From Branchiostoma floridae (taxonomy: Eukaryota > Chordata > Leptocardii > Amphioxiformes > Branchiostomatidae), in NCBI RefSeq assembly GCF_000003815.2, contig NW_023365820.1, forward strand, positions 220,451 to 284,450: DNA of 64,000 nt, given 5' to 3'. Positions 1 to 64,000 of the stretch are shown piece by piece (the first letter of the stretch is position 1; every line of letters starts with the position of its first letter). The notes under the pieces are model-generated. The model ran no database searches. It saw nothing but the letters and a program-made list of their open reading frames with translations, and was not told the DNA's origin. The position numbers and the translations under genes are program-made.

Positions 1-975
1 CATCTGTCTCTTATCATCCTGTCCTCCTTTATAACCTTTTGATACAGAAACTCAACATTTACTTTCACTCCTTTCTTCCTATGATTCCTCATGCTATAAC
101 GTTAATGCGTGCGCGCGAGCGCTGACTGTATTTGCATAAAAATTTATTAATATTGCGCGAATTCAGGATTACCAAAAAAACCATATTCTGTATCGTGAAG
201 CGCCATCATGTACTAGACGTTTTAAAGAATATACGTTTCATAGTTATAAGCGATGTTATGCAATACTCTGAACCAGATGGAGCCCCTTGGATGGGTGAGT
301 ATTACTTCATATTTTTCGTCTTATATAGAGAAACGAAGTGCTGAATGCTGTAATAAAGTAGAACAAATTACTAGCTGGTCAAAAAAAAAGATGGTGGTTA
401 AGCGTTTAAAATTGTGTCAAGTATTCTAATGCATATAGCTAATGTTATGTCATTGATACATATCAATTCCTCATCCTCGTATAAAACTGTGATTTATATT
501 AGGTCGGGTACGAATGACAAGATTTTCTGTACACAAACAAGTCAATTTTTATTCAAACGACGTTTGGGTGGCTCTCTGACAACTTTCTCAGGGCAACTTT
601 GACTGGTTCAAATTTTACTGCAGCATTACGTCTGTGATGCCATTGTAAGCAGCGACACCTATGCTGCAGTACAATGTGAAAATGCCCTGTTGAAGGTGAC
701 AGACGGTCACTAAAACTTTGGTTGAATAAAAAAAATTGTAGTATACAAAGAATATGGTCATTTTGTCATTTATAGATGAAAGCAATTTATTATTAACGTT
801 ATATTATTGCATTGTACGTTAGTTACGTTGAAAGGGATTTGAAAGGGATTTGTAACAAGTAAAAATAGCATAATCAAGCACATATGATAATTTTCATGCT
901 TGTAAAGATTGGCAAAACAACTTCATACAAACTTTCTTACAAAGATTTTTTTTTTTCTTCTTTCTTTTATCGGAC
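1..975. other. Upstream region, no gene established
   Basis: AT-rich sequence upstream of the IAH1 gene. A possible short exon lies at about 245-290: it follows an AG, reads ISDVMQYSEPDGAPWM, and ends at a good donor (GGTGAGT near 291). Nothing upstream or downstream can be joined to it, so it is not called. No repeat family seen elsewhere in the window is recognised here. Confidence 0.3.
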
Positions 976-1044
976 ATGTTCAGTGAAGAATCAGGTTTGA
1001 TTTGGGGTCATCGCAAGGTCAGATACCCATCATCCTCACTCAAA

Positions 1045-1061
1045 ACAAAGATGGCGGCTTC
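1045..1061 (+). promoter_or_regulatory. YY1/TISU-like element over the IAH1 start codon
   Basis: The start codon at 1051 sits in AAGATGGCGGC, which matches the YY1 motif AANATGGCGGC and all but one position of the TISU element (SAASATGGCGGC). TISU is known from housekeeping genes with very short 5' leaders. It favours the ATG at 1051 over an in-frame upstream ATG at 976, which would add 25 residues with no IAH1-like character. Use of this element in this organism is inference. Confidence 0.5.
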
Positions 1062-4000
1062 CGCTGAAGAAAATTCCGAGGACCTACAAACTTGGCCGAA
1101 ATTCGTCCTGTTTGGGGATTCTATAACCCAGGTAAAGAGATGTGAAGATGGAGATACATCAACGAATACCATCTGAACAACTGTCATCGACATCCTACCT
1201 CAATTTGCCCTGTATTTAAGGCCCGATTCCCATGCACTAGTGATGGGGAGGGGGGCATTTGTTTTGATTCAATGTCTACGTGTTATAACTGTTCAGGAAA
1301 ATAGTCATGTACAGAACGATTGACATGGTACAGCATTGAAAAAAAGCAAGTTCAGTTTAGCAAGTGATGTAGAAGAAAACGAACCCTAAATATATCTGTA
1401 GTAGTTTATATGTGACATTTTATTTGCAGTGACACGAAAAAAGGGAAATTATTTGTTTGTTTACATTAACTCATTCAGTACCCGTTTTATGGTTTGTTGT
1501 TTCCTCTTTAAAAAATCAAATATCTTAGTTAGAAATTCTCGAGTGGAAAGCATTCAAATTTTAGTTCTTGATACAATTGATTCAATGGCAATGTAAGATA
1601 ATAAAAAAAAATGTAGCACATTATATTTTACTACCATTTGTTTTAGTTTTATCAGTAATTAATTTTTTCTTATTTATTTATTTTGCAGTTAGCATTTTGC
1701 GATGGGGGTTGGGGAGCAGCTTTACAGCATGTTCTGCAAAGGTTGGCACTTTTAAGTTTATTTTATTTACTGAAAATTGAGGCAGTAGCTTATGATTATA
1801 TGGTTACCAAAGCTTAAGTGGTGAGTTCTTTTGTGAAAAAGTAACATGGCTATTTGATTTTGAAGACTACATATTGCCCTTTGGATGTTGCACCATTGTT
1901 TTTTTTTTGAGATTCAGATTGTTACAAATGCATTTATGTTTCCTCCAGATGTGAAAAGGTCCTAGTTAAGAAAGACCTATATCTACATGGTTACCCCCAA
2001 ATGACCCCGCGAGGGGCAAAGTAGGGGGGCGGGGGGAGCTGAGGCTCCCGGGTTAGGGCGGGCAAGCACGGAAGTGCTCAACGTTGGGAGCACTTACAAC
2101 CGTGCCAGGCGGGGCATTCCACTCGGGAATAGTGCGTGGGAAAAAAGACTGTTTGTAGATGTCGGTGCGTGCGAATATGTGTTGATATTTGTAGTCGTGA
2201 CTACCCCGGGTGCGATTATATGTAGGGTTACTTAATGTTACTGTCCAACAATGTATGTCATACCCAGGCAGTGATACTGATAGCATTCAATACGGTATAT
2301 CACGTGATATGGAACACACTGTCTTGTATCCTTATGTGCTCATTATCTATAATATAATTGTGTCAAATACTGTACTAGTAAATGCATTTAAGTTTGTGGG
2401 GATTTACTTTTGCGGTAGTGGGGAAATGGAGTGTTTCGGTGGTTTTGATTTAGCGGTAGCTCCATAGAATGTAGTCACATACTTTAAATGAAAAAAAAAA
2501 AAGTTCGCCATTGTTTTAAGTTCACAGTGAAGTGCCTCACAAAAACCGCAAATATAAATCACTGTGAATATTTCTGCATTTACAGTACCTCTGTGTGTGT
2601 GTGTGAATGTATTCTTTATGTGCTCATCTATAAAGTAATTACCAATTTCCCTTTTGATCTGCCCTACTACAGGAAGTGTGATGTGGTATGTCGGGGATTG
2701 TCGGGTTACACCACGGCGTGGGGGAAGCTGGTTCTACCCCAGGTCATCAACAAACACAATGCCACGGACGTCGTGCTGGTCACGATATTCTTTGGCGCCA
2801 ATGATGCCTCGCTTAAAGGTCAGTTAAACTATTCAGACAAAAATGCTTACCAGTATATTGTCAGTGTTAGACAAGTTTTAGAATTGAAGTTTCACGGCGG
2901 TCGGTTGCTAGGGTATTCTTTCCCGTTGCTATGCGAGTTCGACAGAGTATCGGGTTACAAGAGGCCTACTATTTGCTAACCGTAAAATATTTCAAAATAA
3001 ACAAAATGTTATGACAAGGAAAATGTATTCAAAAAAAGATTAAATTCGCAATTTTAGATAGTTTGAATCTTCCTGTTTGAATTGAGATAGTTGTTTTGTT
3101 TCGATTTTGCTTCCAAAGACGATTATTTTCCGTTTCAAGGAAGGCCTTCAATTTGACCATACTCTTGATAAGATGGGCCGCAAGTGCCATGGCAAATTCT
3201 CGATGTTTATATTTTCGTCATCTGAGAGGCAAATGAAACTTTTTGTTTTTGGAATTTTTTAATTTTTAATTTTAAGCAAAGTTACAGTCAAAAATATGCG
3301 TAAAAATGGCATTTTTCGCACTTAATTACCAATAATTCAAAATCAAAGGCATTTTTTAAAAATCCCCAAAAACAAAAATCTCGGGAAAACCGTTGCGGTC
3401 ATTTTCAGCCGTCAATGAGTTAAGTTGGACTCTTCTTGGTGGAGATCTTAAACAATGTTTACACGCATGTCATACCGCACGGAGATCGGGAGGGTGTAAT
3501 TGATACCGGTGTAAACAACACTTATAATATTCAAGGTCACCAACAAAAACGCCAGTAGCTTCGTTACATTTTACAGGTCCGCAATAAAGTGAAAGCATAG
3601 ATGTACTGTCCAGAAAATTGTCTATATTGGTTAAAAACTATATTTTTCGCCTGATTCAAGTTAGTTGGGGGGAAAATGCCAGAAAGCACGGTTTTAACTG
3701 CAATGACCGCAGATGACCTAAATAGAACACGGGTTCGGTTCGAATTACGTCAGATGGAACATCATGGACGAATCTTCGAATTCGGCTAGACATGGGAGGT
3801 TTTGAGCCCGTATTTGACCACCGTGTTGACTGGTCCCACAGCCTATAGTACCGGGCAAGTACATTTATCACAGGCCCAATTGCCGCCCAAACCATGTTTT
3901 TTTGCCCCAAATGTAAACATTTTGTATCCATTTGTATTTGCACCTGAAGAAAATCCCTTTTATACCCCACATATGCAGTCAGTCAAGTTTCTTCAAGTCT

Positions 4001-6779
4001 CTCCACATTACCCTGTTGAGTGCATTCCTGTAGTCTTCTGTACTGACCACAACTGTCCTTATCCTCTGCAAATTTTGTATCAGTCAGGTCTGTCCTCAGT
4101 AGGTCTTTACAGTGTCTTTATATTAAAGTAAAGTTCACAGCCTGTTGTGGATAGGTGTGTTGATCGGCATTCTTAGAAAATGTGTAAGTTTAGCATTTTA
4201 CTACCAACACAGATGAGCTTCCATGATAATCTGATTAAGTCCTTCTTTCAGAAATGAGTCCCAAGCACGTACCACTCGATAACTACAAAACCAACCTGAG
4301 GGACATGTTGGAGTACCTACAGCAGTTAGGGCTGGGTCCAGACCAGGTCATTCTCATCACACCTCCAGCACTGGACGAACAGGCCTGGCAGAAACACTGT
4401 CAGGGGATGGGTAGGTACTGTTGCTATGGTAATGAGCTGTTGCCATGGCAATGGACTGTTGCCATGGTGATTGCCTGTTGCCATGGTGATGGGCTGTTGC
4501 CATGGTGGTCGGCTGTTGCCATGGTGGTCGGCTGTTGCCATGGTGATGAACTCTTTCCATGATGATGAACGCTTGCCATTGTAATGGACTGTTGCCATGA
4601 TGATGGCTGTTGCCATGGTGATGAACAGTTGTCATGGTGATGAGCTGTTGCCATGGTGGATGGAAGGCTGAAAATCTGAAAAATTCCAGATCAGAGAAGG
4701 ATTTGATAACTATACATTGAGCATTAGCATTAAATGACTATTAAAGGCCTAAGAAAAAAATAATGCTGTGTTTTACCCTGGAAAACTCCTTCTAACACTA
4801 GACTTTTTTGAGGGGTGGGTAATGGAGTCATTTAGCTACCATTTAGAACTTTTATTCAGCCTGCTTCTTATATCAAAATTAAAACACTGCTTGTCCTATC
4901 TAATGAAGGATAAATGAACACAATCTATTATGTAAAAGAATAAAGTTTATTTGCATTTCAGTTTACTTTGTTCAACTGTATTGTTATATGTATCACTAGA
5001 GTTTGGCAGTCTGAAAAAAAATACAAAAAATGTAATCCCTATATCTACCAGCCCATTTTTTTAAAAACTGAAACAGGAAACACAGCATTTTTTTCTAGGA
5101 TTAATATACACCCTTTTGATATGCATCAAATCATACAAATCATACTTCTAGTTATCGATTCCTGACGCCCGGTAATCAAGTTGATTTCCACCCATGTAGT
5201 CATAGTGAACATAGCAGCCAGTTGCGGTGCCAAGTGCCGAATCACCCGCTATGTTTACTATGACACTAAATTTGTATTTACCAGGATATCCACTTGATTA
5301 CTTGGTGGCACGAATCAAGAAAGGGAAGTATGGTAAGTAAGATTCTATATTCAATAACGTTTACATTGTAAGAAGGATGTGCATTTTGTATAATTGTCTA
5401 TTTTCATTGAATAATATGTTGATGGCTTGTGATTAATGAGTGGTATTGCATTGACAATGGTGTGACATAAGCACTTTGAGACAAATATTAGTGATGCTTG
5501 AAACCTACAGTCCTTAAGCTGCACCTGGTGCAATTACTGTCGTATTGGGGTCACCTAAAGTGGCACCGAATGACAGCCGCTCCAGACCCTTGCGATTAGC
5601 CCCGACTTAATGTAAGCTCCTCGCAATTCAGCCCCTGGCTGCCAAAAGAGAGTAGTCGGCAAACCCAATAACAATATAACAATAACAAACTACTATAAAG
5701 GCTAAAAGTGCTAACTTCATTGATTTTAGTAATGTAAAGCATACCGACAGGTGCATCTTGACTGTTTGTTACTCCTTTTGCAGTTCTGTTATAATTTTTC
5801 AGTTTCTATGAAACTATAAAAGCAAAGGCTATTTACAATTTCAAAATAGCATATCAAGTCCACAAGATGTTGTTTTATTGTGTAATTTTTGTGTGTGTAC
5901 GTTGTAGGTTCCAGTATCAACAGGTTGAACGAAGTGACCGGTCAGTATGCCAAGGCCTGCTGGGAGGTGGCTGAAGAGAGAAAAGTGACCTGTGTTGATC
6001 TCTGGACAGCCATGCAGAAGGAAAAGGTATGACATAAAATTTTTCGATTCAATGATTTTATTAAATGTTCTTTTCCTATTTAATAATTTTTCTAGATAAT
6101 GATTTCATTATGAGAGCTGTTTTGGCTTACTTGTTCCCTGCTTTGCATTGCTTGTAGTATAATCTAGCATGTAAAAACCTAGTACATGTACATAAAAACA
6201 AACTATATGTATGTGTAAATACTATGTAATGTAATCATCCATTATACAAAATATATTGTTTATTGTTAAATAATTGTTGTTAATTGTCCATTTACTAGGG
6301 TTAGCCATTAATAAAACTTGTGTCTCTCACTATTTGGGTAGCCTTGGTTGTATTTCTTGTTATACAGCTGACTAAATCATATCAAATCAGCATACAGAAA
6401 TAAGACTGCAGTACTGCCCTTTTCTGCTATGAGGCACTGCTGCATGGTACTGCAGGTTGGATGCAATGTTCAGGATATAACCTCAAAACTTTTTATAATG
6501 ATGGAAGTAGTCAATACTTTTTTTTTCTATCCTAAGAAATTGCCTTCACCCCTATTTTCTGATGTTATAATAATTATTTATCTACAGGATTGGCAGAGGT
6601 TTCTGGAGGATGGCTTGCACCTGTCCAGGAAGGGTAACCAGTTCCTGGCACAGCATCTCGTCCCCCTTGCTCAGGAAGGCACCAACCATCTACCAATCAT
6701 CTTCCCCCTCTCAGAAGATGTGGATCCCTACCAACCAGAGGAGGCCTTACTTCATAAGACTGAAGCCAAAGAGGACTAA
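1051..6779 (+). CDS. IAH1: Isoamyl acetate-hydrolysing esterase 1 homologue (SGNH hydrolase), 7 exons
   Basis: Exons are 1051-1131, 1689-1741, 2673-2818, 4252-4410, 5285-5332, 5908-6026 and 6588-6779. All are bounded by AG/GT, the phases agree throughout, and they total 798 bases (265 residues; human IAH1 is about 248). SGNH/GDSL lipase blocks are visible: GDSITQ with nucleophile S24, GLSGYTT (G53-T59), GAND with N88, and DGLHLS with D210 and H213. The family hydrolyses short acyl esters and lipid-like substrates; a cytosolic location is inferred because no signal peptide or membrane segment is seen. Exon 5 (GYPLDYLVARIKKGKY, 48 bases) has good splice sites and keeps the frame, but has no counterpart that I recall in the vertebrate protein, so it may be an optional cassette. 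Intron 2 holds an antisense LINE remnant; intron 4 holds a 19-base minisatellite and a MITE. The start at 1051 was chosen for its YY1/TISU context. The family assignment is secure; exon 5 is less so. Confidence 0.9.
1990..2225 (-). mobile_element. 5'-truncated non-LTR retrotransposon, reverse transcriptase C-terminus
   Basis: Read on the minus strand, 2220 to 2053 encodes NRTRGSHDYKYQ...YKQSFFPRTIPEWNAPP followed by a valine-rich stretch and a stop. This is the typical extreme C-terminus of CR1/L2-type ORF2 proteins (RTRGS...FFPRTI.xWNxLP). Only this tail and a short 3' flank remain, so it is a dead 5'-truncated insertion, antisense in IAH1 intron 2. Confidence 0.7.
2368..2587 (+). mobile_element. 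MITE-like element with TACTGTA...TACAGTA ends (family A)
   Basis: The sequence starts TACTGTACTAGTAAATGCA and ends TGCATTTACAGTA, an imperfect inverted repeat. The ends are followed inward by a 'TTTGCGGTAGTGG'-type stretch and its complement. The same motifs recur at 8383-8580 and, inverted, at 38030-38211. No coding capacity is visible. It lies in IAH1 intron 2. Confidence 0.55.
4418..4662 (+). repeat. 19-base minisatellite built on GTTGCCATGG
   Basis: About 13 units with start spacing of 19 bases (for example 4420, 4439, 4458, 4477, 4496, 4515, 4534, and the last at 4647). Each carries GTTGCCATGG followed by a variable TGATGG/TGGTCGG segment. It begins only nine bases after the exon 4 donor of IAH1. 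The core equals an RFX X-box half-site, and GTTGCCATGGCAAT at 4439-4452 is an almost perfect full X-box. A regulatory role is inference. Confidence 0.85.
4750..5099 (-). mobile_element. MITE family B copy in IAH1 intron 4
   Basis: The ends form an inverted repeat: the left end has AATAATGCTGTGTTTTACCC and the right end has CAGGAAACACAGCATTTTTT. Internally, ACTGCTTGTCCTATCTAATG matches the reverse complement of a stretch inside 32715-33075, so the two are copies in opposite orientation. No open reading frame is visible; a non-autonomous DNA transposon is inferred. Confidence 0.65.
5520..5700 (+). mobile_element. SINE 3' tail fragment (tail type 1)
   Basis: This matches the 3' part of the SINE at 36358-36740: both contain GCAATT.CTGTCGTATTG, a GTCACCT..AGTGGC.CCGAA stretch, a CTCC.TGCAATTCAGCCCCTG stretch, and an end with tandem AATAACA. 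The tRNA head and middle domain are absent, as expected of a 5'-truncated copy. It lies in IAH1 intron 5. Confidence 0.65.
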
Positions 6780-6894
6780 CTCTAAAAGTACACTTTAGTG
6801 AGTGATTGAACAATGAGTGAGTGAGCGAGTGATGTTTTTGTTTTTATGCTTGACTTTTTTTTGTTGCATAATCATCTTAAGTGTTCTGTATCTG

Positions 6895-7035
6895 TATCTG
6901 TATCTATATAGCCGATATAACCGCCCTTCTGCGTAACACACCAGCTTCGCAGGCATGCAGTGCGGCAGCAGCTGGTTATATTATACTGAACGATCCGTCA
7001 CACCTAACTTTTGCACATCTATCTGCAAGCGTTCT
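6895..7035 (-). mobile_element. Interspersed element tail, TATACCGG/ATACAGATACAGA type
   Basis: The reverse complement contains AGATGTGCAAAAG, CCAGCTGCTGCC, a GGTGTGTTACGC stretch, a GGTTATA stretch and a terminal (ATACAG)n run. Copies on the + strand occur at 26520-26675 and 61395-61525, and a partial copy at 44310-44405. The copies stop at the same short-repeat 3' end, which suggests a LINE/SINE-type tail. This one lies just past the IAH1 stop codon and may contribute to its 3' UTR. Confidence 0.65.
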
Positions 7036-7218
7036 ATAAAACTATCCAGAAAAGATGCCCCTTCGGAGCTTGTTGATAACATATTTCACCCTATGATAGT
7101 TTAATCTGTACCTGTGGATGATGAAATTAGGACTTTACTTCAGAAAGGGGTGTTATGCTCCGATAGATGATTTTAAGACAACAATTTGTATTACTCAGTT
7201 TATGATATACATGTAGTA

Positions 7219-8063
7219 TACAGTCAAACCTGCCCGAGCGACCACCTCTTCTCAGCGACCACCTGGCCATTTCGACCGCTTTTTCTCCGTCCCGATTTTT
7301 TTTCCTATTGACGTAAGCATTAAGCGACCTTTTCTCAACGACCACCTGGCCAACGCGACCGCGACCGGCCCAAATTGGGCCCCTTAACGACCGCATCATT
7401 TTCAAAATTGAGGTTTTCATCGATTTTTGATGATAACTAGCGCGATTTTGTGCCGAAATCGACCAGTTTGCGTCGGATTTTGACTGCCATTACGATGTTA
7501 TGTTTAGAATAAAGATTGCGGCGGTCAATGGGTGGGTCAATGGGGCAGTCTACTGTAATATGGGAGGAAATTTCTAATAAGATCTGTGTAGCTCATACCT
7601 TTTAAAGAAAGATCTGTGTTAGTGCTTTTGTCCAACTGTACTGTACATTCACCCTTGGGTAAGTACGCTATTGGGACGTACCGGGCATAGAATTCGAAAG
7701 GTGCACCGTAGTTATTTCAGATACGGCAATCAAGAACACAGCGACGCATAAAGGCTTGTATGGTAACTGACAGCATCAAAGTTCCCTTACTGTCTAAAAC
7801 GTTAGTGTGCAAATATTATACTGTATCGTATAAAAGCTGGGGTTAAATTTACAATTTACAGTGTGCGTGTTGTATTTGACATTAAATACCTCACTTCTTT
7901 GCGTGCGTGCAGTGTGCTTGCTATTTGCCATTAAACACAACGGAAACCGTTATACTTTGCATAGGGCATGTTTTGAGTCGATACTCTTCTCAGCGACCAC
8001 CTGTCCAAATCGACCGTTTTTGTCCGGTCCCCCGGGTGGTCGTCTTGGGCAGGTTTGACTGTA
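7219..8063 (+). mobile_element. 845-base non-autonomous DNA transposon with TACAGTCAAACCTG ends
   Basis: It starts TACAGTCAAACCTGCCCGAG and ends with the near-exact reverse complement CTTGGGCAGGTTTGACTGTA. Several internal CGACCACCTGGCC-type subterminal repeats face both ends. No transposase is encoded. The terminal TACAGTCAAACCTG is shared with the short element at 33753-33934, so the two belong to related families. Confidence 0.8.
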
Positions 8064-9767
8064 TAAGTATCGGCATATTGCATCAAATTCAGTACTCAAC
8101 TTTTTTTGACTTGAATCCCTTATTTAATTACTACATGTAAGTCTATCATAGGACCTGGCTGACAAGGCCTCATAAGTTAGGTTACAAAATTAATTTTATA
8201 CACAATGTATTATCAAATTTGTTCTTCCTCGGTGTATTAATATCCCCCCTCATTTATGACGGAAATATTCAGGCTAAAGGAAGTATCTATATGTATTGTA
8301 AGTGAGAAAACAATGCATTGCATAGTTCAACATAAGTTGAATTCCGAAAAAAGGCCAATTATATATTCATTGAAACATAATGCAGACTGCAAATTCTTTT
8401 AAGTTCACTGGGATTTAATTTCATGGTAGCCAGGAAAAGTTTTTTCGTAGTTGTTTCATTTTGGGGTAGCATTATGCACTGTAGTCTCTTACTCTTATGG
8501 AAAAATGTTTGCAGTGGTTTTAAGTTTGCGGTGAAGCGTCCACCGCAATAACCCTCAAAGTTTTGGCATTTAAAGTATACAGAACACCCTATTAAGGAGT
8601 TTGGGAATGCTTTAAGATTAGGGGGTAGGTATTGGTGCCAAAGCGTTTCATGTTACCTGAAATATATTCTATGAAAGATATATATATATATTTTATCTAA
8701 TAGTTATGTCAAGTATATGACATTGTATGTCAAGTTAAACTATTAAGTGTAGTGTACTTCGAATACATTGTTTATTTGATTCCCTGCTAACATATGAACT
8801 GTACTCAACACAAAGGCAGGGAATAGACTAAGATAAACCCTTGTCTGGAAGAAGGTTTAGTCTTTCTATTTAGAATTCATCGGGGTATTCCATATCGCCC
8901 GAGTTATGACCCAACTGGTGGTAGCATCGCAAAGTGCCTTTGAATTATTCTCAGGCAGCTCGTGTGATAATAGTTCTGTACAACCCCTTGTGGTAACCCA
9001 TGTTATCTCTCTGTCTGGAGCACCCGCATCAGATCATAATGTTACAGGTATTATGTCAAGCAAAATATGTCTTTTAGCATATATGATATGGTAAGACAGC
9101 AATTTTAAAATGATTTTGAAATAAGGACTTTCTTTTTTTAACGTCTGTGTGTGTATTTTTTTTTTTTCCTCAGGAAAAAAGAAGTGTTGTTAGTTACTCT
9201 CACTCTATATATATATTAAGTATTGGTTACATTTTTTTCTGAATTCTATCTTCTACAATCGTCTAGGCTCCAATATAGTTTTTAAGGACTATGTTTAGAA
9301 ATACCAAAGAATAGTACATGAAAGTATGTTAACATCTAGTGGCCTAGTATACCAATAAGTGCTTTTAATACAGCACATTGACTGTATATCATAATCTGTA
9401 ATACAGCTATAAAGTAACTTAAAGATAAAGTAAGAAGGAAATTGTGTACAGAGCTCTGTCTTTATTGAATAAAACTTATGATCAAGAAATGTTGTATTTT
9501 AGTGCCATTGGTGACATACACGCTCTTTGTCATGAATAAATTCAATTGTCATGTCAATATATTGTGTATTTTTGTGTGCTTATATTGCTGAGTTCTGATT
9601 ATATATCGTTTTCTGACCAGAAATCGTGTCAAATCAATATTCTCCAGCTAATTCGAACGGTGTTATTATGGTTTTTTGGAATAGGAATTGATTTAGAATG
9701 AGACATGAAACAAGTTAGTCAGTTTTTTTGGCCGTACACTTGCAACAACAACATGTTAATGTCAAAC
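8064..9767. other. No gene seen; one MITE family A copy
   Basis: About 1.7 kb of AT-rich sequence. 8383-8580 carries the family A motifs (TTAAGTTCACTGGGATTTAA, then TTGCGGTGAAGCG...CACCGCAATAACC). A short (AT)n run lies at 8680-8690. No exon with coherent splice sites was found. Confidence 0.4.
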
Positions 9768-9796
9768 CACGCCCCCTAGCAGTGGCGGATATAAAT
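9768..9796. promoter_or_regulatory. CTCF-like motif beside a TATA box
   Basis: The minus strand reads CACTGCTAGGGGGCGTGG, a good fit to the CTCF core. TATAAA follows at 9790-9795 in a locally GC-rich setting (GGATATAAATGCCCCGCGG). A short reading frame begins at 9850 (MTTILAVVTQ...) but stops after about 20 codons. A promoter here is possible; nothing downstream confirms a gene. Confidence 0.2.
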
Positions 9797-10567
9797 GCCC
9801 CGCGGCTAGAATGCACACTCAACTGGTTTTCAAACTCAGACAACGACGTGATGACAACAATACTGGCTGTCGTTACTCAGCCGGAAAGGTCAAGTTGCAG
9901 GATTCGCTGTTAACCTTTAACTTAGTATGGTTATTTACCCTGGCTTTTGAATGAAATAACAGCGATTTAGAAGAAAAAAAAAATCAAGGAAATATTGTAT
10001 GATCTGCCAAACTATCGGCAACTAGAGATCCACGACCCCATAAGAACACAAACATACTGAAATACGTGAAAAAAAAGGATGTGAAAAATTTTTGGTTGCC
10101 AAACATATAATAGACCCAGCATTACCTTGCTTGAAATTTACAGGTTTTATTTTTGTAGTGACAATGGGAATTGGCTGACGGAAAAAAATCGAGCTGGCTA
10201 GAGCCCTGTAGTGACTATAAATATGCGTACGTAGTTCTAATCCATCATGGTGGTCATACGATATTACTTGTAAGATTGAATACTTAGATTAAAATCGTGA
10301 CATTTGAGTAGGATAAGGAACAGGTGGAAGAATAAGATACGCTGACAAGAAGAAAGCGTGATTTGTCTTATGAAATAATAAGGGACAAACCGTAAAGCAT
10401 CAAAAAGAAACTACATGTATATACTAGAAAGGCAACATTTTGAAAAAAAATGCAGAATGTGGCCGAAGGGAAAATGCAGCAAAAATCGCAAGAAAAGAAG
10501 CAACAAAAAAGGCAACATTTTTGCGAAAATGCAGCAAAAAAAAAAAAAAAAATTAAAAAGTATCATG

Positions 10568-10637
10568 ATCTATCCACGGATTCGATCCCGGAACCTTGGC
10601 TTACCTCGCGTGAATAATACCACTGAGCCAATGCTAC
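10568..10637 (-). mobile_element. tRNA-Gly-like sequence (SINE head or tRNA pseudogene)
   Basis: The minus strand has GCATTGGCTCAGTGGTAT (A-box region as in tRNA-Gly) and GGTTCCGGGATCGAATCC (B-box region) at the right spacing. The acceptor stem does not pair and the anticodon arm is corrupted, so it is not an intact tRNA gene. An A-rich tract (10440-10560) lies directly 3' of it on the + strand. Confidence 0.45.
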
Positions 10638-10819
10638 AGCATGTTACGAGCATGTTTTAACAGGTATAAAAATGTATTGAGTGACTTGAACACGTCCGTT
10701 CACCGTTGAATTTGCAAGATTCCAAGGTCCAATTTATCAATCTCGTTCATTCCATGGCGAGTAACTTCTTCCTTGAGCGCCTGTTTGGTCGTCTCAGCTG
10801 CTATAGTATTATCAAACTG

Positions 10820-11110
10820 CATGCCGAATGTCATTTTGTGTTCTGTGCGTTGATTGGTTCACCTCTGCGTACACCCGAGACAGTCCGCGACTTTATTCCA
10901 ATCAAAAAGCTGGAAACGCGGAGTATATGTTTACAGCTTCCATTTTTTCTGAGTTCTGATTGGCTATTATTGAACTCGATGCCGATTGTGTTCTGTGCGT
11001 TGATAGGTTCACCTCTGACGTAAAACCGAGAAAGTGAGACTTTAAGCCAATCAAAAAGATTGAAACGTGGAGTAGATGTTTACAGCTTCCATTCTTTCTG
11101 GTTTCCGGGT
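10820..11110 (+). repeat. Two-copy tandem duplication, about 150-base period
   Basis: TTCTGTGCGTTGA.TGGTTCACCTCTG-type sequence occurs at 10841 and again at 10991. Each is followed by CCAATCAAAAAG, a GGAGTA.ATG stretch and TTTACAGCTTCCATT. The two units are diverged, and each contains CCAAT boxes in both orientations. Confidence 0.8.
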
Positions 11111-11766
11111 GGAATATGCAAATATCTGAGGAAAAACTAAATGTGTGGCTTCGCCCACATAATGACTAGCAGGGTATTAAAGGCGAGTTCTTGTAGCCCG
11201 GTAGCGTAACTACTACAAAACTTTGCTAAGCAATGTTTTCACTGCCGGTCATATGTACGTAGTGATAAACAGACTGTTGTCTGGTCAATTTCCATTAGAA
11301 CGGACCTGAAAAGTCTAACATCTATTATCATAATACCGGTACGTTTACGACGATTTCTCTAGCCATACTGATTTTACAAATTGTCAACGCATCATTTTCT
11401 CCAGTTACATGTTGCTGTTATAGGTTACCCTTGCCACTTCTTCTGTGTAACTTTTCTGCCACTCTTGTCCTGCTAAAAGCGTAATATTGTAATTGTAACA
11501 CGCCGCGGAATTACACGGCGAACGGGCGCGTGGGTGGGAGGGGGTACAAAATACCGGTAGGAAGAAACACGGCACAATTAACTGCCGCTATGTACATTTA
11601 AACATCCTCTGATGTTCCTTCCTTTTCTGTCAGTAAATGCATAAAACATAAACCTGCATGAGCATACAAAATGTCATGAGAAAACGGACGTATACTGTCA
11701 AGAATTTTCATTTAACTTCTGTCCGGCACAACCGCTATGACGTAACACTTCACTGCTAGCGTAGAT
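11110..11766. other. No gene seen
   Basis: This has a CpG-containing GC patch at 11500-11540 (CGCCGCGGAATTACACGGCG) but no reading frame or repeat match that I can support. Confidence 0.4.
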
Positions 11767-11790
11767 ATAAAAATGGCGGGAAAATGGCTG
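11767..11790 (+). promoter_or_regulatory. YY1 plus E2F-like cluster
   Basis: ATAAAAATGGCGGGAAAATG combines a YY1 core (AAATGGCGG) with an E2F-type GGCGGGAAAA and a TATAAAAA-like stretch at 11766-11772. The ATG opens a 29-codon frame (MAGKWLRTFNFAHSVV...) ending at a TGA near 11860. It could be a promoter with a small ORF, or chance. Confidence 0.2.
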
Positions 11791-12309
11791 CGTACGTTCA
11801 ATTTTGCCCATTCAGTCGTAGATCCGGGCTATTATGCAACGGTTCTTCACACTTTTACATGAGTTTTAGGTCACCAACAGAAATTCAAGATTGTTGTTGA
11901 ATCATGTTCGTCTTGTGCCGTGAGCATGTGTAATTATGATCTATAAATTTGGCAATGAATGTGACAGTGTGTTCGTCCCACGACGAGCTGCCTACCCCGA
12001 AAAAGATACTGAAAACTTTTGGCCTTGTTGTCTTCGAATGCATTGTTATCGATGCTTTGTAAATGATGTATTGGACACCTAGATGTCTGAAGTGTGCACA
12101 GCTCAGAAATAACTATTGTTGCATGTGTAGATCTCTTTAAGTTCCAGTATTTTGAATCTACCGGGATAAGTCTTACTACCGGTATTATGCCAATGCATGT
12201 TATACTTAGATTACGACAGATCCCAAAGCAAACTAGAAGAAGCACATTTCTGGCGCCCTTTAAACTAAAATACCTATTCTGTTATAAAACAACAGATTGC
12301 AACTTTGGT

Positions 12310-12545
12310 TTTTTAAACCCATGTTGTGCATTGGGGAGTAAAGAACGTTTTTACGATGAGATGCTTTTGCATTTATATAGAGTTGGGAGGCTTATACATT
12401 TTATAGGCGTCAAACTGCGATCTTTCCTCCCTCTACTTGAAGGTAAAAACGCTTTGGAGTGGCGAAATTTCAGTACAAACCTGGTGTGTTGCGCCATAAG
12501 GCGGTTTACCGGGTATGCAAAACAAACAAATAAACAAACAAAAAT
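12310..12545 (+). mobile_element. SINE fragment with GGTGTGTT/CGGTTTACC tail (tail type 2)
   Basis: AGTACAAACCTGGTGTGTTG, then a CGCCATAAGGCGGTTTACCG stretch, then GTATGCAAAACAAACAAATA. This matches the end of the SINE at 58665-59045 and terminates in an (AAACAAAC)n tail. The 5' boundary is uncertain. Confidence 0.5.
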
Positions 12546-12736
12546 AACAGATCTAGAAGAGTGGCAACAAACCATGTCCTAACACAGAGCGTGGGACCGG
12601 AAGTGAGGTATTCTTTTCCATGTTATCTTGTCTGTTTTGTGAACACCAAAGCTAAGTGGTAACTTTGTAAACTACGCAAGTGGAGAGGTATGATAATTAC
12701 ATAGGGGGAGACACAACATGCCATGGTATTGTATTA

Positions 12737-12750
12737 CCGCTAGGGGGCGG
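12737..12750 (+). promoter_or_regulatory. CTCF-like motif
   Basis: CCGCTAGGGGGCGG matches the CTCF core (CCRCNAGGGGGCG). It is opposite in orientation to the motif at 9768. Binding is not shown by sequence alone. Confidence 0.3.
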
Positions 12751-13026
12751 GCCAGGAAGGAAATGGGAGGAGGTTGGTGGTGCGAAAATGTAGGTAATTT
12801 TTTCCATGGTCAACATATTTTGCATGCAGAACTTCGAAGAAACTAGATGTAATCTTGATAAATAAAATCTTAATAAATAAAACACGCTCTTTTATACTTG
12901 GTTGTTCCTTTGTATTACCTGGTTATTCTCATGATAATAATAAACGGATGCCTCTGTGTCATTTAAGAAAGATAACGTATGTAATCTGAAACGTCTGACC
13001 GTTTCCAAAATTACATTCACTTGCTT

Positions 13027-13268
13027 GAGTAACTGCTATTTGGCGTATCTTATTACCTGGATGTCTAACCTTCATCTAAATAATACATGGATTTAAAAAA
13101 AGACTTCTATATTAGATTCAAGGTATATTTGAAGCGTGTTACATTGAGAATTGTCTATTTGGTATATTCTTATTACCTGGATTTCTAACCTTCATCTAAA
13201 TAATACATGGGTTTTAAAAAAAAACTTCTGTGTTAGGTTCAAAGCATATTTCAAGCGTGTTATATTGA
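13027..13268 (+). repeat. Two-copy tandem duplication, 120-base period
   Basis: TATTACCTGGAT.TCTAACCT at 13051 recurs at 13171. Matching downstream blocks are CATCTAAATAATACATGG and a TTCAAG..TATTT.AAGCGTG stretch. A third, dispersed partial copy follows the palindrome at 43304-43370 (GCTTGAGTAACTGCT then TATTACCTGGATGTCTAA), so this is an interspersed unit. Confidence 0.8.
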
Positions 13269-14210
13269 TGGGATTATCTTCGAAACAAACAAAAAACGTG
13301 TGTGAAACGCTAGATTCTGTTTGCAACCACAGGGTTGCGGGTTCGAATCCGTCTTAATCTTTATATACCTGTGTATTCGATGCTTAGCTTCTCCCTAGGT
13401 CACGGAATTACTGCACAAATAGGCACGATTAATGGTTAAAAGCGCGCTGCAGTGTCTTTGGATTAGCAAGTCAAAGCCGTGATGATTCTAGAAAGAGCGG
13501 AACTTCAAAAGACAGCGGTTATTCGATATCCTGTAAAGTCACCTGTAACATCCTGCATACTAATAACTGGTATCTGGTGGTGTCCTTGAGACAATGGACG
13601 AGTCCATTGTGGCAAAAATACAGGGGCGTTTCCTTCCTTCTTTTATCGAGCATTGTAAATGACGGCCACTACACACACTTTTTTCCCAGCCATTTTATTT
13701 TATCTAACCTGATTTTACTGTTTATGTGAATCTCTCAACAAGAGTTGAGCAAAGTGTATAACATAAAGGCCCAATGCAGTTAAAGAAAGAGTCGCTAGGA
13801 AGGCCAAACGTACACAAACATACACTCTGCCTCAAGAGCTAAATATTATTTTAAGACCAAACCACGCACGAGATATGGAAACTTGATTTTACACTGCAGT
13901 GCCGTACAAAGACACTAGAAGGCGCAGATTCGAACTCGAACTCTTTGTCTAACAACACTTACCAAATATCATGAAGATCCATACAGAGCTTCTTGAGTTA
14001 CGCTGTTTACTTTATGAACAATCCAACCAAACAGCCAACCAACCAACCAACCAACCATTTCACCTAGCTACCAACCAACCAACCAACCAACCACAAACAA
14101 CAAAACCTTCTCGCCTAAGGTATCAAATGACGTGACAGCACAGCACAACATTTAGATTGTTTTTAGATTAGCAAAATATTTTCTAAGAATTCTGACGTGA
14201 AACAATTTAT
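13269..14210. other. No gene seen; tRNA-like fragment and CCAA repeat
   Basis: 13322-13352 reads GCAACCACAGGGTTGCGGG followed by TTCGAATCC, the T-arm side of a tRNA-like sequence without the A-box half. 14036-14095 is a (CCAA)n microsatellite interrupted once. The remainder has no coding signal. Confidence 0.4.
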
Positions 14211-14831
14211 TCTTTATTGTTGCCCGTGCGTGTGATATCGTTCGCTCTCCCCAGTCGTTGTTTTGCCCCGCCGCACTCCATGCATGTTCAAATCACATTA
14301 CCGCCCATTTCGAGATTCATCAGGCCGTGTACTATTCACTGTTCACCGCCCGCCCTCGGGCATTGTTCGCATCGGGGTTGTGTACTAGAGCGTTGTCTTT
14401 TGTACCGATTTGCGGTAACAGAACGAGCTAGACAAAATCCTTGACAAAATCCAGCCGGCTTGCCGGTCATAATACCAGAGTTTGGCGGTGAACAAGTGAT
14501 GAGAGAAGGCCGGACCCTCCACCCTTCACCTACGGACGTGGTGTCGTCATTCGGAGCTGTCAATCACTTAGCTCAGTCGGTGGTTATTGGTCCAGACATC
14601 CGTCCGGTTTGATCGAGTTAAGTCAACTGGCGGCGAATTCTACCGTACGGTGTAGAGGGATCTTGGTTGCTTTCTTCAACTTTCTTGGCGTGTGGTGCTC
14701 TCAAGAAAGGACATTCCTAAGAAACAGGTTGTCTTGTGGGATATAACGAGGACTTGGAAACGAGTTGAGAACGACGGTCTTTCACAAGCGGAGTTTCAAA
14801 AAGGACGGACCGGGTGCTTTTATACTAAAGC
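14210..14831 (+). promoter_or_regulatory. CpG-dense block, possible promoter and non-coding first exon
   Basis: From about 14220 to 14680 CpG dinucleotides are clearly denser than in flanking sequence (roughly 40 by eye). A consensus-like donor (AAAGCAG|GTAGGTGG) lies at 14831/14832. This would fit a TSS with a 5' UTR exon of a gene further downstream, but no linked coding exon can be named. Confidence 0.25.
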
Positions 14832-15879
14832 AGGTAGGTGGAACGGGGAGTATGGGCGGTATGCATAATACTGTTACACACTTGCTAAGGCTTTCACGGA
14901 TATGCACTTTTGGCCTTTCAGTAGTTTACACACAAATACTACCAGCGTAACCGGTCGGAAACAGCATAACAACTGTTCTAACAATTCTTTCGAGCATTTT
15001 TTCTTACTAGGCCGTGCATATTGCGTAGTCAAGCTGCGTTTTGGAAGAAAGGATGTTGAAATATCGAACAACAAAACATTAGAGAAGGTACTACTACTTC
15101 ACTTAACCGAATGCGGTCACGTTTTTGCTCTTATAGATTTGTTTTGTGGTTGCGTAAAAAATCAATAAGAAAGTGATTGAGTTAAGGATATCTCAATTAC
15201 GAATGCAATACTTTCCCATGGGTTCGACTTAGCTCTTGGCCTTTCTTATTTCAGAATAGAACGTACTCAAAGCGTATCCCCCACCCTATCTTTGGACCCC
15301 CACCCCCTGAAATTTCAGCCCTACCCTAAAATACATTCTATCACGTACGTATTAACGCCCCTCCCTCGAAACAAAAAAAAAAACGTCAGAAGAATAACAA
15401 CTCGCTAACAGTAATCAGTTCGTTAACTCAATTACTGCCTTCCCGAATAGATTTTCTTTCCCTCAAGACATTCACGTTGACGTTATTTATTGATAATTGT
15501 AGTATAAGGAACGTGGTTGGAAACACAGGGCCACAAATTACACAATACAGTCAGCGCGAGACATTTAATGTTCTTTTAATTGAGGGACGATCGGTCGAGA
15601 CCTAGACTATTAAGCATTGTGGCGTTTTTATGTTACTCATTCAGTGAGGTATGTGTACGTGCCTAGCTAACAGATTATATCTATTAATGGAATTATACTG
15701 CATAGTTACAGGAAAACAAAGTCGTTCTCAAAATTATGCAGTATACTTGCAAAAACTGTATAAAGGGCTTTTTTGTAGCTTTGTTAGTCTAGTCTTTAGG
15801 CTTCGCGGAGGGTGAGTTTTATACTATGGCTTTATCAAACGACAAGAAACTACTATGTAGGTTTAGCACACGTGAGCCC

Positions 15880-16440
15880 CCACACACAATGAAAATACAC
15901 AATCAGACATACACGCATACACACACACACATACACACACAAAAACACACACATACGAACACACACACACAAACACACGCAAAAACAGAGAGAGAGAGAG
16001 AGTGCTAAACAGACAGAGAGGCACACAAACATATAAACACACACAGAAAGGGACGGATAAACGGACACACATACCAGGAGAAAGAGACTAACAGACAGAC
16101 AGACAGATAGATACAGAGATGGACACATACATATGCGCAAACACACAGGAAACACAAACACACACGTACAATAACACACACACACGCATGCACAAACATG
16201 CACATACAATTATATACAAACATACACAAACACACACACACACACATACACAAACACACACACACACACAAACACAGACATACAAACAGGGAGAGAGAGA
16301 TAGAGATAGAGATGTACAGATAGACACAGATAGACAGAAAGATTGACGGACTGGCACATACACAGAGAGAAACACACACAGAAACTCAAGAAAACACACA
16401 CAAACACAGAAAAACAAACACACACACACATCAAACTAGA
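15880..16440 (+). repeat. Compound (CA)n/(GA)n microsatellite
   Basis: About 560 bases of ACACAC with interspersed GAGAGA and ACAG/ATAG runs. Every long reading frame across it is low complexity (HTHTHTQ or VCVCVC) and not a gene. Confidence 0.95.
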
Positions 16441-17959
16441 ACACTTACTATTAAAAAAAAATCAGTCCTCGAGATACAAAATATATGTGCTGTCACCAGT
16501 CACTAACGGGGCGCAAGCGATGACATAGGTGTGTCGGTATGTGACTAGATAAGACCAGACCACACCTGACGAGACATCTGGGACAAAAACAATGATCCAG
16601 ACAACACCTGGGACATCCTGTCTGTCCGCCATTGTTGTTGTTGTCGTCATTGTTATATTTCAGCCATACCATAGGTATGGTGAAATATATTGTATTCGTA
16701 ATGTTTCTTTCTTTCTTTCTTTCTTTCTCCTGTCAAATTTTCAAAGCGATTCATCTCCGCCGTTTCTGGACCAAATGGCTTGAAATTTGGCACAAAGGTA
16801 GAGTGGGCAAATACCCAAATGTGTTTTTTTCATTTTTTTCATATCTGCTCCTTAAATGATTTTATTGAGGTTTTATTGCAACTTTTGGACCAAAACTGTA
16901 TATTTTGGCCACCTGTACCATGGTATTACATCGAAATGACCTGAAATTTGGCACAGAGGTGCCCTAGATACTTATTCAAAGGATCCATGTATAATATGTG
17001 GTATAAATCACTTCAAAATGGCTCCTTAAGGAGGTTTTTGTGGGAGAGTTTAGGATAGGTAAGGTTGGAGTGCCGAGGTCAACGACCTCTAGGTCATTCT
17101 GGTGTGTCAGGGCCACAGGTGTGCCAGGTAGATCCAATTATCTACCTACCTACCTAGTCCATAGACATCCAGGTGGTTGGTGGACAAGGTAAATCCAATT
17201 AATGGCCAGCCAATGAGCGAGCTTATTTTGCTGGAAGAGTCCATTGTTGGACAGGGGGTGTATTTTAAAATTTACTTTTAGACTTTGGTGATAATGCCAA
17301 TGTTTTTTTTTAGTGGAAGTGTTTTCACACTGATCCACTTGACACAAGACTACTACTGGGACAGTCCATTTTTGCACATAGGGGGGATTTTAAAAAAATC
17401 AGTTTTGGACATGGGTGATGATTCCAAATTCCATTTGTTAAATGGAAGTTTACCCCCACCTGAAGACTGTACATGAGGAGGATTGGGCAGCCAATCAGCA
17501 AGCCTTGTGTTATCTGGAAGAGCCCATTCATGCACGGGGGACTTTTTTAAAATTCAGTTTTGGACTGGGTTGCTTCTTATACAAAAGGCCATGTACTGTG
17601 AGTATTTCTGGACTTGTCTATTGTGCAATTTCAAACAGGGTGAGCTGGGAGATTCCATTCTTCGACGAAGGGGGTATTTTTTTAAAATTCATTTTGTGGA
17701 CTTTGCTGACTATTTTAGCTGATATATTTTTGGATCGCTCCACTTTACATAGGGGTATAAGGCAGGAAGAGTCGATTCTTGCACAGAGGGGTTTTTTTTT
17801 AAAATATGCTTTTGGACGGCTGATGATTCCAAATTCCATTTCTTAGCGGAAGTGTTTTTGGAGTCGTCTATTTTTTTGAGTCCATTCTTGAAGGGGTTTT
17901 TGTAAGATTCGTTTTTGCTCATAAGTATGATTAGTAGTTAGAAGTCATTTTAAGCAGAA

Positions 17960-18075
17960 GTGTTCCATTTTTGCACATGAGTGATTTTGGAACAGTCTAT
18001 TGTTACATGAGGAGGGAGATGGCTGAAATATGCTGTATTTGCTCTCAAGCAAATGTCGGCCTTTCTAGTTTGAAA
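17960..18075 (+). repeat. Left arm of an inner inverted repeat
   Basis: GTTCCATTTTTGCACATGAG through GATGGCTGAAATATGCTG and AAATGTCGGCCTTTCTAGTT. The reverse complement is at 20365-20480. The GGCTGAAATAT core is shared with the outer ends at 16653 and 23100, so this is a nested relative. Confidence 0.75.
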
Positions 18076-19079
18076 GTAAATCTTCATTATATGGGGCAGA
18101 TCTCTGACAATTCTATAGACCCTCTGTGTATTGTGTTGCCCTGCTTACCACAAAAAGACATGTATTCTATAAAGGCTGAAGAGAAAGATTTAAAAATGTC
18201 CACTAAAAGAAAAGATTCTGATTATTTGAAACGGCCCTAGAGTTACGACATGTTCTAAAAAATCTGTAACAGTCAGTAAGGTAGAATGACATTACAAGTT
18301 TGGCTATCCTCTATCTTTTTTTCGACTTGTTTAAGTCTATAAATATTCATGAAAAAATTCTAGAGGGCTATCCAGATGGCACAATAATAGCACAGTGGGG
18401 GAGACAACGTGCTCATGCATGGACCTAGTTAAAGGGATTGTGATCTTAGAAAAGATTTTTCTTTTTCTACGTGTGTGGTTCTAGTTTTTCTAGGAATTTC
18501 AAACGTAACAAAACTTCTATCTAGTCTTCTGTTTAAACTATAGTCTATTCCAGGCTTCTTGAGGTCGCTAAAACTCGCTATTAAAACTTAGAATAGCCGT
18601 TACCCAAGCTTTTGAGTTGCTAGGCTGCACTCACTATCATTCACAATCATCTCCAAGCAGATATCGTGTAGAAAGATTTTATTCTGATTCTCCGAGGTTT
18701 TTTCATCGTTTACACCGTACCTCTCCCAGGATTCTGATTTTTTGACATTTTGATGACTAAAGATCATAGGGGCTGTGGTAAATGATTATAGGCCATTTTC
18801 AAGTCTGTGACTTTAGGGGGTCCAATTAAATGTCTGACTCACCTTGGGCGGTACCAAAACGGAAAGACTGGGTTGTAACACGTCATTTAAAACGTAAAGT
18901 CGGATTAAGGGATCGAGGCATGTCCCCACCTTAGACTTAGTTTGAACACACTTGTATTCCGTGAACAATTTTTGAAATGCGATAATAGTGTTTGGTAAAT
19001 AAATAGATAAATGGATAGATAAATATACGGTATCAGTCGTTGAGTTTTGCTCTGAAGTAACCAAAAGTCTTTAGAATGA

Positions 19080-19545
19080 TATTTTCGTCCGTCCTTCTGT
19101 CAAGTTGTGTTGTGTTGTCGTTTGGTTGTGTTGTGTTGTGGTTGTGTCTTGTAGCGTTAGAGTCATGTCATGTTGCATCCTATTTTGTCCCAAGGCGTAT
19201 GTATCTTGTTGTGTTTTATTGTCGTGTATTGTACACATGTCGTGTTGCGTTTGTACCTCGTGCTGTACGACGATCGTGCATGTGTTGTGTTGCGTTTAGT
19301 ATCGCGTATCGTTTTATATATATGTGTTATCTGGACTCGTTGCGTTTGCGTACGTATTGTGTAGCGATGCACTGCGTTGTATCACTATCGTTCACGTGTC
19401 GTGTTGCGTTCGTGTCGCGTCGTGTCCCATTCCGTCATATATATATATATATCATGCACGTGTTGAGTCGCGTTGCGTTCTGGAGGTGTTTTGTTGCCAG
19501 GCGATTGTGCACATGTGGTGTTGCCAGCGCCACAAAGGCCACACT
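19080..19545 (+). repeat. Degenerate TGTTG/CGTGT low-complexity tract
   Basis: Repeated GTGTTGTGTTG and CGTGTTGCGTT motifs, plus an (AT)n run at 19437-19451. Frames through it are rich in C, V and R and are not credible proteins. Confidence 0.8.
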
Positions 19546-19691
19546 GACTGAATCTTATGGATGACATCCGCGCCCGCATTGATGTTCGCCTGTTATCCAA
19601 ACTGCCACCCAATAGTATCCCTGGTCAATCAAAATTTCACAGGATCTGCTCTACAACGTAAGGGGTTATACAGTCAGGGCATGGGGCCACA

Positions 19692-19853
19692 CTAGGCTCT
19701 ACCAGGCTTCGTGGATCGGTGGTCTAATTGTAGAAATTGGACCAATAGAATCTATAGTACGCTAGGGGAGTTAGCCGGCCAGAAGAGTACATTTCCTCAC
19801 CACGATGGTGAGGATAATGATTCTACCGATCCACGGAGCCTGGTAGAGGCTAG
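19692..19853. mobile_element. 162-base MITE with CTAGGCTCTACCAGGC ends
   Basis: The left CTAGGCTCTACCAGGC..CGTGGATCGGT and the right ACCGATCCACG..GCCTGGTAGAGGCTAG are inverted. The element is flanked on both sides by the direct repeat GGCCACA, a plausible target-site duplication. There is no coding capacity. Confidence 0.8.
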
Positions 19854-20364
19854 GGCCACACTATGAATATGATTGAAACGGCCTTAAAGTCTTTAATACT
19901 AGAGGTGAATATATACGACAAACCAAGACTAGGAAGGACTGGATGGATGTTTAGTTCAATGGTTTAGCAGCATTTTTGACGGACTTTTCTGTAGACAGGA
20001 ATCTATAAAATTAAGCCAGCGTCGCCTTACGCTGTATCACGTATTACATTGTGTTGGTTTTTTTTTCGTTCCGTTTCCTTTGACAAGAAACAACACGCTG
20101 CCTACAAAAGACTCTATGCGCTAGGTGAGGTGGTAACACCCGTAACAAAAATGCTAATTGGACAGAAGAGAGTTCGGACTCGGTTCACAAGGCTTTAATC
20201 ATGTGATGCTAACAAGACGCTAGTTGGGTACGGATGATCGGATTTTAGAGTTTTATGTCAGACTAAAAAGATTGATAGAATCCTTTGATCCAAATTTTAA
20301 TACGGTCATTAAACAACTATATTGGAGAATATAATAGGGAGAATATGTAATGAAGCATGATGAA

Positions 20365-20480
20365 AATTAAAACTAGAAAGGCCGACATTTGCTTAAGAGC
20401 AAATACAGCATATTTCAGCCATACCCCTTCCCACGCAACATTGGACTGTTCCAAATCACCCCTGCGCAAAAATGGAACAT
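20365..20480 (-). repeat. Right arm of the inner inverted repeat
   Basis: Reverse complement of 17960-18075 (AACTAGAAAGGCCGACATTT ... CAAAAATGGAAC). It closes a roughly 2.5 kb internal unit of the 16653-23100 structure. Confidence 0.75.
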
Positions 20481-21653
20481 CTTAACAGTACATTATCCCC
20501 CAAAGTGGACTAGTAATTGTGAATTGATTCCAGATCAAAACAGAGCTTGCTTCTATTTTTCAGAAAATGACAATAATCACACCTTCCATTCAGAAAATTG
20601 TCATCATGACTGAAAATTGTTGAATGACTTCATGTAATGTCATTAACAATTTTCAGTACGATAACTAGGTGTAAGTTTAAAAAAGTATAAGCTCCTTGTG
20701 ATGTGGGTACATTTATTATTGCAGTGAACTTTTTTTATTCAAGTAGGGCATACGATTTAATAATTATCAAGCAGGTGCAGGTACTGTATGAGCGTTTGTT
20801 TTCTTCAAGCTGTAAAACTGTTAAACTGTTTTACTTTGTATGCAATCAGCCATCGAGCCTATTCTTATTTTAGTTTAACAACTTCCTGCCAGACCCGGAA
20901 GATACGATTGAACCTTGTTCGAGGATTTCTTTTCGGAGGTCAGTCTGTTCATACCCTGGCACTGTCACTGAGAGTGTTTTATTGGGCTGAAACTCTGGCA
21001 GTTTAAAGTTACTTACAATTTAGATGTTCAAAGTTTATGTCAAACAACAACAGCACTAGAAACACCTACATTTCCTCTGGAGAAAATACAGCAGTTTTCT
21101 CAAGTTCCAGTCCAGTGAGAGAAATGTGGCCACTATAGACAGGTGGTCACTATAGAGAAAATGCTGATCTATTGACTAGGAGCCATACGTTACACATGAT
21201 TTCAGTACACTGGTCTTTACTCACATAAACATTGCACAGGTAAGCCAATTGTTTAGATGTACAATTAAGTTCAAATAATTCTGAAGAGAAATATTGATGA
21301 GAAAATAATCATTCTCGCCACTGTCTAACTTATAATTACGTATCAAAACTAAACGCAAACTGTCTAACTAACGCACCTTTCGCCGACTTGATCAAAGGGC
21401 CGCCGGCTATAAATCAAACTCGGCTGTTGATTAGACTTAGAGTTTCAAACAGTCATGTGCTGTGTGCCAGTTGACAGCGAACTTCATGCTACGTGATGTA
21501 TTACATTGCTTGGACCTTCTTTCAGCGGTGCTTCTATAAAATATTTAGACTGTAACACTGAGTCCCACATGTTTTATAGAATAGAATTTGACGCAGAACA
21601 GCGTTTTTTGCTGGGTATTTTTCTTGAAACATGTCCGTGGGAATATCAGCGAG

Positions 21654-22178
21654 NNNNNNNNNNNNNNNNNNNNNNNNNNNNNNNNNNNNNNNNNNNNNNN
21701 NNNNNNNNNNNNNNNNNNNNNNNNNNNNNNNNNNNNNNNNNNNNNNNNNNNNNNNNNNNNNNNNNNNNNNNNNNNNNNNNNNNNNNNNNNNNNNNNNNNN
21801 NNNNNNNNNNNNNNNNNNNNNNNNNNNNNNNNNNNNNNNNNNNNNNNNNNNNNNNNNNNNNNNNNNNNNNNNNNNNNNNNNNNNNNNNNNNNNNNNNNNN
21901 NNNNNNNNNNNNNNNNNNNNNNNNNNNNNNNNNNNNNNNNNNNNNNNNNNNNNNNNNNNNNNNNNNNNNNNNNNNNNNNNNNNNNNNNNNNNNNNNNNNN
22001 NNNNNNNNNNNNNNNNNNNNNNNNNNNNNNNNNNNNNNNNNNNNNNNNNNNNNNNNNNNNNNNNNNNNNNNNNNNNNNNNNNNNNNNNNNNNNNNNNNNN
22101 NNNNNNNNNNNNNNNNNNNNNNNNNNNNNNNNNNNNNNNNNNNNNNNNNNNNNNNNNNNNNNNNNNNNNNNNNNNNNN
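21654..22178. other. Assembly gap (525 N)
   Basis: A run of N directly adjoining the 162-base tandem array, so a collapsed repeat is the likely cause. All reading frames spanning it are artefacts. Confidence 1.
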
Positions 22179-22189
22179 GGGTCACGGAA

Positions 22190-22870
22190 GGTCACGTCAG
22201 GAGGCCAAAAGTTTACAAAGTTCCCCTCAGAAAAGTGCCAAAAGTAATCATTTTAAAGTTGTTTATGTCAAAAATTTTACTTGATCTTGTTACCAAGTAT
22301 CTAATGCCTATCTATACCGAATTTCAGGTCATTTAATTGTAATACCAGGGTACAGGAGCCAAAAGTGTCATTTTTTGGTCAAAAATTGGCCAAAAATCGC
22401 AAAAATAAGCATTTTGTTGCACTGTACACCAAAAGTGTTATTGAATTTATATGAAGGGATTATCAAGACACATCTGTGTCAAATTTCAGCTCATTCGGTT
22501 GCAATACCAAGGTACAGGAGCCAAAAGTGTCCTTTTTTGGTCAAAAATTGGTCAAAAAATCGCAAAAATTAGCATTTTGTTGTACTGTACACCAAAAGTG
22601 TTATTGAATTTATATGGGGGCATTATGAAGGCGCATCTCTGACAAATTTCAGCTCATTTGGTTGTAATACCAGGGTACAGGGGCCAAAAGTGTCCTTTTT
22701 TGGTCAAAAATTGGTAAAAAAATCGCAAAAATAAGCATTTTGTTGTACTGTACACCAAAAGTGTTATCGAATTTATATGGGGGCATTATCAAGGCACATC
22801 TCTTTCAAATTCCAGCTCATTTGGTTGTAATACCAGGGTACAGGGGCCAAAATATACAGTTTTGGTCTAA
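22190..22870 (+). repeat. Tandem array, 162-163 base period, about four units
   Basis: TACAGGAGCCAAAAGTGT or close variants start at 22351, 22513, 22676 and 22839 (steps 162, 163, 163). Each unit has TTTTTTGGTCAAAAATTGG, a CGCAAAAAT.AGCATTTTGTTG stretch and TGTACACCAAAAGTGTTAT. A shorter, inverted version is in the left arm near 16880-16990. Confidence 0.9.
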
Positions 22871-23100
22871 AATTGACCAAAAAATCTCAATAAAATCATT
22901 TTAGAGGCAGATATGAAAAAACTGAGAAAAAAGCATCAAGGTATTGGCCCACTCTACCCCTGTGCCGAATTTCAGGTCATTCGGTCCAGGAACGGCGGAG
23001 ATGAATCACTTTGAAGATTTGACAGGAGAAAGAAAGAAAGAAAGAAAGAAACATTACGAATACAATATATTTCACCATACTATGTATGGCTGAAATATAA

Positions 23101-24590
23101 AAAAACGTGGATACTTATTTAAACCACTAAATCAAGTTTATAATTTGCGTTTGCAAATAATTTCTAATTTGAACCACAAAATAACGAGAAAATGTTCAAA
23201 TTACATGTATTAAGCATGCTGATTGTAAAAAGTATTTTCAAAATTATTTTTAAAGCGATTTGATACTGATGTTTAAGTAAATATTGTCCATAATACAAGT
23301 AAAAACAAGTCTAGATTTTTTTTCTACAAGACATATAACTATAAGCTCGCCTACCTAACTTTTTGGCAGTCACTAGTTTGGTATTTAATGAAGTGCAAAG
23401 GAACTTGACTTTACACGTTTGTGGTTTTCAAGTGTTTTGCTTGAGACCACATAATTTGATACGATTGGTGATTTTTATTTCATTATAACTATGCGTTTTC
23501 CTGAATTTGCTTGACACATTATATTGACTATTCAAAATTATCTTTCGAACTTGAAAGTTTTTTAAGAAATTAAAAGATCCAAGCAGAAACGTAAGCGAAA
23601 AACATTTTTTTAAAATGCAATGCGCCAATATGTTAAAATTTGATGCGCTCTCACCAATTGAAAAAGAGTATTCGAGTGTAAAAATATCTTAGTAACCCTT
23701 GCTACGTGCTCTTGCATTAATAACAGACCTGCCCCCCCCCCTGGGATATTAATGGTTGAGTCGGTAGATCGAAGGTTGATGGGTGCTTAGAGGGGGGTAT
23801 TCATTCCCTAATCGGTAATCCCCCATGCAGGGAAATGCTCTTTATCTTGATTGTCTGTCAAAGAGCTGTTTAGCTGGATAATGGAGGACTTTTCTTTGAC
23901 AAAGATCTCAGAAAATCCAATGGAAGGCGTTGAAAGATACGGAAATCAAAAGTCTATTGTGACAAGAGAGAAATTTCGACAAGAATGTGCTTGGCCTATT
24001 TTTTTAACTGTGTAGTCATTAATGGTATCTAGCGCAGTGCGTTTAGTAGATTACCCTGTCAAACACTGTAAGTTTAAGTGTTGTGGTATGACGTTCTAGT
24101 CGTATATATCTTGAAAGTAAACTTCAAGTTGTCAATTCTATTGCTGCCCTTTTAGATACCATGATACAACAAAATAACACTTGATTTTTGCTCTAGAATT
24201 CCCATTTTGTCACCCCATACTTAGTCAGGTATAAATTATGAGAAGGGACAATTGGTATACACACTTACTAGTTTTCAATGAAATTGTTATGTACTATTTT
24301 CTGCATGGCTAGGAATGAAAAACACACATTTACATTTAGGTATAGAGCAGTGATAACTCTCATTTAGTTTTTGTATTGCTAAAGATATATGGTAAGTGGT
24401 CAGGAAGGTTGGACGAATTATTAAACATACAGTGAACCATACAAATGATTAAACATATAGTGAACAATATGTTCTTAATTTGTTTGATCTTTCACATCTT
24501 TTTTGACATTTCCATTGTTTCAACTGACAGTACATATATTTACATACTTTGTAGCTGTTGTGTAAGATTTTAAATATGTATAAATTGTCG
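23101..24590. other. No gene or clear repeat seen
   Basis: AT-rich sequence with a poly-C run at 23732. No exon, RNA gene or repeat family that recurs in the window was identified. Confidence 0.4.
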
Positions 24591-24960
24591 ATTTTTTACG
24601 GACAAAATTTAACGCACGCGTAGATGTCATCCATAGATTTGAACTAATATGGCCAAACCCGGTGTGTTAAGCATAAATGCCGCTTTGCCCTAAAACAGTT
24701 AAAATACTTCAACACCTGTACTATGGAAATGTGCAAAGACTGATAAGAATCCCCATTACTAGTCTGTGACGTGTTTGTCAACACTCTAAGTGACATGAAA
24801 TACGTTTGTAACAGAAACCGCGCTGTAAGATTAGACTTTGAGCGACAGAGAAAAATCACAGGACCATGAAACGGGTCAAAAATGGCAAACTCCTGCTTTT
24901 CGTCAACAGACGGGTAGAATTTCTCAACGATTCTGTTTTCAAACATCTACAAGAACAAAA

Positions 24961-25028
24961 AATAACCAAAATACAATTGCAATTTAAATGTTACATACAT
25001 ATTTAAATTGCAATTGTATTTCGGTTAT
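24961..25028. repeat. Near-perfect palindrome, 29-base arms
   Basis: AATAACCAAAATACAATTGC continues into AATTTAAAT. After a loop of about ten bases the reverse complement follows, with one mismatch. It is AT-rich and could extrude a cruciform. No flanking duplication is obvious. Confidence 0.85.
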
Positions 25029-25273
25029 TACTTTATACTTGTCCCCTTCATCCCTTTCGAGACATAACTTCTTCCTTCTTTCTTTCGTCCCATAGCCTTT
25101 AATCAGCCGTAGGGGCAGCAAAGCATGTTATGCTGCATCAATAGGTATTTTACTATAGCCTAGCAGAATTACAATAAATGAATTTTATTGGAATATATTA
25201 TCTTGAGATTTATATGATTTCTAAGTCTACTAGAAGCAGAATAAATATCATATTTGTATGTTTGTCAATTACT

Positions 25274-25518
25274 AGATGGTATCTCACTGCACTTGGGGCA
25301 CCGGTGCGGCACTGCGGGGTTCGTAAATGACTCAACGTATTTCAGATATAAAGGACGAATTTTCTTACCATTTGTATTTGTTCGCTTATAAGTCATACTT
25401 TTACGTATTACGCAATATCTAGATATAAAAAAATCGGCGAAAATAACAAAACAGTGTCGCAGGTGAACGAGCCCCGCAGTGCCGCACCAACGCCCCAATT
25501 GCAGTGAGATACCACCTT
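25274..25518 (+). mobile_element. MITE family D, copy 1
   Basis: Inverted ends GGTATCTCACTGCACTTG and CAGTGAGATACCACCTT, with CCCCGCAGTGCCGC subterminal repeats. 54527-54774 is a second full copy with the same interior (TTTCAGA.ATAAAG.ACGA, TATAAGTCATACTT-like). 25985-26040 is a solitary right end. Confidence 0.85.
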
Positions 25519-26519
25519 CAGTGTCTTGTGCTTTATTTGCTTTCATACCCGAAAAAAATTAAATCAAATAAAGATAAAGATAAAGAATGAAAATCGTAAC
25601 TTACTTGCTTTCAAGCAACTATCTCCACGTATTCATTTCGCATAACGTATTATTCCCCTAGCACTTTGAGCAAAATGTGTTACGGATTTCTTTTCTAAAA
25701 AAAATCGATATGTGCAAGTTACTTCAATGATGTATGTACCCATTAAGTGCACCTCTCGCGCTATATTCGCACTTTCGTAGCCTCGTGTTTCGTTGAATTC
25801 ATATTCCATTGGGAGGAAATGTACTCCCTTCTTGGGTGGAATTTGAGTAGTAAAAGGATTCCGTAATGTGTAAGGTGGTGTAGGGAGAGTTGGGCGTAAG
25901 GCCACATCAAGTAATTTTATGGATGACATTCGAGCGCGCTCACTTATTTTCACCTGATTTCATAAAAAAAACTCAGTAACGCGGTAAATAAACCCCGCAG
26001 TGCCGCCCCGGTACCCCAAGTGCAGTGAGATACCACCTTATCCGTCTAATCTTACAGCGCGGTTTCTGTTACAAACGTATCTGATATCACTTAGCATGTT
26101 GACAAATACGTCACAGACTAGGAACGAGGAATTCTTATAAGTCTTTTGAACACTTCTCGGCTGTAGGTATTGAAGTATTCTGACCGTTTTGGTTTGTTCC
26201 ACATAATAGGAAAACCCCGCGTACGTGCACCATCAAGTAGCGTCTTTTTACCTTCCCACCATGCAAGGTATGCACACATTAATATCACTAGCCAGGGAAT
26301 TGTGCCAGGTAATATCATTGTGCCCAAACTTCACCACTTTTGTACGGTAAGACCATGCTTATTCATTTATATGGATGGCATCCAAGCGCGCACACATTTT
26401 TGTCCATTCAAAAAACTAATATGAAAAAAGGATTTTATCCATGCTGTAAATACTGCAGATGTATTTAGCATTGTTATCACCAAGTACAGTAGGGGCATCT
26501 TCTCTGGATAGTTTTAAAG

Positions 26520-26675
26520 AAGACTTGCAGATAGATGTGCAAAAGTCAGGTGTAACGAGTCGTTTGTTGTAATATAACCAGCTGCTGTTGCGCCGCGTGC
26601 CTGCGAAGCTGGTGTGTTACGCCGAACGGCGGTTATACCGGATATATAGATACAGATACAGAATATTGGAAAACT
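26520..26675 (+). mobile_element. Interspersed element tail, ATACAGATACAGA type
   Basis: GATAGATGTGCAAAAG, AATATAACCAGCTGCTGTTG, GGTGTGTTACGCCGAACGGC, GGTTATACCGG and a final ATAGATACAGATACAGA. It is the best-preserved copy of the element at 6895-7035 (minus) and 61395-61525. Confidence 0.7.
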
Positions 26676-26926
26676 TATACTAATGTCATGGAAGACTAAG
26701 GTCATTTCCAAGGTAAAAACAAAACAAAAAGGGACCAAAAAATGTGAAAAAGAACAAAAAAAAAGAGAAATCAATTGTTGAAGTCATTTGTTCGACCTGC
26801 CTGACTACAAAGATTCCATAATAAAGGCAAAAAATTGATTGCGACTTTGTTCGCACGCTCTCATCAGTTTTAGGGTTCTCAGATGACGTCATCCATATGA
26901 TCGAATCAACATGGCCTTAGTGTAGG

Positions 26927-27416
26927 TAAGGCCACAGCAAGTAAATTCTATGCATAGCATCTTCTGCAGACTTCAAAAATAGTGCGATAGGGCAAAAAAA
27001 ACAAGATCGGTGAAAAAGAAAAACAAGATTTACAGAGCTACATTTTTAGAAATAGGCACCATAAAGTTGTGACGAATGTTGTAACAAGCTTAAGAATTAA
27101 AGGGATAAAACATGGTATCAGCAACAAGGCATTCATTCCTGTATTCAAGACATGTACTGGTGTGGTAAAAGTGACACTAGTGTGGTAGACTGGCATCACA
27201 CACACGGCTTCCATATTGGTGTCACTTTTACAACTATCCAATAAGATTCATTTCTACAACTACAGTCCTAGGTACCTCGCAATTATCACTTCTGAAAGTA
27301 CAATAAGTAGGCTACAATACAACATATTTGCTCATTTTGGTACTGTATTGTCATGTCAGGCGAAAATTAATGCGCGCGCTGATGTCATCCATAAAATTTA
27401 CCTGCTGTGGCCTAAT
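26927..27416 (+). mobile_element. MITE family C, copy 1 (about 490 bases)
   Basis: It starts TAAGGCCACAGCAAGTAAAT and ends with ATTTACCTGCTGTGGCC followed by TAA. Subterminal GATGTCATCCATAAAATTT motifs are present. The interior (AAGGCATTCATTCCTGTATT, GACACTAGTGTGGTAGACTG, GGCTTCCATATTG) matches 44780-45284. The end of another family member (ATCCATATGATCGAATCAAC then ATGGCCTTA) abuts it on the left at 26885-26920. Confidence 0.85.
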
Positions 27417-27419
27417 GGA

Positions 27420-28185
27420 GAAATGGGAGGGGGGTGAAATCCGATGAGTTGAGATTTTGCGGTGGTGACGTAGCAATAAGCTCTTGCCATCCCATCCTGT
27501 AACCCACCAAGAAAGGTTACATTCAATTGCTAAGCTTTTGGAGCAGAATTTTTCAAAAGCTACCAGTTAATTAGCTTCTAATTATGGATATCCATGACGT
27601 ACGCACAACAACAGTAATACTTGCAACTAATATGGTAATAATTTTCTTTTCCGGTGAACCTTTTTTACACAAAGCCACATAAAAGAAGTACTGAAAGAAC
27701 CAAAAGAACGCGTAAATTGCCTTGGGTTTATACGATTCTCTCTGGACCCTTCGTAAAGTACTAGTACTGCAGAGGAACTTTATTGACTTCGATAAAAGAA
27801 CAGAGAGACTTTTAAATGCTGTACAACCGGAGAGCCGTCCTATAACAACATTTACTACATACGAGGTCCCTATAGGGTTTCTTGTGTATAATCAATGTGG
27901 ACCATTGCTCTCTGTGACCCCCTTTGCTGAGGGTATCGAACTTCACGAGTTTTCCTCGATGGGTTTCAACTATCAAAAGTGGATGTCGTTGTAGTAGCCT
28001 TCAAAGCAGGCTTCTTTGGAGGGCTTTGGTTTTGTTCATAAACGTAGTCACCACGAAACCTGATAGAGGCTATACTGGAGGCTGTGTTTTTGAAAATGTA
28101 AATATTTGACGATAGCCATGACTACCGGTGTAATATTGCCATGTATACCTGTGAATGTAAGGGGGTATTGTTTGGGGTGTGTTAG
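27420..28185. other. No gene established
   Basis: A 90-codon open frame at 27722-27994 has no ATG start, no clear splice sites and no family I recognise, so it is not called. No repeat family was found here. Confidence 0.35.
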
Positions 28186-28189
28186 TCTC

Positions 28190-29440
28190 ACAGTCAGTCC
28201 CTCTCTGTCCCTCTCTGACTCTCTCTCCGTCTGGCTGTCTGTTTATTTGTCTCTCGCTTTCTGTCTTTCTCTGTCTCTCTCACCCTCTCTCTGTCTTTCC
28301 CTCTCTCTGTATCTCCCTCTCTCTGTATCTCCCTCTCTCTGTATCTCCCTCTCTCTGTCTCTCCCTCTCTCTGTCTCCCTCCGTCACTGTCTCTCCCTCT
28401 CTCTGCCTCTCTCCGTGTGTCTCTACCTCTCTCTCTCTCCGTCTTTGTCTCTCCGTCTGTCTCTCCCCCCTCTCTCTCTCCGTATCTCGGNNNNNNNNNN
28501 NNNNNNNNNNNNNNNNNNNNNNNNNNNNNNNNNNNNNNNNNNNNNNNNNNNNNNNNNNNNNNNNNNNNNNNNNNNNNNNNNNNNNNNNNNTCTCTCTGTC
28601 TCTCCCTCTCTCTCTCTCCGTCTGTCTCTCCCTCTCTCTGTATCTCCCTCTTTCTGTATCTCTCCGCCTCTCTCTCTCTTCCTCTCTCTGTCTCTCCCTC
28701 TCTCTGTCTCTCCCTCTCTGTCTCTTCCTCTCTCTGTCGCTCCCTCTCCCTCTGTCTCTCTCCGTCTCTGTCTCACTCTCTCTTTTCTCTCCGTCTGTCT
28801 CTACCTCTCTCTGTCTCTCCTTGTCTGTCTCTCTCCGCCATTCTCTCTCTCTGTATGTCTGTCCGTGTCTCTATCTTCCTCACTCTCTCTGTCTCTCTGT
28901 CCTTCTCTGTCTCTCCCTCTCTCTGTCTCTCCCTCTCTCTCTCTCCGTCTCTGTCTCTCCCTCTCTCTGTCTCTCCCTCTCTCTGTCTCCCTCCGTCTGT
29001 CTCTCCCTCTCTCTGTCTCTCCCTCTCTCTGTCTCCCTCCGTCTGTCTCTCCCTCTCTCTGTCTCTCCCTCTCTCTCTCTCCGTATGTCTCTCCCTCTCT
29101 CTGTATCTCCCTCTTTCTGTATCATCTCCGCCTCTCTCTCTCTTCCTCTCTCTGTCTCTCCATCTCTCTGTCTCTCCATCTATGTCACTTCCACTCTCTG
29201 TCGCACCCTCTCCCTCTGTCTGGCTCTGACTCTGTGTCACTCTCTCTTNNNNNNNNNNNNNNNNNNNNNNNNNNNNNNNNNNNNNNNNNNNNNNNNNNNN
29301 NNNNNNNNNNNNNNNNNNNNNNNNNNNNNNNNNNNNNNNNNNNNNNNNNNNNNNNNNNNNNNNNNNNNNNNNNNNNNNNNNNNNNNNNNNNNNNNNNNNN
29401 NNNNNNNNNNNTCTCTCTCTCCCTCTCTCTCTCAACAAAA
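28190..29440 (+). repeat. (CTCTCTGTCTCTCC)n low-complexity array with two gaps
   Basis: More than 1 kb of CTCTCTGTCTCTCC/CTCTCTGTATCTCC units, interrupted by N at 28491-28590 and 29249-29411. The purine/pyrimidine strand bias is almost total. Long frames here (SLSLPLSVSPS or RERERQREGE) are artefacts. Confidence 0.95.
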
Positions 29441-29649
29441 GCATTCATCGATACAGGTCATGAAGGGAAAAAAAATTAATTATATACGGGCGTACTAAAT
29501 ATCCATGTTGTCTTCTCCGTCATTCGTTTCAACATATACGCCTCGTATTACCAACTCTTACATTAGGGTGAGAAAATAATTTCCCAAAATTCCAGTCCTT
29601 ACAACTCGTTGTCTTGACTGCAACCAATAAATCTGCAACGAGACATAGT

Positions 29650-29993
29650 TAAACCAAACGTACTTTATTATATGGATGACACCCCTGGGCATCAACTTAT
29701 GTCCGGATCCGTTTCTGAAAAAAAGAAGCATTTTCAGCTATACTGCACATCGTAGATAACCCCAAAATAAGCAAACGTATGGTGTGCATTAAAAGATGAT
29801 TCTTGAGTTAAGGAAGATGTTAAACAACATAAGGGAAATTTGTCGTTAGGTATACCATAATCTGTGTGTTCAGCCATATTTTCAATTTTCCTAAAATCAA
29901 ACTTTATTTTTGTTTTTTGTTTCTTTGAACGCTCGCTTGTTCTATGGTGCCCAGACAATGTCATCCATATAGCCAAACTGGCACGGCCTTAAA
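29650..29993. mobile_element. MITE-like element, GGATGACA / TGTCATCC ends
   Basis: The left part has TTATATGGATGACACCCCTGG and the right part CAGACAATGTCATCCATATA then GGCACGGCCTTA, the family C terminal signature. The interior is not homologous to the 26927 copy, so it is a related but distinct subfamily. Confidence 0.5.
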
Positions 29994-30117
29994 GTTCAAT
30001 TTGTGCTAAAATTACAACTCATTTGTTACCCGTCTAGAACAATTAGATAACGAATACGCACTGTTACAGTTCAGACTCGGGGGTGGTCCTTCGGGTGTCG
30101 TCTAACCCTTGATCCCT

Positions 30118-30600
30118 CTTTTGTGATATTTATCTTCATCTGCGAGTGATATTAAACCCATATCGTGTTATCATGGCTCGTTAGGGCTGGTTTAAGCCGA
30201 TTTTTCGAGCGGTGGTTTGATAGATGAACTAGAGACAAATGATTAAAGCTTGCGTTAAGAGAAATACATATAAATGTACCCAATATTTGAAATGTAACCC
30301 TATTGCTATAGGTTTAAGGGTCAGACCAAGCCGTAAAAAGATGTCGGTTTTAGATTATTGCATTTTTTGTCTTTATGACATCTATCTTCATCTACCAGTG
30401 ATATTAAACCCGTATCGTGTTCTCATGGCTCGTTAGAGCTGATCAGACAATTTTTCGAGCGGCGGTTTGAAGCAGTGACAAATGATTAAAGCTTGCGTAA
30501 AGAGAAATTGTTATAGATGTTCCCAATATTCGAAATATAACCGTATATAACTACGCTAGAAAAAGATATCGGTTTCAAATTATTGCATTTTTTGTTATTT
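30118..30600 (+). repeat. Two-copy tandem duplication, 252-base period
   Basis: TATCTTCATCT at 30131 recurs at 30383. Matching blocks are GTGATATTAAACCC.TATCGT, CATGGCTCGTTAG, TTTTTCGAGCGG.GGTTTGA and TGATTAAAGCTTGCGT. A smaller roughly 100-base duplication (TGTAATCTAA..AATTTTCTGTA) follows at 30810-30960. Confidence 0.85.
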
Positions 30601-31077
30601 AAATACGCAAATGACATATCTTTATATTAGTTTTGTCAAAGGTTATTTATATGTATATAATGTGTTAATCGATAGTTTATCGTCAAACGTGTCAAATATG
30701 TTTATTAAAGGCATCAGAAAGTTTCATTATATTCGAATGATACATAAAAACATTTTAGGGTTAATATGTAATGGAAAAGAAATGTATTTCCGTCCTCACA
30801 TTTTAGAATCTCATCGCTGTAATCTAAATGAATTTTCTGTAATACAATAATAATAAGTAAATGTACATGATTCTACAGAGGATTTAGTTCACAAGGAGTT
30901 CTTTAAGATATGCATCACTGTAATCTAATTAAATTTTCTGTATTACATTTTTATGATAAGCAATTTGCATGATTTAAAAAATAGCTTTTCTTCACAAGGA
31001 ATAACTGATAGAAAAACACTTAAACTGTATACAGTGCTTTGGGAGAAATATTGTAACTAGTAATTCATACGGGCATA

Positions 31078-31655
31078 CGAGGGGCATTCAATTAGTAATG
31101 TCCCTGACCCATTTCCCATAGCAGGAGATTAATGAAACTTGGCACAGTTATTAGTCTGTCTCTTCATAGAAACCACCCAGAGTTTTGCATTTCTCCCATA
31201 ATTTGATGTAGCTCTGGACACCGTTCTTGTAGGACATCCCAGGTTGGTCCTCCGACAGATGCCTCATCAATGGCAGAAGAGGGACGACCAGGTCTGGGAG
31301 CTGTTTCCACAGACTTCCGACCTTGTTTGAATTCAGGATGCCAGCGTTTTACAAGGTCATATGATGGGGCATCATCACCATAAGTTTTTTTCATTTCATC
31401 AAAAGTCCCCTTTGGTGTGCGTCCTTTCAAATACAAAAACCGGATCACTGCACGACACTCAACTGGTTCCATTTCACACCTGGTCCATTTCACACCTGAC
31501 CCAGTTCAAACACCAGTAAATCAGTAACCTCAATTAGTTCAGAGCTGTTTTTTGCAACATAACGCATAGAGATATGAATCATTACACATGCAAAATTTCA
31601 TTTAGATCAAACAACTGGAAGTGGGTCAGAGACATTACTTATTGAATGCCCCTCG
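31078..31655 (-). mobile_element. Mariner-family deletion derivative, 578 bases
   Basis: Perfect outer inverted repeats (CGAGGGGCATTCAATTAGTA on the left, complement on the right) extend over about 35 bases and are flanked by TA on both sides, the mariner/Tc target duplication. The only coding remnant is on the minus strand (31164-31493). The clean ends suggest recent mobility in trans. Confidence 0.85.
31164..31493 (-). pseudogene. Mariner transposase, N-terminal HTH fragment
   Basis: The minus-strand frame has MEPVECRAVIRFLYLKGRTP, a DEMKKTYGDDAPSYDLVKRW stretch, and RKSVETAPRPGRPSSAIDE. This is the helix-turn-helix DNA-binding region (HTH_48 type) of Mos1/mariner transposases, ending in the GRP linker. 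After about residue 80 the catalytic DD(D/E) core is missing and a C-terminal scrap follows. A one-base frame change near 31190 then ends it, whereas the neighbouring frame continues as KCKTLGGFYEETD and stop. Catalysis is impossible; DNA binding could persist if it were expressed. Confidence 0.8.
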
Positions 31656-31859
31656 TATGTGGAGCATTGGAAATCGGTTCGCAAGTGTTGCCAACTCAGA
31701 AGATACAGGGTCAGAGAGGTTGCGGTCAATCGGAGGTGGCCGAAGGACAATTTTCTCGGCAGATGGTCAAATATTGGCAAGAATGAATCAGATAACTAAG
31801 TGACCGATATTCTGGACGTCTGGACACCGGGAAATCGAAGTACAGTGCCTATACGATTG

Positions 31860-32515
31860 TTTGTTACTAACGATATTCAACCATCATATATAGCCTCTTT
31901 TGAATTTCTTACTTGGCCACTGCCGATTCCCGCGCACAAAAACTATGAACAGGCAATGATTTTATACTACAAACTTAGTCCCAAAAGACAATGCATTTAT
32001 TTATTAATGATGATGAGGTGTTTTGATAACGAAGGCTATATACAACTATTTGCTTTTGGACAGATGAGGACAGTGTGGCACTGCACTCAAGTTGGTAACT
32101 TCTATTGACAGTGCCACATACAAAGTACAAACAGAAGGTAAAGGTAGTATTTTATTTTTTCTCTCCGACCGAAGTCAGGTACCCATTTTTACACCTGGGT
32201 GAAGTGAAGAAGGTCATGTAAAGTGCCTTTCCCAAGGTAACAACGTCAGGTATCGAACTCGGTACCTTTAGATTTAGAGCTGAACGCTCTACCAGTTACG
32301 CCGCACACGACGCCACATGCTACTAGTATTCAACCACCACATATCCTTTATTCTTACTAGGCATTAGAATTCCAGAACACACACACACACACAAAAACAA
32401 TGAACAGAAATTGATGTTATACGATGAGCTCAACTTACTCCCAGAGGACACTACATTAATCAATTAATGATGATGTGGTGAATTTTGATACCGAAGGCTA
32501 TATATCCGACTTTAG
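31860..32515 (+). repeat. Diverged duplication (31860-32045 and 32320-32515) split by a SINE
   Basis: TATTCAACCA.CA.ATAT, then CAATGA...TTTATAC/GTTATAC, TTAATGATGATG.GGTG and a TTTTGATA.CGAAGGCTATATA stretch occur in both halves. The SINE at 32150-32325 sits between them. Confidence 0.6.
32150..32325 (-). mobile_element. tRNA-derived SINE, head and start of middle domain
   Basis: The minus strand shows an A-box-like GCGTAACTGGTAGAGCGTTC, then a B-box GAGTTCGATACC, then TTGGGAAAGGCACTTTACAT, CTTCACTTCACCCAGGTGTA and AAAATGGGTACC. This is the head plus middle region of the SINE group also seen at 36358, 58665, 60305 and in part at 34050, 40085, 55385 and 61555. Confidence 0.75.
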
Positions 32516-32714
32516 AAACGGCTCCCTTGTAGCTGTTCATGCTTCTTTGCACGAATAGACTATATATCTTTATGATGCGTAACTCTATCGCAGTGCGATG
32601 TTTATCTATTCACGGAAACGTAGATACCACTACGTTTTAGCTTGGAGCTTGGAGCATTCGTAGGACTGCCCTAAGACTGTCGTAAATTAACCGGAATACA
32701 TTAAAGTTAGGTCT

Positions 32715-33075
32715 ATGAAAAAATTGTCGTGTTTCCTGTTTCAGTCCTGAAAAAATTAAGGTCGGTAGGTAGGGTCATTTTTTTTTTTCAGTAAGTTGTA
32801 ACTTTTTTTAGGCTAGCCAAAACTGTAGTGTGACACATTACAATACAGTTGAGCAAAGTTAACTGAAATACATGAAGACACCTGTATTTCAATGTCAAAC
32901 TTTAATTTTGTGCATAATAAATGCATTTATTCTTCATTAGATAGGACAAGCAGGGTTTTACTTCAATGAGAAGCAGATGCTATGTGACTCCAATGTCTAC
33001 CCAAAAAAGTCTAGGGTCGGCAGGTTTTTCTAGGGTAGGTAGAGAAACAGGAAAAACACAACATTTTTCCTAGGC
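32715..33075 (+). mobile_element. MITE family B copy
   Basis: Ends GAAAAAATTGTCGTGTTTCC and GGAAAAACACAACATTTTTC are inverted, with GGGTCGG.AGG-type subterminal motifs. It is homologous, inverted, to 4750-5099. Confidence 0.7.
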
Positions 33076-33752
33076 TTTACGGTTAACTATATAGTGTCAA
33101 GAGATGTATACGGTTCTTTTAAAATCGTAAATGACTTTCTGCAAACAAATTTTAGCAAGGAATTCATTTACGAATAGTACAAAGTTATTTGAATTACACT
33201 GAAATATGTGTGATTCTAAGCACAGTGGAAGGTTACTGTTTGCATATTAATCAATAATGTATGATTCTTTTTTTTAATTGTATCAACAAGTAAAAGAATA
33301 GTAAAAAAAGAATACATGTGTAGGGGGATTTCTTTTTGGACAAACAAAGTGAAGAACTGGGAATACCATTAAGTTACAAAGCCTTTAACCATAAGAAACT
33401 TGACGGATGTGTTGAGTTCAGGAAGAATGCCAATTTCGTTTTGAAGAAATTCAATATGATACAAGAGAATCAGGTTCATTGCTCGATTGAGACACTGTCA
33501 ATCATTTTGATAGTTTTACGACGATTACGACATGTTCTCTCATTTTGCGGTAATTTGACCAAGTACTTTATGGGATATAAAGTTACAGGTATGCATTTAC
33601 GTATATATACTGTCATGTACTGTTGTCAATGTCCTTCTCTAGATTTTTTCAAAGTTTACTATTTTTTGTTTGTTTCTAAATCTGTGAAGTGAACTCAATA
33701 AATAGTTTAGCTGCTCTTCCACTTGGCTTGACAGTGAAAACAGACACTATGG
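33076..33752. other. No gene seen
   Basis: A 118-codon open frame at 33336-33692 lacks an ATG at its start, splice context and any recognisable motif, and is not called. Confidence 0.35.
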
Positions 33753-33934
33753 TACAGTCAAACCTGTCTATAGCGGCCACTCAGGGGACCGGACAAATTT
33801 GGCCACTATAGACAGGAGGCCTCTGTATAGAGGTGGCAACTTGTAGATAAAATACCCAAGGGACCGACAAAAAGTGGCCACTGTGGACAGGTGGCCCCTC
33901 TGTAGAGGTGGCCCCTAATACAGGTTTGACTGTA
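33753..33934 (+). mobile_element. 182-base MITE, TACAGTCAAACCTGT ends
   Basis: Ends TACAGTCAAACCTGTCTATA and ACAGGTTTGACTGTA. The interior alternates GGCCACT.TAGACAGG and GGTGGCC motifs. A fragment of the same interior is at 21113-21163 (GGCCACTATAGACAGGTGG). It is related by its termini to 7219-8063. Confidence 0.85.
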
Positions 33935-34049
33935 TTATCAGGCTCATTGTACGGGAGAATTTCTCAAGCGGGTACAATGAACATAAGACCAAGATTTATA
34001 GCAAGTGTTGCGTTTCCGGGACTGCAACCGTTTCCAGTTGAGCAAAAAC

Positions 34050-34125
34050 AGCTGGGATTCGAACTCAGAACTTTTTGGTCTAGAGGCAGGGACACCAAAC
34101 ACTTGACCACACACGCTTAACTATA
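34050..34125 (-). mobile_element. tRNA-like SINE head
   Basis: The minus strand has GTGTGGTCAAGTGTTTGGTG (A-box area) and a GAGTTCGAATCCC B-box, spaced as in a tRNA. It directly abuts the tandem array at 34138. Confidence 0.5.
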
Positions 34126-34137
34126 CTACTGCATGTT

Positions 34138-34905
34138 GGCATGGTCTGCAGCAAATAAACTTTCTTAAGAACAAAACACGGTGCTTTGACGCAATCCCTG
34201 ACTTTGCCTTCTGACTAAATGCTCTAAGACATGTAGGATGATCAGATGATAACGGTTGTGAGGTGTGTTTGAGACAAGCTAAGCGTGCGTAACGGATGAG
34301 TCTCCCACTGTAAACACTGTACTAGTTCTGGCATGGTCTGCAGCAAAGTAACTTTCTTAAGAACAAAACATGGTGCTTTGACGTGATCCCTGACTTTGCC
34401 TTCTGACTAAAAGACAGGTAGGATGATCAGATGATAACGGTTGTGCGGTGTGTTTGAGACAAGCTAAGCGTGCGTAACGGATGAGTCTCCCACTGTAAAC
34501 ACTGTACTAGTTCTGGCATGGTCTGCAGCAAACTAACTTTCTTACGAACAAAACAGGATGCTTTGACGCAATCCCTGACTTTGCCATCTGACTGAACACT
34601 CTAAGACAGGTAGGATGATAAGATACCGTTACGGTTACGCGGTGTGCTTGAGACAAGCTAAGCACGCGTAACGGATAAGTCTCCTACTGTAAACAATGTA
34701 CTACTTACTGCTGGTATTGTCTGCAGCAAACTAACTTTCTTAAGAACAAAACATGATGCTTTGATGCGATCCCTGACTTTGCCATCTGACTGAATGCTCT
34801 AAGACAGGTAGGATGATAAGATACCGTTACGGTTACTCGGTATGCTTGAGACAAGCTAAGCACGCGTAACGAATAAGTCCCCCACTGTAAACACGTCGGC
34901 TACTT
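34138..34905 (+). repeat. Tandem array, about 190-base period, four units
   Basis: ATGGTCTGCAGCAAA (or ATTGTCTGC...) starts at 34141, 34333, 34518 and 34716 (steps 192, 185, 198). Each unit contains ACTTTCTTAAGAACAAAACA, CCCTGACTTTGCC, GACAAGCTAAGC and CACTGTAAACA.TGTACTA. Confidence 0.95.
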
Positions 34906-35529
34906 TGTACTCTACAGGGCAGACACCACTGTTTGACCTGCCAATAGAAAAAAAAATCATAACACACTGAAATAAGGCTTAATAAAAGTATTAAACCTTA
35001 TTTTAATCTCAGAAATTTTTCACTGATATAAGGCCACAAGCCAATAAAAGTGATACTGTCATTAATATGTTCGTCATATATAACTGTTGTACGTGAAATA
35101 ACAATCAGGAGAGTACTTGTCTGTACGACTGACCTTAAAATCAGAACGTCGTAAAATCATGACGTCGTAAAATCATAACGTCGTAAAATCAAAGGAACTC
35201 TTATTACTTTTATGACTACGTGGTACATTAAAACATAGGTACCCCTCTACTCCAAAAAAACAGAGCTTAATTGGATTGTTGCTTGCTCTCCATTTTATTT
35301 CAAACATATTAATTTGCCATATTCTATGGGCTATCATAAAATGATGATAAAAACATCTGCTACTTTTTTTAAGTTGCCCCTTCCAAAATCGATAGCCAGG
35401 CTCAGGTTTTTTTTTTTTAAAGAGTGGCAGAGCAGGTATAGGTGGTATCGAATGTGAACTTCTATACATTATGCATTGGGACATGGCTACCGAACCCCAT
35501 TATCGTCTTGTGAACCCCATTTATTTCCT

Positions 35530-36180
35530 TGCGAACCCCTATCATTTTGTTGCAAGACACAGTCACGCAAAGTTTAATGCGATTCGTCCAAGGCCGCAGT
35601 AACCCCTCACACTATAAGAAAAAAATCGTTTAAAATTCTGAAAATGAAATTGATCTCAGATTTTGCCATGCATATATACATAGCGTTTCTTGATGAAGGT
35701 TTTATTATACATAGCCTACCATGGCCTTCCGACGTCTTTAGACTATGCGTGTGTGCCCTATCATTTCTTTGAGTAATATACAGTCACGCAAATTTTAATG
35801 TGATTCGTCCAAGGAACCCCTCACACTATAAGAGAAAACCGTTAAAAATTCTGAAAATAAAATCGGATCTGAGATTTTTCAATACATATATTGCATACAT
35901 AGCGTTTCGTGTTCAAGCCTCTGTAAGTCTACCATGGCCTTCCAACGTCTTTAGACCATAGTTGTGTGACCTATCATTTCTTTGTGCCACACAGTCACGC
36001 AGAGTTTAATGTGGTTCGTCCAAGGTCTAAGCAACCCCAGGGTCACACTATAAAAACAAAATCGATAAAATTTTGAAAATGAAAACAGATCTAAAAATTT
36101 CCAATGCATACATACATAGCGTTTTGTGTTGAAGCCTTTTTATGCATAACCTACCATGGCCTTCTGACGTGTTCAGTCCA
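35530..36180 (+). repeat. Tandem array, about 215-base period, three units
   Basis: AGTCACGCA at 35561, 35782 and 35993 (steps 221, 211), with TTTAATG.GATTCGTCCAAGG, ACACTATAA, ACATAGCGTTT and CTACCATGGCCTTC in each unit. Confidence 0.9.
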
Positions 36181-36357
36181 CAGTTGGAAGTGAATCGCGA
36201 GGAAGGCTATCTGTGGTTGGGAGTTAGTCGGCGAGGTTGCATACTAGTCTTCAAAGGTTGTGTACGCTAGCCGAATAATGCATTACTGTCAAAGAAATAA
36301 GGGAAGGTCATATTCTTTTTGGATGAGATCATAGAATCGATTTGCGCTAGAATATCG

Positions 36358-36740
36358 TGTCATTGGTTGGCGCAATCGGTATGGTGTTTGACCCAGGCCC
36401 CAGAGCTAACGGGTTTGAAACCGCTGATGTGTCACCGATGTTTTGCCTTTGGGAAAGACACTTAACACAACTTTCCTCACTTCAATCAGGTATAAAATGA
36501 GTACCTAGCTTTTCTTAGGGCCGTCCCTCGGATAGGACGTTAAATGGAGGTCCCGTGTTTGAGAAGAACCACACCTGGGGCAATTGCTGTCGTATTGAAG
36601 TCACCTGAGTGGCGCCGAACGGCAGCCACTCCAGACACTTGCGATTTAGTTTTGCCTAGTGTAAGCTCCTTGCAATTCAGCCCCTGCCGGCTGCAAAGAG
36701 AAAGTAGTCGGCCCACCAAATAACAGTAGCCAATAACAAA
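36358..36740 (+). mobile_element. Full-length SINE, tail type 1
   Basis: Order of parts: tRNA-like head (TTGGTTGGCGCAATCGGTAT then GGGTTTGAAACCGC), link (TTGGGAAAGACACTTAACAC), middle domain (GTACCTAGCTTTTCTTAGGG then GGATAGGACGTTAAATGGAG and GTCCCGTGTT), then a tail shared with 5520-5700. Length about 380 bases. The middle domain also occurs in 58665-59045, which has a different tail. Confidence 0.75.
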
Positions 36741-38029
36741 TATGGTGGATATACTCTCAATACCAACCTTTGTTTGGTTGGGAGCAAAGTGGTATTGCTG
36801 TATTGAATGCATGACAGTGGCTTTCAAATGCTATTCTTTGCTTTATAGGTTCCTCATCACCATTTATTTCACATATCCATACAAAGTATAACAGTTACAA
36901 GCAAGCTACATACAGTAAAGAAAACAAATTTCACATCGTGAACTATTTATAGGTTCAGAGAGGGCCAAGTACAATTCGAACCAAATAACAGTTGACGACA
37001 CAATTAAGCACGCATTTTGAACTCCATAAACATATATTGGACTAGCTAGCAACGTTGATCGCGTTTGCACGGCCGTATGGCTCAAGTGCTATAGAAAAAG
37101 ATATTCGCCACCGTATACACCATCTATATGGTGTGAGGAGGACTTAGATTTTTTCAACTTTTTGTATAAGATATTTTCATTTCAATTCTATCGTTTCAAC
37201 TGTAAAATGAATAGAGGAGACAAGAGTTTAAAAATCTCCAGACTTTAGTTTTAGTGTCTTATTTGACATTTGTTGGTTCTGGTTCCTTAGTTATGTTTTG
37301 TTAAGAATTACAATATGACCGATTCCTGTCAGTCAACGCATTCATCCAGACAAACACACACCGGAAAAAACGCATAACCTTGAATAAGTTGCCAGATATA
37401 GATGGTTTTTATCTGATGGTTCCTGTCACTGTCTCAAACCATCTTCTCTTTCACTTCTGACTACTCTTCAGGCCATATATTCAAATAACAACACAAAAAA
37501 CACCAAAATATAACACAGTAAACAGACAGACCACCAAAAAAAGACACACACACACGGAGTCAATTATATGACATTCATGCAGTATTGGTGAGCATGACTG
37601 TGGTCTATAATGTGATACATACATTTACATGAAGCTCTGCACAGCAGCGAGATATGTCAATACAAATCGCATGACTAACGTTTGTGCTTTGGTCGATTCG
37701 ACTTCGAGTAACTCTGTAAGCTACTTTGCGGGTGACTTTCATGGTCAGTCGAGCACAGGAAGCAGTGAGATTGGGAGAGGCTCTTTCTTAACTTGGCCCA
37801 AAGGCGTCTTTGGCCATGCTGCATCGAGTAGATATTGAGTTAGAATCCCCGGATAAGTCCCCGTATTAACGCTACTCAGACGTGGTGGCGTCGGAAGAGC
37901 TCCTTAAACCAATGTCTTAAGATGCTGAACATTTAGTCAATATGTATTATTTTTCTTATTGCTGTTGACCTTTATGACGCGTTTTGTATCCAACAGAGCA
38001 CTAAGTATTGTTAATTCAGAAATGTTCGC
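36741..38029. other. No gene seen
   Basis: AT-rich, with a short A/C-rich stretch at 37480-37560. A 70-codon frame at 37629-37838 opens with an ATG (MKLCTAARYVNTNRMTNV...) but has no signal peptide, motif or splice support. Confidence 0.35.
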
Positions 38030-38211
38030 CGTGGTTTTTACGTTCACAGTTTTTGACGTGGCCATTTCACCGCGAACTTAAAACCACCGCGAACGTTTTT
38101 CCGTTATAGTTTTTGACTACAGTCTATGGCGCTACCACGAACACACAATTTTGCCACTACCGCGAAATTAAATCCTCGCGAATTTAAATGCATTTACAGT
38201 ATAACGGAATG
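38030..38211 (-). mobile_element. MITE family A copy
   Basis: The reverse complement starts TACTGTAAATGCATTTAAAT, followed by a TTCGCGAGGATTTAATTTCG stretch and a GCGGTAGTGG stretch, matching 2368-2587. CACCGCGAACTTAAAACCAC marks the interior. Confidence 0.6.
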
Positions 38212-38839
38212 ACGCATGATGGGATCGTATGTTGAAAGAAAAAAAAAAATTGCAGACAAACACATTTCCAAAGCGGGCGTTAACATTTTTTTTCAGGTCA
38301 AATAATACCGTAACATTTATCTATTTGTTATATTTTGTGAAAGGATTGTAGCACAGAAAATTACATCTGCATGGTAGTTTCTAGTGTTTTATATGAAGGT
38401 TAATGTATTATAGGGCTGGGTGTAGAGCACGACACTTGGGAATCTATGCATGTGCGTCATTTGACGTCATTTCCGCCATATCGGACGGTATTGCTTGATC
38501 CAATTACCAGCCAAAATAGTCCCTAGGGGATTTGAATTATACTCATTTGGACGTTCTGTTGACGCACGCATATTGTACAATAATAACATACCGCAGTTTC
38601 GTTGATGTAAAAATTATCCATTTTTAACGGCCACTTTAAATGAATTGAGCTAGCATCTCAATACCTTATATTTTTATTTTGTCACTTCTCCCAGTACTAA
38701 GTTTTCATTCCGTTGTGTCATTCTCTTTAACCCCGAGTGCACGTTTTGGTACTCAGAAATTTTACATCATTTTTTGAAAAGCAAAGCTGACTCTGTTGGA
38801 GTAAAATTGTGAGCACGACATTTTCGTCTGCCAAGTGAG

Positions 38840-39435
38840 CAAAATTACAGTGCACCCATATGGCACTGCTTTGTCGCAGTACTGAAGATAATGGTTTTCA
38901 GGTAGTGACGTTTCATGTTATTACTAAAAGATGAATGCTGAAATCATTTTGGAGGATACTTAGAGTTAACTTAAACATTTTCAAGGACCACCAGCGCTTG
39001 TCGATAGAGCATCTGTTCATTAAAGACCTTTGCCTGGTGAGCAAGATGATGGTGCACCTATGGAACAGCAATGTCGCAGTTCTGAAAATAATGTTTTTCA
39101 GGTAGCGACGTTTCATGTTATGACTAAAAGACGAATGCTGAGATCATTTTGGAGGCTACTTAGAGTGAACTTTAACATTTTCTAGGACCACCAGCGCTTG
39201 TCGATAGTGCATCTGTCATTAAAGACCTTTACCTGGTGAGCAAACTGATGGTGCACCCATATAGCAAGTACTGCTTTGTCGCAGTTCTGAAGATAATGGT
39301 TTTCAGGTAGCGACGCTTCATGTTATTACTAAAAGATGACTGCTGAAATCATTTTGGAGGCTACGCAGAGTTAACTTTAACATTTTCAAGGACCACCGAC
39401 GCCTGTTGATAGAGCACCTGTCATCGAAGACTTTT
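38840..39435 (+). repeat. Tandem array, about 200-base period, three units
   Basis: TTTTCAGGTAG.GACG at 38895, 39095 and 39300 (steps 200, 205), with TTCATGTTAT.ACTAAAAGA, ATCATTTTGGAGG, GGACCACC..CGC.TGT and GGTGAGCAA blocks repeated. Confidence 0.95.
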
Positions 39436-40084
39436 CCCAGCATTGCTCCCGACTAACCTCTCGAAAAAGGTCGGCGCTTGGTCAATTCTATTCTATCCTC
39501 AGTTCTCTTAGCTATTAAGCATTTAAGAAAATAAACGCCGATTTTGATTTCTCAAACGTAGCCATGATTCAACGCTATTCTAACTTCAGTTCTCTCATCT
39601 GATCGCATTTAAGAAGAATATTTACTTTACCGAGTTTGTTTCACAAGCTTAAGGTAGCCTGGATTCAACCCCATTCTAACTTCAGTCTTCTTAGACGAGT
39701 GTATTAAAGAAATCTAGGGCCTTACTTGTTTGATTTCTCGAAAGTGATATCAGACTGGAACAGGCGACTTAGAATACTATTTGGACACCTCACCGACCAA
39801 ATCCCAACCAAAAAGGAACCTGGATACGTCTCTTAACCATCGTCTTAAGAAAATTGAGAGGCAAAGGTCAGCTATGTAGACAAGATTTTAAGCTTGGATT
39901 TTTTTAAGGTTCTTAGTGGCAAATGTCTGCACATACAAGTAGGCATTGGCAGACTACGTCCGTGTGTGTTTTTTGGCACACTATTGGCAGAGTCTTGAGC
40001 GTCACTCCGCCGTCAGGGAAATCTGTATAAATGTCTATCTCGATGGCACAACGCCAGGGACATATCAGATTTAATTTATTTAAT
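39436..40084. other. No gene; degenerate repeat units
   Basis: Three diverged stretches near 39484, 39563 and 39671 share TTCTA.C.TCAGTTCTCTTA-like and GCATTTAAGAA.A motifs, a roughly 90-base decayed tandem repeat. Confidence 0.4.
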
Positions 40085-40149
40085 CCGGACCCTCTAGTTT
40101 CTGAGACCGACACTCTACCAGTTACGCCATACACGACTGAAAAGTTGTT

Positions 40150-40447
40150 TAAGCTAAGGGCACAACCCGTCGTATGTGCAAATACGTGCTGTCTAGGTGC
40201 CAAAACCTGGGCAATCTTTTGGGATCCGTAAGTGGTAAGTACCGCCTCCGTACGAACTCGTAGAGAATCCTACGGATTTTGGAGCAAACCGTAGAACTTT
40301 GCGCAAAGCTCTGTGTGCCCTCGGGCTACGAATTCGCTCCCCATACGTGCCAGTGCGCGCGACGCGCGTGCCCTGCACAGCCTTGACGTGGCCTCCCCAA
40401 TAACGTACGGAAATATTACACGCACGGTGGGTTGTGCCCTTAGCTTT
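40150..40447. mobile_element. GC-rich MITE, about 300 bases, AAGCTAAGGGCACAACCC ends
   Basis: Left AAGCTAAGGGCACAACCCGT and right GGTGGGTTGTGCCCTTAGCT are inverted. The interior is unusually CpG-rich (GCGCGCGACGCGCGTGCCC near 40346). A tRNA-like SINE head fragment (CTCTACCAGTTACGCCATAC) abuts at 40085-40138 on the minus strand. Confidence 0.8.
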
Positions 40448-40559
40448 AAGGAAGGTTAGGGAAGTTTTGGAGATCGGCGTGTCTCTTAATATTGGACTGA
40501 CCGGGATCGGACATGTATGCCCAACATCGTACAAGAATCTGGTCGATATTCATGGTAAT

Positions 40560-42660
40560 AGCGCAGAGGTGGCCAGCATCTTGATATGGGTCTGCCAGAA
40601 GTCAAATGTCGGCCGATATAGTCCCGTATAATGCACGATTTTATTGACATCCAACCCATGAAGGGTGGCGGCTGGAAAATAGGATGTGACGAGAAATATC
40701 CCCCTCGAGATGGAGGATCGTTTTCGGGTCAGCGGAAGAGTCATGGCCATCAGATTTTCTACCATATAGCATGGGTGGTTATTAACTGTCGGAGGGTAGT
40801 TCTCTGTGAGTTGGAAATATGGATGGAAAATGCTGTCGACACATCAGCGTTTTCGGTGTAATAAACGTTGCGCATGTATGTAACTCTCTCATTATTACAT
40901 GCAGAGGAACTTTGGAAGGGCTTTTGCGGCTGCAATTGCCATCATATCTCATCAACCCTATAGCATGGGTGGATATTAATTGTCGAATGGTAGTAAGAGA
41001 GTTGGAAATATGGATGGAAGAAGTTGTGACATATCAGCGTTTTCTGTGTAATAAACGTTGTACATGTATGTAACTCCTTCATTATCACGTACAGTGAAAC
41101 CTCGGTTACTAGGGCTCTTGCGGTTGCAATTGCCAACAGTTTGTCTCCCCTATAGCTTGAGTGGATATCAACTGTCGGATGGTAGTACTCTGTGAGTTGG
41201 AAATAAGGATGGAAGAAGCTACGGACATATCAGCGTTTTCGGTGTAATAAACGTTGCGCATGCATGTAACTCTCTCATTATTACATGCAGACGAACTTTG
41301 GAAGGGCTTTTGCAGCTGCAATTGCCATCATATGTTAACCCTATATAATGGGTGGATATTAACTGTCGGAGGGTAGTAGTCTGTGAGTTGGAAATATGGA
41401 TGGAAGAAGCTACCGACACATCAGCGTTTTCAGTGTAATAAACGTTGCACATGTATGTAACTCTTTCAGTATCACGTACAGTGAAACATCGGTTACTGGG
41501 GCTTTTGTGGCTGCAATTGCCAACAGTTTGTCTCCCCTATAGCATGGGTGGTTATTAACTGTCGGATGGTAGTACTCTGTGAGTTGGAAATATGGATGGA
41601 AGAAGCTACGGACACATCAGCTCTTTCGGTGTAATAAACGTTGTTCGTGTATGTTACTCTCATTATTACATGCAAAGGAACTTTGGTAGGGATTTTACGG
41701 CTGCAGTTGCCATCAGATTTTCTAACCTATAGCATGGGGTGGTTATTAACTGTCGGATGGTAGTACTCTGTGAGTTGGAAATATGGATGGAAAAAGCTGT
41801 CGGCACATCAGCGTTTTCGGTGTAATAAAAATTGTAAATGCATGTAGCTCTGGTGGACTCTTGCAGATGAAACTGTATTTCTTGTCAGCATTTGTATGGT
41901 AGTTGACCATTGCTATAGTTGTAGGTACCTGCTATTCGTTTATCAATCGGGTCATGTGGGGTATGGCACTGTTTCTGTAGCGCTCAGTTTTGCAACGTTG
42001 CAAGTTCAGTTTCGTAGATGAACGAGTTAAGCGACTGCTAATGTTCCCTCGCATGTCTGGCAGGAAGTGACGGTACAGTTCTGATGAAAGCAGCGACTTG
42101 GCAAAGTTCAGTCTCCCCTATAGCAGGGGTGGTTATTAACTGTAGGATGGTAGTACTCTGTGAGTTGGAAATATGGATGGAAAAAGCTGTCGGCACATCA
42201 GCGTTTTCGGTGTTATAAACGTTGCGCATGTATGTAACTCTCTCATTCTTACATGCAGAGGAGCTTTGGTAGGGATTTTGCGGCTGAAATTGGCATCATA
42301 TTTTTAACCCTATAGCATGGGTGGTTATTAACTGTCGGATGGTAGTACTCTGTGGGTTGGAAATATGGATGGAAAAAGCTGTCGGCACATCAGCGTTTTC
42401 GGTGTAGTAAAAGTTATACATGTATGTAACTCTCTCATCATACCCAATAGCATAGGAAGTTATTAACTGTAGTACTTTGTGAGTCGGAAATATTCATGGA
42501 AGAATCTGTGACACTTCAGCGTTTTCGGTGTAATAAAAGGTCCTGCATGTATGTAACTATTTCATTATTACATGCAGTGGAACTTCGGTGGGCTTTTGCA
42601 GATGCAATTGTATTGCTTGTCAGCATTTTTATAGTAGTTGACCATTGCTATAGTTGTAGG
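40560..42660 (+). repeat. Satellite array, about 192-base period, roughly ten units
   Basis: The ATGGGTGG/CTTGAGTGG landmark falls at 40771, 40965, 41158, 41348, 41544, 41734, 42125, 42317 and about 42452, mostly 190-196 bases apart. Each unit has TTATTAACTGTCGGA, TGTGAGTTGGAAATATGGAT, CACATCAGCGTTTTCGGTGT and AATAAACGTTG. Degenerate units continue to about 43020. The 41840-42110 stretch is a variant insertion. Confidence 0.95.
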
Positions 42661-43230
42661 TACCGGCTACAAACTGTGTAATGACACTGTGAGTTAGATA
42701 TAGGCATACACATATGCATATACCGACACATCAGCGTTTCCAATGCAATAAAAAAAATATATATAGTCTTTCATTGTCATGTCGACCAGAGCTTCTATGG
42801 AGCTTTTGCGGCTGAAATTTCTTGTCAGCATCAATAGGGCGGTTGGTCGGAGTTTATAGGCCCCTGCTATAGGTTGTCAGGCGACAGTGTGAGTTGTGAT
42901 TATGTCTTGAAAATTAACCAATACATTAATGATTTCATCGTAATAAAAACAGTATGCAATTTTACATTATGACGACGAAAGCTTCGGTAGAGCTTATGCG
43001 GCTGCAATTGTTTGTCGGCTGTTGTCGATACAAGCTGTCGGCACAATTTAGTGTCCTAAAGTTAGGAACAAGCGTGACATGTCTGCAATTCTTTTGTGTT
43101 TTAAATGGTGGTTATACCGGCTGAGCAATTCAGCTTCAGACAAGATCCTTTATTATTCCGTGGTCAAAGGCTTTTGTTGTAGGTCTTGTCTAGCTGTATG
43201 TCAAAAGTAAGTAAAGGTGAAGAGCCTGTA

Positions 43231-43339
43231 GATATGCCAAAAAGCAGTTACTCAAGCAACTGGAAAAGATTTAGAAAGGTCATACGTTTCAGATAGCATC
43301 CACTTTCCAGTTGCTTGAGTAACTGCTTTTTGGTATATC
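43231..43339. repeat. Long palindrome, 36-base arms
   Basis: The left arm 43231-43266 (GATATGCCAAAAAGCAGTTA...TGGAAA) and right arm 43304-43339 are reverse complements with one mismatch, around a 37-base loop. The right arm runs straight into a partial copy of the 13027-13268 unit, which also holds GCTTGAGTAACTGCT. Confidence 0.9.
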
Positions 43340-43977
43340 GTATTACCTGGATGTCTAATATTTATCGCCGAATAGAGTCTGTAGACTTATTTAGTATCGC
43401 ATTGGCATTAGAAATTACCGGGAAAGTCAACGCATGGCCATTTTTATATGACTTCAATTTCATTTTGATGGAAGACATAATCTTCTTACCGTCAAAGTTC
43501 ATGGGTTGGATTCAATCTAGTTAAGACAATTATATGGCTTGGATGTAAAACGCTGCTGGCAAAGATGTCAATGTACGAAGCAATAGGGTCATTGACATCA
43601 CTGGGAAAACGTACGGACATGGGCAGTATAATACTACATTTTATTGTTTATCTTTTATTGTTTCATTGACTCCTTTAGCTATCGCACTGACAGTTACATG
43701 TGACAGATACTCTTGTATGAGACACAAAATTGCACAGAAAATATTGACAGTGGGCATAACATACATAAACATATATAGGCATATATAGGCATCCTACAGT
43801 TACAAGTACTAACAATCGTCATACAAAACATTATAAAAACGCATGAGAATGTTCATCTTCCTATGAAAAGGAGTCGTTCGTTGGGTTCTTGTTTTTCTTT
43901 ATGTTTACTATAAACGAATGCAAGGTAGATGAGTCAAGGAGATGCTTGACATACATATTTAGTAGTTGAGTAGATAT

Positions 43978-44165
43978 TAATGAGACCTCGAAATGATTAG
44001 ATTTTGTGTCCCTAAGCGATTTGTTGATGATACTATGTTTATCTTCCTAGTATGTGGACGAAACAAGATCACTCTTTGGGATCTTAATGCACATTTTGAT
44101 GAGACATTGAAATGATTAGATTTTGTGTCCCAAGGCGTCTTGTTGATGATTGCGCTGCTTGTATT
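43978..44165 (+). repeat. Two-copy tandem duplication, about 119-base period
   Basis: AAATGATTAGATTTTGTGTC at 43991 and 44110, followed by TTGTTGATGAT in both. Confidence 0.85.
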
Positions 44166-44309
44166 TGATAACATACATTTACTTACAGCATCAATAATCA
44201 ATATATATATCAATAATCATTAAACTCAATTTACCCTACGTGATCTCTATAGTTAGAATCTGCTTGTTTGTTAGATTACATAGGCGTCATTTAGTTAGGG
44301 ATAATTGTA

Positions 44310-44405
44310 ACAACAAATTGTTCGGAGGACGGTAATATAACGTTCGAATTGCGAAGCTGACGTGTTACACCGAATGACCGTTATACCGGTTGGCCAATTC
44401 AAATT
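44310..44405 (+). mobile_element. Partial interspersed-element tail
   Basis: GGTAATATAACG, GCGAAGCTGACGTGTTACAC and CGAATGACCGTTATACCGG match the 26520-26675 element in order but with more divergence. Confidence 0.55.
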
Positions 44406-44779
44406 CAAATACCAGTTTTTATCCATAATCAAGGTTCTTTGTTGCAGGTTTGTGTTGTAGACTTTCTTTAATTGTATGTCTAAACTAGGTATATACATGT
44501 AGGTAGTAGAGCACTTTATGGATTTGCCTTGGCATTGAAAGTTGCTGTTAAATTCACATGGTAACTTGTTGCATGTAATATGTAGATCCAGCTCTGTCGA
44601 CTAATAATGTGTACTTGTCAGTCGACAGATACCCCTTGCAAGTAATTCTAAATGGCCCGTGCTAGGTAGATATCCTTTGTTATGTGAAGTCTTGCTGGAG
44701 CCGAACCATTGATGTTAAGATTACTTGCTTGGTGTGATATCTATTCTTTGGTCGTAAAACGGTCCAAGTATATCATCTT

Positions 44780-45284
44780 TTAGGCCACAGCAATTAAATT
44801 TTATGGATTACATCCTATGCACAGTGAAATAATAAGGAGATAGCGCAAAAAAACGAGATGGCTAAATTTTTTTTGCAATAAACACTAGAAACGTCGTAAC
44901 ATGATACTTACTATAGTGACAAAACGTGGCATCACAACTGACAAAGCATTCATTCCTGTATTGAAGAAGTGAACTAGTCTAAGAGTATTAAAAGTGATAC
45001 TAGTGTGGTATACTGGTATCACTTGCCAAGCTGGCAACTACATTCATGGCTTCCATATTGATGGCACTTTAACAACTATCCAACTATTTTCATTTCAGCA
45101 GCTGCTATAGTCAAGGCTACCTCCCTACTGTCACTTCTACAAGTATCATTATTAGACTACAACACAACATGTTTGTCTATTTTGGTCTATCTGACCATCC
45201 CCGAAGAGGAATTTTTTTCTGAAATCAGGCGGAAATTATTGAGCGCGCTGATGTCATCCATAAAATTTCCTTGTTGTGACCTTA
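44780..45284 (+). mobile_element. MITE family C, copy 2 (about 505 bases)
   Basis: Starts TTAGGCCACAGCAATTAAAT and ends ATTTCCTTGTTGTGACCTTA. Subterminal GATGTCATCCATAAAATTT. Interior blocks AAAGCATTCATTCCTGTATT, GATACTAGTGTGGTATACTG and GGCTTCCATATTGATG match 26927-27416 in the same orientation. Confidence 0.85.
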
Positions 45285-45834
45285 CACAATAGTAAAATTT
45301 ACGCCCGTAGCTCTGATTATTTGTATGTCGCATAAAAACACGTTTGTCACTTTGATCTTTTTAATTCTAAAAGTGCTTGGAGCTAGTGCGTCATCACTTT
45401 TTGACAAAATTTATAGATGAATATCATGTTTGGATATCTTTTTGATGCTTATAAATTATAGCTTTTCGGTGCCTGAAATATTGATCTTTTTTTTTTTTGG
45501 TGACGAAATACGAAATACTTTAACCTCACCCATAATCTAAAGGTGTGTAAAGCAATGATAATTTAAGCGTAGGCTTAAGCCAGACAGGGTTTTGATGGTT
45601 GAAAGATTATATTCAAAACATCAAAGATTACTTAAAGGCGCCAGAACTGCTAAGATATTGATGCACTAGCTGAACGCTGACAGGATTTGGGTCGTTAAAA
45701 ATCTAAATTCAAATCTAAGCCTTAGAAACTGTTGAGGATAAGTTACTTGAGCTAAACGCTTACAAGAAGTAGGTGATTGAAAATAAGATTGAAATTGAAC
45801 GTGGGATCCTTTGACGTTCACTGTATCAAGAAAA

Positions 45835-46100
45835 AAAGTCGAACCCAACAAGTTACAGTTTAGAGCTAATTTTATACTTAAGTAGACATACTCTCTACTA
45901 TTCTACAATATTTGCTTGTTTGTCCCATGTTAACTGCAATTAGTTAGCTGTATCTTCTTCAGCACTATAAAGAAAAGAACTCAAACCCAACAAGTCACAG
46001 TTAAGAGTTAACATTAAGAATAGAGTAGAAATATTCTAAACTGTTCTACACTATCTCTTTGATAATTTGCATATGTGCCCTTTCGTGTTACCTGCAATTA
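45835..46100 (+). repeat. Two-copy tandem duplication, about 142-base period
   Basis: ACCCAACAAGT.ACAGTT at 45843 and 45986, followed by TCTAC..T.TTCTA and a GTTA.CTGCAATTA block in both copies. Confidence 0.7.
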
Positions 46101-46439
46101 AAATTTGAAAAAAAAATTATTACTGATAATGTTTAAAACCACTAATAACGTTTAATCACCACCAATACTACTACTACTTCTTAAGTCGTAATCTTAAAGC
46201 GTAGGAAATACTAAAGATTTAATGCATGAACTCAACACTGACAAGTCTATCGTTAAATATCATACACTCAGGTCGTTATCTTTTATAGTCTGGGGAACGA
46301 TTTACTTTGACAATCATTTTATTACTGCGGGATTTCAGGAACTCATTTCATGGAGGTACGCTAGCAATTATGTGTATCTAACGAGTTTATACCTGCGCGA
46401 TTGCAGCGTATGTGTAGTATATCAAGTTAAGATACGGCT

Positions 46440-46690
46440 GTCGGATAAAGCGCTAGTTCACTTTTATCCGAGGGATAACCTTTATTCGCTATACTTAAAA
46501 GCAGCATATTCTTGGATATCAAGTCGATGGACGGTAGTTGTAAATTGCAATATATCCAAAATTGTGCTATTTGAAACCACCGTCCCTTGTCTTTATAAAT
46601 ATTAATAATGAATCATATTCAGAAATATCATTTTGAAAAACGGATATAGGTTACCCTGCGGATAAAAGTGAACTAGCGTTAACGACAGAC
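46440..46690. mobile_element. Inverted-repeat element, CTAGTTCACTTTTATCC arms
   Basis: 46450-46490 (CGCTAGTTCACTTTTATCCG, then AGGGATAACCT) and 46636-46683 (its complement, GGATAAAAGTGAACTAGCG) face each other. A 127-codon frame (46222-46605) overlaps the left arm; it has no recognisable motif, so it is not called as a gene. Confidence 0.55.
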
Positions 46691-47179
46691 GGCATCTGGG
46701 AATGAAGACTATAAAGAATTCTATGTGAATCAAACAGCGAATAATTTAGAAATTTCATATCCAAACTAGAAAAGTTTATTTTATAAACTCTTAAATTGAT
46801 CTGTTACTTATATTAAACATTTTGGTCTTTTTTTCTGTGGCTTTTTTGGTCTAGGTTTGAAATACTGCTAATGCTAATGCTACGACCTATTTCCAAAAAC
46901 CTGGCTATTATATGGTGCAATATTTCAAGAAATGGCAAAGTTTGTACCCCCCCCCCCCCAAAAAAAATCCTTCAGCTTCTTGTACCTTAGATAACTTATT
47001 TCCAATAATCTTACAATTACATGATGCTATCTTACAAGTGGCAAAGTTTGTTAAACCAACAAACATTCCTTCACCTATCTTGAAATAGTTAAACTGTGAT
47101 ATCACTCACGAAAATTGGACTCCCCCGAACTTTCGACTGCACAGCATCAGTCTTTGTCAAGGAGAAAACCACCAATCCA

Positions 47180-47357
47180 CTGCTGTTGTGACGTCACGTT
47201 AAGCATATAGAACACGTGACTCAGTGAGCAGTGGATCATAGATCACAGTAAGTCTATGGCGCCCACCGTCTCTATTCAGGGATGGTTGTAAAGCTATTGG
47301 TGGATGGTTGTCTAAGCGTGTTCTATCTGCATAACGTGACGTCACGACAGCAATCCA
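47180..47357. mobile_element. Inverted-repeat element with TGACGTCA-containing arms
   Basis: The left TGTGACGTCACGTTAAGCAT then ATAGAACACG and the right CGTGTTCTATCTGCATAACG then TGACGTCAC are reverse complements with few mismatches, about 100 bases apart. Each arm contains a full CRE-type palindrome. Confidence 0.65.
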
Positions 47358-47485
47358 TTTTTTTGTGTTGGGAAATACTGTTCAACTATTTCACCAACGC
47401 AGATGAACTTTCAACTTAATTCATTCACCTACGTGTACTTTAGATAACTTATTTGGTACAGAGCCGAAGGCCCGAAGATGTTACG

Positions 47486-47802
47486 NNNNNNNNNNNNNNN
47501 NNNNNNNNNNNNNNNNNNNNNNNNNNNNNNNNNNNNNNNNNNNNNNNNNNNNNNNNNNNNNNNNNNNNNNNNNNNNNNNNNNNNNNNNNNNNNNNNNNNN
47601 NNNNNNNNNNNNNNNNNNNNNNNNNNNNNNNNNNNNNNNNNNNNNNNNNNNNNNNNNNNNNNNNNNNNNNNNNNNNNNNNNNNNNNNNNNNNNNNNNNNN
47701 NNNNNNNNNNNNNNNNNNNNNNNNNNNNNNNNNNNNNNNNNNNNNNNNNNNNNNNNNNNNNNNNNNNNNNNNNNNNNNNNNNNNNNNNNNNNNNNNNNNN
47801 NN
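47486..47802. other. Assembly gap (317 N)
   Basis: Run of N; no annotation possible. Confidence 1.
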
Positions 47803-48784
47803 GAAAGAAAAAAATGCACCAACAAGTTTGAATAGACGTACTTATTACTTTTCTATTTCTGCTTGAGGAAACTCAATCTCGCTTTGCCATGACCTCGCAG
47901 ACCCTGCGCAATTCAGTTAACTGATTTGATTGGCCATCGTCGCCAACCGTAATCCATGTAATGACAAATCGTAAACAAGCTCCTCTACCCTCCCACGAAA
48001 GTATTAACGTCTAGTCCTGTCATGCACGGAGACTTTGTTTGAGGTATCGCACGACAATTTGCGAACTAATCTTCGCGCCATTTTTATGGACTTACGAGGG
48101 ATTTCACACGCCGAGACGTCGCCTCGATCAAAGCTTCTTAAGTGCTTTTCCTATTGAGGTGCTGTCGTCTGAAAGCCCTTTACGTCTTAAGCGGAATTGG
48201 GTTATTGATAAGTCTGTGAGATAAGAAAGATGAGTCGGACTAACCCAAATCGCATCGTTCTTGAGCACACGTGTGAAGCTATGTACATGACAGCAGTCTA
48301 CAACATATGAATATATTCTAGGGACAAAAAACACACGACAATACAAGCTTATAATGTACTACTGCCTTTTTTAATGTAAATATTCCAATTCATTAAGTAT
48401 CCATGTTCGATGGCATCCATGTGAGAACTGCTAACTTGGATGCCATCTGAATTGCCTAGTTGCAATTTTCATATTGAATAGTAGCGTTAACTTTATAGTA
48501 GAGTGCGTGTATTTCCATTTTCTTCCATGCCCGCCATCTTGGATTTTGTCAATCCTGAAAATTTCAAAGCATGCCGGGATACTTTATTATGATACTTTGG
48601 GACTATCTAGTACTGTTTTTTCTTTTTTTTTGGGGGGGGGGGTGTTTCTTAGATTAATTGGCGAGTTTTTTACGAGATTCTTTAGTAGGTACCGCTTATA
48701 CAAACGCATAGCAAATATTAACGCACAAGTTGGGCAATAAGCGACATATGTAAACTTTACAATTAAAACTGTTATTGTTGTTTC

Positions 48785-49010
48785 CTACAAACATACACGC
48801 ACACAAAAAACACATGCATGCACAAAAAGCACAAATGTATACATTATATAGAAGCACATAAACACAAGCACGCATACAAATGCACATGCACAAATGAATG
48901 CACGTACACGGGCGCACATGCGTACATGTATATACAATGTCATGTACAAACCACACAAATACACGAATACATACACACAGAAACACATACACATATTTTC
49001 ATTCGTCTGA
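48785..49010 (+). repeat. CA/ATGCAC-rich microsatellite
   Basis: Irregular ACACAC, GCACATGC and TACACA tract. The long frames across it are low-complexity shadows. Confidence 0.9.
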
Positions 49011-49772
49011 ACTGCTTTGCAAGGAACAAGCTCTGCTTCGAAATACATGACATCAAGTAATATACTTCAGCAGCAGTTTGACAAAGCTTGTTTAAATAAC
49101 CTGTGGCTATCCGTACATATTAACTGTCAAACGTAGCCGGGGAACAATAAATAATTTTTCTATGCGTTTGTGAAATGTCTAGAAGTTGTTAATTTATTGT
49201 ATTATTTTCTACAACAATATTGTGCTCACCTTCTATCTTTTGTATTTTCTACTGACAGGCATTTTGCAGAAAATGGAAAAAAATGAAATGTGATGCCCTT
49301 TTCTAGAACCTTTGACCTAACTACCCTGATCAGTGTCCCCAAATTACCTGTCGGGAGGAGGGGGTATTTGACCTCCATTTTGACCTTCACTTTCTGCTAC
49401 TCTACACAAACAGACAAACAGACATGCCAAAAACAATAAATGTACAATGAATTTCAAATACACATGAATGTTGCAACTGTAACAAGAGTTTTATGAAGAA
49501 ATTTAATTGATGATGCCCATTCACGAATCACAATGTGTTACGTTACGTGACCTACGTGTTGTTATCGCTAACATGTGTGTGTTTTACAAATTGTCTTCTT
49601 AGCACCACATCCTTTCTAGCTATATGTACTTCTCTCTGATTGACATTTTTCTTTATTGTCTTCGTCTTTCCCACTGTCCTGACGTAAGGACTGTCCTTGA
49701 AAACAAAAGGTCACACATTTTCCTCTCGTCCCCAGGCTCTAACAGACTGTCCCGGAAGATCCTGAGAACAAG

Positions 49773-52700
49773 ATGACGAATCGCGCTGCCCTTTCTGTGG
49801 CTGTGTTCCTGGCCTCTGTCGGCATTATCGGCGCCATTAGAGGTACTGTGTTCATTTTGTCTGTCTCTGGTACATCCTTAGGTGCCCATTAGAGTGGGAA
49901 AATTGTTGCTATTTACGGACAAGAATAGAAGCAAAGACTTAAATTGTCAGGAGTTATTGCAAAAAGAAAGGAAATAAATGTGCGCTAGGTCTTCAACCCC
50001 TGCAACTAACTTTTTTTAAAGCAGAGGTTAAGTACATAGTGCAATAGAAGTATAATTTGTATTTTGATGAAGCATTCATATATTTCTAGTTTATTTATGA
50101 TATGACAAGTGTCTTTTAGTGTCAAACGCCTGTATTGTGACCTCATTGTGTTTTCTATCGATATCTTAAAGTTTGTTTTAGTCTCATGCTTATTTTTATT
50201 ATGTATATCTTTGATTTATATATACTTACTGCCTTAATTTTCCTAACTTATTCATATGCTACTTACGTCGATTTATCAAATTTGATAAAAGTTGGCCAAC
50301 TTACAGGCGTTCTACCTTCAGACCAGTTTTGCACACTTTTGGTATTCTTTCGATTTTTTATTTCTAATAATGATTTGTGAAAGATTAAATAAACCAAAAA
50401 AAAATAAGAACGACTTTTCACAATCTAAATCTAATTATCAGAGTTTTGCATGTGACTTTGCATGGACAACATAGTTTGAGAATGGTAATAAATGCAGCAT
50501 TCTATACTTGAGACGCCTTCAGCGCTACACCCCCCCCAATCCAATTTTCATTTTTCAAGAATAAGAATTGATAGCTAGAGCTAATATCCATTAAACAGGA
50601 GGTTGGCGGTCAAATTGCCTGTGCAGAATAATGGTCTTATCGTCCCATGCATATTCCTCGTGCTCCTACGGTACTGCACTTAATATCAATATCATGAAGG
50701 TCAAGCAAAGGACGCTCGCATTTGCCTTATCCTGGCGTCAAGCTACGTTTTTCTACAGGTTTGAGATTTCAGCTTCGTCTTTCATCGTAAATAGATTTGT
50801 GTAGCTTTCCCCAAACTAAAGCAAATTAAAGAACTGATGCGGTAATGGTCTGAAACAATATTGCATTTAGCATTAGGGACCAATAAGAGAATAGAGCGTA
50901 AGATATAGCTTTAGAAAAATGGCTCTTCGAAGAGGACCAAGGTGAAGATTTATCGTAATGTCAGTTAGCCATCACTATCAACTTAGGGGTAGTATAATTA
51001 TGAAGGTAATTCAAAGTTCAGTATTTTGTTGAGATACTATACAGATTATGTAAAGGAGTCAAAAGATATGGTATTAGCAGAGGAGTATTTTTTGATGGAA
51101 GTAAGGTAGTAAGGAATATGATGACTGCTAGACATCAGTACCAATTGGATTGTCCGTTGCACTTTCCGATGATTAGACTATCTAGTACGTAAGTCGTACT
51201 ATTACTCTTAGGATACCAATAAGGTAATGGGGGCATAAGATATGACTTTAGAAAAAAAATTGCCTTTTCGACGTGGGCTAAAGTAAAAATAATTCTATTC
51301 TTAATACCACCTAGCCATTTACTAACAACTTATGGAAATATGATTATAAATGCAAATCATAGTATAGTATTTTGTTAGGATACGGATAAGTTAAAGGGAT
51401 CAAAAGATATGGTATTAGCAGAATGGTACCTTTGATTGGGAGCAAGGTAATAAGGGATATGATGCCCGTTAGCCATTTTAGTACCAATTGGATTGTCCGT
51501 TGCATTTTTGGATGATTAGACTATCTAGTATATAAGTCGTATTTCAATATCACTCTTAGGACAACAATGAGGTAATGGGGACATAAGATATGGCTTTTGA
51601 AAAACGGGATTTTCGCCGGGGATGGGGTGGCAAAAGTAAAAGTCTTTATTTTATGTAATATCAACTTGCCATTACTAACAACGTATGGGCATTGTGATTA
51701 TGATCACAGTCAATATTTTGTTCGGATACAAATTTGTTAAAGGGGGTTAAAAGGCATTGCATTAGCAAAAAAGTCTATCTGGCTGGAAGCATGGTGATAA
51801 GGAATATGATGACTGTAGCCCTCAGTACCAATTGGAGTGTCCATTGCATTTTGTATGATTAGTACGTAAGGGGTATTTCAATATCACTCTTAGGATACCA
51901 ATAAGATAATGGGGACATAAGATATGGCCATAGAAAAGACTGGCTTTAGAATAAGGGGTCAAAATGTATGGTATTACTGATAGAGCCTTCACACTGAAAC
52001 TGAATTAGCAGGAATCAAGCAGAACAAGCCGGAATGAAGTATTTGCAATATTCGTGCCACATTCTGGGCCATTCCGAGTGGGAATTCCAAATGGACCTTA
52101 TATCCCCTTCACACGAGAAGGAATGAGCCAGAATGCAGTCAGAATGAAAAAAGTAATTTCTATTCCTGGGAATTCGTACTGTATTCGAGAAATTCTTACT
52201 GCATTCCAGATATTCTTTCGGCCACATTCGGACAGGATTCGAAGGTGTGGCTTGCCGTTTCGATTCTCCATCGAATGAGATAAGAATGTTTCGAATAATG
52301 TTGGAATGCCGCAAATCTTGTTATACTGCAGGTAGAATAGTTAGAACACACTTAGAATCCACTTCGAATGTCATTCGATATTTCTCCACTTCCAATGCAC
52401 CTCGACAGTTTTTAATATGTCTAAAACTTTCGGGTCAGCCAAAAGAACGGGGACGAATAGCTGGAATGCAGTAAGAATGTCTTGAACACACTACGAATTG
52501 CCCGGAATATGTCAGGAATAGAAAATAATTTTCATTCCGACGGCATTCCGGCTGATTCTTGCTCTCGCGTGAAGGGGGCTTGAAGAGTATCCCTGGTTGG
52601 ACGCAAAATAAAATAAAAAATGCAATGCCTGCTAGCCATCAATACCAAATGGATTTTTCATTGTTATTTGGAACAATTTATGTTATAACGTAAATCTTGC

Positions 52701-55700
52701 TCTATAAAATACGTTTGTGTAATGGGTTAAAAATATATGACAATGGTACAACCTGTTCTGAGGTTGGGACCAAAGAAAGATTTTTGTTAATGCCATTATT
52801 ACCTACAATTGGGCTGTAAAATCACATTATGAACCCAAGTCTTTTTCAGTAAAACTATTAGGATAAATGCTACGAAATAGGGTCAAAAGATAGGGCATTG
52901 CGGAAAGTGGCTTTCTAGTTGGGACCAGATTCCATCATTTGGTTTTCCACCGTAGAAAATGAAAATGTATCAGATTATGAACGTAAACCATGTTTCAATA
53001 TCTCTATTAGAATAAAGACCAGGTAATTGTAATAGAAAGATATGACATTAGGAAAATTGACTTCCTTCTTAAAGTCGACGTACAAAATACAATAATGGCT
53101 AACGATTCGCCGTCCACTTTGTGGCTGTAAGGTTGTGTACGTAAATTACTTTTTTTTAATATTACCTTTTGCATCAACTTACGGATTTCCTCAATGTAGG
53201 AAACAAGTCAATATCATTCCAATTCACCCTCTCTGGTATTGCAGTCGGACCTGCACTTCAGTTTGGTCTATTTAGAATTCTCTTTCTTCAGGCACAATGT
53301 CTTTCATTTGAACCTATTTGACCGCATGGGTTCCTTTGAGCCATAGCAGGGTTTACAGCTATTTGAACCCACCCTCTGGAAACAAAAGAAAACGTTTTAC
53401 ATTACCACCAAGGTTATTGATGGCACACTCAACGCGTAATTGCCAAAGATGGAGCATTTTCCTTCAAGTCTTCTTCTTAAAAAGGTTCTCTTACACGCAT
53501 GAAATATTGAAGGACACGCTCGTAGAATTTTCTTAGCTTGACCTTGGAATTTAGCTTGTTCAACGAGGGTAAATTGTGGCAAATGTTCGAAGACCAATTC
53601 TTAAGCTTGGTAATGCCCTTTGGTCAGAAATCGGCAGGCATTGAATCACCTCCGTTTCTGATATAACGTCCTTGTGTAGGGTTAGTAAAATCCTCAAGAC
53701 GTGTTTTCACATACATATTGGTTTAAGTCGTGTACAAGAATATCTATAGAATTTTTCTATATACGTCAAAGGGTTGTAGTACGTTTTTCGAATCGCAAAG
53801 TGCAGAAAATCCCTGTTTTTGTATGATGCTATAAAAAGTGTTTCCATGTATTAGTTTATTATTTTTGTTTTATTTGTTGTCAATTTTAGTATACATATTT
53901 AGTATATACAAATCGACTGATTGTCGAAAGTCAATAATACAATAGTTTACTAAAAAAATCAAACAAAGGCAAATATTAGCAAATGCTATTTTCTGATTAA
54001 TTTACCTGATAATCTAGAGAAGCGCATAATGCAAACAAACTTATGTTTTTTTCCTTAAATACAATTTTACATGAATGAATGATTTGCATACTTCGATATA
54101 GTTACCAGTTATTGTTAAAAGTTCTTCAGAATTTTTTTGCTAATAATGAGGTCCATCCGATTTTGAATTCTTGCCTATTTCTTTTGTAACCTCCTGGAAA
54201 CCTTAAAGTAATTTCCCAATAACTGATGTACTGTACAGAAACTAAAAGACAAGGAAAATGAATGACCATGTCGGTCAGTATCGAAGTAGCGCCTACAAAT
54301 AGATACATCCGGTCGTTAGGGGTCAAAAACCGCACCATTAGTCCATTCCCTGCCCTTTAAGAGAGTTGTGTTTTGGCCTTTTCTTCATTTTCTCGCCTGA
54401 GAAGTCGATTTGTTTTTGTCAAATCCAATGGCTGTTGTAGAATCATGACATTTAATGTAGAGAGTGTATATATATTTACAAAATGATAACCACATGCTCA
54501 TGACCGCCTCATTGGTTCAACATTTTAAAGGTGGTATGATCTCACTGCACTTGCGTCACGCTTGCGTCACTGTGGGGTTCGAAAGATACTCAACGAATTT
54601 CAGAGATAAAGAACGATTCTTTTTTACTTTTTGTGTATTTCCTCGTCTTCTAAGTCATACTTATTACGCAACATCTGAATGATAAAAGATTGTCCAAAAT
54701 TACAGAACAGTGACGCAGTGAGCGAACTCCACAGTGACGCAAGCTTGACGCACGTGCAGTGAGATACCACCTTTACACTAAAGATGGACTGTTTTATCGA
54801 TGTCTGAACTTGGCATGTCGCCACTTTTCTGATTTTAGAGTTGATAGATAACGTTGCCAGGCATATCAGGTGACAAAATCAATGTTGCGAATCAGTAAAA
54901 CGTAAAGCAGTGTCGTTTTTATAGATATCATCAAGTACAAAGAAATGAAAAATTTCTTCGTCTTCAATGTTCCATAAGGCTGATTTTCTTATATTCTAAT
55001 GACAAATTTCAAAACAGAAAACAGGAAATAGATATAAACGGGAAACACTAGTACTAGTACTGCTGCTATACTTCAGTTCTATAATTACCAACAAGGGAAA
55101 TCTATCTGAAACGCAATATTTTCCCATTTCTTTGTTCTTTTATGTATAACTGATATTCTGCTGTTACTCTATATCTTTGTCTTCGTTAAATCAATAGTTT
55201 TTTTTTGGTCACATATCTAGTGCAAACTCCATGGTAATAATTCATGAAAGACAAAAAAGCATGAAGTAAAAAATGGAAAGAAAAATACCGGTTTTGGTGC
55301 CGACTGTACCTTTATTCTGGCACAATTCAGGCGTACAGATTTGCAAAAGAAGTTCGGACGACAACCGTCATGATATGTCGTTTCAAGTTTCTTTCCCAAG
55401 AACAGAGTGTCTAAGTATGGCGAGTATATCAAACCCAGGACCTATAAGTGCTAAGCCACATTGACTGTTACGCCACACCGACGCCAATATGGAAAGAAAG
55501 AGAACAACATACTTCTCCTATATACCTCTCCTATACAAAATGATGCATTTTATTCATAGTCACGTTTCCCCTAGATACATATTCTTCTCTCGTTTTTCTA
55601 AACTTATTACTGTTAACAAGGGACCCTCACGTCCCTACACGTACGTCCAGACAGTCTGAACACCAGATCACTGATGGGGATTTAATGCTGATCTGGCGGG

Positions 55701-58700
55701 GAGTCCGACGTATTGATTGGGTTTAACGGTCCCGTCTGGCCTGGCCGAATAAATGACCCCCTAGTATGAGAGGGATTGATGGATATGGGATGATCACTAC
55801 GGGCGTTTGGGCAGCAGGCCCATTTCTATACGTCTTCTTTGGGAATTTCAGATGAAAAGGCTTGGGTTGTACCGGGGTTAAAGAAGGGGGAGGGGGGCAA
55901 GAAGGAGGGTGATCGTTTTGCTGAGGCAAAACAGTACCTGTTTGAAAATGTCAATTAAAGTTTGAGTTCTTCGTCGTAAATGGTTCGATTAACAAACATA
56001 TGATGCTTTTTTTAGATTGTAATAATTGAAAAGTCAACGATGCACCGGGGTTAAGCAAGCTTAGAGGGGGTAGGAGAGAGAGCCATCGCTTTGGTGACTT
56101 TTCAAAAGCGTTTGATGGCACAGTTTTGAATTATTTTGACTGTATGTTGAAATAGCACGTGTGTACCGGGGTTAAGTAAGGTGAGGGGGAAGAGGGAGTA
56201 GGGCAGTCTTTTTGGTTTAAGCAAATCCGTCAGTTTTTAAGATATCGATTTTTTAGCGTTTGATATCACTATACTGTATACTTTAAGTTGCTGTCACATA
56301 CATCCTACTTTGGCAAGTGTGATGAAACAGTGTGTACTATGGTCAAGGGAGGGAAGGCTGGTAAGAGGGAGGACAATCGTTTTGGTTGAGGCAAATCGGT
56401 ACTTTTCGGGTAAGAAACATCGGCTTTTCTAAAGATTTGATATGACTTTCATGCATAATCTATCCACACATGTGCTTATCTGATATCTATTCAGGACCAA
56501 AACTTTTTTTTCATTGAACACTGACCATTCTAACGCAAACTAAAAATATCTTAAAACAGCTGACACATTTGCCGACTAATAGTGGGGCTGATGGACGGTT
56601 GAATGGATGGATTCGGACTCTAATTTTTCTAAAGTACTAACAACCACCGATATAAATATCCTACGTATGCACATGGAATTTATAGATCATTGTTTACTTC
56701 TGTAAAATAACGCTGAAAACAAAATCCTTTACACTCAAATTTCCAAAATCATCTTGTCTCCGTACGCAAATGGATATGTGATTTACTGTCAATTAACCGA
56801 TCACGAGGGAGACAAAGTAGTGCAATTAGACTACAAAATACTGCGGTAGCAAAGTAATGTGGCCTTGGGGGTGGGTGGAAAATGAATTATATTCGCTAAC
56901 TTCGTGGGCAATCGTCCAAACAACCAGTTTGGGTCACCATGGTGGATCGTTAAAACGAAGTTGTGTAACTTGGTCGTCGGCAATTTCCGGAGAGATTTGA
57001 ATGTTCCCATAATCCCTTGGGAATAACGGTAGCTTTTGTGTGATAGAGCTAGCGGTGTGCACAACTGTCAAATAACATTAGAACCAATCACAAATTGCAT
57101 TACAGAAGGAGAAATCGTTACAGGACATGTACTTGCATAGAATAGATTATATACTAGTGCAAGCTTAAGGCTAACGTTAGGATTTTGCTGTTTACTATTT
57201 TTGAAAATATATCATCAGTTAACGTTTTATATTTGTAATTTGAGTAGAATTTTACTTTGCTTTTTTGTATTATCTCATCTTTCTTTTTGTTTATTTATTT
57301 ATTCATTTTGTGCTGGTGGGGCACTACAGAAGATCAGGCAACATTTGTTTTGTGGGTTTTCTGTTTTTCTGAGTGTTTGACCTTTTCCGCCGCCTATCTA
57401 TTTTTTATTCGTCCCTGGATTGCTCCTTGTATGAAATGACATGCATGTTTGATCTTTTTACTAACAATTGATAATATATAAGGAATGTCGAAGTCGGTAA
57501 GGTGTTGCGTATTGATATGTGTTTTCTTCTTGTACCCAGGTCTCCCAGCATGCCGTTCGACAGACGAATGTGTGCAGGGAATGAGGTGCAAATACCACAG
57601 TACCTGCGGATACTCTTTCTGTATGGTAAGTTTTACTTGTCCACACTGAAATGTTAACAAATGCCGTAACAGGTACAAAGTCCTAGTTTAAAACAGTTAT
57701 TGTTATAGTATAAGGCTCGCGCAAGGGGGCGTTGCAGCAAGAGTGCTTACTACACACGTGACTAACTCTGTGTCCCCCTCACCCCTATTCGTAACTAGGA
57801 CAGATTTGGCTATTCTCCAAGCAGATATAGTAGTAGTCGGAAAAATTACACGAGCGCTCTTCCTAGGCGCAGAAAATTTAAGAAAATTAGAAATTCTTGC
57901 CTTTCTTGAAAAAAAAATGCGAATCAGCTCTGCTAGAAGGTCTGCAAATGAAAATCTGCAGTTTTTTTTTCAGACATTGATGCAGGAGGATACAGGAATC
58001 AGTCACATGCAGGGTAATTTTCTTGACTCAGAGCCAAAAGGTCAGTCAATTGTCAAGGAGGTAACTGGACCAGATCCCTCAGTTATGCTTGGCAAACGGA
58101 CAGTAGGAGCAAATCGAGAAACGCCATGAAGCAGTGAAATCGAAACGAATACTAATCAGCAGATGTTGTGGAGCGGAAAATTGCAACGTTTTCTCACTTC
58201 CACAAATGGTACAAACTTCGACCTTAACACATCTGCTTGAAGATGAAAAAACTACATCTGATAATCCGAATATTATTACCAAATGCCATGCTTCTTGCAA
58301 CGGGCTGGGCGGGTGCCCTGCTATACAAGACTAACTCTACAAGGCCGTAGGTTTACTGGTATTTCTCTGATAACCTGTATTCGACACGGGCACTGATTTC
58401 ATGCAGGCTTGTCTCATCCCTCATTTGAAAGGAAATCCGGTTAAATCTCAGTTCCACCCTTTTGTCGGCCATGTACGTAATTGCGGATATCCATTCGACA
58501 TTCGGACATATCAGCGCACAAGGTATAAGCCCCTAATTCCATTCCCGTATTTCTCTCCAAGGATTTCGGTAATTGCAGGTGATCGCTGGGTTAGTACTGT
58601 AAAACCCAGAATTGTAGCATAGGGTAAAAAAAGTCATAATATTGCATTGGAAAAAGTGGCGTTGAGTATAATAACGGTAGGGTGTTTAGCTCAACGCTCA

Positions 58701-61700
58701 GATTTTTTTGAGTTCGAGTCCACTAATATATTCTATGACGTTGTGCGGAATTCTCTTTGGAAAAGTACTTGGTAGAACTTTTTTTACTTTATTCAGGTAA
58801 ATTCAGTACCTAGCTTCGGTTAGGGACGTCCTTCGGATAGGACGTTAAATGGAGGTCCCGTGTTAGAAGACACCCAAGTCTCATTTCAAGCACGTAAAAG
58901 AACCCATCACACTTATCGAAAAGAGCAGAGGTCTTTTCCGGTGTAGGTGGATCAAATAAATTTGTCCAGATATGCAAATTGTACTCTTCAGTACAAACCT
59001 GGTGTGTTACACCATGATGCGTTTTACTGCATATGCAAAACAAGCAAAATTATCCAATATCTATTTTCAATCCCTTCAAAGGACTGATGTTACAATAGTT
59101 GTTATATAATATTTCCTTGTCGTTAATTATACAACTTTTACTTTTCTAGGATTTGTGTATTATTTTCCTATTTCAATTATTTCAGTGGAATTGTGTTTAG
59201 CACTTGTTAGGAGGAGGTCTTGTATTAGCCTATTTGGCTTCTCTCTTTCTCCCGGATGGTATTTCTATATCATCTTTACTTTACTTTCTGTGCTTTGTAT
59301 ACGTGTAAGTAGATATAATCAAATCAAAATCAACGATCATAGCAAATATGAAGTATTAACAACCAATCTTCCATGTTTTGCCAGTATTTAATATCAATAT
59401 TACCCGGGCCCATATAAGAGATTATGTGGTATTTCCGTAGACCGTATCGCAGCTATTTTTTTACGTGTAAATGAATACAATCAAATCAAAATCAACGATC
59501 ATAGCTAATATGAAGGATTCACCACCAATATTGTTCATTTATTAGCGGTATTTAATATCAATATTACCTGGGCCCATGTAGTGGTATTTATGTGGTATTT
59601 CCGTAGCCCAAACCGCAGCTGTTTTTTTTACGAGTAAATGAATATAATCAAATCAAAATCAACGACCATAGCTAATATGAAAGATTAATACCACCAATGT
59701 TTTATGAATTGTCGGTCTTTAATATCAATTATACCCGAGCTCATACAGGAGATTATGTGGTATTTCCGTAGCCCGTGTCGCAGCTGTTTAAAAAATTTGT
59801 TTTTACGTGTAAGTAAATATAATCAAATCAAAATGAACGATCATATCTAATATGAAGGATTTACCACCAATTTTTCCTGTTTTGCCGGTCTTTAATATCA
59901 ATATTACCCGGGCCCATATAGGAGATTATGTGATATTTCCGTAGCCCGTATCGCAGCTGTCTTTTTGGGACCACTGGGCGCCCCGTCACATCCATTCCAA
60001 TCAAGCCTGACGTGGGATTTATAAGTTTTAAGCACACGGGGACAGCCCTCATTTGTCACCAGATGAAACTATCGCAGCTCGACTTCTTTATCTGCATTCC
60101 AGATGGCGTTTGTACACATTGTGACGTCGTTTTCAGTCGTTTGTTCTAATCGTTTTATCTTATGGTTTCTCGCGAACTAATATTTGCTCAAAGATAAGAG
60201 CAAATGTTTGTAATGTCGTTTTTTTATGCTTTTGAACCGAAACAATCATTAATTATGGACGGTTTGTGTTTATTACGTGAGACTTTCGTTGTTGCATCGT
60301 TGGAACGCATTGGTAGGGTGATTGGGCCAAACCCTAGTGTTTTCTGGTTTAAATCCCCCGATATGCCCGTTGAGTCCTTGGGAAATCACTTTACACGACT
60401 TTCCTCACGTCACTAAGTTAAAAGTAAGTACCTATCTGTCCCGCATAATACACAATTTTACATACATAGTAAAAAATACATAATAGTGAAAGCTGCTACA
60501 TGATCCCATTCCGTTCATTTTGGTCGTTTCCGTTACTCTAAGAGTCTCTTAAAGGAAGCCAGAGTTGGGGATGTGTGTATTTCCGGTGGTAGACTGATCC
60601 GGATGGTGGGTCCACAGTATAGGCGATGGCTTTTGTAAAGGTTTTTCGCTGGGGTTTTGGGACAGCAAGTTGATTGCTTGTGCTTTGCCTGGTTGTTCTT
60701 GTGCTTTGGTCTCGGCAGTAGACAAACATCTGTCGCATTTAGGTTGAGAGTTTCTTTCCCAATAGCATAGGATCGGTAGCATGATTAGATCTAAATCGTC
60801 GATCTATGGCTTATTGGCCATTCACACTGCAGTAACGACACACGTCTTCACAGGAGCCGACTTAAATGGCTGGAATTGATACCGAATTAAAAGGCTATAA
60901 GATATTTACGCAAAAGACTTGAACCGTATCATGATGGAAAACTTGGTAAAGAAACTTGTCGGTTTAGTCATTACGTATGCCCATTGGGGAACGGATTGAG
61001 TGACGTTGACGAAGCGTTCAATTTCGAACCCGCTATCAGTTAGTCTACAGCTTTCCGATAAAGCACATTGCTTACATACTCAATGAGTTTTTGCGCACTT
61101 GGCAGTTCTTCAGCTATGGTGTGATGTAAAGATATAACGTGTAGAATAATCTTTTCCGCTTGGTATGATTCTAAACTTTGAGATTCGATGACAGACAATG
61201 GTGACAACAGGTCCTATGGATTTCGTCAGGTATACTGACCTATTATGACCTTATGATCACGTGACTCTCGTTCATGGTTACAGGTAAACTTTGGGTTGAT
61301 GCGTTCAAAATTCGTCTTTACCCAGAGATATCGTAGAGTGGGATATGTTATCAATTTGTATACATAGGAGCATTTTCTTTTTAGTTTCAAAGAACACGTG
61401 CAGATAGATGTGCAAAAGCTGGGTGTGGTGGGTGGTTAAGTGTAATATAAACCAGCTGCTGCCGCGCTGCGTGCCTGCGAAGCCTGTGTTTTACGCAGAA
61501 TGGCCTGTATTTCTCAGTACGATATGACTCATATGTATTGAAAAATTCACATTGAAAAGTTTTTTCCCCAAGGGAACAACATCATGCACTCAGTGGCGTG
61601 TCAGAGGTTCGAACCCAGGAACTCTGGGTCCTAGACCAAACACCAATGGAACGCCAAAAAATAATACTGTTTTCTTTTTTTTTTAAATCTTCTTACTATA

Positions 61701-63645
61701 TGTTTAAAAACATACAACTTAACCACTAAAAATGATAAATTTTCTTTTTCTGCAGGACACCAGCTGGTGTGAGTATGACTACCTGAGTGTAGCGGTTGCA
61801 TGCGGTGCCTGTGTAACAAACTCTGAAAATGCATTTGTTTTTTCTGCAGGACACCAGTTGGTGCGAGTATGACTACCAGTGTAGCGGTTGCATGCGGTGC
61901 CTGTGTAACAAACTCTGAAAATGCATTTGTTTTTTCTCAAGGACAACAGTTGGTGTGAGTATGACTATCAGTGTAGCGGTTGCATGCGGTGCCTGTGTAA
62001 CAAACTCTGAAAATGCATTTGTTTTTTCTGCAGGACACCAGTTGGTGTGAGTATGACTATCAGTGTAGCGGTTGCATGCGGTGCCTGTGTAACCAATGCG
62101 TGCAGCCGACACCCTGCAGGTCGGACCGAGACTGTGACAGGCCTGACCAGTGTATCTACCACATGGAGGGTGGCTACTATTGCGATAGACTGGTAAGTAC
62201 CTGAGAATAAGCACGTTGGCCGGGTTCCAAGTGCGCATGTGCATCGACATAAATTGTGGGTAATGATGGAGGCCCCTGAGAAATAAAGAAAGTAGGTCTT
62301 GACATTTTTTTTTTTTTTTTTTTTTTTGCAAATCAAGACAAGACAATAAGTTAGGGCCTTTAGGCTTACATTTGATCCCTTCCACTACATTGACCACAAA
62401 CATGGCGACGGCTATACTTAAAACCTATGACTTGTAACGTTAACTTTAAATGCCTAATACGGTCGTTTTTGTTCTCACACAGAAGGAAATTAACACCATC
62501 GATATGACACCGGTCAAGCCGCACGAACAGCCGGTCGGGCCGGCCCCGGTGGTACGCAGTGCAGTGAGTTGGCGGGAACAGATGTTCCGTCCACCGCCCT
62601 GCCTCAGTACGGACGACTGCCCCACGGGACAGAAGTGTGTTTACCACAGCGACTACAAATTCTCCTTCTGTAGGGTAGGTGTTTTTGGCAACGCCTCAGG
62701 AGCGAGGCTTTAATTTTTTTTGAAAACGTTGAATAGTTTCATCAGTCACGTATGAATACAGTAACTACAAATTTTCTTCCAACAGTGACAGTTTTTAAAG
62801 GCAAGGTACGTGTGTCCAAATTTGTGATGTCTTACAGAACATCTTGTTCACAGAGAGTGACCTAGTCTCGATCTCGCGAGAGAGCACTAGACTAACAGGC
62901 TTGCGTAGATCATCTGCCCCCCCCCCCTGAAGTTTCTTTACAACATTCTAAATAGATGTTCAGCTAGCAAACATGGCTAGTATTATTATGTGATACTTTC
63001 ACAGAAAAATTGGACACGAAAGTTCCAAATTTTTCCCTTAACCGTTAGTATGTATCTGCTTATTTATTATTTTGTTGTTGTTCATTGTTTTAGGGTCCAC
63101 TGTACTGCCAACGTGACAGTGACTGCGGCAGGGGGAGGCTGTGCTTGTACCACGACTGTAGAAAACCGCCCCCTTGCTACGGCGACAATTACTGCATCCT
63201 TCCACTCAGATGCTTGTATCACCAGGACGCCGGGTACTACTGTGACGTCAGCGTAAGTAACAATTTCTGAGACATGGCATGAATAGAGTCGAAGTTGATA
63301 AGGCCCAAGAAAATGTCAAAAGGCGTTGTTGAATGGGAAGTTGTAGCTTTTGTAACTTGTTTTATGCTTTTTGCACAGTATACAGTGTTGTAGCCTTTTT
63401 CAACTGCATACAGTTGGTTACCTTTATGATATTAGCATAATTTACATGCTTTTCTGTATCGTTGCTAGGGCTTCATTTGTTTTAAAGCGTGTAGTTTTTT
63501 TTTTCATACGTTCGACTAACTTTTCGACTACAATATACTACACAGATATAGTGATGCATTGATCATTTCATTATGCCTAGTACATACATTATCTTTCCTA
63601 AATTGTTTCGTGCTTCTAATTCTCCAGATATCTGGAAATAGTTAA
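49773..63645 (+). CDS. Secreted cysteine-rich protein with duplicated exon pair, 6 coding exons
   Basis: Exons 49773-49842, 57540-57625, 62034-62192, 62483-62674, 63094-63252 and 63628-63645 have GT/AG borders and compatible phases. They sum to 684 bases, 227 residues plus TAA. Residues 1-23 (MTNRAALSVAVFLASVGIIG...) form a signal peptide, so secretion is expected. The rest is 27 cysteines in C-x5-C-x5-C modules, often followed by YH and closed by [YF]-x-C. Exon 3 (53-105) and exon 5 (170-222) are both 159 bases and share C-x5-C-x5-C-x4-C-x5-C-x5-C-x5-C-x9-C. Exon 3 has two extra cysteines (C66, C71). Exon 2 (C28-C51) and exon 4 (C145-C168) share STD[ED]C, YHS and SFC. Exon 4 adds a proline-rich linker (about 112-144). 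An acceptor at 49735 (CCCCAG) suggests an upstream 5' UTR exon. The modules faintly resemble EB or Dickkopf/colipase-type folds, but I recognise no family. Structure is fairly sure; function is unknown. Confidence 0.8.
50875..51985 (+). repeat. Tandem array, about 340-base period, three-plus units
   Basis: ACCAATAAG..(G)TAATGG landmarks at about 50879, 51215, 51563 and 51897, with ATAAGATATGGC/ATGAC, CAAAAGATATGGTATTAGCA and CAGTACCAATTGGATTGTCC in successive units. Decayed units continue at 52600-53080 beyond an inserted MITE. It lies in intron 1 of the cysteine-rich gene. Confidence 0.9.
52114..52578. mobile_element. MITE rich in GGAAT/ATTCC, about 465 bases
   Basis: The left CCCCTTCACACGAGAAGGAA and right TTCTTGCTCTCGCGTGAAGG then GGG are inverted. 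Inner blocks TTTCTATTCCTG and CAGGAATAGAAA also pair. It splits the 340-base array. Dozens of GAAT(G/T)C and ATTCC motifs lie throughout. A partial relative abuts on the left (51985-52110). Confidence 0.75.
53080..54526. other. Intron 1, nothing further recognised
   Basis: AT-rich intronic sequence without an exon that fits the phases of the flanking coding exons, and without a repeat copy seen elsewhere in the window. Confidence 0.35.
54527..54774 (+). mobile_element. MITE family D, copy 2
   Basis: Starts AAAGGTGGTATGATCTCACT and ends GCAGTGAGATACCACCTTT. Its interior follows 25274-25518 throughout (AACGAATTTCAGAGATAAAG, CTAAGTCATACTTATTACGC). GTGACGC motifs replace the CAGTGCCGC motifs of copy 1. 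Confidence 0.85.
55385..55485 (-). mobile_element. SINE head fragment
   Basis: The minus strand has GGTGTGGCGTAACAGTCAAT, then CTGGGTTTGATATAC (B-box) and a CTTGGGAAAGAAACTTG link, as in the other SINE copies. Confidence 0.5.
55865..56400 (+). repeat. Degenerate tandem array around ACCGGGGTTAAG
   Basis: GTACCGGGGTTAA at 55871, 56044 and 56165 and a decayed unit at 56335. Each is followed by a G/A-rich stretch (AGGGGGAGGG-type) and a GGC..TCGTTTTGGTT..GGCAAAT block. Spacing is 121-173 bases. Confidence 0.75.
56401..57539. other. Intron 1 3' portion, nothing recognised
   Basis: No repeat or exon was identified before the acceptor at 57539 (TTGTACCCAG). Confidence 0.35.
57626..58664. other. 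Intron 2 5' portion; unassigned open frame
   Basis: A frame of about 128 codons (57743-58129) reads ILQADIVVVGKITRALFLG... with a complete stop, but opens without an ATG and has no splice support. I recognise no family. It may be a decayed mobile-element fragment or chance. Confidence 0.2.
58665..59045 (+). mobile_element. Full-length SINE, tail type 2
   Basis: tRNA-like head (GGTGTTTAGCTCAACGCTCA then GAGTTCGAGTCC), middle domain (GTACCTAGCTTCGGTTAGGG, GACGTCCTTCGGATAGGACG, TTAAATGGAGGTCCCGTGTT), a GCACGTAAAAGAACCCATCA box, then the tail AAACCTGGTGTGTTACACCA and an A-rich CAAAACAAGCAAA end. It shares its tail with 12310-12545 and its middle domain with 36358-36740. Confidence 0.8.
59305..59965 (+). 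repeat. Tandem array, 162-175 base period, four units
   Basis: AATCAAATCAAAAT(C/G)AACGA at 59317, 59479, 59646 and 59821. Each unit has TTTAATATCAAT.TTACCCG, GATTATGTGGTATTTCCGTA, a CGCAGCT.TTTTTT stretch and TACG.GTAA.T. It lies in intron 2 of the cysteine-rich gene. Confidence 0.95.
60305..60440 (+). mobile_element. SINE head fragment
   Basis: GCATTGGTAGGGTGATTGGG, a TGGTTTAAATCCC B-box, and TTGGGAAATCACTTTACACG then CTTTCCTCACGTCAC. It is the same head/link as 36358-36740, truncated before the middle domain. Confidence 0.6.
60441..61394. other. Intron 2, nothing recognised
   Basis: No exon, RNA or repeat copy identified. Overlapping minus-strand frames at 60538-60782 are unsupported. Confidence 0.35.
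61395..61525 (+). mobile_element. Interspersed element tail copy
   Basis: GCAGATAGATGTGCAAAAGC, TAATATAAACCAGCTGCTGC and CGTGCCTGCGAAGCCTGTGT match 26520-26675; the final ATACAG run is lost. Confidence 0.65.
61555..61662 (-). mobile_element. SINE head fragment
   Basis: The minus strand has GGCGTTCCATTGGTGTTTGG, a GGGTTCGAACC B-box and a CCTTGGGGAAAAAAC link. It ends about 90 bases before the duplicated splice acceptors. Confidence 0.55.
61756..62033 (+). repeat. Three tandem copies of exon 3 start plus its splice acceptor
   Basis: Units 61756-61849 (94), 61850-61941 (92) and 61942-62033 (92) precede the real exon 3 at 62034. Each contains the first about 69 exon bases (encoding DTSWCEYDYQCSGCMRCLCN) followed by AACTCTGAAAATGCATTTG, T-rich tract and AG. 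The unit 3 acceptor is changed (TCTCAAG), and unit 1 has a two-base gain (TACCTGAGTG) that shifts its frame. Units 2 and 3 reach a stop right after CLCNKL, so only splicing to 62034 gives a full protein. Confidence 0.95.
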
Positions 63646-64000
63646 CGAGACATCGGTGTACAAGTGACCAAATACAGATCGCCCAGAAGATGCACAAGTC
63701 GTCCAAGATAACTTTGAAGACGTCCAAGTAAATATCCATTTATGGAGTCAAATTTCTACTAACTTAAAGATAGAATTTCTTAACACCCTCAAACTGATTT
63801 TTCTTCATCTACATTAACAAGAATATACAATGTGATCATACTAAAATGGGTAAAATTGAGTGCATAGCTAAGCAATTTCCACTATAAGCTAACCGTCAAA
63901 TTACAAATTGGAGAAACTGAAATGAAAGTTGATAAAAAAGGATGAAGCTGAAACCATATCCTTTAGTAACTTTGCATTCATCGTACCGATTGTAAATAAG
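63646..64000 (+). other. Presumed 3' UTR of the cysteine-rich gene
   Basis: A-rich sequence after the TAA at 63645. No AATAAA is seen before the window ends, so the 3' end is not located. Confidence 0.4.

Follow-up and report, generated by a model that had tools for sequence, protein, structure and literature searches.

A four-unit minisatellite across a 3′ splice site of Branchiostoma floridae, very likely a largely neutral amphioxus 'mirage'

In a 64,000-nucleotide stretch of the Branchiostoma floridae genome (the window; C262:220451-284450), we characterized a real array of four head-to-tail units that lies over the 3′ splice site of a predicted exon in a cysteine-rich gene. The array is very likely an amphioxus 'mirage': a largely neutral minisatellite whose unit extends across the intron-exon boundary, with the acceptor at 62033/62034 being the one in use. 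The extra copies probably leave splicing undisturbed. The locus is a new addition to a type of amphioxus repeat that has already been described, and it contributes one clear case, with defined units and edges, to the small published set of amphioxus splice-boundary minisatellites.

Four head-to-tail copies at this exon's acceptor had been proposed in the first-pass annotation, and the repeat searches support them. Tandem Repeats Finder returned one array (61745-62093; period 92, 3.8 copies, 95% matches, score 631), a repeat search of the window gave unit spacings of 94, 92 and 92, and the self-identity at a shift of 92 across 61786-62093 is 208/216 (0.963). The acceptor positions named in that annotation, 61755, 61849, 61941 and 62033, are indeed the intron's final bases at the four sites, and all four end in AG. 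Its definition of the unit, as a polypyrimidine tract and AG followed by 69 coding bases, had to be corrected. Based on the predicted gene model, each unit of 92-94 bp contains about 32-36 bases of the intron's 3′ end, including the AG, and about 60 coding bases of the exon's start; the splice signal is therefore copied within a unit that spans the boundary. Only these ~60 coding bases are shared with the real exon, and the bases that follow them (AAACTCTGA...), including the nine that had been counted as coding, already belong to the intronic portion of the next unit.

The array's edges are located at about 61720 and 62095 (Table 1). The hexamer TAACCA is present in register at both outer edges, in the intron at 61720 and in the exon at 62090, and each inner junction (61814, 61906 and 61998) has TAACAA instead. 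When compared to the real exon, the coding copy of decoy 2 has two synonymous changes (TGC/TGT and TAC/TAT) and that of decoy 3 has one change, ACC to AAC. As had been observed earlier, decoy 1 is shifted by two extra bases and one decoy acceptor, that of decoy 3, is altered to CAAG.

Table 1. Positions of the array, its units and the predicted exons of the host gene within the window
Feature	Position	Strand	Description
Whole mirage array	61720..62095	+	Four units, bounded by TAACCA in the intron (61720) and TAACCA in the exon (62090-62095)
Unit 1 (decoy 1)	61720..61813	+	Diverged intronic edge; acceptor TGCAG ends at 61755; 2-base insert in the coding copy
Unit 2 (decoy 2)	61814..61905	+	Acceptor TGCAG ends at 61849; stop in frame, TGA at 61916-61918, which falls among the intronic bases of unit 3
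Unit 3 (decoy 3)	61906..61997	+	Weaker acceptor CAAG ends at 61941; stop in frame, TGA at 62008-62010, which falls among the intronic bases of unit 4
Unit 4 (presumed functional)	61998..62095	+	Intron part 61998-62033, acceptor TGCAG; then the real exon's start to TAACCA
Predicted upstream exon	57540..57625	+	Ends in ..ACRSTDECVQGMRCKYHSTCGYSFCM, phase 0; donor GTAAGT at 57626
Predicted real exon	62034..62192	+	159 bases, encoding DTSWCEYDYQCSGCMRCLCNQC...GGYYCDRL; begins and ends in phase 0; donor GTAAGT at 62193
Predicted next exon	62483..62674	+	192 bases, cysteine-rich module
Predicted following exon	63094..63252	+	159 bases, two cysteine-rich modules
Probable last coding exon	63628..63645	+	ISGNS, stop TAA; read from sequence

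The host gene model was predicted from the sequence alone. Downstream of the array, the frame DTSWCEYDYQCSGCMRCLCNQCVQ... remains open to the GTAAGT donor at 62193, and the predicted protein is a series of cysteine-rich modules. Three Pfam families match this protein, all under their cut-offs (DUF7107 with 19.2 bits versus 24.6, Dickkopf_N with 16.1 versus 25 and ACI44 with 10.1 versus 27), and by the curated Dickkopf_N cut-off the host gene does not qualify as encoding a Dickkopf-type cysteine-rich protein. There were no solved structures matching the protein at E up to 1. At the same threshold, the genome contained no paralogue or single-copy relative by which changes could be polarised, as all six matches, from seven initial candidates, fell within the host gene itself. 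One simple scan of 40,001-57,540 for a first exon with a signal peptide (phase-1 donor score >6.5, hydrophobic start) found no candidate, and the name 'exon 3' for the exon at the array is therefore unproven.

We compared acceptor strengths by scoring 233 AG sites from 57701 to 62040 with vertebrate-type weights. Decoy 1, decoy 2 and the real site each score 9.46 and decoy 3, with its CAAG, scores 5.76, placing them third, second, first and eighth, respectively, while the host gene's other predicted acceptors score between 4.71 and 8.86. Decoys 2 and 3 had been judged roughly equal to the real site in intactness, which consequently holds for the acceptor of decoy 2 and not for the weaker acceptor of decoy 3. 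A further, unrelated AG of this intron, at 58796, ties at 9.46, showing that the acceptor score is blunt, and the array's best match to the branch-site consensus lies in unit 1 (CTTAAC). Sequence on its own therefore does not single out 62033 as the winning acceptor. The array offers a naturally occurring test of the spliceosome's choice among near-equal acceptors.

Two considerations suggest that splicing would mostly take place at 62033/62034: it is the sole acceptor from which the reading frame continues into the gene's remaining exons, and by exon definition, in which a strong downstream donor favours the nearest acceptor, it would be favoured by the strong donor at 62193. We then read the consequences of splicing to the other three sites from the phase-0 junction. 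Decoys 2 and 3 terminate after 22 residues, in agreement with the first-pass annotation, and decoy 1, whose frame is shifted, terminates after 38 at 61870-61872, within unit 2's copy of the coding bases. Decoys 2 and 3 reach their stop in the context AAC AAA CTC TGA, which belongs to the intronic portion of the next unit, and this TGA is located within CTGAA, the sole branch-site-like match of the following acceptor in a scan with the branch consensus. The exon's length would be 159 bases from the real acceptor, 251 from decoy 3, 343 from decoy 2 and 437 from decoy 1, and the stops of the three decoys lie 182 (decoy 3), 274 (decoy 2) and 320 bases (decoy 1) upstream of the exon's end at 62192. 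Nonsense-mediated decay usually acts on stops that are about 50 bases or more upstream of a junction, and the decoy stops are therefore far enough away by this rule. Decoy-spliced transcripts would be removed by such decay, and the array would thereby be tolerated as near-neutral intron sequence. This leads to an idea that can be tested on other mirages: the intron-derived part of the unit supplies a stop, which would render any mis-splicing into a decoy unproductive.

The first-pass annotation had also described the anatomy as a set of competing acceptors whose decoys lead to early stops, which is what the acceptor scores and the three decoys' frames indicate. The same anatomy could serve regulation, as that annotation had proposed, if the decoys were used at a controlled rate, with their early stops triggering nonsense-mediated decay and the copy number tuning expression. 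Unproductive splicing through the decoys is possible, as decoys 1 and 2 score like the real acceptor and all three are predicted to end early. The distances from their stops to the exon's end, the presence of more predicted introns downstream and the stop that decoys 2 and 3 inherit from the intronic bases of the next unit all agree with a regulatory function, but a frame-breaking duplication would yield the identical picture without any selection. Moreover, decoys 1 and 3 are damaged by the 2-base insert and by CAAG, and globin and Adh3 mRNAs are reported to be regularly spliced despite their mirages (PMC3087553). We consider regulatory unproductive splicing to be very unlikely.

It is distinctly unlikely that the copy number acts as a variable attenuator, whereby each added unit provides a strong competing acceptor with a built-in stop, given that the best branch-site match of the next unit contains the TGA. 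If this were true, more units would result in less protein, and an unstable repeat could tune how much the gene yields across a population or even from one somatic cell to another. Decoy use could instead produce short secreted cysteine-rich isoforms, as truncated peptides ending in DTSWCEYDYQCSGCMRCLCNKL. Both decoys 2 and 3 are open for long enough to encode such a peptide (22 residues), and decoy 2 encodes exactly DTSWCEYDYQCSGCMRCLCNKL with its five cysteines, but the transcripts' stop would be well upstream of three predicted junctions and the real exon's next cysteine (NQC) would be lost, and we consider such isoforms exceedingly improbable.

We also scored the GT sites within the units, which reach 5.85 in unit 1 and 5.33 in units 1, 3 and 4. 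These scores are lower than those of three predicted real donors (10.52, 10.69 and 7.51) and about equal to that of the weakest (63253, 5.86), and judged on score there may be a cryptic donor inside the array. The duplicated units could be the substrate from which a new internal exon or intron arises, according to a model proposed for the globin mirages (PMC3087553), and the array shares with intron gain by tandem genomic duplication (e.g. PMC4974935) the use of a tandem duplication as a source of splice signals. However, the GT sites are positioned only 11-13 bases past the acceptors, which would create very short exons. We give almost no weight to an early stage of intron or exon gain.

The mirage reading that we favour is supported by how the units differ from one another. 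Inner units 2, 3 and 4 are identical at 87-90 of 92 positions (95-98%). When aligned without gaps and with its 2-base insert removed, unit 1 is identical to units 2 and 4 at 77 of 92 positions and to unit 3 at 74 of 92, and 13 of its 15 differences from unit 4 fall within the 21 outermost bases of its intron part. This left edge is nonetheless still like the inner junctions, as its alignment score was equalled by only 17 of 5000 shuffled sequences and, among 3977 24-mers of the intron, by 4. The array had been proposed to be young, which agrees with the homogenised inner units but not with the diverged intronic edge of unit 1; a recent origin is therefore not required for the array in its entirety. 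The simplest reading of these differences is an older duplication whose inner units were kept alike by turnover while the edge drifted. The copies would have multiplied and stayed alike through slippage or unequal exchange, from which the outer edge would have escaped.

The founding duplication, we infer, used the short TAACCA match to link the exon to the intron, either by replication slippage or by microhomology-mediated repair. The occurrence of TAACCA at both outer edges suggests such seeding by microhomology and is modest evidence rather than proof, as 16 of 3983 intron positions have a 6-base edge match in exact register, and 98 of 3983 have one if the register may be off by up to 3 bases. 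Seeding of the duplication by a short match between intron and exon is an idea that is testable on other mirages. The inner intronic segment has a 22-base pattern with three exact copies in the array and one place elsewhere in the genome with two mismatches, the same number as found for a reversed-pattern control (one, at two mismatches or fewer); a templated insertion from elsewhere is consequently unsupported as its source. A synonymous bias in the coding copies was set aside as well, as the changes (TGC/TGT, TAC/TAT and AGC/AGT synonymous, ACC/AAC not) are too few to argue from.

The term 'mirage' has been applied to tandem repeats that cross intron-exon boundaries in amphioxus genes, with those of the globins BflGb6 and BflGb9 described and Adh3 and other loci cited as further examples (PMC3087553). 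The BflGb6 mirage comprises 150-160 bp units from the 3′ end of intron B12.2 and the start of exon 2, present as six and three units in two haplotypes (PMC3087553). As described there, it resembles the window's array in its tandem joining of intron 3′ end and exon 5′ end, its AG acceptors within the copies, its homogenised inner units and its exclusion of the edges; it differs in its longer unit, its globin host gene and the two unit numbers shown for its haplotypes (PMC3087553). The Adh3 repeats are likewise tandem repeats across exon-intron boundaries in Branchiostoma, with a length instability that is also somatic, but their unit is 10-72 bp (Canestro et al. 2002 as cited in PMC3087553 and PMC3902484).

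PGBD5 has 60- and 108-bp repeats at its splice sites, where splicing across the repeats is predicted, in the account given in PMC3902484 without RNA support; both 5′ and 3′ splice sites are involved there, whereas only the 3′ splice site is repeated here. On the question of function, the Adh3 data and globin RT-PCR are presented as suggesting that regular splicing is undisturbed, while the copies are granted a possible role as cryptic sites (PMC3087553), and the Adh and troponin C mirages are cited as generating no aberrant mRNAs (PMC3902484). The titles and abstract openings listed in a literature search named neither the host gene nor the window's array nor a genome-wide mirage survey, which is no proof that none is in print.

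We then considered whether allelic or sequencing copies had been stitched in tandem during assembly. There are precedents for caution: the BflGb6 array was aberrantly assembled in the draft genome and rebuilt from traces by the globin paper's authors (PMC3087553), and the PGBD5 repeat numbers differ between two genomic sequence versions (PMC3902484). The array is located on a 602-kb contig, outside the large contigs, and stitched alleles that had diverged could yield copies that differ. However, the units differ mutually (the 2-base insert, CAAG, ACC/AAC and TAC/TAT), unlike a plain duplication of one stretch, their spacing is regular and the stitching of two alleles would not yield four units; in addition, the PGBD5 sequence was confirmed by Sanger and later Illumina data (PMC3902484). 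An assembly artefact is highly improbable. A 461-base query for the array had one match in the 513-Mb, 431-contig genome, and the assembly therefore offers no second haplotype for a comparison of copy number.

To estimate the frequency of such arrays in the same genome, we applied Tandem Repeats Finder to 79 exon loci, which were 9 globin matches, 30 p450 loci (from 118 matches listed, with 92 of 1138 candidates scored) and the regions around the next 40 p450 matches. One of the 79 loci has a splice-boundary array, a globin locus (L010; 1 of 9 in a family chosen for its published mirage), and none was found by this program in the 70 p450 loci. Two other flagged loci were set aside: one has two copies of a 58-bp unit inside an exon (L033), and the other has a GAAT-type repeat just 3′ of a donor (L055). 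On this rough, small sample, mirages are uncommon per exon; the figure is rough as part of the loci are exons that share a gene or come from close relatives, and as overlap was judged against the edges of profile matches with 30 bases of slack.

The globin locus, on contig C18, has a 158-bp unit in 4.2 copies over the 3′ end of an intron and the start of the LLRDYPEIQQKW exon (LLRDYPEIQQKWPQLKHL). When read through, the exon's first base completes a codon and three decoys precede the real exon. The unit size, the side of the boundary and the intron phase fit those described for BflGb6, and the three decoys are like the three units of one published haplotype (PMC3087553). This agreement indicates an origin of the genome in B. 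floridae or a very close relative. A search for the GFP family as a cephalochordate marker had 0 matches, and its control had none either, so that it carries no weight. The assembly thus preserves a published kind of mirage at this second locus.

A minisatellite with a 19-bp unit (12.9 copies) starts at most 10 bases 3′ of a probable donor, GTAGGT, at window position 4411, which does not look to be part of the repeat. A frame upstream of the one carrying this donor has GDSL-lipase similarity under the Pfam cut-off (E 2.1e-5), and the gene may encode an isoamyl-acetate-hydrolysing esterase.

Elsewhere in the genome, two related p450 exons on one contig (L055 and L062, G000:C9) each have a GAAT-type simple repeat, starting in both cases no more than about 20 bases 3′ of the likely donor. 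Another p450 exon (L033, G000:C13) contains a perfect 58-bp tandem duplication at 1447–1563 that breaks the reading frame; either the gene is disrupted, or the duplication is polymorphic, or the assembly is wrong at this point.

Besides the mirage array, the four-unit array across the 3′ splice site of the cysteine-rich gene, the window holds seven more arrays with periods of 163–387 bp, together with a frame that matches the HTH domain of Mos1-type transposases.

Coordinates of features in the window
Feature	Position	Strand	Remark
GDSL-lipase-like frame	2488–2979		
Frame with probable donor	4254–4562		
19-bp minisatellite	4418–4663		
Array	22320–22902		
Frame with HTH domain of Mos1 transposases	31164–31493	minus	PF17906, E 1.3e-8
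Array	34137–34894		
Array	35538–36164		
Array	38835–39435		
Array	40746–41851		
Array	51051–51937		
Array	59300–59966		within the predicted 4.4-kb intron that also holds the mirage array
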